NCBI GenBank assembly: GCA_014378915.1
Contig: JACMMS010000126.1
Coordinates: 1 to 50,709, forward strand
Source: Methylophilaceae bacterium
Lineage (GTDB): Bacteria > Pseudomonadota > Gammaproteobacteria > Burkholderiales > Methylophilaceae
Direction of reading: 5' to 3'
DNA length: 50,709 bases
This document shows, in pieces, positions 1-50,709 of the stretch. Within the stretch, counting starts at the first letter, position 1. Each line of letters starts with the position of its first letter. The notes under the pieces were generated by a model. That model ran no database searches. It was given only the letters and a program-made list of their open reading frames with translations, and was not told the origin of the DNA. The position numbers and the translations under genes are program-made.

Positions 1-576
1 TATGGCTATTCCAAACATTGCTTTGATGAATGGGTGTTACGCCAAGTAGCAGAAAATAGACCTAGCCCACCAACTTGGCAAGGCTTTAAATTTTTCAATG
101 TATACGGTCCTAACGAATACCATAAAGAGCGAATGGCGAGTGTGGCTTTTCATAGTTACAACCAATTCAATGAAGCTGGCACAGTGAAATTATTTAAAAG
201 CTTTAAAACTGGCTTTAACGATGGCATGCAACTGCGTGATTTTGTTTATGTGAAAGATGCAGCAGCAGTAGTAGCGTACTTTTTAGTTAACAGCGGATTA
301 GCAAACTGTGGGCAATCTGGCATCTACAACGTTGGTACTGGCCAGGCACGCGCATTTAAAGACTTAACCATAGCGGTCATTGCAAGTACGGGCAAAGCGC
401 CCCATATAACCTACATTGATATGCCTGAAGATTTACGAGGCAAATACCAATACTTTACCGAAGCTTCTATGGTTAAACTACGAGCTGCCGGCTATTCACA
501 GCCATTTTTTACATTAGAAGATGGCGTGAAAGACTACGTACAAAACTATCTAATGCAAGCCGACCCTTACTGCTAG
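1..576 (+). CDS. hldD: ADP-L-glycero-D-manno-heptose 6-epimerase, 5' end outside window
   Basis: Converts ADP-D-glycero- to ADP-L-glycero-D-manno-heptose, the last step of the heptose donor pathway for LPS inner core, in the cytoplasm. The frame is open from base 1, so the start lies upstream; about 191 C-terminal residues are visible. The first five visible residues, YGYSK, are the short-chain dehydrogenase YxxxK catalytic motif. FNVYGPNEYHK, then MASVAFH and RDFVYV follow in the same order as in E. coli HldD (alignment from memory). The Rossmann nucleotide-binding half is missing from the window. It stops 6 bases before gmhA and heads the plus-strand heptose cluster. Family identity is very secure; only the 5' limit is unknown. 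Confidence 0.95.
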   Translation, partial: YGYSKHCFDEWVLRQVAENRPSPPTWQGFKFFNVYGPNEYHKERMASVAFHSYNQFNEAGTVKLFKSFKTGFNDGMQLRDFVYVKDAAAVVAYFLVNSGLANCGQSGIYNVGTGQARAFKDLTIAVIASTGKAPHITYIDMPEDLRGKYQYFTEASMVKLRAAGYSQPFFTLEDGVKDYVQNYLMQADPYC

Positions 577-582
577 GTCAAT

Positions 583-1194
583 ATGCCAGCTCAACCTGCT
601 AGCCCAACATTATTTGAGTACCAATATACTATGAATGCTACAGAAAACCTAAGCAACGCCCTTACCCAACATCAAGAGATGTTTAACCATCTTAATGCGC
701 TTATTCCACAAATTGTAGAAGTGGCAGATGAATTGCGATCGTGTATCAAACGTGGTGGGAAAATCCTCCTTTGTGGCAATGGTGGTAGCGCTGCGGATAG
801 TCAGCATATCGCCGCTGAAATCGTCGGCCGCTACAAAAAAGAGCGCCGCGGCTTGGCGGCAATTGCGCTTACAACAGATACTTCCATACTCACTTCTGTC
901 GGTAACGATTATGGTTATGATTACATCTTTGCTCGCCAAATCGAAGCATTGTGTCGCCCTGAAGATGTGTTGATTGGCATTACCACTTCTGGCAACAGCG
1001 CCAATGTAGTCAAAGCGATCATCGAAGCCAATGCAATTGGTGCAACGACCATAGGCTTAACTGGCGGTAACGGTGGCAAGTTAAAAGAGCTATGCAAATT
1101 TAACCTTGTGATGCCGAGCAACGACACGCCTCGCATTCAAGAAGCACATATTTTTGTGGGTCATAGTCTATGCGATTTATTAGAGGCTGATTAA
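583..1194 (+). CDS. gmhA: Sedoheptulose-7-phosphate isomerase (phosphoheptose isomerase)
   Basis: A SIS-domain isomerase making D-glycero-D-manno-heptose 7-phosphate from sedoheptulose 7-phosphate, the first committed step to ADP-heptose. The sugar-phosphate loop [12 protein letters not shown] lies around residues 64-75, TSGNSANV follows mid-protein, and [12 protein letters not shown] near the C-terminus corresponds to the family's metal-binding helix. The start is ambiguous. ATG at 583 has an AGG five bases upstream and gives 203 residues. ATG at 631 gives 187 residues, nearer to the usual ~192, but has a poor ribosome-binding site; the 16 extra residues look unlike the family. It lies between hldD and hldE in one operon, with a single base between its stop and the hldE start. 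Confidence 0.93.
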
Positions 1195-1195
1195 G

Positions 1196-2674
1196 ATGCC
1201 AGCCAAGTTAATTGAAACCGTACAAAGGTTTAGTGATGTCACCAATCAATGGGTACTGGTGATTGGTGACCTGATGCTAGACCGTTATTTGATTGGTGAT
1301 GTGCAACGTATTTCTCCAGAAGCGCCAGTACCTGTCGTTCTGCTCAAGCAAACAAACGAACGCGCAGGGGGCGCGGCTAACGTCGCAGCTAATTTAGCGG
1401 GGCTTGGCATAAAAACACGTACTTCAGGCATCGTGGGTAAAGATACCCAAGGCCAAACATTACTTAGTTTACTGAAGGAAATGGGCATTGAAACGGCTGG
1501 CGTATTTGAGTCTGAATATCGTCCGACTGTCGCAAAAACCCGCATCATGAGCTCGCATCAACAAATTGTGCGCTTAGATCAAGAAAGCAGTGCGCCACTT
1601 AATGCTAGTGAAAAGAAACAATTACAAGCCCACGTCAGCCAGCAGCTTCAGGCAAAACCAGCTATCGTGATTTTGTCTGATTATGCAAAGGGTGTGTTGA
1701 GTGATGAAGCATGCAAAATTATCATTAAAGAATGTCACCATCTTAAAATTCCGGTAATTGCAGATCCAAAAGGTCGCGATTACAGCAAGTATTTAGGTGT
1801 AACTGCACTAACGCCCAATAAAAAAGAAACCGCAGAGGCATGTGGTATTGATCAAAATGATAACGAAGCTTTATTATTGGCTGCTAACCAGTTGCGAAAA
1901 ACATTGCACTTAGAATTTTTAGCCGTGACCCGTGGTGAAGAAGGTATTTCATTGTTAGATAACCATGGTGATTCTGATGCAACGCACCACATTCCAGCAA
2001 CCGCTAAACAAGTGTTTGATGTTTCTGGCGCAGGCGATACAGTCATCGCAACCCTTGCCGCAGGTTTAATTAATGGATTAAGACCTTTCGATGCGCTGCA
2101 ACTCGCCAATACAGCTGCAGGTATCGTAGTTGGCAAAATAGGCACGGTGCCCATTAGTCAACAAGAATTAATTGAAGAGCTGGTAGCAAAAAGCGCTAAC
2201 GAACAAGTTAATAAAATTGTCAACCTCAACCAATTAATGAATAATATTGAAGCCTGGCGCAAGCAAAAGCAAAAAATTGTGTTTACCAACGGCTGCTTCG
2301 ATTTACTGCATGCTGGCCACGTCACTTATCTAGAAGCAGCTAAAAAAAAGGGTGATAAACTGGTGTTGGGTTTAAATACCGATCGCTCAGTTAGCGCTAT
2401 TAAAGGCCCTACTCGCCCAGTCATTCACGAGGCTGACCGTGCGCGTGTACTTGCCGCACTGGAGGCAGTAGATGCGGTAATTTTATTTGATGAAGATACA
2501 CCGCTCAATTTAATCAATACGATTAAGCCGCATGTGATTGTAAAAGGGAGTGATTACACACAAGCGCAAGTGTTAGGCGGTGTAGAAGTGAAATCATGGG
2601 GTGGGGAAATAGCCTTAATTGATGTAGTACCAGGACGCAGCACCAGCGGAATTTTGGAAAAAATTGCAGGTTAG
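1196..2674 (+). CDS. hldE: Bifunctional heptose-7-phosphate kinase / heptose-1-phosphate adenylyltransferase
   Basis: Two-domain enzyme of ADP-heptose synthesis. The N-terminal PfkB/ribokinase domain (about residues 1-330) phosphorylates heptose 7-phosphate at O-1; it shows GGAAN at 58-62 and the catalytic anion hole GAGD at 278-281. The C-terminal nucleotidyltransferase domain (about 350-492) carries TNGCFD and the HAGH motif at 372-375 and transfers AMP. At 492 residues it is slightly longer than E. coli HldE (477). An AGAGG ribosome-binding site lies inside the end of gmhA, nine bases from ATG, which supports this start and translational coupling. Some betaproteobacteria split the two domains into separate genes; here they are fused. 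Confidence 0.96.
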   Translation: MPAKLIETVQRFSDVTNQWVLVIGDLMLDRYLIGDVQRISPEAPVPVVLLKQTNERAGGAANVAANLAGLGIKTRTSGIVGKDTQGQTLLSLLKEMGIETAGVFESEYRPTVAKTRIMSSHQQIVRLDQESSAPLNASEKKQLQAHVSQQLQAKPAIVILSDYAKGVLSDEACKIIIKECHHLKIPVIADPKGRDYSKYLGVTALTPNKKETAEACGIDQNDNEALLLAANQLRKTLHLEFLAVTRGEEGISLLDNHGDSDATHHIPATAKQVFDVSGAGDTVIATLAAGLINGLRPFDALQLANTAAGIVVGKIGTVPISQQELIEELVAKSANEQVNKIVNLNQLMNNIEAWRKQKQKIVFTNGCFDLLHAGHVTYLEAAKKKGDKLVLGLNTDRSVSAIKGPTRPVIHEADRARVLAALEAVDAVILFDEDTPLNLINTIKPHVIVKGSDYTQAQVLGGVEVKSWGGEIALIDVVPGRSTSGILEKIAG

Positions 2675-2688
2675 TTGCTAGTAAATTA

Positions 2689-3723
2689 ATGACTGTGGCT
2701 AATAGAAAAATTCTTATTATCGGCCCTTCTTGGGTAGGTGATATGGTACTGGCACATAGCCTATTTCAACTGCTCAAACAACAGCGTCCCAATACGCAAA
2801 TAGATGTTGCAGCGCCAGCTTGGACGCTACCACTACTTGAGCGCATGCCTGAAATTACAGAAAAGATTGCGCTCAACTTCAAACATGGTCAACTAGCTTT
2901 ATTAGAACGTATACGTTTTGGTAATAGCTTGAAAAGTAAAGGCTACACGCAGGCGATTTTATTAGTTAATTCTTTTAAATCTGCTATTTTGCCATTTGCC
3001 GCAGGCATTCCAATCCGCACAGGTTATTTAGGTGAAATGCGCTACGGCTTGGTGAATGATGTTCGTGCTTTGGATAAAAATAAGCTACCACGCACTGTAG
3101 ATCGCTTTAACGCGCTGAGTGTAAGTGCGGGTTCAGCCCTACCTAACGAAATTGCAAATCCCAAATTACATGCTAATACTCAAGACGCTAAACTAGCCCT
3201 TACTAGGTTGGGCTTGCCACTACCTAGCTCAAAAGTACTTGGGCTGTGCCCAGGTGCAGAATATGGCGAAGCTAAACGCTGGCCTGCTGCCTACTATGCA
3301 GAAGTGGCCCTTAGTGCTTTAGATAAGGGCTGGCAAGTATGGTTATTTGGCTCAGATAAAGACTCATCAGTCACCAAGCAGATTAATCAAATTTGTCATG
3401 AAAAATGTATCGACTTTGGTGGAAAAACCAATTTAAGTGTAGCCATTGATTTAATGACATTGTGCGATACAGTCATCAGCAACGACTCTGGTCTAATGCA
3501 CGTTGCCGCAGCATTAGATAAAAAAGTTATTGCGATTTACGGCTCTAGTGACCCGCATCATACACCGCCCATGCATCCTGATGCTGTGATTGAATACCTG
3601 GGTCTCTCATGCAGCCCTTGCTTTAAGCGAGAGTGTCCACTTACGCATGTAGAAGCGCATTTAGCCTGTCTCAAAAACATACTACCAAGCAATATCATTA
3701 AGCAAATCAATGCCCATGTTTAA
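2689..3723 (+). CDS. waaF: ADP-heptose:LPS heptosyltransferase II
   Basis: GT9 enzyme adding the second L-glycero-D-manno-heptose to the LPS inner core at the cytoplasmic face. It shows the GT9 N-terminal signature ILIIGPSWVGDMVLAHS at residues 8-24. A central CPGAEYGEAKRWP loop and the donor-binding SNDSGLMHVAAALDKK segment follow. Length (344) matches the family (~348). It shares close similarity with E. coli WaaF, including NSFKSA and RTGYLGEMRYGL. It follows hldE by 14 bases and its last 14 bases overlap the next gene. The paired heptosyltransferase I (waaC) lies 19 kb away on the same strand. Identity as II rather than I or III rests on the N-terminal IGPSWVGD motif. Confidence 0.95.
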   Translation: MTVANRKILIIGPSWVGDMVLAHSLFQLLKQQRPNTQIDVAAPAWTLPLLERMPEITEKIALNFKHGQLALLERIRFGNSLKSKGYTQAILLVNSFKSAILPFAAGIPIRTGYLGEMRYGLVNDVRALDKNKLPRTVDRFNALSVSAGSALPNEIANPKLHANTQDAKLALTRLGLPLPSSKVLGLCPGAEYGEAKRWPAAYYAEVALSALDKGWQVWLFGSDKDSSVTKQINQICHEKCIDFGGKTNLSVAIDLMTLCDTVISNDSGLMHVAAALDKKVIAIYGSSDPHHTPPMHPDAVIEYLGLSCSPCFKRECPLTHVEAHLACLKNILPSNIIKQINAHV

Positions 3724-4357
3724 TTTATTTCATTTTTTTGAAAAGTTGCGCGAGCAGAAAAAGAAAAAAAAATTGCTTAATAAGCCTACCCGCTCCGCAA
3801 TCAAGTTTAAAAAGAAATACCCCAATTATATGGTTGGCGCTAACTGTTACGGCCTACCTGTGATTAAACACCAACATCCAGATGCCTCACTAAGAATTGG
3901 ATCTTATTGTTCTTTTGCAAAAAACGTACAGATTTTTATGGGCGGAAATCACCGAACTGACTGGGTGACCACCTATCGTTTTCCAATTTTTTTTAAAGAA
4001 GCTGATCATATTGAGAGTTCAGCTACCACCAACGGCGAAGTGATTATTGGTAACGATGTATGGTTATGTGAAAACGTCACTATCTTATCTGGCATTACTA
4101 TCGGAGACGGTGCAGTCATCGCTAATGGCGCGATTGTGACTAAGGATGTAGCGGCTTACTCAATTGTTGGCGGAAATCCTGCCAAGCATATCCGCTGGCG
4201 TTTTGACGAAATAACAAGAGCCGCTTTGCTGCAATCAGCTTGGTGGAGTTGGCCAGAAGATGAATTGCTAAAAGTAGTGCACTTACTTTGCTCAGATAAC
4301 CTGACTGACTTTTTACAGTATGCAAACAACAGAATATCTAGCAAGATTAAAAACTAA
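3710..4357 (+). CDS. Hexapeptide-repeat O-acetyltransferase (CatB/XAT-like)
   Basis: Left-handed beta-helix acyltransferase, probably acetyl-CoA dependent. The C-terminal half carries hexapeptide turns (GEVIIGNDVWLCENVTILSG, then ITIGDGAVIANGAIVTKDV) followed by the closing IVGGNPAKHIRWRF signature. The catalytic histidine of the family is probably the one in GGNHRTDW near residue 80. Because the gene overlaps the end of waaF by 14 bases, the likely substrate is an LPS core or O-chain sugar; the acceptor cannot be read from sequence. The first 25 codons hold a T7 run and an almost uninterrupted A run, giving a stretch of five lysines. Overall family is secure, substrate is inference. Confidence 0.85.
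   Translation: MPMFNLFHFFEKLREQKKKKKLLNKPTRSAIKFKKKYPNYMVGANCYGLPVIKHQHPDASLRIGSYCSFAKNVQIFMGGNHRTDWVTTYRFPIFFKEADHIESSATTNGEVIIGNDVWLCENVTILSGITIGDGAVIANGAIVTKDVAAYSIVGGNPAKHIRWRFDEITRAALLQSAWWSWPEDELLKVVHLLCSDNLTDFLQYANNRISSKIKN
3733..3772 (+). repeat. Homopolymer tracts at the 5' end of the acetyltransferase gene
   Basis: A T7 run at 3733-3739 and an A5-G-A9 stretch at 3758-3772 fall within the first 21 codons of the acetyltransferase. Slippage in either would shift the frame before the catalytic domain. This is what the sequence shows; whether it varies in vivo is unknown. Confidence 0.5.
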
Positions 4358-4377
4358 CCTCAACAATAAAAACCAAA

Positions 4378-5910
4378 TTGAAAAGCTTCTTACAAAAAAA
4401 ATTAACTTATTTAACCGAAAATCAATGTCAATGGCTATTCATATTAATGAGCATGCTCATTGCTTGGCGCGTCATTTATATTCAACAAGGCTGGATAAAT
4501 GATGACTCAGTATTGTACTTTGAAGTGGCTAGGCTATTTTCTCTTGGAGAGTGGCAGCAAGGGATTAAGCTTTACAACTGGCCTCTATATCCAGCGATTA
4601 TAGGTATCATCCATGCGGTTACACAATTAGGTATCCAACGCATCGCACAAGTCTTGGATGTCTTATTTTTCGCAATCACTACCTGCAGCTACATTTCACT
4701 CATTCGCTTGGCGGGCGGCAATAAAACAACCATTCTATGTAGTGTTTTACTGCTGTTTAGTACGCCTTACATTGTTGGTGATGTGTTACCGATGCTGCTG
4801 CGTGATCAAGGCTTTTGGGCTTTCTTTTTACTCAGTATTAGCTATTTCATTAGATTTTATCGTGCGCCTAAATTTCAAACTGGATTGCTATGGCAAACGA
4901 CAGCCATCATAGCGGTATTATTTAGGATTGAAGCCATTACATTTTTAGCTTTACTACCGCTAATCCTGCTATCAGAAAAGAAACCAAACCGAATCAAAGC
5001 TTGGACTTATGCCAACTCATTAAGTCTACTGGCTTTTACAGGGATTATTTTAGTACTGATTTTTCATCCAACAGCTCAATTAGCAGACTTTGGACGATTG
5101 AATGAATTAGCCACAATAGGCAAACATAGTTACCTTGATATTACGCAGGTCCTGACACATAAAGCCGACATGATGGGCGAGCAAGTATTAGGTGGATTTT
5201 TAGCTGAATATGGAATGGTTGGTCTATTACTTACACTAATTACTATTGTGTTGTTTAAATCGATTACAGCAGCTGGCGGAGTTGTTACTCTTATACTGGC
5301 TGTGAATTTAAAGCAGTCAGTTAACAAAATTGCACCAGATGCTCGAAAAATATTTTACTGGCTTATTAGCCTAGCAGTATTAAATGCTGTGGTGATTGTA
5401 ATCAATACATTTGTATTGTCGGGTCGTTATTTGATCAGCTTAGGTTTTATATTGCTAGTTTTTTCAGCCTTTGGATTAACTACTTTTATAGAGAGCTCAG
5501 AAAATAATTTCCTAAAAAAAGCTTTGTTTATATTAATAATGTCTTTATTAGGGATAAGCTTTATCCATAACTTACAGCCTAAAAGTAGTGAATACAACTA
5601 TGAACAACAAGCAGTTAGTTGGCTAAAAAACCAAAATACAACGAATGCAACTGTGCTCTACATTAGCCCTAGAGTGCGCTTTTACGCAGGCGCAACATAT
5701 ACAACCAGAGGTTATGATTTTTGGCAATATACCACTACAGCAATCGCTGATGGCTCAATTCAGAAGTATGATTACTTGTTGATTAACATGATGGGCGAAA
5801 ACCCTAATAGAGAAAAACAGCTCAATAACGCTTTACCAAATTACCATTTAGTTAAAGAATTTTTGGGATTTAAAGGCAAGAAAAAAATAATGATTTTTAA
5901 GAAAAATTAG
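4378..5910 (+). CDS. GT-C type membrane glycosyltransferase (GT39/ArnT-like)
   Basis: Polytopic inner-membrane protein of about 510 residues with roughly ten or more hydrophobic segments and a soluble C-terminal part. The first periplasmic loop after the first membrane segment holds an acidic motif (INDDSVLYFEVARLF), as in GT-C enzymes that use polyprenyl-phosphate sugars with a loop aspartate, and the family's YPAII segment follows. No close match to a named enzyme is recognised. The start is uncertain: a TTG at 4378 without a clear ribosome-binding site gives the fullest N-terminus, while the first in-frame ATG (4447) would cut into the first membrane helix. It follows the acetyltransferase and converges with the minus-strand GT2 with only 15 bases between stops. 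Confidence 0.75.
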   Translation: MKSFLQKKLTYLTENQCQWLFILMSMLIAWRVIYIQQGWINDDSVLYFEVARLFSLGEWQQGIKLYNWPLYPAIIGIIHAVTQLGIQRIAQVLDVLFFAITTCSYISLIRLAGGNKTTILCSVLLLFSTPYIVGDVLPMLLRDQGFWAFFLLSISYFIRFYRAPKFQTGLLWQTTAIIAVLFRIEAITFLALLPLILLSEKKPNRIKAWTYANSLSLLAFTGIILVLIFHPTAQLADFGRLNELATIGKHSYLDITQVLTHKADMMGEQVLGGFLAEYGMVGLLLTLITIVLFKSITAAGGVVTLILAVNLKQSVNKIAPDARKIFYWLISLAVLNAVVIVINTFVLSGRYLISLGFILLVFSAFGLTTFIESSENNFLKKALFILIMSLLGISFIHNLQPKSSEYNYEQQAVSWLKNQNTTNATVLYISPRVRFYAGATYTTRGYDFWQYTTTAIADGSIQKYDYLLINMMGENPNREKQLNNALPNYHLVKEFLGFKGKKKIMIFKKN

Positions 5911-5925
5911 GTATCACTAAGTATT

Positions 5926-6831
5926 TCACTTGGTTGTTTTTAATTGCTCAATCAATTCTCTAGCTGCAATTTTAGTGGCTTTTAGACGATTTTTTTTATC
6001 AATAACAGAATCATTGTTATTGAAGTTTAACCAATTACGTAACTCAACAAAAAACAAATAAATAGATGATTTAATCATCGTACTTCGAGCAAGCTGTAGA
6101 GCATCTCTCATATCAAAGTGCTTTTTACAAAACAAAAATATACCGCGCTTTTTTCTAAGCCATTTATCCAGTGAGTTAGCACCAATTTCACTAGCGCCAC
6201 TGACGTGTATTATTTTAACGGCATCAAAATAGCCAATTTGATAACCATGTAGCCGTAACCTTAAGCAAATATCGACATCTTCACCATACAAAAAATAATC
6301 CGGGTCAAAACCTGCAATCTCTTCATAAACACTGCGTTTAATCAGCATGCAAGCACCTAGTATCCATGCAATATCACCAGGTAGATTCTTAAATTTTTCT
6401 GTATACTTTAGACCGCGTGAAGACGGGTAACGGTACCGTGGCAAAACGCGTTTACCTTTTCTTGGCTCATCTATTGCTGGGCCGACCATGCCCATTTCTG
6501 TGTGTTGAATCAAAAAATCAACAAGATGCGCAAAACTAAGTGGCTCACCAATCACAGTATCTGGATTGAGTAAAAGATAATACTCGCTTGTAGCCATGGT
6601 TGCCGCCAAGTTGTTAGCGCAAGCAAAACCAAGATTTTTATCGCTCTGGATGAGCGTAATTTTTTGACCAAACGTCTCATTCAACAAATTAACGCTATTG
6701 TCTTGACTGGCATTATCGACAACAATGACTTGAAGCGTTATGCTCTTTTGCTGAAAGACTGAGTTGATACAATCTAAAGCATACGTGCCGGAGTTGTAAT
6801 TAACAATCAATATGGATAAATTAGGCTGCAT
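5926..6831 (-). CDS. GT2 family glycosyltransferase
   Basis: A GT-A fold glycosyltransferase of about 301 residues. Visible motifs in order: SILIVNYNSGTYALDCINS (N-terminal nucleotide-binding strand), VVDNASQDNS, the DXD region LLLNPDTV, and YGEDVDICLRLRLHG (the ED/R-x-x-W-like acceptor region). These are typical of the rhamnosyl/galactosyl branch of GT2 enzymes acting on O-antigen or core. It is probably cytoplasmic and membrane-associated. The chosen ATG (6831) overlaps the stop of the upstream epimerase as TAATG, indicating coupling; an ATG nine codons further upstream is possible. It is the last gene of the minus-strand operon. Donor and acceptor sugars are unknown. Confidence 0.88.
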   Translation of the reverse strand: MQPNLSILIVNYNSGTYALDCINSVFQQKSITLQVIVVDNASQDNSVNLLNETFGQKITLIQSDKNLGFACANNLAATMATSEYYLLLNPDTVIGEPLSFAHLVDFLIQHTEMGMVGPAIDEPRKGKRVLPRYRYPSSRGLKYTEKFKNLPGDIAWILGACMLIKRSVYEEIAGFDPDYFLYGEDVDICLRLRLHGYQIGYFDAVKIIHVSGASEIGANSLDKWLRKKRGIFLFCKKHFDMRDALQLARSTMIKSSIYLFFVELRNWLNFNNNDSVIDKKNRLKATKIAARELIEQLKTTK

Positions 6832-7814
6832 TAAGATTGATAAAATGCGGTATACCATTTAACAAAAGCTGTTACGCCTTTTATTAAATCTGTACTCGGC
6901 TTAAAACTAACCCAAGCCTCTAATGCAGAAGTATCAGCGAAAGTAGATTTAACATCGCCAGCTTGCATCGGTAAAAATTCTTTCTGTGCTGTTTTACCTA
7001 AAGCATTTTCTAACGTGGTGATGAAATCCATGAGTTTTTCAGGTTGATTATTGCCAATATTGAATATGCGATAAGGCGTACTGCCGGAAATTGGCGTGGC
7101 AACTTTATCGAGTACTCTAATCACACCTTCGACAACATCGTCGATATATGTAAAGTCACGCATCATATCGCCATGGTTAAACACTTTGATAGGTTTACCA
7201 GTCAAAATAGCATTAGCGAATAAAAATGGCGACATATCAGGTCTACCCCATGGTCCGTACACAGTAAAGAACCGTAACCCAGTAGTTGGCAGCGCATACA
7301 AATGGCTGTAAGTGTGCGCTATCAACTCATTGGCTTTTTTAGTCGCAGCATACAAGCTAACTGGGCTATCTACATGATCTTGCTCGCTAAACGGTAATTT
7401 AGTATTACCGCCATATACGCTAGATGAGCTGGCATATACCAAATGCTCTACACCATAATGTCGACAAGCCTCAAGTATATTAGTAAAGCCTACTAAATTA
7501 CTTTGTATATAGGCGTGTGGGTTTTGTAATGAATAGCGCACCCCTGCTTGCGCGGCCAAATGCACAACACGTTGTGGTTTATGAAGTGCAAATAAAGCTA
7601 GCAAACTCGTTGTATCAGCTATATCTTGCTTGATAAAGTGAAATTTTTGAGCATTAGGATGGGCTTTAATCGATGCTAAGCGCGCTTCTTTTAAGCGAAC
7701 ATCGTAATAATCGTTGAGGTTATCAAGCCCAACAATGCTATCGCCACGCGCGAGTAATTTTAAGGCAACGTGATAGCCAATAAAACCTGCAGCGCCAGTT
7801 ACTAAAACCTTCAT
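6831..7814 (-). CDS. UDP-glucuronate 4-epimerase-like NAD-dependent epimerase
   Basis: Extended short-chain dehydrogenase of 327 residues. It has the Rossmann motif GAAGFIGYH (7-15), the sequence [18 protein letters not shown] characteristic of UDP-glucuronate 4-epimerases (LpsL/Cap1J group), the catalytic SSSVYG and YAATKKANE (YxxxK), and [17 protein letters not shown]. It is expected to interconvert UDP-glucuronate and UDP-galacturonate in the cytoplasm. It sits between an ArnT-like transferase and a GT2, so the product may be the sugar they use. A GalE-type or UDP-GlcNAc specificity is less likely given the NLNDYYD signature, but substrate assignment is by family, not proof. Confidence 0.88.
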
Positions 7815-7824
7815 TTTTTATCCA

Positions 7825-9336
7825 TTATTTATTTGAATGTATGCAATCCACATTGAATCTTAAGGCTGTGAGCTTTTTATGTTTTTTTAAATAAGGTTTA
7901 AATTCTTTTAACACACAACCAGACTGTTGATTTACCAAAGCTAGATGTGCATCATCAACTAAAATAGTAAAAGGACTTTTAGTATCCAGCATTTGCTTAA
8001 ACTGCTCAACACTCAACATATTGATTGGGCCGACAGAGTAATACATTACACGCTCATCGAGGTCTTCATAACCATATAAAGTTGACTTTTTTTGTGTAAC
8101 TGACCAATCACGTAGCTGGGGAAAAACCGCTACTCTATATTCAAACATTTTAGTTTCCAGCACAGCATAATAAACAGCGTATCCAGCGGGTAATAGTATC
8201 GCTAATAGCAAAATTAGGCGTCTGACTATCAAACCAGACTGATTAACATCAAATTGATTAAATAGCGCAGCTAATTGCACACCTAAATAAATAGCGATGA
8301 TAGGGTAAATTGGCAAAAGATATTTTGCATGCTTATTACTAAATAATGAAAAGATCGCCAATGGAACAATCACTGCAATTATCAACAAGCGTTCATGGGG
8401 TTTAATTTTAATTAAACGCTGTTTCTGTAAAAGGTTTATTTTGAAATGCTTGATACTTAAAAGTACTAATAATGAGCTAGGCAAAAAATCGACTAGTATC
8501 CAGAATAAATAGCTGAATAAAGGCTTCCCTGAGTCACCACTAATTTTGCCAACGATGTCTTTTTTAGCAATGATTGCCCATATATCTGGCCCTAAACGCC
8601 AAGTCACCGCAGCGTACCAAGATAAACCGACCAGCAGAAAAATTGCCCAGCCAACGGGATCTTTAATGAATTGCAATATACGAGCATCACGTTGGTAAAA
8701 AGCAATGAATAGCATAGGCAGTGTGATCAATAACAGCACTAACGGGCCTTTAGTGAGCATGGCAAGGGCCAGAAAAAAGTAGCTTAAATATATCCAGCCG
8801 CGACCTGCGCCATCTTGTAAGTAACGAATGGCAGAGAACAACGCACCTATGCATAAGGCAGTCAGTAACATTTCAATTTCTGCGCGGCGTGCGAACATGG
8901 CAAAGCTGGTATTAGCTATTAAAATCTGTAGCGCAAACAGCGCTGACCATGCACCAAATCTTTTTAAAGTGAATTGATAGACCATATATGCAGTTGCACT
9001 GGCCGCCAATGCTGATGGTAGGCGCACTACCCACTCGTTAACGGAGCCAAATATGTGTGCAATGCTCACAACGAACCAATAGAGCAAAGGTGGTTTTGTA
9101 ATGTACAACTCACCATTAAGGTGTGGCAGTAACCAATTGCCAGTTTCAAACATCTCCCGTTCTGGCAATGCTCTACGTGCTTCGTTAAATGACATTAAGG
9201 CGATATCACCTAAGCCATAAAAGAAAATTACCAGCGCTGCCAGAATTGTTAAACTTAATAAGCGCTTGTAAGTTTTAGTTTCTGCAGGATTAATAAATTG
9301 ACTAGTTGGGATGGGTTGAAGGTTCATTGCGCTCAT
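7825..9336 (-). CDS. ArnT-like GT39 polyprenyl-phosphate sugar transferase
   Basis: Polytopic inner-membrane glycosyltransferase of about 503 residues (GT39/PMT fold). The first periplasmic loop carries the ArnT-type acidic motif: FNEARRALPEREMFETGNW, then ITKPPLLYW. These enzymes move a sugar from undecaprenyl phosphate to lipid A or core on the periplasmic side. ATG at 9336 or 9327 is plausible; a TTG at 9345 would add three residues. It lies seven or more bases after a LAB_N protein and shortly before the UDP-glucuronate epimerase, so galacturonic acid is a reasonable guess for the sugar. Ara4N is less likely because no arnA or arnB homologue is in the window. Confidence 0.87.
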   Translation of the reverse strand: MSAMNLQPIPTSQFINPAETKTYKRLLSLTILAALVIFFYGLGDIALMSFNEARRALPEREMFETGNWLLPHLNGELYITKPPLLYWFVVSIAHIFGSVNEWVVRLPSALAASATAYMVYQFTLKRFGAWSALFALQILIANTSFAMFARRAEIEMLLTALCIGALFSAIRYLQDGAGRGWIYLSYFFLALAMLTKGPLVLLLITLPMLFIAFYQRDARILQFIKDPVGWAIFLLVGLSWYAAVTWRLGPDIWAIIAKKDIVGKISGDSGKPLFSYLFWILVDFLPSSLLVLLSIKHFKINLLQKQRLIKIKPHERLLIIAVIVPLAIFSLFSNKHAKYLLPIYPIIAIYLGVQLAALFNQFDVNQSGLIVRRLILLLAILLPAGYAVYYAVLETKMFEYRVAVFPQLRDWSVTQKKSTLYGYEDLDERVMYYSVGPINMLSVEQFKQMLDTKSPFTILVDDAHLALVNQQSGCVLKEFKPYLKKHKKLTALRFNVDCIHSNK

Positions 9337-9352
9337 CACTAGCAAACATGAT

Positions 9353-9739
9353 CTATGATAATGTCGAGTCTGTGGAAATTTCAGTATGTGAGGCAGCCAA
9401 TTGCTTTTTTTGTCTGATCAACATTAAATTTCTGGTGTACACAAAGGTGCCTGGCAACTGACCAAGAATAATCACTGGATCTGCACGATGAAATCCGTAG
9501 GCCAGCACAATCAAGCCACCAGATAAGCTTAAATACCAAAAACTAACGGGAATTAAGCTTTGCTGATGCCGCTCACTATGCACCCACTGCACAATAAAAC
9601 GCGTCATAAACAAACATTGACCAATTAAGCCAATACTAAGCCATAAGAAATCTGTAGGCGGCATACTGTTTGCATAATACGAGAAACGCTCAGCTAAATG
9701 ACTTAAAAAGAAGACGGGTTGATGTTCCATAATAACCAT
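9353..9739 (-). CDS. LAB_N (lipid-A-disaccharide synthase N-terminal domain) membrane protein
   Basis: A small membrane protein of 128 residues with about three hydrophobic segments. It matches the LAB_N domain by the pattern FLWLSIGLIGQCLFMTRFIV, QWVHSER, and IPVSFWYLSLSGG, ending in GQLPGTFVYTRNLMLI. The domain name comes from fusion to LpxB in some genomes; stand-alone copies are commonly next to a DPM1-like GT2 and a GT39, exactly as here. Its biochemical role is not established. Two bases separate it from the upstream GT2 gene, and seven from the TTG of the downstream transferase gene, so the three are translated together. A role in lipid-linked sugar handling or flipping is inference. 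Confidence 0.88.
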   Translation of the reverse strand: MVIMEHQPVFFLSHLAERFSYYANSMPPTDFLWLSIGLIGQCLFMTRFIVQWVHSERHQQSLIPVSFWYLSLSGGLIVLAYGFHRADPVIILGQLPGTFVYTRNLMLIRQKKQLAASHTEISTDSTLS

Positions 9740-9741
9740 AA

Positions 9742-10485
9742 TTACTCTTCACTTGCCATAGGCAACTTGGCACGACGTTGCAACCAAGCAACACCAAATA
9801 AATCTACAATACCGACTAACAATCTATCGATAGTGCCGTAGTTCGATTGACCAAATTCGCGATTACGATGGCTAACAGGTACTGAAACAATCTTGCCACC
9901 ACGACGTTTAATTAATGCAGGCAGAAAGCGATGCATATGGTCAAAATAAGGCAAGTCTAAAAATGCAGCACGATTAAATAACTTAAGTCCGCAACCAGTA
10001 TCAGGCGTGTCATCACTCAAAATACGAGAGCGCACACCATTTGCAATCACAGATGAGATGCGTTTAATCCAAGTATCACGGCGACTGGCACGACGATTAC
10101 CGCCAACTAATTCAACACTTTCTGATAAGGCGGCTAGTAGTTTAGGAATATCGGCAGGATCATTTTGACCATCCCCATCTAACGTAGCCACCCAATCATA
10201 TTGAGCAAAATTAACACCTGTGCGCACTGCTGTGCTTTGGCCACAGCTTGCAGCATGCTGTACAACACGTAATTGTGGATATTGCGTCTGTAAGCTTTTT
10301 AATTTGGCGTATGTGCCATCGGAACTGCCATCATCTACATAAATAATCTCGTGTTCTATCTGTGACTTTAACGCAGCGTCAATCTCCGCAATCAATCCAG
10401 CAACATTGTCTTGTTCATTACGCACTGGCACCACAACCGATAACCGATTAGGTTTGATAAAAGTATTAGATGAAAAAGATGTCAT
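9742..10485 (-). CDS. ArnC/DPM1-like polyprenyl-phosphate glycosyltransferase (GT2)
   Basis: GT2 enzyme of 247 residues likely to charge undecaprenyl phosphate with a sugar on the cytoplasmic face. Motifs: LSVVVPVRNEQDNVAGLIAE at the N-terminus, YVDDGSSDGT, the DXD-containing TLDGDGQNDPADI, and DTGCGLKLFNR. It lacks the two C-terminal membrane helices of E. coli ArnC, so it resembles the soluble DPM1 form; the neighbouring LAB_N protein may supply the membrane part (inference). It overlaps nothing but is only two bases from LAB_N. Sugar donor is not readable; the epimerase in the operon suggests a uronic acid. Confidence 0.88.
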   Translation of the reverse strand: MTSFSSNTFIKPNRLSVVVPVRNEQDNVAGLIAEIDAALKSQIEHEIIYVDDGSSDGTYAKLKSLQTQYPQLRVVQHAASCGQSTAVRTGVNFAQYDWVATLDGDGQNDPADIPKLLAALSESVELVGGNRRASRRDTWIKRISSVIANGVRSRILSDDTPDTGCGLKLFNRAAFLDLPYFDHMHRFLPALIKRRGGKIVSVPVSHRNREFGQSNYGTIDRLLVGIVDLFGVAWLQRRAKLPMASEE

Positions 10486-10536
10486 TCAGTAAATCCAAAA
10501 GATTGATTACCGATATAAGCTAAATAAAGCTGCAAG

Positions 10537-11205
10537 TTAGGGCAAAAAGTCAGCAATCTTTGCAGTATGTTTAATATTATTTAAGGCGCAAAAAGATTCC
10601 CAATCGGCAACCTCTGTCCAATCTGTAACAAAGACAAAATCCATTTTTGCGCCTGTTGCAGCTTCAAAATCGTACTTACTATCACCTACAAACAATGCTG
10701 GAAACTGAACATTGCCAGCACTTATTTCGCGTGCTAGCGCTTCATCCTTATTTTCTGGGCTACCAAAAAGACCACCATCAAACAGATGATTTAATTTACG
10801 CGCCAAGAATAAATCGCGGATTTCTTGCTGATCTCCACCAGAAAGAATCATCCAATTCGCTTGTTTAGATGCTTCTCTTAGTAGTACCAAACCTTCAGTA
10901 ATTGCACATTCTAAAAGTCCTTCCTTTAACTCTCGGGCAAACTCATTTAATAATGCTTGCACCGCATCATCGGCCACTGGTTGATACAATATTTCACGAA
11001 GATAATAATCAAATTTATGATAGCGTGAAATGCCACCCAACCTAACGTGATAATCCACCAAAGCTTGCGCCTGCTTATCACTAGCACCTAATGCTTTTGC
11101 TGTGCGAAAATAAGCTTCAGTTTTAACGACATTTGAATCTAAAATAACTCCATCACAATCAAAAACGATGGTTTTATATTGTTTAATATCAATAAGTTGC
11201 TGCAC
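10537..11205 (-). CDS. HAD-superfamily phosphatase
   Basis: Haloacid-dehalogenase-like hydrolase of 222 residues. Motif I FDCDGVILDSN (nucleophile Asp16, acid Asp18), motif II around ILSGGDQQEI, and motif IV FVGDSKYDFEAA are all present, so it should be catalytically competent. The cap resembles the phosphoglycolate-phosphatase/beta-phosphoglucomutase group. It is the first gene of the minus-strand glycosylation operon, 51 bases before the GT2. A sugar-phosphate substrate is likely from context, but the substrate cannot be named. Confidence 0.85.
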   Translation of the reverse strand: MQQLIDIKQYKTIVFDCDGVILDSNVVKTEAYFRTAKALGASDKQAQALVDYHVRLGGISRYHKFDYYLREILYQPVADDAVQALLNEFARELKEGLLECAITEGLVLLREASKQANWMILSGGDQQEIRDLFLARKLNHLFDGGLFGSPENKDEALAREISAGNVQFPALFVGDSKYDFEAATGAKMDFVFVTDWTEVADWESFCALNNIKHTAKIADFLP

Positions 11206-11238
11206 TATACCGTCCGATTGTAAATGAAATTACTAAAC

Positions 11239-11284
11239 AAAAAAGAGTTTTGCGCACCTGCATTCGCAAGGTTGCAAAACTCTT
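11239..11284 (-). terminator. Rho-independent terminator after eda
   Basis: Read on the minus strand, an 11-bp perfect stem (AAGAGTTTTGC at 11284-11274 with GCAAAACTCTT at 11253-11243) runs directly into six T residues. The 20-base loop itself folds further (ACCT..GGT with an inner TGC/GCA). It lies downstream of eda and separates the Entner-Doudoroff pair from the glycosylation operon that starts at 11205. Confidence 0.85.
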
Positions 11285-11374
11285 ATTATATTGTCGCTAA
11301 AGTTTTTACACCATACTAGTTGAAGTCTATGCTCTTAATAACAATGACTTATATTAATCAAATACCAAATTAGT

Positions 11375-12001
11375 TTAAGCAACTTTAATTGCACTTGCTT
11401 CTTTAGCTAACTTGGTAATATGTGCCCAATCACCACGTGCAACTGCATCTGCAGGTGTTAACCACGTGCCACCGCAAACTACAACATTTGGTAAAGCTAA
11501 AAACTGTGGTGCTGATTCAACTGTCACACCACCTGTCGGACAAAACATTACATCCCCAAACGGACCGGCAAATCCTTTAAGTAAACTAATACCACCTACT
11601 GCAACTGCTGGAAAGAGTTTTAAAAAGTAGTAATCATCGGCATTTGCCATCATGATTTCTGAACCAGTAGAAACGCCTGGCAATAATGGCAAGCCCATTT
11701 TGCGTGAAGCTAAACCTAACTCGTTTGTGTAACCAGGGCTAACAGCAAATTGGCAACCTACATCTTTTACAGCCTGTGCATCTTTTACATTACGCACAGT
11801 GCCTGCACCTAAAATAGCCTCCGGTAGCGCCTTTGCAATAGCTTCCATACCCGCTAATGCACACGAGGTGCGTAAAGTCACTTCTAACACGCGAATACCA
11901 CCTGCTAGCAAGGCTTCTGCCATAGGCACCGCATCTTCAACTTTATTAATGACAATGACTGGGATTACGGGTCCTTGTTTGGCTAAATCAAGTGTGTTCA
12001 T
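11375..12001 (-). CDS. eda: 2-dehydro-3-deoxy-6-phosphogluconate (KDPG) aldolase
   Basis: Class I aldolase splitting KDPG to pyruvate and glyceraldehyde 3-phosphate. At 208 residues it has family length. Visible are the catalytic glutamate in VLEVTLRT, GAGTV, the phosphate-binding GVSTGSEIM, the Schiff-base lysine in YYFLKLFPA, and CPTGGV. It is downstream of edd (69 bases) on the same strand and ends at a strong terminator. In Methylophilaceae, KDPG cleavage is a known branch of the ribulose monophosphate cycle, so this is likely a central-carbon rather than sugar-catabolic gene. The family assignment is secure. Confidence 0.95.
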   Translation of the reverse strand: MNTLDLAKQGPVIPVIVINKVEDAVPMAEALLAGGIRVLEVTLRTSCALAGMEAIAKALPEAILGAGTVRNVKDAQAVKDVGCQFAVSPGYTNELGLASRKMGLPLLPGVSTGSEIMMANADDYYFLKLFPAVAVGGISLLKGFAGPFGDVMFCPTGGVTVESAPQFLALPNVVVCGGTWLTPADAVARGDWAHITKLAKEASAIKVA

Positions 12002-12070
12002 AGTTGTACTCGTAGTGCTTTCTAAAAGTTAATTAATTCTTGAATGATTATTTTATTAGAGTTGGCTAAA

Positions 12071-13885
12071 TTATAACCAAGTGACCGCACCCTCTTCTGC
12101 CGATAGCACATTTCTGCGCATTCCGCCGAATAGTTCACGTCCTATACCATGCGAATTGCTATGGCGTTTACTGTCTGAAAGCTCTACAACTTCTCGCTCT
12201 GCCCATGTATCTTCATCGACCAACGCATTTAGTGTGCCGACTGTTGCATTTATACGAATAATATCACCATCCCGCACCTTAGCTAAAGCGCCTCCAGCAG
12301 AGGCCTCTGGACTTAAATGAATCGCAGCGGGAATTTTACCTGATGCACCACTCATACGGCCATCGGTCACAAGGGCTACCATAAAGCCTTTATTTTGTAA
12401 TACGGCTAAAGGTGGTGTCAGTTTATGTAACTCTGGCATACCATTCGCTTTAGGACCTTGGAAACGGACAACCGCAACAAAATCACGCTCTAATTCGCCG
12501 CGATCAAATGCAGCTAGCAACTCTTCTTGACCATCGAACACAATAGCGGGGGCTTCAATAATATGGCGATCTTCAGGTACGGCAGAAATCTTAATTACTG
12601 AGCGGCCCAAATTGCCTTTAAGTAAGCGTAAACCACCAGATTCGTTAAATGGCGCAGCCGCTGTACGCACAATTGTTTCATCGCTACTGTCTTTTGGTAG
12701 ATCTTTCCACACCAATTTATTATCTTCTTTAGTAAGCAATTGACCGTACTGACGTAAACCACCATAAGCTATGGTGAACACATCAGGATACATATAGCCT
12801 GCATCAATCAACTCGCGAATGACGAATGCAGGACCACCTGCAGTTTGGAATTGATTGACATCAGCCTTGCCATTTGGGTAAACACTGGCTAATAGTGGTG
12901 TTGAGCGCGCGAGATAATGGAAATCTGTCCAGTCGATAATAATACCTGCAGCACGCGCTATTGCCACCCAGTGAATTAAGTGATTGGTTGAGCCACCCGT
13001 TGCAAGCAATGCCACCATCGCATTGACAATGACATACTCATCTACCAACTTACCAATCGGGGTAAAGTGATTTTTTTGTGTATTTTGCAAGACCATCTTT
13101 ACGGCCTCACGCGTCAACATCTCACGCAAGCCATCATGAGGATGTACGAAAGCCGCGCCTGGCACATGCAAGCCCATGGCCTCGAGCAGCATTTGATTAC
13201 TATTGGCTGTGCCGTAAAAAGTACATGTACCGGCACCGTGATAAGCAGCAGACTCTGAAGCTAATAACTCTTCACGACCCACTAAACCTTGTGCATATTT
13301 CTCACGTACTTTAGATTTTTCAGTATTGTCCAAGCCTGTGCTCATCGGGCCAGCTGGCACAAATACACAGGGTAAGTGACCAAAATGCAACGCACCAATT
13401 AAAAGGCCCGGAACGATTTTATCGCATACGCCTAACAGCAAAGCCGCATCAAATACGTCGTGGGAGAGTGCAACGGCTGTGCTCATAGCAATCACATCAC
13501 GACTAAAAAGGCTTAGCTCCATACCAGGCTCACCCTGCGTCACACCATCACACATAGCTGGCACACCCCCCGCCACTTGCATGGTGGCGCCAAGTTTTTT
13601 TGCCTCATCTCGAATAATGTCTGGATAGTTCACATAAGGTTGGTGTGCTGAAAGCATCTCGTTATATGCAGTTACTACGCCAATATTAGACGCTTTCTCC
13701 GCGATCACACGCAACTTATCATTGCTTGGCATCGCCGCAAAGGCATGTGCCACATTAGCGCAACCAAGACGATCTGCACCACGTTGACGATTAATAATTG
13801 AATCTACACGCTGTAAGTACGCCGTTCGAGTTGGGCGACTACGTTCGCGAATACGTTCAGTAACTTCTATGTGGGATTGTTTCAT
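12071..13885 (-). CDS. edd: 6-phosphogluconate dehydratase
   Basis: Dehydrates 6-phosphogluconate to KDPG using an iron-sulfur cluster (IlvD/Edd family), feeding eda. The 604-residue length matches E. coli Edd (603). Visible signatures: [51 protein letters not shown] and, near the C-terminus, [23 protein letters not shown]. The last group distinguishes Edd/IlvD enzymes, and the overall order matches Edd rather than dihydroxyacid dehydratase. The pair edd-eda is oriented opposite to hldD-waaF and is flanked on both sides by LPS glycosylation genes. No zwf or pgl is in the window. Confidence 0.95.
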
Positions 13886-13983
13886 GATAAATACACCATT
13901 TTTAAAATTATATTTGCAGCTAAGTAACCTATAATTACCATTGTACAGTTGACTTACTGCATTAAAAATCTAAACTTCTTATT

Positions 13984-14877
13984 TTATAATATTGCCACAA
14001 ACTTCTGAGAGTTTATAAGAATTTCTTTTTTAAGAATATCAATATCTGCATCCGTGTAAGTTAATTTAGCTTGAATATCATTCTTGCCACTGGCATTTTC
14101 CCACTTTAAACCAGTTTTTTGACTAAGTGGAATCGCTCTAAAGTTGAGATCCTCAATATATATTTGCTGAATTTTAAAGCCATTTCTAATGGCATTGACG
14201 TGTAGCCAAATATCATCGCCTTTTGGACATTTATCTACAAAAGCATCACCTTGTCCAGCGAGAATTTTTTGCAATTTTGGTGGGTAAATAACACCAGAAC
14301 AGCCTGTTGCATGATTTAAATAACTTGGAATTGTAGAACGACACATAGCCCATGTATAAAAATCGCCAATACTATTCATATTATCTTTAAGAGTAACTAC
14401 TTGTGCACGATAACAAGATACCACTGTGGCATTTTGCTCATAAGCTTTTAACAAACCTTTGAGCCAAAACTTGGGATAAAAAATATCATCATCAGCTGTT
14501 ACTAAAGGAAATTGCGCATCAAAATATTCACATACGTAGGGATAGTATTTTTTATGTGGTCCGTAGTCTTTCGTGTGCTTAATCTCCAACCCTCTTTTTT
14601 GCAATCGCCTAAGACTAGCAGGCAAATTCTGTAGAATATTTTCATCATCTAGCCATAGAATAAGTCTAGAAGGCTTTACATCTCCACGGCCAATTGACTC
14701 AATGGTATAAAAAACGCTATGAATTCTTTTACCAAAAGACGTTAAACAAACTACCACTTGAGAACTGCCTAATAGAGTTTTACTGGATAAAAGACTACTG
14801 AGCTGCAGTAGGGTGAGATATTTAAGTTTTTCAAATCCTTTAACAATATTTTGCCAAAATGATATAGCGAGTTTCAT
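13984..14877 (-). CDS. Putative DXD glycosyltransferase, paralogue A
   Basis: A 297-residue protein that I cannot assign to a named enzyme. It has an N-terminal strand VVVCLTSFGKR, then YTIESIGRGDVKPSRLILWLDDE, KDYGPHKKYYPY, and LVTADDDIFYP (Asp129-131), which looks like the metal-binding DXD of a GT-A glycosyltransferase. A second conserved acidic motif is CPKGDDIWLHVNAIRNG. It is clearly paralogous to the gene immediately upstream; the two share all these blocks in the same order. It is the last gene of the waaG-to-here run and probably acts on LPS core in the cytoplasm. The DXD reading is seen; activity and sugar are inference. Confidence 0.75.
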   Translation of the reverse strand: MKLAISFWQNIVKGFEKLKYLTLLQLSSLLSSKTLLGSSQVVVCLTSFGKRIHSVFYTIESIGRGDVKPSRLILWLDDENILQNLPASLRRLQKRGLEIKHTKDYGPHKKYYPYVCEYFDAQFPLVTADDDIFYPKFWLKGLLKAYEQNATVVSCYRAQVVTLKDNMNSIGDFYTWAMCRSTIPSYLNHATGCSGVIYPPKLQKILAGQGDAFVDKCPKGDDIWLHVNAIRNGFKIQQIYIEDLNFRAIPLSQKTGLKWENASGKNDIQAKLTYTDADIDILKKEILINSQKFVAIL

Positions 14878-14921
14878 CTTATTCCAATAGGGTTTGTATG
14901 CGTCATTTTCAATCTGGTTGT

Positions 14922-15779
14922 TTAGTGAGGTGCATCTTGTTTTAAGGTGTTGATATCTGATCTGTTGTAAGTCATCTTAGCTTGCTTATCGTTAAGCCCT
15001 AAAAAAATATTTGCGTTAAACAAACCATTTTTTTGAGTAAAAGGTAACGTTAAAAAATGATAAGCTTCGGGTTCAATTTGTTTCACTTGATAGCCATTTC
15101 GCAAGGCGATAGCGTGTAACCAAATATCATCGGCATTAGGGCAGCATGCTAAGAATACATCACCCGATGCTTTTATTTTATTGAGGAAATCTGGCGGATA
15201 AATAACACCTGAGACACCTGTTGCTTGATTAAAATAACTAGCATCAGTTGAACTGCAAATTTGCCAAAATTTAAATGACTCCACCTCTTGCTGCTCTTTA
15301 TCTAGCAAAACGACGTGTGCACGGTAACAATTTACTACTGATGGTGTTTTCACATAAGACTCATAAAGATTTTTAAGCCAAAAAATAGGATAAAAAATAT
15401 CATCATCAGCAGTGACTAAAGGTAAAACATGCTCACTTAGATTATTGACATACGGAAAATATTTAGTATGTGGACCATAGTTTTCAGCCAGAAAAATCTC
15501 CAAACCTCTACTCTTAAGTCTTTTTAACTCCGCAGGCAAATGATTAAACTGATGTTCATTATCAAGCCACAAAATAATTCTAGAGGGTAAAACTTTTCCA
15601 TTTGCAATGCTCTCAATCGCATAAAAAACTTTGCTGGTTCTTTCGCCGTATGAAGTCAAAGAAACAACCACCGGGGCATTAGAGACAATTGCAGCGTTCG
15701 AAAAACGGTTTTTTAAGCGGTATTTGATAATCAAATTGATTTTAATGAGCCAATTTAAAATTCTAGAGTTTGTCATCAT
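14922..15779 (-). CDS. Putative DXD glycosyltransferase, paralogue B
   Basis: A 285-residue paralogue of the following gene. The shared blocks are VVVSLTSYGER, YAIESIANGKVLPSRIILWLDNE, ENYGPHTKYFPY, LVTADDDIFYP (Asp125-127) and CPNADDIWLHAIALRNG. Differences in the C-terminal third suggest the two copies have different acceptors. It begins 24 bases after the carbamoyltransferase stop, and 44 bases separate it from paralogue A, consistent with one transcript. Tandem duplication followed by divergence is the simplest reading. No hydrophobic signal is evident beyond a mildly hydrophobic N-terminus. Family by motif only. Confidence 0.75.
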   Translation of the reverse strand: MMTNSRILNWLIKINLIIKYRLKNRFSNAAIVSNAPVVVSLTSYGERTSKVFYAIESIANGKVLPSRIILWLDNEHQFNHLPAELKRLKSRGLEIFLAENYGPHTKYFPYVNNLSEHVLPLVTADDDIFYPIFWLKNLYESYVKTPSVVNCYRAHVVLLDKEQQEVESFKFWQICSSTDASYFNQATGVSGVIYPPDFLNKIKASGDVFLACCPNADDIWLHAIALRNGYQVKQIEPEAYHFLTLPFTQKNGLFNANIFLGLNDKQAKMTYNRSDINTLKQDAPH

Positions 15780-15803
15780 TGCTATGCGATTCCTATTAAA
15801 ACA

Positions 15804-17519
15804 TTACTTAATAACTAATACATCTTCCATCAATAAGTATTCTAAATCACAACCGTAAAACATGTTAAGGGCGTCGGTCGGACTACAAATCATAGGCTCG
15901 CCACGACGGTTCAATGAAGTATTGAGCACTACTGGCACTCCGCGCAAACGCTCCAATTCTTCAATTAGAGCGTAATAACGTGGATTAGTAGCTTTAGTAA
16001 CGACCTGTGCACGTGCTGTGCCATCTTCATGTACGACTTCTGGAATACGTGTTTTCCATTTTTCAGCGACATCAAAAGTAAAAGTCATATACGGTGATGG
16101 GTGGTTCGTTTGTAAAATATCTTCAGCTGCTGTATCCAACATACTAGGGCAGAATGGACGCCAGCGCTCACGGTACTTAATCTGCGCGTTAATGCGGTCT
16201 GCCACACCTGAATGGCTAGGGTCACCCAAAATACTACGGCAGCCTAGTGAACGTGGACCAAATTCCATACGCCCTTGAAACCATGCTAACGGGTTACCAT
16301 CAGCCAGCAACTGTGCTCCTTTTTGCGGCGCATGTTCAATACGTGTAAATTTTGGTTTGCCGGGATGCGCCTCGCACGCTGCTATACACTCTTCTGTATT
16401 GAACGAAGGGCCAAGGTAAGCATGTTGCATAGGCTTAACAATATCGCCCATCTCTGCGGCAACGTAAGTCGCTGCACCTAACGCCGTGCCGGCATCGCCA
16501 GAAGCGGGTTGCACAAACAGCTCTTTAACACCAGGCATAGCTATAATGCGCTGATTCAATTTAACATTTAATGCTACCCCCCCCGCCATCGCAATTCGGC
16601 CTGTTTCACGGATGATATCGCCTACATAATAATCAATCATTTTCAGCGCAATGTCTTCCAACAAAGCTTGCACTGATGCTGCGTAGTGAATATAAGGATC
16701 ATCAATTTCATCACCAATACGCTTAGGGCCCAGCCACTCTATTAGCTTAGGCGAAAAATAATGCCCACGGCCATTTTCTTTAAAACGCCTTGTACCAACG
16801 ACATTTACGTAATCAGTATTGATTTTAAGTTCACCGTTTTCAAAGCTCACCAAACGCGATAAGTCGTACTTGCTGGCATCACCATACGGCGCCATTCCCA
16901 TGACTTTGAATTCACCATCCAGCATCTCAAAACCAAGATACTCAGTAATAGCTCCATACATGCCGCCTAAAGAATCTGGATCATAAAACTCTTTAATTTT
17001 ATGGATTTTGCCGTTTTCACCATAACCGAAAAACGTGGTGGCATATTCACCTTTACCATCAATACCGACAATCGCAGTTTTCTCTTTAAATCCACTGAGA
17101 TGATAGGCGCTGCTAGCATGAGTCAAGTGATGTTCAACAGGAAAAAACTTAGCGTTATTTAAGCCTAGCCCTTTCATTAACGCGAGCGCTTTCTCCCGGT
17201 TGCGCCTAAAGCGACGATTACCATTAAACAAAGCATCTAAAGCGCGATCAGGTGCATACCAATGGCGTTTAGCATAATGCCAGCGAGCAGCAGAAGTCAG
17301 GGGTATTTCACCATAAGGGAACGCGACCATATCAACTTGATCTGGCGAAATACCAGCTTCTTTTAAGCAGTATTTGGCGGCTTCTAGCGGCATGATATTT
17401 TTAGCATGTTTGTCACGTATAAAACGCTCTTCTTCAGCCGCAGCAATAATCTTGCCATCAATCACAATAGCAGCAGAAGAGTCATGCCCTAGTGCGCCAG
17501 ATAAACCCAAAATAATCAT
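15804..17519 (-). CDS. O-carbamoyltransferase (NodU/CmcH/TobZ family)
   Basis: Two-domain carbamoyltransferase of 571 residues. The N-terminal Kae1-like domain, which makes carbamoyl-adenylate transfer possible, opens with ILGLSGALGHDSSAA and carries the metal-binding histidines in VEHHLTHASSAYH (His130, 131, 134) and AMAGGVALN (311-318). The C-terminal YrdC-like part shows MEFGPRSLGCRSIL and VVLNTSLNRRGEP. The start overlaps the upstream kinase stop by ATGA. In Pseudomonas aeruginosa a family member in the waa cluster is known to carbamoylate core heptose (WapO, from memory), and the shared neighbourhood (waaG, waaP, kinase) makes the same role likely here. A G8 tract interrupts the conserved GGVALN codons. 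Confidence 0.9.
   Translation of the reverse strand: MIILGLSGALGHDSSAAIVIDGKIIAAAEEERFIRDKHAKNIMPLEAAKYCLKEAGISPDQVDMVAFPYGEIPLTSAARWHYAKRHWYAPDRALDALFNGNRRFRRNREKALALMKGLGLNNAKFFPVEHHLTHASSAYHLSGFKEKTAIVGIDGKGEYATTFFGYGENGKIHKIKEFYDPDSLGGMYGAITEYLGFEMLDGEFKVMGMAPYGDASKYDLSRLVSFENGELKINTDYVNVVGTRRFKENGRGHYFSPKLIEWLGPKRIGDEIDDPYIHYAASVQALLEDIALKMIDYYVGDIIRETGRIAMAGGVALNVKLNQRIIAMPGVKELFVQPASGDAGTALGAATYVAAEMGDIVKPMQHAYLGPSFNTEECIAACEAHPGKPKFTRIEHAPQKGAQLLADGNPLAWFQGRMEFGPRSLGCRSILGDPSHSGVADRINAQIKYRERWRPFCPSMLDTAAEDILQTNHPSPYMTFTFDVAEKWKTRIPEVVHEDGTARAQVVTKATNPRYYALIEELERLRGVPVVLNTSLNRRGEPMICSPTDALNMFYGCDLEYLLMEDVLVIK
16577..16584 (-). repeat. G8 homopolymer inside the carbamoyltransferase gene
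   Basis: Eight C residues on the plus strand are eight G residues on the coding strand, encoding the end of Ala312, Gly313-Gly314 and the start of Val315. The gene is in frame as read. Such a run is rare in this AT-rich sequence and is the typical substrate for slipped-strand phase variation. Confidence 0.6.
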
Positions 17520-19012
17520 TTAAAACCCTTAATCATGCTGCTCATCCATTGATTTTCTATAGGTGCTTTGCCTAAATACTGAGCCTGTAAACTTTGAACT
17601 ATCAAATTTCTAACCTCTGCATCTGACTGCCAATTACGTATCAACCTGCATAGATCTCGTATGTGGCGCTTATTGAACAAACGCGAACCTGTATGCTGGC
17701 GCAGACTATCCAAATCGATTAACCAAGGTGTAGCATCTACCATTTTGATGTTGGTTGCCTTAAAATCGCCATGCTCAATTTTGAATAGGTACAATTTAAA
17801 CATCATGCTTGCAATGTTTTGCGCAGCTTTTGTTTTTTGGTCTGTAGATATTTTACCATCTGCGAAGAACTCCAGCGCATCCGGCGCCTTGATAAACTCC
17901 GTAATAAAATAGGCCTCCTTGCGAATAAACCCCCAACGCCGCTCCAGCAAAGCTACGGGGGCTGCTGTAGCAATGCGTAATAATTGCAAACGATGTGCAT
18001 TTGCCCAAGACTTAGCGGCACGCGTAACACGAAAAGCACGCCCAAATCCGTGCCAAATACTTTTAATATTGTAGCGTTTAACGACTATCTTCTGACTATC
18101 TACTTCGGTCAGGCTCACAGTGCAAGTATTACCGCTTTTTAAACGCTGTAGTTCATTGTCACCCAACAATGAATCTGGGTGATTAAGTGTCTCTCGTAGC
18201 TGATGAGTGAAACAAGGCCGAGAAATGGCTAAAAACAGGCGATTTGTTTGCTCAGCCACCACATCTGTGCAAGTTCTGAACACTTTCTCATCGGCGTATT
18301 TTTTTAGTACATAGTTTCGCTCAGCATCTACCAAGTGTGTAACTGTTTTTAATCTTAGCACTTTCTGCCAACCACGCTCTTCTTCATAAATGCGACTAAG
18401 CTCTGCTAGCCAGCGCCTAGCATCTAATACATCGAACTTGGAAATTAGCGTGGCAAAATTAACTAGCGATTGAGATTTAGCACGAATAGATGAAAGCGGA
18501 CGAATCGCATCCCCATCCAAGGTATAAATCTCCCCGTTTTTAATAAGGAAATTTTTGAGGTACAAATCAGTTTGAATTAAACCTGCTTCATGGTGCTTAG
18601 CCACTTCACGCACTAACAATGTAGCTAAATTTAATTTCGCCACATCATCTAAGTTATCATCAAATATCGCCTGCTCAGCACTCAAACTGTCTTCAATGGC
18701 AGCAAAAATCAGCACCTCTGCCGCGTTTTCAACACTAGTTCCCGAATATAACAAGGCCGGCGTTAAGATATTTGCTTTTATCAATGATTGAACACCACGC
18801 AAATCTCGCGCAGCATAATGTTTGGCTTTCTCTCCCAGAAACAGCTTGGCGTAAACAGGCTGGCCATGCCAATAACCGCGGCAAACAATACGCCGATTAG
18901 GTACACGCCTGACGATTTCCAAGGCATGTAGCGAAACACCCGATTGCAAATCAACTGTAAACTCATCCTGCCCAGACTTACTTAGCTGGTATAAGTCAGG
19001 AGTCATCTTCAT
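17516..19012 (-). CDS. Protein with two LPS-kinase-like domains
   Basis: A 498-residue protein with two kinase-like units. Unit 1 (about 1-250) has a candidate ATP lysine at Lys56 and a catalytic loop GLIQTDLYLKNF with Asp149 and Asn154, followed by LDGD (Asp166/168). Unit 2 (about 265-498) has Lys312, HGDFKATN (Asp416, Asn421) and LIDLDSL (Asp433/435). The motifs resemble WaaP/Kdo kinase-type small-molecule kinases, and both units keep the key residues, so both may be active. The start overlaps the GT39 stop (ATGA) and its own stop overlaps the carbamoyltransferase start (ATGA). It probably phosphorylates core heptose or acts with WaaP. Tandem architecture is seen, function is inference. Confidence 0.8.
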   Translation of the reverse strand: MKMTPDLYQLSKSGQDEFTVDLQSGVSLHALEIVRRVPNRRIVCRGYWHGQPVYAKLFLGEKAKHYAARDLRGVQSLIKANILTPALLYSGTSVENAAEVLIFAAIEDSLSAEQAIFDDNLDDVAKLNLATLLVREVAKHHEAGLIQTDLYLKNFLIKNGEIYTLDGDAIRPLSSIRAKSQSLVNFATLISKFDVLDARRWLAELSRIYEEERGWQKVLRLKTVTHLVDAERNYVLKKYADEKVFRTCTDVVAEQTNRLFLAISRPCFTHQLRETLNHPDSLLGDNELQRLKSGNTCTVSLTEVDSQKIVVKRYNIKSIWHGFGRAFRVTRAAKSWANAHRLQLLRIATAAPVALLERRWGFIRKEAYFITEFIKAPDALEFFADGKISTDQKTKAAQNIASMMFKLYLFKIEHGDFKATNIKMVDATPWLIDLDSLRQHTGSRLFNKRHIRDLCRLIRNWQSDAEVRNLIVQSLQAQYLGKAPIENQWMSSMIKGFK

Positions 19013-20589
19013 CGACTAACTTTCCACAAGGTCCATTTGCCTTCTGTATGCACTTCCGCCAATTGAACATTCGGCAACTCTGGCTTTTCTTTGCTTATCA
19101 ACCATAATTGTGGCTCGACTTTTAGAAACTCGACCAATTGCTTTTCATCTACCACTTTTATAGGTCGGGATGCGTAAAAAGAAACCGCGCCATCCCCTGG
19201 TTTAGCTTGATAAAGTGCAGAATAACCAGTGGCTGTTTGCATTAACGTTTTGACATTTGACTTATTGGCTTCTTTAGTCAGATATTGCTCGGCAAATAAG
19301 TAGCCTGTTGTTGCAAGTACCGCAGCCAATAAGGTAGGCGTTGATAGCGCGCTCAGCTTAAATAATTTCTTAGCCAGCAATGGAATGGTTAACATCAAAA
19401 TCCAGTAAATAGGATTAAAATCAACTAAGACATGTCTAAGCTCAGCCAAAAACAAACCGGCAATAACAGCTGCACACAGTAGCCAAAATATCACACGATT
19501 AAATTGATAAAACTTAGCGTTAGCTGTGGTTTTAATTTGAGTTTGTTGCAAATAATAGCCAATCATCATGGCGATTGGTGGTTCAAAAAGCAAAGCGTAT
19601 TGCATTTGCTTATTCACTGTAAACGTCAATAAAACAAAAACTACTGCTAACCAAATCACAGAAAAATGAATGATTTTAGGTAATGGGCGATGTTTGTAAC
19701 ACCAGATACCTGTTGGAATGAGCAATAAACTCCAAGGTGCAAAAAAATCAATCGCATGCTGCAGGTACCAATAAACAGGCTGTTGATGTGTGCCACTCAC
19801 AAAGGTTTCATCAACTTGCTTACCAAAAAAATGGGCGGCTATATCTGGCATTGTGGTTAGAATCCAGACGTACCAAGCAAAGGCAATCATGATAAAAATA
19901 ATGATACCTAGCGGGTTCATTAAAAGCTTTAATGTTGCCAAACACTGCCCGGCACCATATTGCAAATAAGCGAATATCAGTACCGACAGCAAAGGAATAG
20001 CAATAGCGGCAGGGCCTTTGGTAAGAAAGCCCAAGCCTAGTGCTGCCATCAACAATAATGCATACCTCTTGTTTGCTACAGCGCTGTTAGTTACATTGCT
20101 GCTAGCTTTACCAATGGCAGTGATTGACTGCACCAAATAATAACCAGCATAACAAGCCATAGTGATAAAAAATAAGAGCGTACTATCAGCCTCGCCGCTT
20201 CTGAAATAACGCAGACTGATAAAACTTGTCGTTAACACCAAGACAATACTGGACGCAATGTTGGTATCGGTTTCTTGCTTAGCCCAAATAAAAACTAGCA
20301 TCGCCAACAAAACTGCAAATATTGCTGAAGGAAAACGTACCGCACCTTCATTCACACCAAACACTTTATAACTGACGGCCGTGAGCCAATAAGGTAGCGG
20401 TGGTTTTTGTAGGCGTAATTCGCCGTTATAATGTGGAATGACCCAATCACCCAGAACCGCCATTTCACGAGCAGTCTCGGCGACTCTAGATTCTTGAATC
20501 TTATCTACTGCTCGCCCAGTATTACCAAATAATAAACCCGTTAACACCACACTTAACATCACTATCCAAATTTTAAAAAAATTACTCAA
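19009..20589 (-). CDS. ArnT-like GT39 glycosyltransferase, second minus-strand copy
   Basis: Polytopic inner-membrane protein of 526 residues with about twelve hydrophobic stretches and a soluble C-terminal part. The N-terminal loop motif is ESRVAETAREMAVLGDWVIP, then NGELRLQKPPLPYWLTAVSY, the hallmark of ArnT-type enzymes that transfer a sugar from a polyprenyl phosphate in the periplasm. It is distinct in sequence from the GT39 at 7825-9336. It is locked into the operon by four-base overlaps with waaP upstream and the tandem-kinase gene downstream. Acceptor is likely a core residue exposed in the periplasm, but this is inferred from context. Confidence 0.87.
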   Translation of the reverse strand: MSNFFKIWIVMLSVVLTGLLFGNTGRAVDKIQESRVAETAREMAVLGDWVIPHYNGELRLQKPPLPYWLTAVSYKVFGVNEGAVRFPSAIFAVLLAMLVFIWAKQETDTNIASSIVLVLTTSFISLRYFRSGEADSTLLFFITMACYAGYYLVQSITAIGKASSNVTNSAVANKRYALLLMAALGLGFLTKGPAAIAIPLLSVLIFAYLQYGAGQCLATLKLLMNPLGIIIFIMIAFAWYVWILTTMPDIAAHFFGKQVDETFVSGTHQQPVYWYLQHAIDFFAPWSLLLIPTGIWCYKHRPLPKIIHFSVIWLAVVFVLLTFTVNKQMQYALLFEPPIAMMIGYYLQQTQIKTTANAKFYQFNRVIFWLLCAAVIAGLFLAELRHVLVDFNPIYWILMLTIPLLAKKLFKLSALSTPTLLAAVLATTGYLFAEQYLTKEANKSNVKTLMQTATGYSALYQAKPGDGAVSFYASRPIKVVDEKQLVEFLKVEPQLWLISKEKPELPNVQLAEVHTEGKWTLWKVSR

Positions 20590-21410
20590 CTCAAATCCCT
20601 TACCGCATATTTTCTTTGAAATTTTTTATACAACTCATCAGCACGCAAACTGACTTTATGCCAAAAACCACGTTCATTACTTAACGTTTTAAGTAAAGAC
20701 TGTTGTCTATATACAGATAAAAAGCGTAGGTAATCACGCTTAGTTAAACCAATATCCATCGCTGAAAAATAAAGCCCTGCAATATCTTTCATTCTCGCGC
20801 TGACTGAAACTCTCTGCGCAATGCCAACGCGGTGCAAATCAATTAAGTAGAGTTTAATTTCATCATGCTTTAAAGCAACATTATCTAAGCAAAAGTGACA
20901 GATGTAAAAGTCGCGATGATTCATACCGCCGTCATGCAGTTTTTGGGCGATTTTAGCTACGGCAACAATCAGCCTACGCTTAAAGCGCGCTGGTGGTGGC
21001 TTGTTTTTCCAATTGGCACATAAGGTTTCCAACGAAGTAATATCACCCAAATCTTGCGTTATCACAAAAGATTGTTTTGTTGCGGGGTTACATCCCTTTT
21101 CGCCAAAAGCAATCAAAGGCGTTGTAGGAATACCAATTTGATTGAGTTTCTCAATCGCTAACTTTTCTGTTTTAGCCCCAATAATAGGCAGTTTTAGAGT
21201 GAGAAAATTCTTAAAAATCTCCCTCCAGCCCACACCAAAATGCTGTTTAACAAAATAGGATTGCCCACCCAGTTTAAAATTAAGCGTTAACCGTCCCGGC
21301 ATATCGCGGAACACCTCTCCACGCAAGCCCATAATATGGGCGAAGGTATCACCGGCTGGCAATTGCTCGCGCAGAGTCTGTGGGATTATTTCGCTATTTT
21401 TTTTAAACAT
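20586..21410 (-). CDS. waaP: LPS core heptose(I) kinase
   Basis: Kinase that phosphorylates heptose I of the LPS inner core at O-4, important for outer-membrane integrity. At 274 residues it matches E. coli WaaP (265). Features: FRDMPGRLTLNF near the N-terminus, ATP-binding Lys55 in YFVKQHFGVGWREI, the hinge region FVITQDLGD, and the catalytic loop MNHRDFYICHFCLD with Asp167, followed by LIDLHR. It is 23 bases downstream of waaG and overlaps the next gene by four bases. The order waaG-waaP is the standard one. Identification is secure. Confidence 0.94.
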   Translation of the reverse strand: MFKKNSEIIPQTLREQLPAGDTFAHIMGLRGEVFRDMPGRLTLNFKLGGQSYFVKQHFGVGWREIFKNFLTLKLPIIGAKTEKLAIEKLNQIGIPTTPLIAFGEKGCNPATKQSFVITQDLGDITSLETLCANWKNKPPPARFKRRLIVAVAKIAQKLHDGGMNHRDFYICHFCLDNVALKHDEIKLYLIDLHRVGIAQRVSVSARMKDIAGLYFSAMDIGLTKRDYLRFLSVYRQQSLLKTLSNERGFWHKVSLRADELYKKFQRKYAVRDLS

Positions 21411-21433
21411 TAAGCCTTTTTAAACATGGTTTT

Positions 21434-22612
21434 TCAAAAGAAGCTGTCATTTTTCATTTTATCTAGCGCAAAAAATTCAATCAAATCAGCCTCATATGAT
21501 TGTGAAGTAGTTGCAGCAATATGTGATGTGTACTGCTTAGCATGTGCAACCCACTCAGCATGTTTTTTATTTAAACTTAGCACATCAAGCAAAGCCGCAT
21601 TTAAGGCTAACTGATTGAAAGGCGTTTCAAGCACATAACCAGCATCAGCGGCCTGCACATGAAAAGCATAACCACAATTGTCAGTAACTATCACTGGCAA
21701 TCCGGCAGTTAATGCCTCTATTAATACGATGCCTGCTAATTCTGAACGTGCGGCATGCACCAAACAATCGGCTGCCGACATCAAATCTGGCACATCAGCA
21801 CGGCCTGAGGTAATGATGATTTTTGTAGCGACATTCAAACGCTGGGCTAGCGCCTGCATTTTTACTGAATCTGTATCTTCGCCAACGGCTAATAGCCAAG
21901 TATTTTTTTGCACTGCTGGCGGCAAACTGGCAAGTGCTTCAATAGCACGATCTAAGCCTTTACGTACAAAAGCTGAGCCAACCATTAATGCAACTTTTGC
22001 ATCAGCAGGCAAGGCAAATTCCTCACGTAACTTGAGTCTAGCTGTATCGCGATTAATTTCTGCAAATCGCGCACTAGGGATGCTAGGCCGCAGCAAATAG
22101 AAACGACTATCTGGCGTTTTATACCAACGCTGAAAAACCGCCTTTTCACTAGGTGCTAGCAATAATATTTTGCAATATCCGCTCGCATCCATTACCTCCT
22201 TTTCGCACATAGCAAAAAATCGATAGCGCCCTGTAAGCCTGTACCATAAGCTACGTTCCAACTGCGCTCTTTCCATAAAACACGGATCGGCAGCGTAATA
22301 CACGTCGAGCCCAGCGCCACTTTTGAACGCTAATTTATTAAAACCAACCACAATATCAGGCTGATCTATTTTCAGCCGCTCTTCAAAAGCGTTAATCAAA
22401 GACTGATGCTTTTGATGGTTCAAAAATCCTTTATACGGCAACAAAACTACATTCAAATGCCCTTTATCTGAGCTAGGCTTTTCACCGCGCCATTGCCCGG
22501 TGTAAATAGTCACACTGTGACCTTTTGTAGCGCAATCCTGAGCAATGCGCAACATATCTCGTTGCACGCCACCAAAAGGAAAGTACTTAAAAATAAGAAA
22601 AGCTAAATTCAA
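21434..22612 (-). CDS. waaG: LPS core glycosyltransferase WaaG-like (GT4)
   Basis: GT4 (GT-B fold) enzyme of 392 residues that adds the first outer-core hexose, usually glucose, to heptose II. The N-terminal acceptor region FKYFPFGGVQRDMLRIAQ and VVGFNKL..LDVYYAADPCF are typical of WaaG, and the C-terminal donor motif EALTAGLPVIVTDNCGY contains the GT4 glutamate pair region HAARSELAGIVLIEAL. A hexosamine donor is possible. It starts 54 bases from the divergent waaC start, so the two heptose-core genes share a short promoter region. It heads the seven-gene minus-strand operon. Confidence 0.92.
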   Translation of the reverse strand: MNLAFLIFKYFPFGGVQRDMLRIAQDCATKGHSVTIYTGQWRGEKPSSDKGHLNVVLLPYKGFLNHQKHQSLINAFEERLKIDQPDIVVGFNKLAFKSGAGLDVYYAADPCFMERAQLERSLWYRLTGRYRFFAMCEKEVMDASGYCKILLLAPSEKAVFQRWYKTPDSRFYLLRPSIPSARFAEINRDTARLKLREEFALPADAKVALMVGSAFVRKGLDRAIEALASLPPAVQKNTWLLAVGEDTDSVKMQALAQRLNVATKIIITSGRADVPDLMSAADCLVHAARSELAGIVLIEALTAGLPVIVTDNCGYAFHVQAADAGYVLETPFNQLALNAALLDVLSLNKKHAEWVAHAKQYTSHIAATTSQSYEADLIEFFALDKMKNDSFF

Positions 22613-22666
22613 AATTTAATAGTGGCACAATTCTGCAAAGCATTAATTGTATGCGAAAATATTAGT

Positions 22667-23647
22667 ATGTTACGTATTCTATTAGTAAAAACCTCATCCA
22701 TGGGTGATGTCATTCATAACATGGCAGTGGTCTCAGATATACACGCACACTTCCCAGACGCCCTCATTGACTGGGTAGTTGAAACTAGTTTTAACGAAAT
22801 TATTAAACTCAATCCAAACATAAACACCATTATTCCTGTCGCCGTGCGCCGTTGGAAACGCGCTATATTCAACTGTCAAACTTGGCGTGAAATTGCTACA
22901 TTTAAACGCCAAATTAATGTGCAAAAATATGATGCTATTTTAGATACGCAAGCATTATTAAAAAGCGCGATTATTTCGCGCTTAGCCAATGGCATCACGC
23001 ACGGACCCAATACCAAAACAGCACGCGAGCCACTTGCTGGGTTTTTGTATCATCGCGGCTATGATATTCCACCTAAAATCCATGCGCTCACCCGTTACCG
23101 CATGTTAGCGGCTCAAGCGCTAGGCTATACATTACCAAGCACACCACCGGTATATAACTTACAGGTTGATGGCATTCATTCAACTGGTGTCATCCAAGCA
23201 AAAATTCCACAAAACTATGTAATGGCATTGCACAGCACCGCACGTGATGCCAAGCTATGGCCTGTAGGACATTGGGTTGCATTAGGCCATTACTTAGCGA
23301 GCAAAGGTTTAAGCATTTTGTTGCCTTGGGGTAGCGAAGCTGAGTTAGCACGCTCAAATTTAATCGCTGCGCCACTCAGTAACGCGGTGGTATTACCGAA
23401 AATGAATTTAACACAATTAGCGGTACTGATCACTAAAGCACAAGCTGCCATAGGTGTAGATACAGGGCTGATGCACATAGCTGTTGCCTTTAAAATACCC
23501 ACGCTCGCCATTTTTTGTGATACTTATATATGGCAAGCTGGCGCCATGCCCAGTAATGGCGCAATAGCAATAACGATTGGTGGCAAGCGAGCATGTCCCT
23601 CTGTCAACGAAGCCATACAGGCATTTAGTCAAATAATACCCACATGA
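22667..23647 (+). CDS. waaC: ADP-heptose:LPS heptosyltransferase I
   Basis: GT9 enzyme adding heptose I to Kdo2-lipid A. The ATG at 22667 begins the family N-terminus MLRILLVKTSSMGDVIHNM; a GTG at 22622 would add 15 atypical residues with no domain. It contains WVVETSFNEI, the LHSTARDAKLWP donor region and GVDTGLMHIAVAF near the C-terminus. The 326 residues match WaaC (~319-330). SMGDVIH is the signature that separates WaaC from WaaF. The gene faces away from waaG and is followed, 113 bases on, by the heat-shock promoter of grpE. Confidence 0.94.
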   Translation: MLRILLVKTSSMGDVIHNMAVVSDIHAHFPDALIDWVVETSFNEIIKLNPNINTIIPVAVRRWKRAIFNCQTWREIATFKRQINVQKYDAILDTQALLKSAIISRLANGITHGPNTKTAREPLAGFLYHRGYDIPPKIHALTRYRMLAAQALGYTLPSTPPVYNLQVDGIHSTGVIQAKIPQNYVMALHSTARDAKLWPVGHWVALGHYLASKGLSILLPWGSEAELARSNLIAAPLSNAVVLPKMNLTQLAVLITKAQAAIGVDTGLMHIAVAFKIPTLAIFCDTYIWQAGAMPSNGAIAITIGGKRACPSVNEAIQAFSQIIPT

Positions 23648-23671
23648 TTTAAAGGCTTAATTTAATGCCCT

Positions 23672-23699
23672 CTTGAAATCTATTACGCAAGCTCCATAT
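23672..23699 (+). promoter_or_regulatory. Sigma-32 promoter of grpE
   Basis: The -35 element CTTGAAA (23672-23678) is exact, and CTCCATAT (23692-23699) matches the sigma-32 consensus CCCCATNT at all but one defined position, with a 13-base spacer. It lies 61 bases upstream of the grpE ATG. The dnaK promoter has the same spacing. Confidence 0.85.
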
Positions 23700-23760
23700 C
23701 AAGCTTACTGAATTCATGGCTTAACAGCTAAATAACACCATTAATTAGGATTTAAAAGGA

Positions 23761-24324
23761 ATGACCATGCAGGAAGCAGACCAAAACCCAGATTCAAATA
23801 ATGAGCTACACAAGCAACTAAACAATGAAGAGTTGCTAGATAACGATCTGCAACAATCTGGTGTAGCTGGTTCATTAGATGATCGTATTAGTGAACTAGA
23901 GGCTCAGCTTACAGAAGCGCAAGCTGCAGTTTTGTATGTAAAAGCTGAAGGTGAAAATATTCGCCGTCGAACGGCAGATGATATTGACAAAGCACGTAAA
24001 TTTGCACTGGAAAAATTTAGCGGAGAGTTGCTGGCTGTAAAAGATAGCTTAGACGGTGCCTTGGCAGTTGAAAATGCCACAGTTGAAAGCTACAAAAGCG
24101 GTGTAGAACTCACTGCAAAACAGCTATTAAATGTATTTGAAAAATTCAATATTGAAGAAGTTAACCCAGTGGGTGAAAAGTTTGATCCCAATAAACATCA
24201 GGCGATTAGCATGCTGGAATCAGACGCGGAACCAAACACTGTGATTACGGTATTACAAAAAGGCTACACACTAAATGAGCGTGTCCTACGTCCAGCATTG
24301 GTCATGGTAGCTAAAGCAAAATAA
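23761..24324 (+). CDS. grpE: Nucleotide exchange factor GrpE
   Basis: Cochaperone that exchanges ADP for ATP on DnaK. At 187 residues it has family length. An acidic, disordered N-terminus (1-40) precedes a long coiled coil (about 40-110, [24 protein letters not shown]), then the C-terminal beta domain with [16 protein letters not shown], a strong GrpE signature, and [19 protein letters not shown] purine-rich AAAAGGA lies immediately upstream of the ATG. It is the first of grpE-dnaK-dnaJ, each a separate unit judged by the promoters and hairpins between them. Confidence 0.95.
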
Positions 24325-24336
24325 CTGTTTTGCTTT
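24313..24336 (+). terminator. Hairpin spanning the grpE stop codon
   Basis: A perfect 9-bp inverted repeat (AAAGCAAAA at 24313-24321 and TTTTGCTTT at 24328-24336) has the grpE stop TAA in its six-base loop. There is no further T run, so it is at best a weak terminator; it may serve as a 3'-end or processing hairpin. Confidence 0.45.
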
Positions 24337-24392
24337 ATGACAACTCTTTTGAAAATGATTCTTTCAAGATGACCATTTTTCGGTTGTGGACT

Positions 24393-24420
24393 TGAAATGT
24401 AAAAAACTAGCCCCAAATTA
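24393..24420 (+). promoter_or_regulatory. Sigma-32 promoter of dnaK
   Basis: CTTGAAA (24393-24399) is exact and CCCCAAAT (24413-24420) differs from CCCCATNT at one defined position; the spacer is 13 bases, the same as at grpE. It sits about 100 bases upstream of the dnaK ATG, leaving a long untranslated leader that ends in an AAAGGAAAA ribosome-binding site. Confidence 0.85.
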
Positions 24421-24521
24421 AAAGAATAGAAATTTCTATTCATCTGATTGATTAATCATAAAGACGAATAGTAGCTAAACAAATAGAACTAACAGAAAAT
24501 TGAGTAAAGGAAAAATACAAC

Positions 24522-26444
24522 ATGGGTAAAATTATTGGCATTGACTTAGGCACTACCAACTCTTGCGTTGCAGTGATGGAAGGCGGAAAACCGCGCGTCA
24601 TTGAAAACGCAGAAGGCACGCGCACTACACCATCAATTATTGCATATCAAGAAGACGGTGAAATTTTAGCTGGTGCACCAGCCAAACGCCAAGCTGTAAC
24701 CAACCCTAAAAATACGCTATACGCAGTTAAGCGTTTAATTGGTCGCCGTTTTGATGAAAAAGAAGTGCAAAAAGACATCAGCTTAATGCCTTACACCATT
24801 GCCAAGGCAGACAACGGTGATGCATGGGTAGAAGTGCGCGGCGAAAAAATGGCGCCACCACAAATTTCAGCTGAAGTATTACGTAAAATGAAGAAAACAG
24901 CCGAAGATTATCTTGGCGAAGAGGTCACAGAAGCAGTTATTACGGTACCAGCATACTTTAACGACAGCCAACGTCAAGCGACCAAAGATGCTGGCCGTAT
25001 CGCTGGCTTAGATGTTAAACGTATCATTAACGAACCTACTGCTGCTGCATTAGCATTTGGTATGGACAAGCAAGAAGGTGACCGCAAAATTGCGGTGTAC
25101 GACTTGGGCGGCGGTACATTTGACGTTTCTATTATTGAAATTTCAGCGATTGATGGTGAGCATCAATTTGAAGTCCTTTCAACCAATGGTGATACGTTCT
25201 TAGGTGGTGAAGACTTTGATAATCGCTTAATTGACTTTTTAGCTGATGAGTTCAAAAAAGAAAATGGTGGTCTAGATTTACGTAAGGATTTATTAGCTAA
25301 ACAACGCTTGAAAGAAGCAGCTGAAAAAGCAAAAATCGAGCTGTCATCTGCGCAACAAACAGAAGTTAACTTGCCATACATTACTGCAGATGCAACTGGC
25401 CCAAAACATTTGGTCGTGAAAATTACACGTACTAAATTTGAAAGCCTAGTCGATGATTTAATCGAGCGCACAATGGCTCCATGCCGCACCGCTATTAAAG
25501 ATGCTGGCGTTAGCTTAGATGAAATTTCTGACGTCATTTTAGTTGGCGGTCAAAGCCGTATGCCTAAAGTACAAGAAAAAGTAAAAGAGATTTTTGGTAA
25601 AGAGCCACGCAAAGACGTTAACCCAGATGAGGCTGTTGCAGTAGGTGCAGCTATTCAAGGTGGCGTGTTACAAGGTGATGTTAAAGACGTATTATTGCTC
25701 GATGTGACGCCGTTATCATTGGGTATTGAAACGCTAGGCGGCGTGATGACTAAGCTCATCAAAAAGAATACAACGATTCCTACTAAGGCATCACAAGTGT
25801 TTTCAACTGCTGAAGATAACCAAAATGCAGTAACAATTCAAGTATTGCAAGGTGAGCGCGAAATGGCTACGGCAAACAAATCACTTGGGCAATTTAACTT
25901 GAGCGAAATTCCACCAGCTGCACGTGGTACACCGCAAATTGAAGTGACTTTTGATATTGATGCCAACGGTATTTTGCATGTTTCTGCAAAAGACAAGGCC
26001 ACTGGTAAAGAAAATAAAATCACCATTAAAGCTAACTCTGGTTTATCAGAAGCTGAAATTCAGCAGATGGAAGAAGATGCTGCTAAATATGCAGATGAAG
26101 ACAAAAAGTTACGCGAAACAGTTGATGCACGTAACGCAGCTGATGGCATGGTACATAGCGTGAAAAAATCATTAGCTGAACATGGCGATAAAATCGATGC
26201 CGCAGAAAAAGCGGCGATTGAAACAGCCATCAAAGATGTTGAAGATGTAATGAAAGACGGCGACAAAGAAACCATTGAAGCCAAAACAAATATCTTGATG
26301 GAAGCTTCACAAAAGCTAGGTGAGAAAGTATATGCTGAGCAACAAGCTGCCCAAAACACTGAAAGCGCGCAACAACCACAAGGTGAAAAAACAGTGGATG
26401 GTGATGTACTAGATGCTGAGTTTGAAGAAGTGAAAAAAGACTAA
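24522..26444 (+). CDS. dnaK: Chaperone Hsp70
   Basis: ATP-dependent chaperone of 640 residues. It starts [15 protein letters not shown] and has the actin-like phosphate motifs ([25 protein letters not shown]) in the first 385 residues, the hydrophobic linker [15 protein letters not shown], then the substrate-binding and lid domains, ending in an acidic [15 protein letters not shown] tail typical of bacterial DnaK. Works with GrpE upstream and DnaJ downstream. A ribosome-binding site AAAGGAAAA sits before the ATG. Own sigma-32 promoter is visible. Confidence 0.97.
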
Positions 26445-26464
26445 AAATAGTCATAAGCTAATAG

Positions 26465-26525
26465 TCGTAAGTACTTAGGTAAAGCCCAAAAAACTTGAGA
26501 CTAAGACTTACGATTTTTTGGCTTT
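26465..26525 (+). terminator. Two mutually exclusive hairpins between dnaK and dnaJ
   Basis: Hairpin A pairs 26465-26478 with 26501-26513 (13 bp, one bulged base) and is followed at once by T6, so it looks like a Rho-independent terminator. Hairpin B pairs 26481-26493 with 26514-26525 (12 bp, one bulge) and uses that same T6 as its 3' arm. The arms alternate A-B-A-B, so the two cannot both form fully. This is a terminator/antiterminator arrangement by shape; its function is inferred. Confidence 0.6.
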
Positions 26526-26565
26526 AATACGCTTACTTTTAACTAAAAAATAACGACTGAAAATT

Positions 26566-27696
26566 ATGGCTGCTAAAAAAGATTTTTATGAAGTACTGGG
26601 CTTAAATAAAGACGCTTCTGCGGAAGAGATTAAAAAGTCTTATCGCAAATTGGCAATGAAATATCACCCAGACCGTAATCCTGATAACCCAAAAGCTGAA
26701 GATCAGTTCAAAGAAGCCAAAGAAGCTTACGAGATTTTATCAGATGACCAAAAACGTGCCGCTTACGATCAATATGGTCATGCAGGCGTAGACCAATCTG
26801 CTGGCGGTGCCGCTGGCTTTAGTGGCGCAGGCTTTGGTGATGCATTTGGTGACATTTTTGGTGATATTTTCGGCGGCAGTCGCAGTGGTGGTCAACGCAA
26901 CAATGTGTATCGTGGTGCAGATTTACGCTACAACATGGAAATTTCATTAGAAGATGCCGCCAAGGGTAGTGAAACCAAAATTCGCATTCCTGTGCAGGCT
27001 TCGTGCGAAACCTGTAGCGGCTCTGGCACTAAAAAAGGCAAGTCCCCAGTTACCTGTACAACTTGTGGTGGACATGGCCAAGTCCGTATGCAACAAGGCT
27101 TTTTCTCAGTACAACAGACGTGTCCTAAATGCCATGGTACTGGCAAAATCATTAAAGAAGAAGATAAATGCGGTACTTGCAACGGTGCAGGTCGCATGAA
27201 AACCAATAAGACGCTTTCAGTTAAAATTCCTGCAGGCGTGGATGAAGGCGATAGAATTCGCTTAACAGGTGAAGGTGAAGCTGGCGTCAATGGTGGCCCT
27301 ACTGGAGATTTATATGTTGTAATACATCTTAAAAAGCACGATATTTTTGAACGCGATGGGGGGAGTTTACATTGCGAGATGCCTATTAGCTTCACGACTG
27401 CAGCTTTGGGAGGCGAAATTGAAGTGCCTACATTGGGCGGCTCAGCTAAGATGAAAATACCAGCCGAGACACAAACAGGCGCAGTATTTAGACTGCGTGG
27501 CAAAGGCATTAAACCACTACGTTCTAATGAAAATGGCGATTTAATGTGCCACGTAGTCGTGGAAACGCCAGTAAAATTAACTGACCGTCAAAAAGAGCTA
27601 TTACGTGAGTTTGATACCAGCACCCAAGCTGATACTGGCAAGCACAGCCCCAGAGCCAAGGGTTGGTTGGACAAAGTAAAAGATTTGTTTGAGTAA
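26566..27696 (+). CDS. dnaJ: Chaperone DnaJ (Hsp40)
   Basis: Cochaperone that delivers substrates to DnaK and stimulates its ATPase. J domain with HPD at residues 34-36 (KYHPDRNPD), then a Gly/Phe-rich linker (about 70-110), four zinc motifs of the CxxCxGxG type ([32 protein letters not shown]), and two beta-barrel C-terminal domains. The 376 residues equal the E. coli protein. No separate sigma-32 promoter is obvious in the 121 bases after dnaK, so it probably depends on readthrough past the hairpins there. Confidence 0.97.
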
Positions 27697-27716
27697 TTAT
27701 TAAATCAGTAGCCTCC

Positions 27717-27750
27717 AATTAAAAAGCCCACATCTGCGGGCTTTTTAATT
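27717..27750. terminator. Bidirectional terminator between dnaJ and the converging small gene
   Basis: A perfect 13-bp stem (AATTAAAAAGCCC at 27717-27729 with GGGCTTTTTAATT at 27738-27750) has an 8-base loop. The A-rich left and T-rich right arms allow termination in both directions, fitting the convergent genes. Confidence 0.88.
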
Positions 27751-27782
27751 TATTATCAAGGATACAACACCTAATAAATAAA

Positions 27783-28031
27783 TTAGCTCAATTGGTTAAG
27801 TATCTCTTTTAACTCCAAAGTTGTATTATCGAAATCTTCAAATCGCTTACCGTCAGTTTTGGCATACCAATAACGACTATTGCCTTGATCACCTTCTAGC
27901 TTGTGCAACACGGCATGCAACCAATAGGCGATTGGCCCTTTATAATCTTGTGCAATATTGTGGGAAGCTGCCCAATCTTCAGCCAAAGCAAGTGAAACAG
28001 CTAGCTTCAGAGTTTGTATACTCTCATTCAT
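27783..28031 (-). CDS. Small conserved-looking hypothetical protein
   Basis: An 82-residue protein that I do not recognise by function. It is alpha-helical in character, with tryptophan-rich patches (LAEDWAASHNIAQDY, AYWLHAVLHKLEGDQGNSRYWY). It has no signal peptide, membrane segment or metal motif. The gene lies between the dnaJ terminator and gloA, nine bases after the gloA stop, and appears cotranscribed with gloA. It has codon use like its neighbours and a clean stop, so it is probably a real gene. Confidence 0.7.
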   Translation of the reverse strand: MNESIQTLKLAVSLALAEDWAASHNIAQDYKGPIAYWLHAVLHKLEGDQGNSRYWYAKTDGKRFEDFDNTTLELKEILNQLS

Positions 28032-28040
28032 GCTGGCTGA

Positions 28041-28442
28041 TTAGCGAGGATATTCAATACTTCCTTTCTGAATAAACTCTATCTTGTAGCCATCAGGGTC
28101 TTCTACAAATGCGATGATGATGGTGCCATGTTTCATTGGCCCTGCTTCGCGTAGTACTTTGCCACCTTTTTGTTTCACCTTTTCACAAGCGGTATAAGCA
28201 TCATTCACTTCTAATGCCATATGACCATAAGCTGTGCCCATGTCATAGCTTTCTTTACCGTAGTTGTAAGTGAGTTCAATCACGCTATTTTCATATTCAT
28301 TACCATAACCAACAAAGGCGAGGGTAAATTCACCATCAGGATAGTCTTGGCTGCGAATGAGCTTCATACCCAACACTTCTGTATAAAAATGAATCGATTT
28401 TTCTAAATTACCTACGCGAAGCATAGTGTGCAAAATGCGCAT
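28041..28442 (-). CDS. gloA: Lactoylglutathione lyase (glyoxalase I)
   Basis: Metal-dependent enzyme converting the methylglyoxal-glutathione hemithioacetal to S-lactoylglutathione. The 133 residues match the family (~135). Metal ligands are visible at the expected places: His5 in [18 protein letters not shown], Glu in [11 protein letters not shown], His in YGHMALEV, and Glu in YKIEFIQ. The [11 protein letters not shown] ending is diagnostic. It heads a two-gene unit with the small protein downstream. Confidence 0.94.
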
Positions 28443-28523
28443 AACAAATCTCCCAAATGAATATTTTTAGTGATTATTTTTTTATAAAAAGCTCTGTGAT
28501 ACAACAAACTACCATATTTCAAA

Positions 28524-28784
<261 letters not shown>

Positions 28785-28790
28785 TTACAC

Positions 28791-29327
<537 letters not shown>

Positions 29328-29888
29328 TTAAGCTGCGGCTGATGCATGTGACACTTTTAGCAAGTGATAATAAACACTACCCGCTTTACCATGTTTAATA
29401 ATGTCAAACCCATCGGCCACATCTAATGCATATTCCGCTTCAACATACAAAAATCCATCTAAGGATAAATGCTGATGCATCTGAGGTAGTATTTTATCAA
29501 GCCACATCTGCTCATAAGGTGGATCACAAAAAATAACATCAAACTTTTGCTGATTTTTTGCTAAAAAAAGCAATGCATCAGTTTGAATAAATTGTGCTGC
29601 ATCTGCTTTAAGTAACGTTTTATTTTGGATTAAAAATTGATAGGCAAGAACTGATTTCTCTATCATCACTGCTTGTTTTGCGCCGCGTGATAATGCTTCA
29701 AACCCCATCACGCCAGTACCAGCGAATAGATCCAAACAACTTAAACCGTGTAGTTCCTGACCCAACCAATTAAATACGGTTTGTCGGACTCGGTCTGGCG
29801 TAGGACGTAAACCTGCTGCATCAGGAAACTTTAATACGCGACTTCGCCACACACCAGCGTTGATTCGAATTTGGTTAGATTTGCTCAA
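29328..29888 (-). CDS. rsmD: 16S rRNA (guanine966-N2)-methyltransferase
   Basis: S-adenosylmethionine-dependent methyltransferase that modifies G966 of 16S rRNA. The 186 residues match the family. It shows RINAGVWRSRVLKFP at the N-terminus, LRPTPDRVRQTVFNWL, the SAM motif LDLFAGTGVMGFEALSRGA, and the catalytic FDVIFCDPPYE (DPPY, base-methylating type). It follows the M16 protease gene by 46 bases and precedes coaD. Confidence 0.96.
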   Translation of the reverse strand: MSKSNQIRINAGVWRSRVLKFPDAAGLRPTPDRVRQTVFNWLGQELHGLSCLDLFAGTGVMGFEALSRGAKQAVMIEKSVLAYQFLIQNKTLLKADAAQFIQTDALLFLAKNQQKFDVIFCDPPYEQMWLDKILPQMHQHLSLDGFLYVEAEYALDVADGFDIIKHGKAGSVYYHLLKVSHASAAA

Positions 29889-29934
29889 TTAAAACTTACG
29901 TTAGGCATGTTTTAATTACTTAGCGAATTTTTTA

Positions 29935-31275
29935 CTATTTACTAGCTGGCTTTTCAGCAGACTCACCACCTGCCACAACCACTGTTACAAAGTTTTCAGG
30001 TTTAATTCTGCGTGCAAAAGCTTCTTTAATTTGTGCTGTGGTTACTTTTTCTATTTGTGCATTGTAGGTATCTAAATAGTTAAGCGGCAATTTATAAAAA
30101 CCGATGACGGATAGGTAATCTAAAATTTTACTATTGCTATCGATACGCATAGGGAACCCGCCGATTATATTTTGCTTAGCTGCTAACAACTCTTTTTCAG
30201 TAACACCGCCAGCAATAAACTGATTTAAAGTTTCACGCACTAATTTTAATGCCTCGTCTGATTGCTCACGTTTAGTTTGTAAACCAATTTGAAAAGGACC
30301 TAAATCAGACATGGGCATAAAATAACTGTACACGCTGTATACCAATCCCCGTTTCTCGCGTACTTCTTCTGTTAAACGCGATACAAAGCCTCCGCCACCC
30401 AAAATATAATTACCTACATACAAAGGAAATAAATCTGGATCACCACGCTTAATGCCAGGATAGCCAAGTAAAATATGTGATTGTGACGCTGGGTGTGCAA
30501 TATTTTTAGTCACCGGGACTATAGGCAAACTAACTTCATGCAATTTATCCATAATGGGCGTATGTGGCAAGCCATTAGAAATACGATCTGATATTTCGTG
30601 GGCTTGAGCTACTGTCATATCTCCAATCAGTGCAATCACTGCACCACGGCTGGTGTAATGCGTGTTATAAAAGGCCTGTAAATCTTCACGATTAATTGTA
30701 GCAACCGTTGCTGGCTCGCCTCTTTCATCTAAGGCATAAGGGTGGTTACCGTACAGTGCTTTCATAAACGCTTTGTTAGAAATGCTTTCTGGTTGAGTAG
30801 CTGACTCTTGTAAGCCAGAAATAATACGCGCCTTTTCTCTTACTAAAACAGCGTTTACAAAATCTGGTTTTTGCAAAACATCGTTGAATACATTGAGCGC
30901 CTGAGTTTGCTCTGCAGAAGAACTCAGCGTACGCAATTTAAATGAGGCACGGTCAGCATCAAAATCACCACCTAAAATTGCGCCGATATCCGCTAATTTA
31001 TTTGAGATAACTTCATCTGACATACCAGCCGCACCGAGCGTCATCATATACTTTGTAATGCCTGCAACCCCAGATTTCTCTAACGTATCGCGTGCACTGC
31101 CTGCTGCAAAATTGGCACTAATATCAATAATCGGTAAATCGTGGTTTTCTACAAAATAAACCTCACTACCAGCTGCAGTTTGCCATTGCTGTATTTTTAA
31201 AGCGGCGTTAGCAGACAGGCTAAAAAAGCTAATAAGTAATATAGCTACATGCTTCATATTTTTTTTCATACGCAT
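29935..31275 (-). CDS. M16-family peptidase-like subunit lacking the zinc motif
   Basis: A 446-residue M16 (insulinase/pitrilysin) homologue with a probable Sec signal (HVAILLISFFSLSANA). Where catalytic members carry HxxEH, this protein has the sequence GVAGITKYMMTLGAAG, so the zinc site is lost. It keeps the C-terminal conserved segment REKRGLVYSVYSYFM. It is downstream of a copy that has HxxEH, in the classical alpha/beta-like pairing of a catalytic and a non-catalytic periplasmic subunit. Periplasmic peptide or protein degradation is the likely role. Confidence 0.87.
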   Translation of the reverse strand: MRMKKNMKHVAILLISFFSLSANAALKIQQWQTAAGSEVYFVENHDLPIIDISANFAAGSARDTLEKSGVAGITKYMMTLGAAGMSDEVISNKLADIGAILGGDFDADRASFKLRTLSSSAEQTQALNVFNDVLQKPDFVNAVLVREKARIISGLQESATQPESISNKAFMKALYGNHPYALDERGEPATVATINREDLQAFYNTHYTSRGAVIALIGDMTVAQAHEISDRISNGLPHTPIMDKLHEVSLPIVPVTKNIAHPASQSHILLGYPGIKRGDPDLFPLYVGNYILGGGGFVSRLTEEVREKRGLVYSVYSYFMPMSDLGPFQIGLQTKREQSDEALKLVRETLNQFIAGGVTEKELLAAKQNIIGGFPMRIDSNSKILDYLSVIGFYKLPLNYLDTYNAQIEKVTTAQIKEAFARRIKPENFVTVVVAGGESAEKPASK

Positions 31276-31333
31276 TAATTACCTTAATATTCAGATTAAA
31301 AATTAATTAAAATCATGGATTACAAAAAGCAAC

Positions 31334-32776
31334 CTAGTGCATGTGTGGCTTGCCTTGCGGTTTTGCATTAGGGTCTATTGTTTGTGGGTCTAAGGTTGCA
31401 ACTGTCATGTTATCTTTAACCAGATATTTTTTTGCGACGGCCTGTACTTGTTCTGAAGTGACGGCTTTAATATTAGCAATATAATCTCGGCTTAGCTTCC
31501 ATGAGTAGCCTGTTGTTTCTAAAGTACCCAGCTCCATTGCTTGACCAAACATAGAGTCGCGTTTATATACTTCAGAGGCAATGACACTTGCTTTAATACG
31601 ATTGAGTTCGTTCACAGTTGCACCTGATGCCTTGACGATATCGACTTGTGCCAATAAAGCACCCTCTAGTTGAGCGACTGTTTTACCTTCGCTTGGTGTG
31701 CCATCTAGTTCAAATAAACTTTCGCGACCACGATTAGAACTATCATAGCCAGCACTCACATCCACAGCGATTTGCTGCTCACGGACTAAATGCTGGTTAA
31801 GTCGAGCAGCATCGTTACCACTTAACACACCTGCTAACACCTCTAACGCATACGGTTCCCATGCTTGCTCTGGTGTTTTAGGAGCATCATAAATAGTTGG
31901 TGCATGAAAACCTATTAATATATAAGGCGATTTTGCTGGTGCTTTCACTACAACACGACGTTCACCATTTTGCGTAGGCTCCGTCTGCGGTTTGCGTGCT
32001 GGCAACACATGTGCTTTTATGCTACCAAAATTTTCTTTAGCCAATTTCAATACTGCTTGTGCATCCACATCACCAACTACAACAATCGTTGCATTATTAG
32101 GCGCATACCATGTTTTGTACCACTCTTGGGCATCTAAATAAGTCATATTTTCAAGATCGTTCATCCAACCAATGACAGGACGTTGGTAAGGATGAGCTTT
32201 ATAAGCAATGGCTTGAAACTCTTCGTTTACTTGGGCTTGCGGTTTGTCATCAGTGCGCCAGCGACGTTCTTCCATCACCACTTTAATTTCTTTATCGTAT
32301 TCTTCTTTAGTGATTTGCAAATTCTGCATGCGATCTGCCTCTAACTTAAATGCTAGTGGCAATTTGGATTTTTCGAGTTGCTGAAAGTAGCAGGTGTAGT
32401 CTTGGCCAGTAAACGCATTTTCTTTACCGCCAGCGGCAGCAATCTGCCGTGAAAATTGTCCAGCAGGCACTTGCTTGGTGCCTTTAAACATCATGTGTTC
32501 CAAAACATGCGCAACGCCAGATTTACCATTAACCTCATCTAAAGCCCCTGCGCGATACCAAACTTGTGAGACCACAACAGGAGAGCGATGATCTTCTTGT
32601 ACAATAAGTTTTAAGCCATTATCCAACTTAAACTCTTGTACATTGGCTTCACCAAAGCTAGTCTCAGAATATAAAGCACTTGAAAACAATGCAATGGGTA
32701 ATAAAACTAGTGTTGTGGATGTCAGTATATTGAGCGATTTTTTTGAGTATTTTAAAAGCAGGTATCGAAAAAGCAC
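31334..32776 (-). CDS. M16-family zinc peptidase, catalytic subunit
   Basis: A 480-residue M16 peptidase. The zinc motif is HVLEH at residues 90-94 in SGVAHVLEHMMFKGT, followed by the distal glutamate region VVMEERRWRTDD. The hydrophobic stretch at 17-35 is a signal or anchor, so it should act in the periplasm. The GTG start at 32776 is supported by an AGGAG nine bases upstream. It is transcribed with the non-catalytic partner downstream (58 bases), and its -10 TATAAT lies on the minus strand at 32810-32805. Confidence 0.9.
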   Translation of the reverse strand: MLFRYLLLKYSKKSLNILTSTTLVLLPIALFSSALYSETSFGEANVQEFKLDNGLKLIVQEDHRSPVVVSQVWYRAGALDEVNGKSGVAHVLEHMMFKGTKQVPAGQFSRQIAAAGGKENAFTGQDYTCYFQQLEKSKLPLAFKLEADRMQNLQITKEEYDKEIKVVMEERRWRTDDKPQAQVNEEFQAIAYKAHPYQRPVIGWMNDLENMTYLDAQEWYKTWYAPNNATIVVVGDVDAQAVLKLAKENFGSIKAHVLPARKPQTEPTQNGERRVVVKAPAKSPYILIGFHAPTIYDAPKTPEQAWEPYALEVLAGVLSGNDAARLNQHLVREQQIAVDVSAGYDSSNRGRESLFELDGTPSEGKTVAQLEGALLAQVDIVKASGATVNELNRIKASVIASEVYKRDSMFGQAMELGTLETTGYSWKLSRDYIANIKAVTSEQVQAVAKKYLVKDNMTVATLDPQTIDPNAKPQGKPHMH

Positions 32777-32804
32777 GTTGTTGTTCTCCTATTTAATGCG
32801 CTTA

Positions 32805-32810
32805 ATTATA
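32805..32810 (-). promoter_or_regulatory. Candidate -10 of the M16 protease operon
   Basis: On the minus strand a perfect TATAAT lies about 29 bases before the GTG start; the -35 17 bases upstream is poor (TAACTT). It fits the divergent gap with ftsY. Confidence 0.4.
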
Positions 32811-32967
32811 GTGCAAGTCATGTTTAAAGTTACTACCTAATGACAAAGTTGGTATATGTTTAGTTCGCTTTCTGATTAATTCAATGGGTTCTGCTTTTAA
32901 AGACGAATTGAGATTAAAATACGTGCATCCCCTTAAAACTGGCAGCAAACGCTAACAGCATACATTT

Positions 32968-33924
32968 ATGTTTGATTTTTTCAAAAAAAATAGCCCTGGC
33001 TCAAATCCAGTTAAGTCATCTCTAACGGAACGCTTAAAACAAGGCTTATCTAAAACACGTCAACAATTTAGCAGTCAGTTGGCCAGCCTTTTTGGTGGCG
33101 GTAAGATTGATGCAGATGTTTATGATGAGCTGGAAACCATACTATTGACTTCTGATGTAGGCGTAGCCGCCACACAATATTTATTAGACCAATTAAAGCA
33201 AAGTGTTAAGCGTGAAAATCTACAAGATACCACTGAACTTAAAGCCGCACTAAAAGCTGCATTACTTGAGTTACTTACGCCATTAGAGTATCCACTCACG
33301 ATAAATGAGCAGAAACCTTTCGTCATCATGATGGTGGGGGTAAATGGTGCAGGCAAAACTACAACGATAGGCAAACTCGCTAATTTGTTTCAAGCACAAG
33401 GAAAATCCGTACTGATAGCGGCAGGTGACACATTTAGAGCTGCGGCACGCGAGCAATTACAAGTTTGGGGTGAGCGCAATAATGTGCATGTCGTTGCAGC
33501 AGAGTCTGGAGACCCCGCTGCTGTGATTTTTGATGCGATCAACTCGGCTAAAGCTAAAAATATCGACATTGTTTTAGCTGATACTGCAGGGCGTTTACCC
33601 ACACAAATGCATTTAATGGATGAAATTGCCAAAGTAAAACGTGTGATCGACAAAGCGCATGCCGGTGCACCACACGAAATTTTATTGGTGTTAGATGCAA
33701 ACACCGGGCAAAACGCTGTCATGCAGGTAAAAGCGTTTGACGATGCACTTAAGGTATCCGGCTTGGTATTAAGCAAACTTGATGGCTCAGCTAAAGGCGG
33801 TGTCATTGCTGCCATTGCTCAGGCGCGACCTATTCCTATCCGCTATATTGGCATAGGCGAAACCATGGATGATTTACGCGAATTTAAAGCAGCAGATTTT
33901 GTGGATGCGCTATTTGATGCTTAA
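32968..33924 (+). CDS. ftsY: Signal recognition particle receptor FtsY
   Basis: GTPase that docks SRP-ribosome complexes at the membrane. At 318 residues it has the NG domains but almost no acidic N-terminal A domain, so it is a short form. G1 is GVNGAGKTTTIGKLA, followed by AAGDTFRAAAREQL; DTAGRLPTQ and the G4-like SKLDGSAKGG are intact. It starts the usual ftsY-ftsE-ftsX set and is divergent from the M16 pair, as in many proteobacteria. Confidence 0.96.
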   Translation: MFDFFKKNSPGSNPVKSSLTERLKQGLSKTRQQFSSQLASLFGGGKIDADVYDELETILLTSDVGVAATQYLLDQLKQSVKRENLQDTTELKAALKAALLELLTPLEYPLTINEQKPFVIMMVGVNGAGKTTTIGKLANLFQAQGKSVLIAAGDTFRAAAREQLQVWGERNNVHVVAAESGDPAAVIFDAINSAKAKNIDIVLADTAGRLPTQMHLMDEIAKVKRVIDKAHAGAPHEILLVLDANTGQNAVMQVKAFDDALKVSGLVLSKLDGSAKGGVIAAIAQARPIPIRYIGIGETMDDLREFKAADFVDALFDA

Positions 33925-34052
33925 ATGTTAATGCTTAAATACTATTATTTTTTGGTGAATCACTTAGTGTAATCCAGCATCTGCAGAAGATTAATTTACT
34001 AGTAATATGAATCATCATAATATTGATATGAGAATAATTTATACTAGAAACT

Positions 34053-34763
34053 ATGAGCATTATTCAATTTGACCAAGTAAGCAAACGCTACCAGGCGAGT
34101 AACGATGTACTTAGCCAAGTCTCTTTTACTATTAAGGCGGGCGAGTTAGTATTTGTGACAGGTCGCTCAGGTGCTGGTAAAAGTACTTTACTGAAGCTCG
34201 TTGCTGCAATTGAACGACCATCAACTGGTACGGTACTAGTAAATAATCAAAATGTCAGTCAATTACGCGCAGCAGCGCTGCCTTATTTGCGCAGAAAATT
34301 TGGCTTAGTGTTTCAAGACCACAAATTACTTTATGACCGTAATTGCTTTCAAAATATCGCTTTACCCCTGCATATTAATGGCTTAACTGGAACAGAAGCC
34401 AACAAGCGTATTCGTGCCGCACTGGATAAAGTGGGTCTATTGCACAAAGAAAAAGCCATGCCCATTACACTTTCTGGTGGTGAACAGCAACGCTTAGCTA
34501 TCGCCAGAGCGGTAGTGAGTCGCCCTTCCATCTTGATTGCTGATGAGCCAACAGGCAATTTAGATGCCACGTATGCTGCTGATATTATGAGTTTATTTTC
34601 CGCTTTTCAGCAAGTTGGGGTGACTGTGATTGTTGCCACACATGATGCCGACACCATGACTGAACATCACAATAACGTGCTGCACCTGCAAGCAGGTAAA
34701 CTTATACAGACCTTGGCACCAATACCAGCGTGGACCAATGAATCCCAAGCGAATATTTTATGA
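34053..34763 (+). CDS. ftsE: Cell-division ATP-binding protein FtsE
   Basis: ABC ATPase of the FtsEX complex, which links septum constriction to peptidoglycan hydrolase activation. The 236 residues include Walker A GRSGAGKST, the Q-loop in LVFQDHKLL, the signature LSGGEQQRLAIARAVV and Walker B LIADEPTGNLD. The stop overlaps the ftsX start by four bases. Upstream 128 bases separate it from ftsY; no clear promoter was recognised there. Confidence 0.96.
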   Translation: MSIIQFDQVSKRYQASNDVLSQVSFTIKAGELVFVTGRSGAGKSTLLKLVAAIERPSTGTVLVNNQNVSQLRAAALPYLRRKFGLVFQDHKLLYDRNCFQNIALPLHINGLTGTEANKRIRAALDKVGLLHKEKAMPITLSGGEQQRLAIARAVVSRPSILIADEPTGNLDATYAADIMSLFSAFQQVGVTVIVATHDADTMTEHHNNVLHLQAGKLIQTLAPIPAWTNESQANIL

Positions 34764-35677
34764 TTAAAAACTGGATAAACCGACATCTACAAGTTATACA
34801 GCAGGTGTTAGTTCGCATGCGTTTACATGGCTGGTCCACACTCATGATGTGTGGCGTAATAGGCGTAACACTATGTTTGCCCAGTTTATTTTATATAGCG
34901 ACCGATAATTTAAATCGCTTAGCAAGTGATATACAAACACAATCACCTATCAGCTTATTTTTAAAGCTGAATGCCACGCAAGCAGAGATTCAATCGATTG
35001 AACGACAGTTAAAGGGTGATGAACATATCACCAGTTATCATCTAGTGACTAAAGATCAAGCTTGGCAAAAAATGCAGAAAACTGGCGCTGGTAATACTGT
35101 TGCAAGCAATATTGTCAACACTTTGGATAAAAACCCATTACCTGATGCATTTTTTATTACCCCAGCATCCAATACACCAGAGGCAATAAGCCAATTACAA
35201 TCCAGCTTGCAAGCTTTAAACGGTGTGGACAAAGCACTGATTGATAGTCAATGGATTAAACGTTTAAATGGCCTGTTACAACTAGGCAATAAAATGGTTT
35301 TGGTATTAGCCAGTTTATTAGCGTTTGCACTTGTGGCTGTTATTGGTAACACCATACGCATGCAAATTCTAACGCAGCTTGCAGAAATAGAAGTAAGCCA
35401 ACTGATTGGTGCCACAAAAAGCTTTATTCGGTGTCCATTTCTATATGCTGGTGCACTTTATGGTTTAGGTGGCGGCCTCATTGCATGTTTACTTTTATGG
35501 ACTATGGTGAGCTTTTTCAATAGTACCGTTGTACAGATTGCCGCTGAATATGGCAGCCAATTTGCAATAAGCAATCAAAGTTTGGTGCTTAATCTATTCA
35601 TTGTATTAACCGCCACCGCAATTGGCTGGTTAGCTGCTTACTTTGCAGTTAATAGCGCACTAGTCACTTATCATTAA
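34760..35677 (+). CDS. ftsX: Cell-division membrane protein FtsX
   Basis: Membrane partner of FtsE. The 305-residue protein shows an N-terminal membrane segment (about 27-47), a periplasmic domain, and three further hydrophobic segments at the C-terminus, the FtsX arrangement. The family motif EVSQLIGATKSFI in the cytoplasmic loop is present. It overlaps ftsE by ATGA. In most beta- and gammaproteobacteria rpoH follows directly, but here it is 8 kb away. Confidence 0.93.
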   Translation: MIKNWINRHLQVIQQVLVRMRLHGWSTLMMCGVIGVTLCLPSLFYIATDNLNRLASDIQTQSPISLFLKLNATQAEIQSIERQLKGDEHITSYHLVTKDQAWQKMQKTGAGNTVASNIVNTLDKNPLPDAFFITPASNTPEAISQLQSSLQALNGVDKALIDSQWIKRLNGLLQLGNKMVLVLASLLAFALVAVIGNTIRMQILTQLAEIEVSQLIGATKSFIRCPFLYAGALYGLGGGLIACLLLWTMVSFFNSTVVQIAAEYGSQFAISNQSLVLNLFIVLTATAIGWLAAYFAVNSALVTYH

Positions 35678-35705
35678 AAAATCGCACTAAAAATTGCAAT
35701 AAAAT

Positions 35706-35731
35706 GGTGCTACATTTGTAGCGCTATTTTT
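35706..35731 (+). terminator. Probable terminator after ftsX
   Basis: GCTAC-ATTT-GTAGC forms a short stem, extended by G-T wobble pairs, and is followed by A-T5. It lies 29 bases after the ftsX stop, before the converging relic cluster. Confidence 0.55.
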
Positions 35732-35768
35732 CATCTAGCTAATACAAACACCAAGTTTTTATATCAAA

Positions 35769-37995
35769 TTAAGCGCTTAAGCTTGTTGATATTGGCAATT
35801 TACGCACGCGCTTTCCAACCGCAGCAAATACCGCATTGACGACGGCTGGTGCTAATGCAGAAGTGCTTGGTTCTCCGATACCGCCTGGCGCTTCAGTGCT
35901 TCCCACTAAATGTACTTCAACTTTTGGTGCCTCGTTCATGCGCAACATACGATAATTATGGAAATTACTTTGCTCAACGCGATCATCTTTAAATGTAATA
36001 TCGCCCATAACACGGTAATGATACCAAACATTACACCACCCTCTAACTGGGCTTTTACCTTATCGGGATTCATAATCATACCGCAATCTACTGCGCTGAC
36101 CACACAGGTAACAGTCACTTCATTATCTTTTGAAACAACCACTTCTGCTCCTTGCGCAATGTAACTACCAAAAGCAAATAATAAAGAAATGCCACGTCCA
36201 GCTGCGCCTTCTTTTGGTTGTGCCAACGGCGTACTCCGATTGGCTTTTGCTGCCGCCAATTCTAATACAGCATTAGCTCTTGGTGAATTGGCTAACAAAC
36301 TACGGCGATACTCATAGGGGTCTTTTTTTTCTTTAGCTCCTAACTGATCAATAAAGCTTTCCACCACAAATACGTTATGCGTAGGCCCTGCCCCATGCCA
36401 GAAAGCGGTTGTAAAAGGTGGCTCATGACGCACATAAATTACCAAAACATTTGGGATTGCATATTGCAGATCTGTTGCCGCTTCCACCGCATCTGGATCT
36501 ACGCCATCTTTGATTAGCATTGGTGCAAAGCCCGATATAATAGACGAACCAGTAATATGATAATTCCAAGCCTCTGGCATACCGTTACTATCTAACGAAG
36601 CTGAGATTTTGTCATAGTAATAAGGGCGATACCTATCATGCTGAATATCTTCCTCACGCGTCAATACAATTTTGACTGGGCCTTGCACTTGCTTAGCAAT
36701 TTGCACAGCTTGAATCACAGAGTCAACTTCTAAACGATGACCAAATCCACCGCCTAATAGCTGATTATGCACTCGTGTTTTGTCAGCGGCTAAGCCTGTC
36801 ATTTTAGCGACCGTACCTAATACAAACGTTGGCACTTGTGTACCCAGCCATAAATCACAGCTATCTGCTTGGAGATGTATGGTGCAATTGATTGGCTCCA
36901 TAGTGGCATGCGCTAAAAATGGTAACTCATACACAGCCTCTATTTTGTTGTTAGATTTTGCTATTAAGGCACTCGCATCTCCGGTTTTTTGGCAACAGCT
37001 CCAGTTGCTTTGGTACCCTCAGCAATATCTTTCTGTAAGCTAGCACTAGAAAATGATGCATTTGCACCCTCTGTCCACTTAATATCTAATGCAGCTAAAC
37101 CTTGCTTAGCGGCCCACATATGGTCACCTACAACAACAATGGCGTCATCCAGTTTGACAATTTGTCGCGCACCTTTAATGGCTTTTGCCTAATCATCATT
37201 CACTGAAGCTAGCTTCCCACCAAATACGGATAAGCCGCAACTGTAGCAACTTTCATATTAGGCACTTTGACATCAATACCAAATATTGCACTACCATTCC
37301 CTTTATCGAATGAGTCTAACCTGTGGGCTGGTTTACCAATCACTTTAAAGTCTTTAGCATCTTTTAAGAGAGTTTGGGTGGGCACTGGTAACAATGCGGC
37401 TTTACTGACTAACTTCCTATAAGGTAAGCTTTTTGAGTGGCATCGTAATAAACCACACCAATAGCTGCTCGGCATGAAGCTGCATCAACTTTCCCTTCAA
37501 GCGCTGCGGCAGAAATCAACATCTACGAGCTGTAGCGCCAACCTCACGCAATGGTTTCCAAGCACCGCGCACAGAAGTTGAGCCACCTGTAATTAGCGCG
37601 CCAAGTAATAGGTCGGCATAAGCTTCATCATTAGGCTCAGCGACTACTAACTTTACTTTAGATACATCTATTTCCAACTCTTCTGCAATTAACATGGGCA
37701 TAGAAGTTTAAGTGCCTTGTCCCATCTCAACCTTATGTGCAACTATCGTTACCAAACCATTTTGGTCTATATGGATAAATGCATTGGGTCGAAATTCTGC
37801 GTGTGTGCCCGAAGCGGCATTGGCTTTACCTGCAAAATGAAAACCTAGAAGTAAACCCAAGCCTAAGCCTGATGATAATTTTAGAAAGTTACGTCTACTT
37901 TTTAAGGCAATATTGCTATCGAAATTATTATCTAAGTTTTGTACAGCAAATTTTTGTGTAGCATCTGGTTGATTAAAATCGCTCACTCTCATCAT
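35769..37995 (-). pseudogene. Decayed molybdopterin large subunit (isoquinoline 1-oxidoreductase beta-like)
   Basis: Homologue of the IorB-type large subunit of molybdenum hydroxylases. The N-terminus holds a twin-arginine signal, SRRNFLKLSSGLGLGLLLG, and conserved pieces survive along the length: [49 protein letters not shown] and [19 protein letters not shown] with the catalytic glutamate. The reading is broken by an in-frame TAA (37708-37710), a TAG (37189-37191) and about five frameshifts near 37517, 37430, 37215, 36980 and 36010. No functional product is possible from this sequence. The order with the 2Fe-2S subunit matches a normal iorA-iorB operon. Confidence 0.85.
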
Positions 37996-38487
37996 TAAGC
38001 CTCAACCTTCATCATACTATCAGCTTGTTTGATGCCTGAGTTTGCAGCTAATTTAATCGCCGATTTAACCCGCGCATAAGTACCACAACGGCAAATTTTT
38101 CCAACCATCTCATTATCAATATCAGCATCAGTAGGTGGCATGATTTTGTTCTAACAATGCCACAGCAGACATGATTTGACCTGACTGACAATACCCACAC
38201 TGAACGACCTCTTGAGCAATCCATGCATCTTGTACACGTTTACCGGCTGGAATTGCACCAATGGCCTCAATCGTTGTAATTTTCTTACCGACAACTGCCG
38301 ATAATGGCGTTACGCATGAGCGAATTGGCTGACCATCAAGGTGCACAGTACATGCACCACATAAAGACATACCGCAACCAAACTTTGTCCCAGTAAATCC
38401 AATCACATCTCGTATCGCCCATAATACTGGCATATCATCCGCCACATCCAGCTTGTGTATTTTGCCATTTACATTGAGGTTAACCAT
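37995..38487 (-). pseudogene. Decayed 2Fe-2S subunit (IorA/CoxS-like)
   Basis: Small iron-sulfur subunit of a molybdenum hydroxylase. The first [2Fe-2S] motif CGMSLCGAC and the second CGYCQSGQIM are intact, but a one-base loss at about 38139-38145 shifts the frame after NHA and gives a stop at 38128. The rest, PPTDADIDNEMVGKICRCG, continues in another frame and ends at a TAA at 37995, overlapping the large-subunit start. It would lack the CRCG ligand as read. Probably cytoplasmic or exported with its partner by Tat. Confidence 0.83.
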
Positions 38488-38518
38488 TAGATTCTCTTTC
38501 TAAAATTAAGTAAATTTT

Positions 38519-39174
38519 TTAGCTCATTGAATGATGTAGTTTGATACTAGTTGCTTCTTTTACATCAGATTGCAAATCAATACCAAACAACACGCCATCA
38601 CCTGCGCTTATGATTTTTGTGATGAAGGCAGCATCGCGGTGCATGAGAAATTTGGCACCGGCATCACCCTTCAAACTGATTAATTCATCAAAGTAGTGTG
38701 CAGAAAACCCTGCTGGATAACCTCTTAAACCATTGTAAAAGGCGCTGCTAGCGTTTTTATGCTCCGCCCATAGCTAATGACATCACGCACTTGACCAATC
38801 ACTTGAGTTGGCACTGTAAGCATATCGCCTAAACTAATGAGCCAGCCAATAGCATCTGCGTTAGTTTCAATGCCACAAACCAAACTTGCTGCCATCCCAT
38901 CCGCTGCACTTTCACATATTTGTCAATTAATTTTAATTGCCTGCTGCGCAGTTAGCTCAGCATTCACCAGCTCCCGCAAAGCGAAGCTATCGGCATTAAT
39001 GACAACAGTCAACTCCTCAAACATGTCTAACCAAGGCAATAAAGCATGGACTATTAACGGCTTGACATGTCCGTTAACTTCAAGCAAGTAACTTAGTTTT
39101 TGCGACCTAAAGAACCGAGAGAACCCAGCTGCCAAGATGATTACAGCGACCTGCTGCATCAGCATATTGAGCAA
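38519..39174 (-). pseudogene. Decayed MobA/MocA-like nucleotidyltransferase
   Basis: Resembles molybdenum-cofactor cytidylyl- or guanylyltransferases that mature xanthine-dehydrogenase-type enzymes. It starts VAVIILAAGFSR and continues with KPLIVHALLPWLDMFEELTVVIN. An in-frame TGA at 38923-38925 interrupts it, the next part (QICESAADGMAASLVCG) continues in the same frame, and a frameshift near 38760 precedes the tail GYPAGFSAHYFDELISLKGD. Two separate lesions argue against a single sequencing error. Confidence 0.78.
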
Positions 39175-40171
39175 GCAAGCTGCTGTTGCTCAGCATTCAA
39201 AACTTTGTTACTCACAAAAGGCTGTAGCTGATTCTTGACCGAAATAATGGGTGCAAGAATAGATACTGCAATTTCAGGCGGGGTACGACTGCTAATATCT
39301 AAACCGACAAGGCCATGTAAGCGGCTGATTTCATCAACACTCAAATCAAACAAAGCCAAACGCTCACGTCGCTTGATAATATTGCTCAAGAAACCTAACG
39401 CACCCACATAAAAAGCAGGTGATTTGAGTGCTTCTAACAAAGCCATATCATCTAATTTAGGATCATGTGTTAACGCGATTACTGCAGTACAAGCATCCAC
39501 TTGGTGTGATAAAACTGCATCATCCGGCATTTTACAAACAACAGTGGTATTTTGCACATCCACACTTCACGAAACTCAACTCTGGGTTCACATATAATCA
39601 CTTCGTAATTTAACGCCTGTGCCATTTGCGCTAAATATTGTGAGGTTTGCCCTGCGCCAATAATCAACAAACGCCAGCGTGGGCCATAAACTGTAGTCAA
39701 ATGATGACCATCAAAATTTAGTTCCTTATCTGGCGTAGCATTGGGTATTCGACTCGTCAATGTAGCGAGATTGAGCGTACGGGAAACCAAGTGATTCTAA
39801 CGAATCAGACTTAATAGTGAATCAATCCAGTCAGCTTAAATTAATGGCTCGACCACAATAGTGAGTTAACCGCCAAGTAAACTAAATTGACGAGCCTCCT
39901 CGGTTGTTACACCGTAAGTCATCAGTTTTGCTGCATCTGTTGATAATCCGCCCGCACAAGCTTTATTGACCAAATCATCCTCAATGCATCCACCAGAGAC
40001 TGAGCCAACTAATAAGCCGTCAGAGCGAATGACCAATGTTGCACCCACGGGTCTTGGACTAGAACCGAAGGTTTTAATCAAAGTCACCAACCACACTTGA
40101 TATACATCTGGTTATTGCTTCACCCAGTGGCTAGCAGTTTGTAAGTGAGTAAAATTAACACTATTAATCAT
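39159..40171 (-). pseudogene. Decayed XdhC/CoxI-family maturation factor
   Basis: XdhC proteins insert a sulfurated molybdenum cofactor into molybdenum hydroxylases. The relic opens at ATG 40171 with MINSVNF, then WLVTLIKTFGSSPRPVGA, a family signature, SVSGGCIEDDL, and RLLIIGAGQTSQYLA. In-frame stops occur at 40112-40114 (TAA), 39866-39868 (TAA), 39836-39838 (TAA) and 39797-39799 (TAG), all in one frame, and a frameshift near 39560 leads into the last 130 residues. Stop codons falling within an otherwise readable frame show genuine decay. Confidence 0.83.
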
Positions 40172-40285
40172 CAAAACCTATCATAAGTTGGCTACCTGTT
40201 TCTTCGCTCTGCACTGCTGTTTTATTTACACACAGATTATGAACAAATTACATCTATCAATAAATGGAAAAATTATGATTTTAGA

Positions 40286-40302
40286 ATTCCACTTATTGGA
40301 AT
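40286..40302. promoter_or_regulatory. LysR-type dyad between the relic regulator and the relic operon
   Basis: ATTCCA-CTTAT-TGGAAT is a 17-bp perfect dyad that includes a T-N11-A core (40288 to 40300). It lies 41 bases before the regulator ATG in the divergent gap, the normal place for a LysR-type operator. Confidence 0.5.
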
Positions 40303-40342
40303 AATATGCTGTTATCACCATTACTTACGATCAAAAAATAGT

Positions 40343-41232
40343 ATGCTAAATCGACTAGATCTATTACAGATTTTTTATACAGCAGCTGAATCCACAAGCT
40401 TTAAAAAAGCAGCCTATCACTTTGGGCGTTCACCACAGACCATTACGCGTGCAGTTAAAGACCTCGAAGAAAACTTAGGTGAATTACTTCTCCATCGCAA
40501 TACACGCCAAATTCGTCTTACAGAATTTGGCTCTCGCCTCATTGAATTGTCTCGTAAATCAGTTAACACATTATATTCAATTTTTCGCCGCATAATTTGC
40601 AAGCTGAGTCTGAAATATCAGGTTTAGTGCGCATCACCGCACCCACTTCATTAGGTCAGCGCTTTGTTTTGCCAATACTCACTGAAATTGCACTTGAGTA
40701 CCCGAAAATTACGATGGATTTAAGGCTATCTAACGTGATTGCAGATGTTGTAGGAGAGCAGATTGATATCGGCATTGGAATTGGATTTTTACTTGACAGT
40801 AACTTTATAGCCCGTGCAGCAGGCAAGATTTCATTTTTAATTGTAGGCTCACTGCAACTGGTGGCTAGAGTAGGGGAACTACAGAAAATAAAAGATTTAA
40901 CAGATTTACCCACTATCGTCATATTGGACCACAATACAGGCAAAGTATGGCAATGGTTTTTTTCGGATAATCTACAATTTAACACCAAAAAGCCGTCCTT
41001 TATCACAAACGATTCCGAAACAGAACTAGCCCTAGCGTTAGCTGGCGTAGGATATGCACAAATACCCAGATTTATGGCAGCCCTGTATCTAAACAATAGT
41101 CAGTTAATACAACCGCTTGATCAGAACAAGCCAGACCCTTGAGAGCTCTATATTTATCGGCCACAGCGCAACCCTAAACCTCAACGTACTAGACTGATCT
41201 ATGATCGATTATTTGAAGCATTTAATCACTAA
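40343..41232 (+). pseudogene. Frameshifted and truncated LysR-type regulator
   Basis: Intact N-terminal winged-helix domain (LDLLQIFYTAAESTSFKKAA, then RSPQTITRAVKDLEENLG) up to about codon 85. Near 40590-40597 the frame shifts; the effector-binding domain continues as SGLVRITAPTSLGQRFVLP and GVGYAQIPRF. A TGA at 41140-41142 stands where relatives have a tryptophan codon (DPWELYIYRP). The remaining 30 residues run to TAA at 41232. The regulator is divergent from the relic operon and shares its fate. Its original target was presumably the adjacent operon. Confidence 0.8.
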
Positions 41233-41319
41233 GGTGACTTTTAATGTTCAGTCTTACAGGAAAAGGCTCATCAACACTCAAAATAATCTCTAGCAAAGTT
41301 ACTATGCGAGAAGCTGGAT

Positions 41320-41730
41320 TCATTTAGTACCTACCCAGAACATAGGCTTATCTACAACACCTTTAAACACCAACATATCTTTGCGTTTTAGATTTTCTAA
41401 GGCTTCGTCATAAGAAATTTGTGCTTTCAGTGCGTCAGCTTTGGCAATAGGCGCTGCATATGTTAGCCATGCAGGGTTTTCTACAAATTTATTATCATTC
41501 ATACAGCGCAATACTACATTGGCTTTACGGCTGATGAGTTCTATTTTTTGAAATTCAATAATGGGTACTATAGTGGCCGTCGCGTTTTCTGAAATTCCAA
41601 CACATTTATCGCCTACCTGTTCTAGTTGCGTTAGTTGATGTGGCTGTTCAGCTTTTTGGTTAAATAAAACCAACACGACTAAACCAACTGCTGCCATTGC
41701 TATGACGCCAATTACACTTTTTTTCATCAT
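41320..41730 (-). CDS. Membrane-anchored hypothetical protein
   Basis: A 136-residue protein I do not recognise. Residues 5-23 form a single N-terminal membrane segment or uncleaved signal (VIGVIAMAAVGLVVLVLFN), followed by a soluble region of about 110 residues with two cysteines (CVGIS, LRCMNDN), which is probably periplasmic. It follows the serine protease gene by 36 bases on the same strand, so the two may be coexpressed. It is the first intact gene after the relic cluster. Confidence 0.65.
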   Translation of the reverse strand: MMKKSVIGVIAMAAVGLVVLVLFNQKAEQPHQLTQLEQVGDKCVGISENATATIVPIIEFQKIELISRKANVVLRCMNDNKFVENPAWLTYAAPIAKADALKAQISYDEALENLKRKDMLVFKGVVDKPMFWVGTK

Positions 41731-41766
41731 TGACCAATCCTAATAAATGATTCAACACGTATTTTA

Positions 41767-42804
41767 TTAGCTTCTAGGCTTTACTGGCGTAATCGCCATT
41801 TTTGCGATTTGTAGACTCAAGCTTTCCGCTTCGTCAGTATCTAGATTATTAACAGTATCGCGCAGCTTTTCAGCCTCTATTTTATTGCCTTCATTAATCG
41901 CTATATTAGTCAATTCTATTTGTGCAGCAAGATGGCGTGGATTAAACGTAATAGCCTTGGTGAGGTATTGTTTGGCTAAGATACTATTTTTTAAGCCCAT
42001 GGCTGCCACACCTAAATAATACCAAGCATCCGCATTATTGGGCTCTTTCACTAACCAAGCTTGTACAATTTGATCTAACTCGACCCACTGCTCCTGCTGA
42101 AACGGGCCGACAATTTGCATAAAAAACGGACGCTGCGATTCGGGCAATCCCCAAAACGGCACTTCATCTGAGTTGAGTTTGATTAAATCAGGTGCGTCAA
42201 ATAAGCGTTTAATCCATTCCACAGGTAAGCTGTAAAAATAGCCCTGTCTGCCCGGGCTTTTAAAAGTGGTAATGCCAATTAAGTTAAAATGTTGATCAAA
42301 CATAGCACCACCACTGGAGCCCATTGCAAACTGTGCGCTTGACCGCACAATCACACTATCGTCTAGCGGATAAATAGCCTTAATATTACCGTAAGAAGGT
42401 TGTGGCACTTGGCTATGATAAGGGTGACTAACGGTGAATACTTCCTCTTCATATTTCAAAGTAGCACTGTCTCGCATAGGCACCGATTTAAACGGTAGTG
42501 AGTCAAATTTTAACAAACACAAATCATGTTTCCAATCTGCTTTCAAGGCAACTGGTTGATATGCCACGCCAAATTTGGCAATACTTACACCCTTAGCATT
42601 GATAAGTACATGGCAGTCAGTCGCTACATAGTTATTGTTAATGACTACGCCAGACCCTGTACCCGTATCACCACCCGCAAGTTCTACAGACACGCTCATA
42701 ATGGAATTATTCAGCTCTAGTAGCTCTGCAATACTTGGTTGAGCAATTACCGAACCCACATTGATTAATAACACCAAACTCATTGTTAATTTCATCATAT
42801 TCAT
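41767..42804 (-). CDS. Trypsin-like serine protease with C-terminal TPR-like repeats
   Basis: A 345-residue exported protein. A cleavable signal ends near ...GSVIAQPS (about residue 22). A trypsin-fold domain (30-215) has a full catalytic triad: His65 in ATDCHVL, Asp94 in WKHDLCLLKFD and Ser164 in GSSGGAMFD. The C-terminal part (about 230-345) has helical repeats (DAWYYLGVAAMGLKNSILAK, PRHLAAQIELTNIAINEG) of TPR type. No PDZ domain is present, unlike DegP. Periplasmic; substrate unknown. It is divergent from the unassigned protein at 42965. Confidence 0.85.
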   Translation of the reverse strand: MNMMKLTMSLVLLINVGSVIAQPSIAELLELNNSIMSVSVELAGGDTGTGSGVVINNNYVATDCHVLINAKGVSIAKFGVAYQPVALKADWKHDLCLLKFDSLPFKSVPMRDSATLKYEEEVFTVSHPYHSQVPQPSYGNIKAIYPLDDSVIVRSSAQFAMGSSGGAMFDQHFNLIGITTFKSPGRQGYFYSLPVEWIKRLFDAPDLIKLNSDEVPFWGLPESQRPFFMQIVGPFQQEQWVELDQIVQAWLVKEPNNADAWYYLGVAAMGLKNSILAKQYLTKAITFNPRHLAAQIELTNIAINEGNKIEAEKLRDTVNNLDTDEAESLSLQIAKMAITPVKPRS

Positions 42805-42844
42805 GTCACTCTGTTCTGGTTTAATTTGTTTACACCATGACAGA

Positions 42845-42904
42845 GATTGAATTTATGCAGATTAATTCAATCATAAAAAAAGTGCTTAATAATAAGCAAC
42901 TTTT
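42845..42904. repeat. Two inverted repeats in the divergent gap
   Basis: GATTGAATT (42845-42853) and AATTCAATC (42864-42872) form a 9-bp dyad with a 10-base spacer. Immediately after, AAAAGTGCTTA and TAAGCAACTTTT (42878-42904) form an 11-bp stem with one bulge. The gap is 160 bases and contains both starts; the first could be an operator. Confidence 0.45.
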
Positions 42905-42964
42905 ACCCTCTTAATTTACTATTTAAACAATCACTAAAACTGTTAATGTTTATTTACATAAAGC

Positions 42965-43747
42965 ATGAATAAAAAACTAAATATCGTATTAATTATTGGC
43001 AGCGCGCCAGATGCTGTAAAAGCTACAGATTGGGAGAAGGCTAATTTTTCACACATTATTGCAATCAACAATGCTTGGCGTATTAGAAAAGACTGGGATT
43101 TTTGTATTCATCCAGAAGACTTACCAGATGACAACAAACCATCGTCACTTAGTCATCACCAATCTATTATCACGGCATCTGACTATGTTAAGGTACAGAA
43201 TAGTTTCGGTGGCTTTGTATATGCTGGCGGCACCATGGCATTTACTGCAGCTTACTGGGCTTTAGGTGCCTTAAAACCTGATGTCATCGGCTTTATAGGT
43301 TGCGATATGATCTATACAACAAATGGTGAAGCTACTCACTTTTATGGCACAGGCCAAGCGGATCCATTACGACAAGACGTCACCCTACAATCTTTAGAAG
43401 CAAAATCAAATCGACTCTTTTACAATGCACATGAGCAAGGCTGCGTATGTTTAAACTTTTCTAGTCTTAATCAAACGCGACTGACGTTTCCTAAGTTGGA
43501 TTTTGAAAAATTAGCAGTAATAAACGTAGAAAAACTTGAGTATTATTTTAAACACTACAGTGGCAATTTAAACGATGAAATCATAGACCAAGCCCAAAAA
43601 GTAGAGTCCGATTTAGGCTATTACTTTAGCTCAGGGCGCTATTGGGAGCATCTTGATGAAATTTGTGCAACCAAGCTACTGCAGCTAGATAAGCTTTGGG
43701 CTAAGTGTTTTGGCCATCAAAACTTATACAATTCAGTTACAAAATAA
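42965..43747 (+). CDS. Conserved-looking protein of unknown function
   Basis: A 260-residue protein without a recognised name. It begins with a Rossmann-like strand-loop (LNIVLIIGSAPDAVKA), then HIIAINNAWRI, VYAGGTMAFTAAYWALG and IGFIGCDMIY. The last is followed by ATHFYGTGQADPL. This resembles MptE/DUF115-like or sialyltransferase-like nucleotide-sugar folds, but I cannot confirm it. No signal or membrane segment. It sits between the protease gene and the rpoH operator, and ends 36 bases before CIRCE. Function not assigned. Confidence 0.75.
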   Translation: MNKKLNIVLIIGSAPDAVKATDWEKANFSHIIAINNAWRIRKDWDFCIHPEDLPDDNKPSSLSHHQSIITASDYVKVQNSFGGFVYAGGTMAFTAAYWALGALKPDVIGFIGCDMIYTTNGEATHFYGTGQADPLRQDVTLQSLEAKSNRLFYNAHEQGCVCLNFSSLNQTRLTFPKLDFEKLAVINVEKLEYYFKHYSGNLNDEIIDQAQKVESDLGYYFSSGRYWEHLDEICATKLLQLDKLWAKCFGHQNLYNSVTK

Positions 43748-43782
43748 TTGCATAACTTTACATATCCTTGAACTTATGATGA

Positions 43783-43809
43783 CTAGCACTCTCCCATAGG
43801 GAGTGCTAA
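43783..43809 (+). promoter_or_regulatory. CIRCE element (HrcA operator) upstream of rpoH
   Basis: CTAGCACTC-N9-GAGTGCTAA matches the CIRCE consensus TTAGCACTC-N9-GAGTGCTAA at 17 of 18 arm positions. It begins 79 bases before ATG 43862 and ends 52 bases before it (25 before ATG 43835). A TATGAT hexamer at 43775-43780 would place a start site inside the left arm, a position suited to repression. No hrcA gene is in the window. Confidence 0.88.
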
Positions 43810-43861
43810 AATATGCATTGTTAAAAGTTATAATATGTTAAAAAGTAAATTAACGAGGAGC

Positions 43862-44722
43862 ATGATCATTAACGCTTTAATCATACCTACCATTAGTTCG
43901 TTAGATAGCTTTGATCAGTACATGCGTACAATCAAGGCTTTTCCTGTTTTAACGGCAGAAGAAGAATATGCACTTGCCACAAAACTTAGGAAAGATAACG
44001 ACCTAGAAGCCGCTAAAGGCTTAATTGTATCTCATCTACGTTTAGTAGCCAGTATTGCTCGTGGTTACGCAGGTTACGGTTTGCCACAGTCTGATTTAAT
44101 CCAAGAAGGTAACATAGGTTTAATGAAGGCAGTAAAACGCTTTGACCCAGAACGCGGCGTGCGTTTAGTTTCATTTGCTATGCATTGGATCAAAGCAGAA
44201 ATGCACGAGTATATTGTACGCAATTGGCGTTTAGTAAAAACGGCAACCACTAAAGCGCAGCGTAAACTGTTCTTTAATTTGCGCAGTATGAAAGAAGGTC
44301 TAGGTACTTTACAACCTGATGAAGTTGCACGAATTGCACGTGAGCTAAAAGTCAAGCCACAAGAAGTGCGAGAGATGGAATACCGCATGAACGGGCAAGA
44401 AATCGCGATGGATTCACAATCTGATGACGACAATGATGACAGCTTTAGCCCAATTGCTTATTTACAAGATGAAAGCCCAGAGCCTTCTGAGCTGTTAGAA
44501 AGCCAGCAATCTGAAAAAATCCAAACTGAAGGTCTTGCTAACGCATTGAGTAGTTTGGATGAGCGCAGCCGACGTGTAGTTGAGGCACGTTGGTTAACTG
44601 AAACTAGCGGCGCTACTTTACACGATTTAGCAGCAGAGTTTGGTGTATCAGCTGAGCGCATACGCCAAATTGAGCAAAAAGCCATGCAAAAAATGAAAGG
44701 CTTGTTAGCAACAACCCATTAG
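43862..44722 (+). CDS. rpoH: Heat-shock sigma factor sigma-32
   Basis: Alternative sigma factor for heat-shock genes such as grpE and dnaK in this window. About 286 residues. Region 2 (ARGYAGYGLPQSDLIQEGNIGLMKAVKRFDPERGVRL in pieces), the RpoH box QRKLFFNLR, and region 4 (ASAERIRQIEQK-like, GVSAERIRQIEQKAM) are all present. The start is unclear: homology begins near this ATG, but its GAGGAG ribosome-binding site abuts it by one base. ATG at 43835 would add nine residues; an ATT at 43868 would have ideal spacing. A CIRCE operator precedes it and a long hairpin follows. Confidence 0.95.
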   Translation: MIINALIIPTISSLDSFDQYMRTIKAFPVLTAEEEYALATKLRKDNDLEAAKGLIVSHLRLVASIARGYAGYGLPQSDLIQEGNIGLMKAVKRFDPERGVRLVSFAMHWIKAEMHEYIVRNWRLVKTATTKAQRKLFFNLRSMKEGLGTLQPDEVARIARELKVKPQEVREMEYRMNGQEIAMDSQSDDDNDDSFSPIAYLQDESPEPSELLESQQSEKIQTEGLANALSSLDERSRRVVEARWLTETSGATLHDLAAEFGVSAERIRQIEQKAMQKMKGLLATTH

Positions 44723-44759
44723 TTAAGAATGGATAAGTTAACCAAATTTTAGTTAAGAG

Positions 44760-44816
44760 AGTAAATGCTCATAAAAAAGCCAGATTTTATATCTGGCTTT
44801 TTTATGAGCATTTACT
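44760..44816. terminator. 26-bp perfect hairpin between rpoH and the converging GTPase gene
   Basis: Arms 44760-44785 and 44791-44816 are perfectly complementary with a 5-base loop (TTTAT). A and T runs in the stem (AAAAAA / TTTTTT) and the GCCAGAT core suit termination in both directions, fitting the convergent genes. Confidence 0.85.
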
Positions 44817-44861
44817 TCAAAATCAAATCACCGCAATAACATCGTGTTTTTAACGCCTCAC

Positions 44862-46826
44862 TTAGGCCACTTTTGCTTTAAACGTATCTCTAGATTCAAA
44901 TGCCAACGCGTTGCCCATATGTTGTTTCAATACTCGCAAATCAGATAACTGACCATGAATACTTTTTTCGATACTTTCAAGCTCTACAATACGATCCTCT
45001 AAAGTATCTGTTGCTTTATAAATACGCTTGATACTTTCTAGCCTGCGACGCAATTGCAACTGGTGTTCGCGCACTTGTGACTCCATGGGTGCTATCACGG
45101 CCTTTAGCCAAGTTTCAACGTCCTGATTAGCCACCTCATACACATGAATCACCCGGCTTGCTAGGGTTTCAAAAAACTTAGAGGTGAGCGTCATTTTCTC
45201 ATTAGCAAGCATATTAAAAGCCGTATTAAATTGTTCTTTATAAGCGCGCTCTAACTTAGCCAACTCTTTTTGATAGCGCATAGTAGAAAATAAAGGGGGC
45301 TCAGATTTACGTAAACCGTGCTCTTTAGCAAACTTGTCATACATCACATCCATCATGTGTTTTATTTCATCAATCTGCGTATCAGACTCTAATAACTTGC
45401 TTTTTAAATCTGTAAAAAAATGATCCATTGCATCACGCATGGTTTTTGTAAAGTTAGCAGAAATCATCGTTTCGCGCGTCGTGTGTACTTGAGTTTTTAG
45501 CGTCTCCATGCCTAGCGAGGTAAATAATTTATTTGCATGTTGCGAAAATACACTGCGCAGGGCTTGAAAGCGTTGCAACCCTTTTTCGAAGTTTTCTTTA
45601 TCCAACTTCACCTTACTCATCATGTGCTCAACAACATCTTCATTTTTACCGCGTAAGCCGCGTAACTCGTCCAACTGCTCTTTAACGCCAGCAATACGAG
45701 ATTCTAAAATTAGGCTAGTGTTTGCTATTAAATCGCCAATCTCATTTTGAGTGTTGTCACGCACAATTTCTTTTTTAGACGGGATTAACTCATCAGATAA
45801 AGCTTTTTCTAACTCTGGCAAACGACTTTGCGCAAGCAATGCCTCATCACCATTAACTTTAGCCAGCAACCCCTTTTGAGCGGATGTCGGGAAAATTTGG
45901 TTAGGTTCTAAGCCTAATAACTCAGCACTAGTTTTGATTTGTTTATTGATTTCGCGTTCTATCTCATCGTCATCTTTCAACGCATCCCACAAACCATCAA
46001 TTTTATTCAACACTGCCAAACGGCCTTTTTGTTTCCAGCGTGTACCACTGATATATTGACGCCACACGTCAATTTCAGACTTAGTAACACCTGTATCTGC
46101 CGCTAAAACAAATAAAACAGCATGTGCATTTGGTAGCATATTGAGCGTTAACTCTGGCTCAGTACCAATTGCATTTAAACCCGGTGTATCTAAAATTACC
46201 AAGCCTTGCTCAAGCAAAGGGTGAGGAAAATTTATTACAGCATAACGCCAACATGGAATATCAATCGTCCCGTCTTTATTGATGCTTAGAGCGTCATCAC
46301 TACTATTTGGATTGTATAAGCCATATTTTTCAGCCTCTTCAAGCTTAACGCGACGCGTATTACTTACTTCTTTAAATGCTTCAATCATGCTATCAGATGA
46401 TTCAACTTGAAACTCAACCACCTTCCACTCATCTGGATAGCGCTTGTACTCGGAAGTAGTTACATCAGATGCACGTGTTTCTATTGGCAATAATTGTAAT
46501 GAAGGTGGCTTTGATGGATCATAGAGCAACTCAGTCGGGCACATCGTTGTGCGGCCTGCACTAGAAGGTAATAACCGCTGACCATATCCTGCAAAAAATA
46601 TCGCGTTAATAAGCTCGGATTTACCACGTGAAAACTCTGCAACAAATGCAACGTTTAGCTTATCTTCACGTAAACGCTCAAGCAGTTGTCCAATACGTTG
46701 GTCAATTTGGGCATCGTTAAGCTCTTGTTCGTTAAGCCAGCTGCGATAATCACAAATACTATCTACAAGTGACTTTCGCCATTCGGAGTATTCAGCAAAT
46801 TGATGCGCTAATTTATTTTCTGCCAT
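44862..46826 (-). CDS. Dynamin-like GTPase family protein
   Basis: A large GTPase of about 654 residues. G1 is AEFSRGKS at 63-70 (Ala in place of the first Gly), G2 region is RTTMCPTEL, G3 is DTPG at 213-216, and G4 is NKID at 274-277. The C-terminal half is helical with long coiled-coil stretches (for example RLESIKRIYKATDTLEDRI) as in dynamin-like stalks. The ATG at 46826 has AAGG seven bases upstream; a further upstream ATG at 46865 adds 13 residues. It probably remodels or tethers membranes. Family is clear, role unknown. Confidence 0.85.
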   Translation of the reverse strand: MAENKLAHQFAEYSEWRKSLVDSICDYRSWLNEQELNDAQIDQRIGQLLERLREDKLNVAFVAEFSRGKSELINAIFFAGYGQRLLPSSAGRTTMCPTELLYDPSKPPSLQLLPIETRASDVTTSEYKRYPDEWKVVEFQVESSDSMIEAFKEVSNTRRVKLEEAEKYGLYNPNSSDDALSINKDGTIDIPCWRYAVINFPHPLLEQGLVILDTPGLNAIGTEPELTLNMLPNAHAVLFVLAADTGVTKSEIDVWRQYISGTRWKQKGRLAVLNKIDGLWDALKDDDEIEREINKQIKTSAELLGLEPNQIFPTSAQKGLLAKVNGDEALLAQSRLPELEKALSDELIPSKKEIVRDNTQNEIGDLIANTSLILESRIAGVKEQLDELRGLRGKNEDVVEHMMSKVKLDKENFEKGLQRFQALRSVFSQHANKLFTSLGMETLKTQVHTTRETMISANFTKTMRDAMDHFFTDLKSKLLESDTQIDEIKHMMDVMYDKFAKEHGLRKSEPPLFSTMRYQKELAKLERAYKEQFNTAFNMLANEKMTLTSKFFETLASRVIHVYEVANQDVETWLKAVIAPMESQVREHQLQLRRRLESIKRIYKATDTLEDRIVELESIEKSIHGQLSDLRVLKQHMGNALAFESRDTFKAKVA

Positions 46827-47055
46827 AGTGAACCTTAAGCTTTTTATACAATTATTTACAGTCAAACTTTATCATGCTTAACCAAATAGTCAAACAAATC
46901 AGCGTGATAATCTGGTTTAGCCAAACAAAATTCTGACGAATGGTTATTTATAGATGATATTCGGCTGCGTGAACATACTTAATGCAGAATAACCCAGATT
47001 TTACATCTCAACTTCTGCTATGATTTACATTATTTACAGCATGGAATCTTCCTTT

Positions 47056-47439
47056 ATGAGTGGTCTAAATCCAAGCTCACCTCGTCCAATCGACATCCGT
47101 TTACATCAAAGCTCAAAGCTACTAGAAATTAAATTTGATAATAATATGGAATGCATGTTGTCTTGCGAGTTTTTGCGAGTTTACTCGCCATCTGCAGAAG
47201 TACGTGGGCATGGCGCGGGGCAAGAAGTTTTACAAATTGGCAAAGAAGAAGTGAATATTGCAGGCGTAGAACCAGTCGGTAATTACGCCGTCAGACTGAC
47301 ATTTACTGATGGTCATAATACTGGTCTCTACTCATGGGATTATCTCTACGACTTAGGTAAAAATTACGAAGCCTTGTGGCTAGAGTATTTAGGTAAACTT
47401 TCTGCCGCCGGGCATAAAAGAAGAGAGAGTAAGGAATAA
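47056..47439 (+). CDS. DUF971 family protein
   Basis: A 127-residue protein with the DUF971 / gamma-butyrobetaine-hydroxylase-like N-terminal domain: [56 protein letters not shown] and [11 protein letters not shown]. The ATG at 47056 begins the domain; ATGs at 47020 and 47041 give longer forms. Its stop is two bases before ubiE, the common arrangement in betaproteobacteria, so it may be linked to ubiquinone or iron-sulfur metabolism, but the function is not established. Confidence 0.88.
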
Positions 47440-47441
47440 TA

Positions 47442-48227
47442 ATGAGTGCAATTGAACAAACACAAAACAATGAAGATACGCAAAATTGCACGCACTTTGG
47501 TTTTGCAACAATCGCTGAATCTGAAAAAGTCAAAAAAGTAGGTGAAGTTTTCCACTCAGTTGCAAGCAAATATGACTTAATGAATGACTTTATGTCAGCG
47601 GGTTTGCATCGCACTTGGAAACGCTTTGCTGTGAATATAAGCGGTGTAAAAAGCGGGGATAAAGTCTTAGATATTGCCGGTGGCAGTGGGGACTTATCAA
47701 AACTATTCGCAAAAGCGGTGGGCTCACAGTCAGAAGAAAATCCTGGTGAAGTAATTTTGACCGATATTAATTCTTCTATGTTGGCAGTTGGCAGAGATCG
47801 TATGATAGATGCTGGCTTAAACGTACCTACTATGCAGTGTGATGCCGAAAATCTCCCCTTCCCTGATCAATATTTTGATTGCGTTATTGTGGCGTTTGGC
47901 TTGCGAAATATGACGCATAAAGATAAAGCACTATCTGAGATGCAACGTGTGCTTAAAGTTGGTGGCCGTTTATTGGTCTTAGAGTTTTCAAAAGTATGGC
48001 AACCACTATCTAGAGCGTATGACATTTATTCATTTAATTTACTGCCGTTAATGGGTAAATTATTAGCCAAAGATAGCGAAAGTTATCAATACTTAGCTGA
48101 ATCGATCAGAATGCACCCAGACCAAGAAACTTTGAAACAAATGATGATTGATTCAGGGTTTAGCAAAGTAGATTATTACAATTTAGCCGCAGGTATAGTG
48201 GCTTTACACAAAGGGTATAAAGTTTAA
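47442..48227 (+). CDS. ubiE: Ubiquinone/menaquinone biosynthesis C-methyltransferase
   Basis: SAM-dependent methyltransferase of 261 residues acting on the quinone ring in the membrane-associated Ubi complex. The N-terminal part has [20 protein letters not shown] and [17 protein letters not shown]; the SAM motif is [14 protein letters not shown], then DAENLPFPD and [16 protein letters not shown] (motif II/III). A strong AAGGA ribosome-binding site lies eight bases before the ATG. It is followed by ubiJ (82 bases) and ubiB, the standard order ubiE-ubiJ-ubiB. Confidence 0.96.
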
Positions 48228-48309
48228 GCAGTATATTTTAAACATTGGAGTTCAAGTACTCGATTTTCAATGCTAGAGCTTCAACACTAATAAAGGTAGG
48301 GATTTTAAA

Positions 48310-48891
48310 ATGTTTAAGCAACTTGCTACTCAATTAACGCAACATTTACTATCCCAAAACACTTGGGCTTTTAGCGCGCTGCAACCTTTTGGTGGTCAAT
48401 CAGTGAAGTTTAGAATATCTGCTATTGATACCAGCTTAGTAATTTTAGAAAATGGCAACTTAGCAATAGGTGGCAATACGGCTAGCCCTGATGCAATTGT
48501 GACAATCTCAGCTAATGTAGCATTAAGATTAATCATGCGTGATGCAACTGCCAAAAGCCAAATTGATATCAATGGAGATACTCATTTGGTCGCCGAGCTA
48601 ACTCGCGTACTGCAAAACATCTCGTGGGATTATGAAGAAGACTTAAGTAAATTCACGGGTGATGCGGTTGCACATAAGCTAGGCGAGTGGAGTCGTGAAA
48701 CCATTGCTGGCGTTAAAAAACAAAGCCTTAATGTAGCCGAGATGGTGAGTGAATATTGGCAAGAAGAAATGCCGATGATTGCTAAAAAACGCCACGTTGA
48801 GGCATTTGTCAATGAGGTCGATATACTGCGAGCAGATGTCGAGCGAACAGAAAAAAGATTGGATAAATTATTAGGTCAAATTAAAAACTAA
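48310..48891 (+). CDS. ubiJ: Ubiquinone biosynthesis accessory factor UbiJ
   Basis: A 193-residue protein with an SCP2-like lipid-binding domain at the N-terminus (about 10-110: LQPFGGQSVKFRI, DTSLVILENGNLAIGG, AIVTISANVALRLIM) and a helical C-terminus ending in a coiled coil (VERTEKRLDKLLGQ). UbiJ binds hydrophobic quinone intermediates in the Ubi complex. The position between ubiE and ubiB confirms it. A purine-rich AAAGGTAGGG precedes the start. Confidence 0.9.
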   Translation: MFKQLATQLTQHLLSQNTWAFSALQPFGGQSVKFRISAIDTSLVILENGNLAIGGNTASPDAIVTISANVALRLIMRDATAKSQIDINGDTHLVAELTRVLQNISWDYEEDLSKFTGDAVAHKLGEWSRETIAGVKKQSLNVAEMVSEYWQEEMPMIAKKRHVEAFVNEVDILRADVERTEKRLDKLLGQIKN

Positions 48892-48988
48892 CTCAATAGC
48901 AAACTTAATTTCTAGTTATTTAACTATTAGTAGTTTAACTAAAAGCACAATCCAAAGTAAATTAATCAAATACAAAAAATAAATATCC

Positions 48989-50557
48989 ATGCGCTTTTCT
49001 CGCCTCATTTTCATTATCCTCATCAGCTTTCGTTATGGCTTAGATGAGTTTATTTTAGCTCACAACAAACTCAAACCTTTACTGAAGCTATTCAATCTCA
49101 TTTTCTTTTGGCGCAATATTACTAAACCACGCGGCGAACGACTCCGATTAGCATTAGAAAGCTTGGGGCCAATTTTTGTTAAGTTTGGCCAAATGCTATC
49201 AACGCGTCGTGATCTAATTGCGCCAGATATTGCTGATGAACTCGCTAGACTACAAGATCGTGTACCGCCATTTGCATATACAGAAGTAGAAAAAATTGTT
49301 TTCACCTCGTTCGGCCAGCCCATCACGCAAGTATTCTCGCAATTTGATGCAATACCAATTGCCAGCGCTTCAGTAGCACAAGTACATTTTGCGCATTTGC
49401 CAGACAACACACCTGTCGCGGTTAAAGTATTACGCCCTAATATTGATAAAATTATTGCGCGTGATTTAGCCTTACTTAATACCGCTGCGTGGTTGTTACA
49501 AAAAATCTCATCCGAAGCCAAGCGCTTAAAGCCACGCGAAATTGTAGAAGAATTTGCTCGACACACCCACAGCGAGCTTGATTTAACGCTAGAAGCAGCT
49601 AATTGTAGTCAGCTGCATCGTAACTTTTCTAAGACTTACAGCAAAGTGTTACCACTAAAACCATTGTTGTTAATCCCTGAAATATATTGGGATTTTTGCC
49701 GCAAACAGGTGATGGTGATGCAACGCATGGATGGAACACCCATCAGTCAAGTTGATGTATTGCGCGCAAAAGGTATCAACATTTCTAAACTCGCGCGTGA
49801 AGGCGTAGAAATATTTTTTACCCAGGTATTTCGTGATGGTTTTTTCCATGCAGATATGCATCCAGGTAATATTCAAGTAGCTGATGATGGACGTTATATA
49901 GCACTAGACTTCGGTATCATGGGGTCTTTAGGCGAAACTGATAAATACTATTTAGCCCGGAATTTTCTAGCTTTTTTTAATCGTGATTATCGTGATGTTG
50001 CTATCGCCCATTTGGAAGCAGGCTGGGTACCGAAAGGCACGAATATGGAAGAGCTTGAAACTGCTGTGCGCGCAGTATGTGAGCCCATTTTTGATAAGCC
50101 ATTAAAAGATATTTCGTTTGGTCGCACGCTATTAAGCCTATTTCAAATGTCGCGCAGATTTGGCGTTATCATTCAACCGCAGCTTATTATGTTACAAAAA
50201 ACGCTGTTGAATATTGAAGGCTTGGGGCGTGATTTAGATCCAGATTTAGATTTGTGGCAAACTGCACGCCCATTTCTATCTCGCTGGATGAGCGAACAAG
50301 TAGGCTGGCGTAGTGTTGTAAAAACATTAAAAAAAGAATTACCGCACATCACGCAATTGCTCCCGCAAATACCGCGTTTAGTCCATCAGCAACTAACGAC
50401 ACAAATTGATCAACAACAAGAAATGCCTTTGAATGCGTCTATACTGGAGCTAGTCAAAACGCAAAAAAAACAAAATCGCTGGTTAAAATTAATCGCTGTG
50501 GCACTAATGTTGGTAGTAGTGATACAAATTTGTGGAGCCGTATTCTTATTTTTATAA
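48989..50557 (+). CDS. ubiB: ABC1/UbiB family ubiquinone biosynthesis ATPase
   Basis: Atypical kinase-like protein of 522 residues needed for coenzyme Q synthesis. It shows the invariant KFGQ motif in GPIFVKFGQMLSTRRDL (with the ABC1 ExD region), ASVAQVHFAHL, the ATP lysine in VAVKVLRPN, DGFFHADMHPGN and the DFG-type metal motif ALDFGIMG. The last 25 residues form a hydrophobic anchor (LIAVALMLVVVIQICGAVF). It closes the ubi operon. Confidence 0.95.
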   Translation: MRFSRLIFIILISFRYGLDEFILAHNKLKPLLKLFNLIFFWRNITKPRGERLRLALESLGPIFVKFGQMLSTRRDLIAPDIADELARLQDRVPPFAYTEVEKIVFTSFGQPITQVFSQFDAIPIASASVAQVHFAHLPDNTPVAVKVLRPNIDKIIARDLALLNTAAWLLQKISSEAKRLKPREIVEEFARHTHSELDLTLEAANCSQLHRNFSKTYSKVLPLKPLLLIPEIYWDFCRKQVMVMQRMDGTPISQVDVLRAKGINISKLAREGVEIFFTQVFRDGFFHADMHPGNIQVADDGRYIALDFGIMGSLGETDKYYLARNFLAFFNRDYRDVAIAHLEAGWVPKGTNMEELETAVRAVCEPIFDKPLKDISFGRTLLSLFQMSRRFGVIIQPQLIMLQKTLLNIEGLGRDLDPDLDLWQTARPFLSRWMSEQVGWRSVVKTLKKELPHITQLLPQIPRLVHQQLTTQIDQQQEMPLNASILELVKTQKKQNRWLKLIAVALMLVVVIQICGAVFLFL

Positions 50558-50592
50558 ATGCTATTTCATACTCATTAACGATAAGTCATCGC

Positions 50593-50709
50593 TTATAGAA
50601 AGCCATCATCCTCAACAATAATATTTAAGGCTTTTGAATGTTTTCGTAGATTTTGGCGATAATTTAAACGCTTCTGCGCTGCTGCAGGAAAATCAGTAAA
50701 GTGAATTAA
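50593..50709 (-). CDS. 3' end of an unidentified gene running in from the right
   Basis: On the minus strand 38 codons are open from the right edge to a TAA at 50593-50595. The residues look coding (for example LNYRQNLRKHSKALNIIVED) but no family is recognised. It converges with ubiB with 35 bases between stops. It could also be chance. Confidence 0.4.
   Translation of the reverse strand, partial: LIHFTDFPAAAQKRLNYRQNLRKHSKALNIIVEDDGFL

Follow-up and report, generated by a model that had tools for sequence, protein, structure and literature searches.

A probable inner-core decoration operon of the Pseudomonas kind in a Methylophilaceae bacterium

What would five consecutive genes ending in a two-domain kinase and a carbamoyltransferase do to the lipopolysaccharide core of a Methylophilaceae bacterium? 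We examined a 50,709-nucleotide stretch of DNA (assembly GCA_014378915.1, contig JACMMS010000126.1; hereafter the window) in which such a run lies. On balance, we favour reading it as an inner-core decoration operon of the Pseudomonas kind, working by the mechanism proposed below. The pathway is ordinary: its gene set is known from Pseudomonas and occurs here with a different enzyme in one position, the slot between waaP and the tandem kinase.

Gene content of the run and its Pseudomonas counterpart

The run, its likely extension and the heptosyltransferase genes are as follows.

22622..23647, plus strand: waaC, heptosyltransferase I, divergent (TIGR02193, 328.9 bits, match from residue 18)
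21434..22612, minus strand: waaG-like GT4 glycosyltransferase, for the first core hexose or hexosamine (Glycos_transf_1; 283 bits to solved WaaG 8b5s)
20586..21410, minus strand: waaP, HepI kinase (RfaP equivalog, 367.7 bits; 229 bits to solved WaaP 6dfl)
19009..20589, minus strand: ArnT-like PMT_2 membrane transferase of a slot-type subfamily (TTG start; motif changes)
17516..19012, minus strand: tandem kinase with two protein-kinase-like domains, placed as PA5006 is in Pseudomonas (Kdo/WaaP, 52.3 bits, C half)
15804..17519, minus strand: WapO-clade O-carbamoyltransferase (PF16861 and PF02543; 302 bits to TobZ)
14922..15779, minus strand: gtA, probable glycosyltransferase (no match among library families; 24 bases downstream of the carbamoyltransferase)
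13984..14877, minus strand: gtB, paralogue in tandem with gtA (49% identical to it; low G+C)
2689..3723, plus strand: waaF, heptosyltransferase II (TIGR02195, 427.2 bits, cut-off 134.6)

A sequence-only reading had described five co-directional genes with three successive four-base overlaps, and the ORF coordinates bear this out: all five lie on the minus strand, waaP and the transferase share TTGA, and the transferase/kinase and kinase/carbamoyltransferase junctions each share ATGA, with 23 bases between waaG and waaP. Domain searches across the run returned Glycos_transf_1, Kdo/WaaP in two genes, PMT_2 and Carbam_trans_N plus Carbam_trans_C. The same order recurs in relatives and is therefore not a product of chance. 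What is conserved is adjacency rather than overlap, the gap between kinase and carbamoyltransferase ORFs ranging from -17 to +228 bases in 31 family loci. The run probably continues past 15804, because gtA and gtB follow on the same strand after only 24 bases. For gtA, Pfam gave nothing up to E 5 and no solved relative was significant; the single Pfam match of gtB is to GT2 (E 0.15). Consensus promoter matches were no more frequent than in shuffled sequence, and terminator matches slightly exceeded the shuffles.

The waaG product matches solved WaaG over nearly its full length (residues 2-378 of 392), its donor presumably being Glc or GalN, and the WaaP score stands against an NCBIfam equivalog cut-off of 170. 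For the divergent waaC, the ATG at 22667 is probably the true start. The carbamoyltransferase has both Pfam domains of the TobZ/WapO O-carbamoyltransferases, and its HHxxHA, GPRxLGxRS and LNTS active-site motifs align with those of TobZ, which predicts the same activity. It nevertheless belongs to a WapO clade set apart from TobZ and NodU: other carbamoyltransferases in our samples reach about 345 bits at best, whereas clade members exceed 600 even as fragments, and the window enzyme scores 167.7 bits against a NodU cut-off of 1000. Clade and neighbourhood point to a putative HepII 7-O-carbamoyltransferase; wapO is likewise called putative in Pseudomonas in the available text of PMC8005017.

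For the tandem kinase, phmmer found no solved relative up to E 0.1, but comparison of folds, using an AF2 model with mean pLDDT 94.8, matched the N half to Rio1 (Z 15.8) and APH(3') (Z 15.0) and the C half to PRPK (Z 18.5), which is the human orthologue of Bud32, and to WaaP 6dfl (Z 17.9). Both halves keep the Lys, catalytic Asp, Asn and metal Asp expected of active kinases (K56, D149, N154, D166 and K312, D416, N421, D433), and these residues are invariant in 64 of 64 aligned sequences, namely the window plus 63 of the 72 in our kinase tree. That tree drew on the best 80 of 532 confirmed relatives, 8 being left out. With two kinase domains and a gene lying ahead of wapO in a waa cluster, the protein is PA5006-type; its orthology to PA5006 is assigned by gene order.

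Likeness to the Pseudomonas waa cluster, noted in the sequence-only reading, is supported. Available sections of PMC8005017 give the inner-core order there as waaF-waaC-waaG(wapG)-waaP-wapP-wapQ-PA5006-wapO (PA5012-PA5005). In our comparison loci (L083-L090), waaC, waaG, waaP, the slot, a PA5006-type kinase and a WapO-clade gene follow in the same order as in the window, where kinase and carbamoyltransferase are ordered as PA5006-wapO. The window carbamoyltransferase shares 68-74% identity with those of a family that we take, from gene order, to be Pseudomonadaceae (f12), with one at 59%. There are also differences: in the window, waaC is divergent and waaF lies ~19 kb away; gtA, gtB and edd follow the carbamoyltransferase; and an ArnT-like enzyme replaces wapP and wapQ between waaP and the kinase. 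Genome-wide, the 90% complete draft holds three Kdo/WaaP matches, one of them borderline and located elsewhere than the waaP-kinase gap.

A variable slot and its ArnT-like transferase

The transferase had been described as a GT39 enzyme inserted between waaP and the kinase. It is indeed a membrane enzyme in that place, but on motifs and cut-off we dropped the GT39 label in favour of ArnT-like PMT_2, the one solved protein related to it at E <= 0.001 being CmArnT. Nor does it interrupt an otherwise constant gene order, as the waaP-kinase gap proved to be a variable slot. In Methylophilaceae this slot contains a Kdo/WaaP-family kinase, CptA, a GT2 enzyme, an oxygenase, an ArnT-like enzyme or nothing; in Pseudomonas it is occupied by wapP and wapQ, according to the portions of PMC8005017 available. 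The core phosphoethanolamine transferase CptA (916.7 bits, cut-off 404; locus L055, genus g163) shares the slot with the window transferase but is unrelated to it. Judged by family, CptA and the Kdo/WaaP-family kinases found there would add or modify phosphates. In another locus (L056), the slot contains an ORF of a length similar to that CptA.

Near full-length similarity links the slot transferase to CmArnT (E 3.6e-19), and it retains the KPP-motif Lys. Where ArnT has the D-E and F-E-K motifs, the window protein reads Q32-E33 and L60-Q61-K62; all 15 distinct slot-type sequences carry Q or R for the D of D-E and Q for the E of F-E-K, and the Tyr of RYA is V or I in slot-type sequences. ArnT acts on lipid A and needs the RYA Tyr (PMC5377068, accessible portion). 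We rejected identification of the slot transferase as ArnT itself, an Ara4N transferase: it scores 116.3 bits against a cut-off of 567, and its D-E, RYA and FEKP motifs are altered even though the Lys is kept.

Does this enzyme act on the core? Its position suggests so. In 8 of 10 family genomes the slot-type gene comes immediately before the tandem kinase, as it does in Tepidiphilus and a Rhodocyclales genome, and the slot otherwise holds core enzymes. These observations weigh against the alternative that the transferase has lipid A or some other glycan as its target and owes its place in the operon to accident, which we regard as rather unlikely despite the lipid A substrate of ArnT and the two family genomes (G321, G368) in which the slot-type gene lies apart from the kinase.

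If the slot transferase decorates the core, its sugar donor probably comes from a candidate module elsewhere in the window.

9742..10485, minus strand: GT2 polyprenyl-phosphate-sugar synthase-like protein (ArnC/DPM type), candidate donor maker (NF007986, 109.8 bits, below cut-off 529)
9353..9739, minus strand: LAB_N small protein (PF07578, 112 bits)
7825..9345, minus strand: second ArnT-like transferase (NE-type), adjoining the donor module
6831..7814, minus strand: GalE-like NAD epimerase

LAB_N exceeded its cut-off in 10 of 10 slot-type genomes versus 42 of 150 overall (kinship ignored), and lay within 10 kb of the slot transferase in 7 of the 10. A GT2 homologue adjoins the slot-type transferase in one locus (L204) and lies inside the kinase-carbamoyltransferase cluster in another (L062). 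LAB_N is not specific to the module: its neighbour in G315 and G321 is a different PMT_2 gene, on another contig. G365 carries the donor module and the slot gene on separate contigs.

Co-occurrence of the tandem kinase and the carbamoyltransferase

Kinase and carbamoyltransferase form the fixed unit of the cluster. In the family sample, all 86 genomes strong for either gene carry both, side by side on the same strand, with a median of 57 bases between the matched stretches. The kinase search reached E <= 0.001 in 90 of 150 genomes, of which the 86 strong ones were counted; G377, G406, G421 and G435 (E 1.2e-4 to 6.9e-4), each without a WapO-clade gene, were left out. Likewise, 91 of 150 genomes matched the carbamoyltransferase search and 86 were of the WapO clade; G329, G351, G395, G401 and G429, with other carbamoyltransferases only, were left out. 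Fragments (for example in G320, G439 and G445) were kept.

Across all samples, 212 of 214 WapO-clade genomes also have the tandem kinase (raw counts, kinship ignored); the kinase accompanied the carbamoyltransferase in 16 of 17 class-sample genomes and 112 of 113 from f12. It went undetected in G486, where the carbamoyltransferase gene lies 509 bases from a contig end, and in G752, which is 77% complete. Kinases are found alone more often: full-length copies occur without a WapO-clade gene in 3 of 115 f12 genomes and 6 of 21 class-sample genomes (G457, G481, G515, G533, G590, G619). Kinase profiles matched 36 class-sample genomes; in 14 the match covers the C half only, and full-length matches number 21. 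Many of the C-half matches fall in frames of 227-322 amino acids and are probably single-domain kinases. On the kinase tree, the label 'no carbamoyltransferase' changes 8 times, with 4 of the 22 rows so labelled having less than 0.7 kb of downstream DNA; removing those rows leaves 6 changes, and requiring 5 kb downstream leaves 5. The dependence is thus largely one-sided, the carbamoyltransferase implying the kinase. Because full-length kinases exist without a WapO-clade gene, the kinase must do something without carbamoylation.

The pair might simply be an old core block inherited together without biochemical dependence. Most of the family and most of f12 share a conserved gene order, as this account would have it, but the two genes also stay together in genomes where linkage is gone: they lie 0.7-2.5 Mb apart in G717, G731 and G741 and 25 kb apart in G770, on different contigs in G708, G719, G728, G729 and G575, and on opposite strands in G449, G598 and G459. 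Loss is moreover lopsided, the lone carbamoyltransferases being confined to an incomplete assembly and a contig end. We consider plain co-inheritance unlikely.

Persistence of unlinked pairs also suits a second alternative, in which the kinase is (or is also) a protein partner that binds or activates the carbamoyltransferase, or protects an unstable intermediate, as in Bud32-Kae1. The carbamoyltransferase and Kae1 share the ASKHA fold; the kinase N half matches archaeal Bud32 (38.6 bits, below the cut-off of 125), and the C half matches Kae1-Bud32 fusions (Z 16) as well as PRPK. This likeness is not specific, however, WaaP 6dfl tying with PRPK, and the class-sample kinases without any WapO-clade gene argue against partnership. 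No kinase-carbamoyltransferase fusion was noticed: in the longest f12 carbamoyltransferase frames (G743, 805 amino acids; G754, 1100 amino acids), coordinates place the kinase in another frame. Strict obligate pairing of the Bud32/Kae1 type was demoted to a rival explanation on account of kinase loci without an adjoining carbamoyltransferase and class genomes without the gene, and we judge a partner role very unlikely.

A predicted order of decoration and its meaning

We instead favour dependence through the substrate. In the cytoplasm, WaaG would attach the first hexose or hexosamine and WaaP would phosphorylate HepI; the tandem kinase, with two active sites, would place one or more further phosphates on the heptoses; and the WapO-clade enzyme would carbamoylate HepII. 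We propose that carbamoylation uses, or at least presupposes, the product of the tandem kinase, and that the carbamoyltransferase is therefore hardly ever found without it. After MsbA export, the ArnT-like enzyme would add to the core, perhaps at one of its phosphates, a sugar from a polyprenyl-phosphate donor; the GT2/LAB_N/epimerase module at 6.8-10.5 kb probably supplies this donor. By topology, phosphate and carbamoyl would thus be attached in the cytoplasm before export, and the sugar would follow in the periplasm. The suggestion that the decorations are ordered survives in this form, the order following from topology and not from gene order. Their placement on one and the same heptose is unsupported: the available text of PMC8005017 puts Pseudomonas phosphates on both heptoses and carbamoyl on HepII.

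The same excerpts report that core phosphates are essential in P. aeruginosa. Of 19 colistin-evolved mutants, 2 carried a PA5005 mutation, though a transposon insertion in PA5005 alone did not raise the MIC (PMC10569645, available portions). The accessible parts of PMC8005017, PMC10569645 and PMC8707732 contain no functional link between PA5006 and carbamoylation.

Two wider implications can be put forward tentatively, as possibilities that we would not yet bet on. Core carbamoylation across proteobacteria may require the uncharacterised PA5006-type tandem kinase, WapO needing either the heptose phosphoform that this kinase makes or a complex with it resembling Bud32-Kae1. Slot-type relatives of ArnT, with acidic motif residues changed to Q/R and Q, may likewise constitute a distinct subfamily of core-acting polyprenyl-phosphate-sugar transferases. 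Bordetella Lgm and Francisella FlmK may offer parallels. The largely one-sided dependence of carbamoyltransferase on kinase makes the function of PA5006 testable, either in a harmless methylotroph or in Pseudomonas putida, and the variable slot marks where lineages swap one core decoration.

Composition of the operon and its surroundings

As the sequence-only reading had stated, five open reading frames lie on a common strand and are joined by three four-base overlaps. These genes and the others discussed here occupy the following positions in the window.

21434-22612, minus strand: waaG
20586-21410, minus strand: waaP
19009-20589, minus strand: ArnT-like transferase
17516-19012, minus strand: tandem kinase
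15804-17519, minus strand: carbamoyltransferase
14922-15779, minus strand: gtA, starting 24 bases past the carbamoyltransferase
13984-14877, minus strand: gtB, a tandem paralogue of gtA (49% identical)
6831-10485: GT2-LAB_N-epimerase trio with a second ArnT-like transferase
2689-3723: waaF

The waaG product scored 283 bits against the solved WaaG, waaP encodes an RfaP equivalog, and the ArnT-like transferase is a PMT_2 protein. The O-carbamoyltransferase carries both Pfam domains and the TobZ motifs. Within the tandem kinase, the C half holds a Kdo/WaaP domain and the N half shows a weak likeness to Bud32. We built an AlphaFold2 model from a 64-sequence alignment of this kinase and its relatives (mean pLDDT 94.8, pTM 0.92) and compared it with solved structures. 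The modelled C half most resembled PRPK (Bud32; Z 18.5) and WaaP (Z 17.9), which tied, while the modelled N half most resembled Rio1 (Z 15.8) and APH(3') (Z 15.0). Because K56/D149/N154/D166 and K312/D416/N421/D433 are invariant in 64/64 aligned sequences, neither half looks like a pseudokinase.

Downstream, in the window stretch 12071-15804, gtA and gtB stand between the carbamoyltransferase and edd, the Entner-Doudoroff dehydratase gene, a conserved neighbour 3' of the carbamoyltransferase in 26/31 family loci. Their G+C contents are 0.35 and 0.34, versus 0.40-0.47 in eight other genes measured. Pfam and NCBIfam searches at default threshold assigned neither to a family; both share a TADDDIFYP stretch. 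Locus L085 (1945-2976), the core cluster of a genome presumed to be Pseudomonadaceae, contains a homologue (45%), and a Rhodocyclales locus (L137) contains weaker ones. Elsewhere (2689-4357), waaF is followed by a hexapeptide-repeat acyltransferase resembling CatB/Vat-type O-acetyltransferases, with scores under the cut-offs for that type; it may serve a further modification of envelope sugars.

Gene order and the waaP-kinase slot

Relatives named in the search place the family as Methylophilaceae. In 21/31 family loci read, as in the window, waaC is divergent from waaG, which is followed by waaP, the slot, the kinase and the carbamoyltransferase. Among the remaining ten, the stretch is too short (L063, L080), waaG or waaP is undetected (L068, L069, L079), or the waaG/waaP part does not adjoin the kinase-carbamoyltransferase pair (L071-L075). 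The window's arrangement recurs in two Tepidiphilus genomes and one Rhodocyclales genome (L138, L155, L137) among the best 80 of 532 relatives. A contig filed as 'Candidatus Nitrosopumilus salaria' (L144) also carries a Methylophilaceae-like waa cluster, and probably contaminates that record. Eight loci from f12, a family presumed from its gene order to be Pseudomonadaceae, read second heptosyltransferase, waaC, waaG, waaP, additional ORFs in the slot (WaaP-like in 7/8), kinase and carbamoyltransferase, matching the Pseudomonas PA5012-PA5005 order in excerpts of PMC8005017; in three (L086-L088), 0.75-5.4 kb of other DNA separates kinase from carbamoyltransferase.

Slot contents in family loci
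Empty: L066-L069
Kdo/WaaP-family kinases: L051, L053, L059, L060, L064
CptA phosphoethanolamine transferase: L055 (916.7 bits)
GT2: L053, L059
2OG-Fe(II) oxygenase: L059, L075
ArnT-like enzyme: L061, L062, L063, L070

When three of the slot Kdo/WaaP-family kinases were scanned against NCBIfam, the top match was InaA, below cut-off.

We compared motifs across 15 slot-type transferases, all distinct once repeats arising from overlapping loci had been discarded. At the position of the D in the CmArnT D-E motif, 13 have Q and two have R; at that of the E in FEKP, 15/15 have Q, and the Lys is retained in 15/15. The Tyr of RYA, which ArnT needs according to extracts of PMC5377068, is V or I. Among the other ArnT-like proteins listed, those that aligned at the first motif position carry D, N or T there. 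The altered residues mark the slot-type enzymes as a distinct subfamily for which Ara4N is not to be assumed.

LAB_N exceeded its cut-off in all ten family genomes with a slot-type gene (G000, G300, G301, G315, G321, G334, G335, G365, G368, G436) versus 42/150 overall (p 1.3e-6, phylogeny ignored), and lies within 10 kb of that gene in 7/10. The slot-type gene itself adjoins GT2-LAB_N-epimerase in G368 (L204), where it is split into two frames (7439-9024), and in G300 (L062) the trio sits between carbamoyltransferase and edd. The link is not universal, since the donor module is on a different contig in G365, and LAB_N adjoins another PMT_2 gene on another contig in G315 and G321. This association points to a candidate donor: a sugar on polyprenyl phosphate, for which a GalE-like epimerase would supply the UDP-sugar precursor. 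In the window, stretch 5926-10485 comprises a GT2 (ArnC/DPM-like), LAB_N, the second ArnT-like transferase (NE-type), a GalE-like epimerase and a further GT2.

Co-occurrence of the tandem kinase and the carbamoyltransferase

Counting strong matches, with weak-match rows left out, we found the kinase in 86/150 family genomes and a WapO-clade carbamoyltransferase gene in the identical 86, always on the same contig and strand and at most 419 bases apart. Across the phylum sample, 13/299 genomes carry a WapO-clade gene and 13/13 of them the kinase; two others (G193, G050) have a weaker kinase match and no WapO-clade gene. The class sample (274 genomes) holds 17 genomes with the WapO-clade gene, 36 matching the kinase profile and 16 with both. 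Restricted to full-length kinase matches, it yields 21 genomes, 15 with and six without the WapO-clade gene (Fisher p 4e-18, phylogeny ignored). A WapO-clade gene without a full-length kinase match occurs there in G486, where it lies 509 bases from a contig end (L211), and G555, whose match spans the N half. Within f12, 112/119 genomes have both genes, three the kinase only (G726, G733, G739), three neither, and one, 77% complete, the carbamoyltransferase only (G752). Over all samples, without double counting, a kinase match is present in 212/214 genomes carrying a WapO-clade gene.

The pair is retained even when unlinked: 0.7-2.5 Mb separates its members in G717, G731 and G741 and 25 kb in G770, they are on separate contigs in G708, G719, G728, G729 and G575, and their strands are opposite in G449, G598 and G459. 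The kinase is tied less closely to the carbamoyltransferase and occurs alone more often. In a kinase tree with 73 sequences of named loci, drawn from the best 80 of 532 relatives, presence of a neighbouring carbamoyltransferase switches eight times, or six with short-flank rows set aside. This asymmetry suggests that carbamoylation requires the kinase or what the kinase makes, and kinases occurring without a WapO-clade gene suggest that the kinase does something useful without carbamoylation. G733, a genome of 50 contigs estimated to be 100% complete, is a single case: it lacks the WapO-clade gene, and its full-length kinase is the most divergent and lowest-scoring in f12, 344.9 bits versus 447-576 for the others.

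Kinases and carbamoyltransferases of these families are cytoplasmic. For ArnT, extracts of PMC5377068 put the residues that matter for function in the periplasm. This separation predicts that phosphate and carbamoyl would be added first and that the slot transferase would attach its sugar afterwards. In Pseudomonas, available text describes PA5006, at the tandem-kinase position, as a "probable LPS kinase" with two-hybrid partners PA2576 and PA3694 (PMC8707732), and WapO is putative there too (excerpts of PMC8005017). The window locus is a core operon of the Pseudomonas type carried by a methylotroph; its slot can be refilled with other genes, and its ArnT-like enzyme belongs to a subfamily of its own. 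This finding is sound and mostly ordinary. What is new and testable is a dependence that runs largely one way, with the carbamoyltransferase relying on the tandem kinase.
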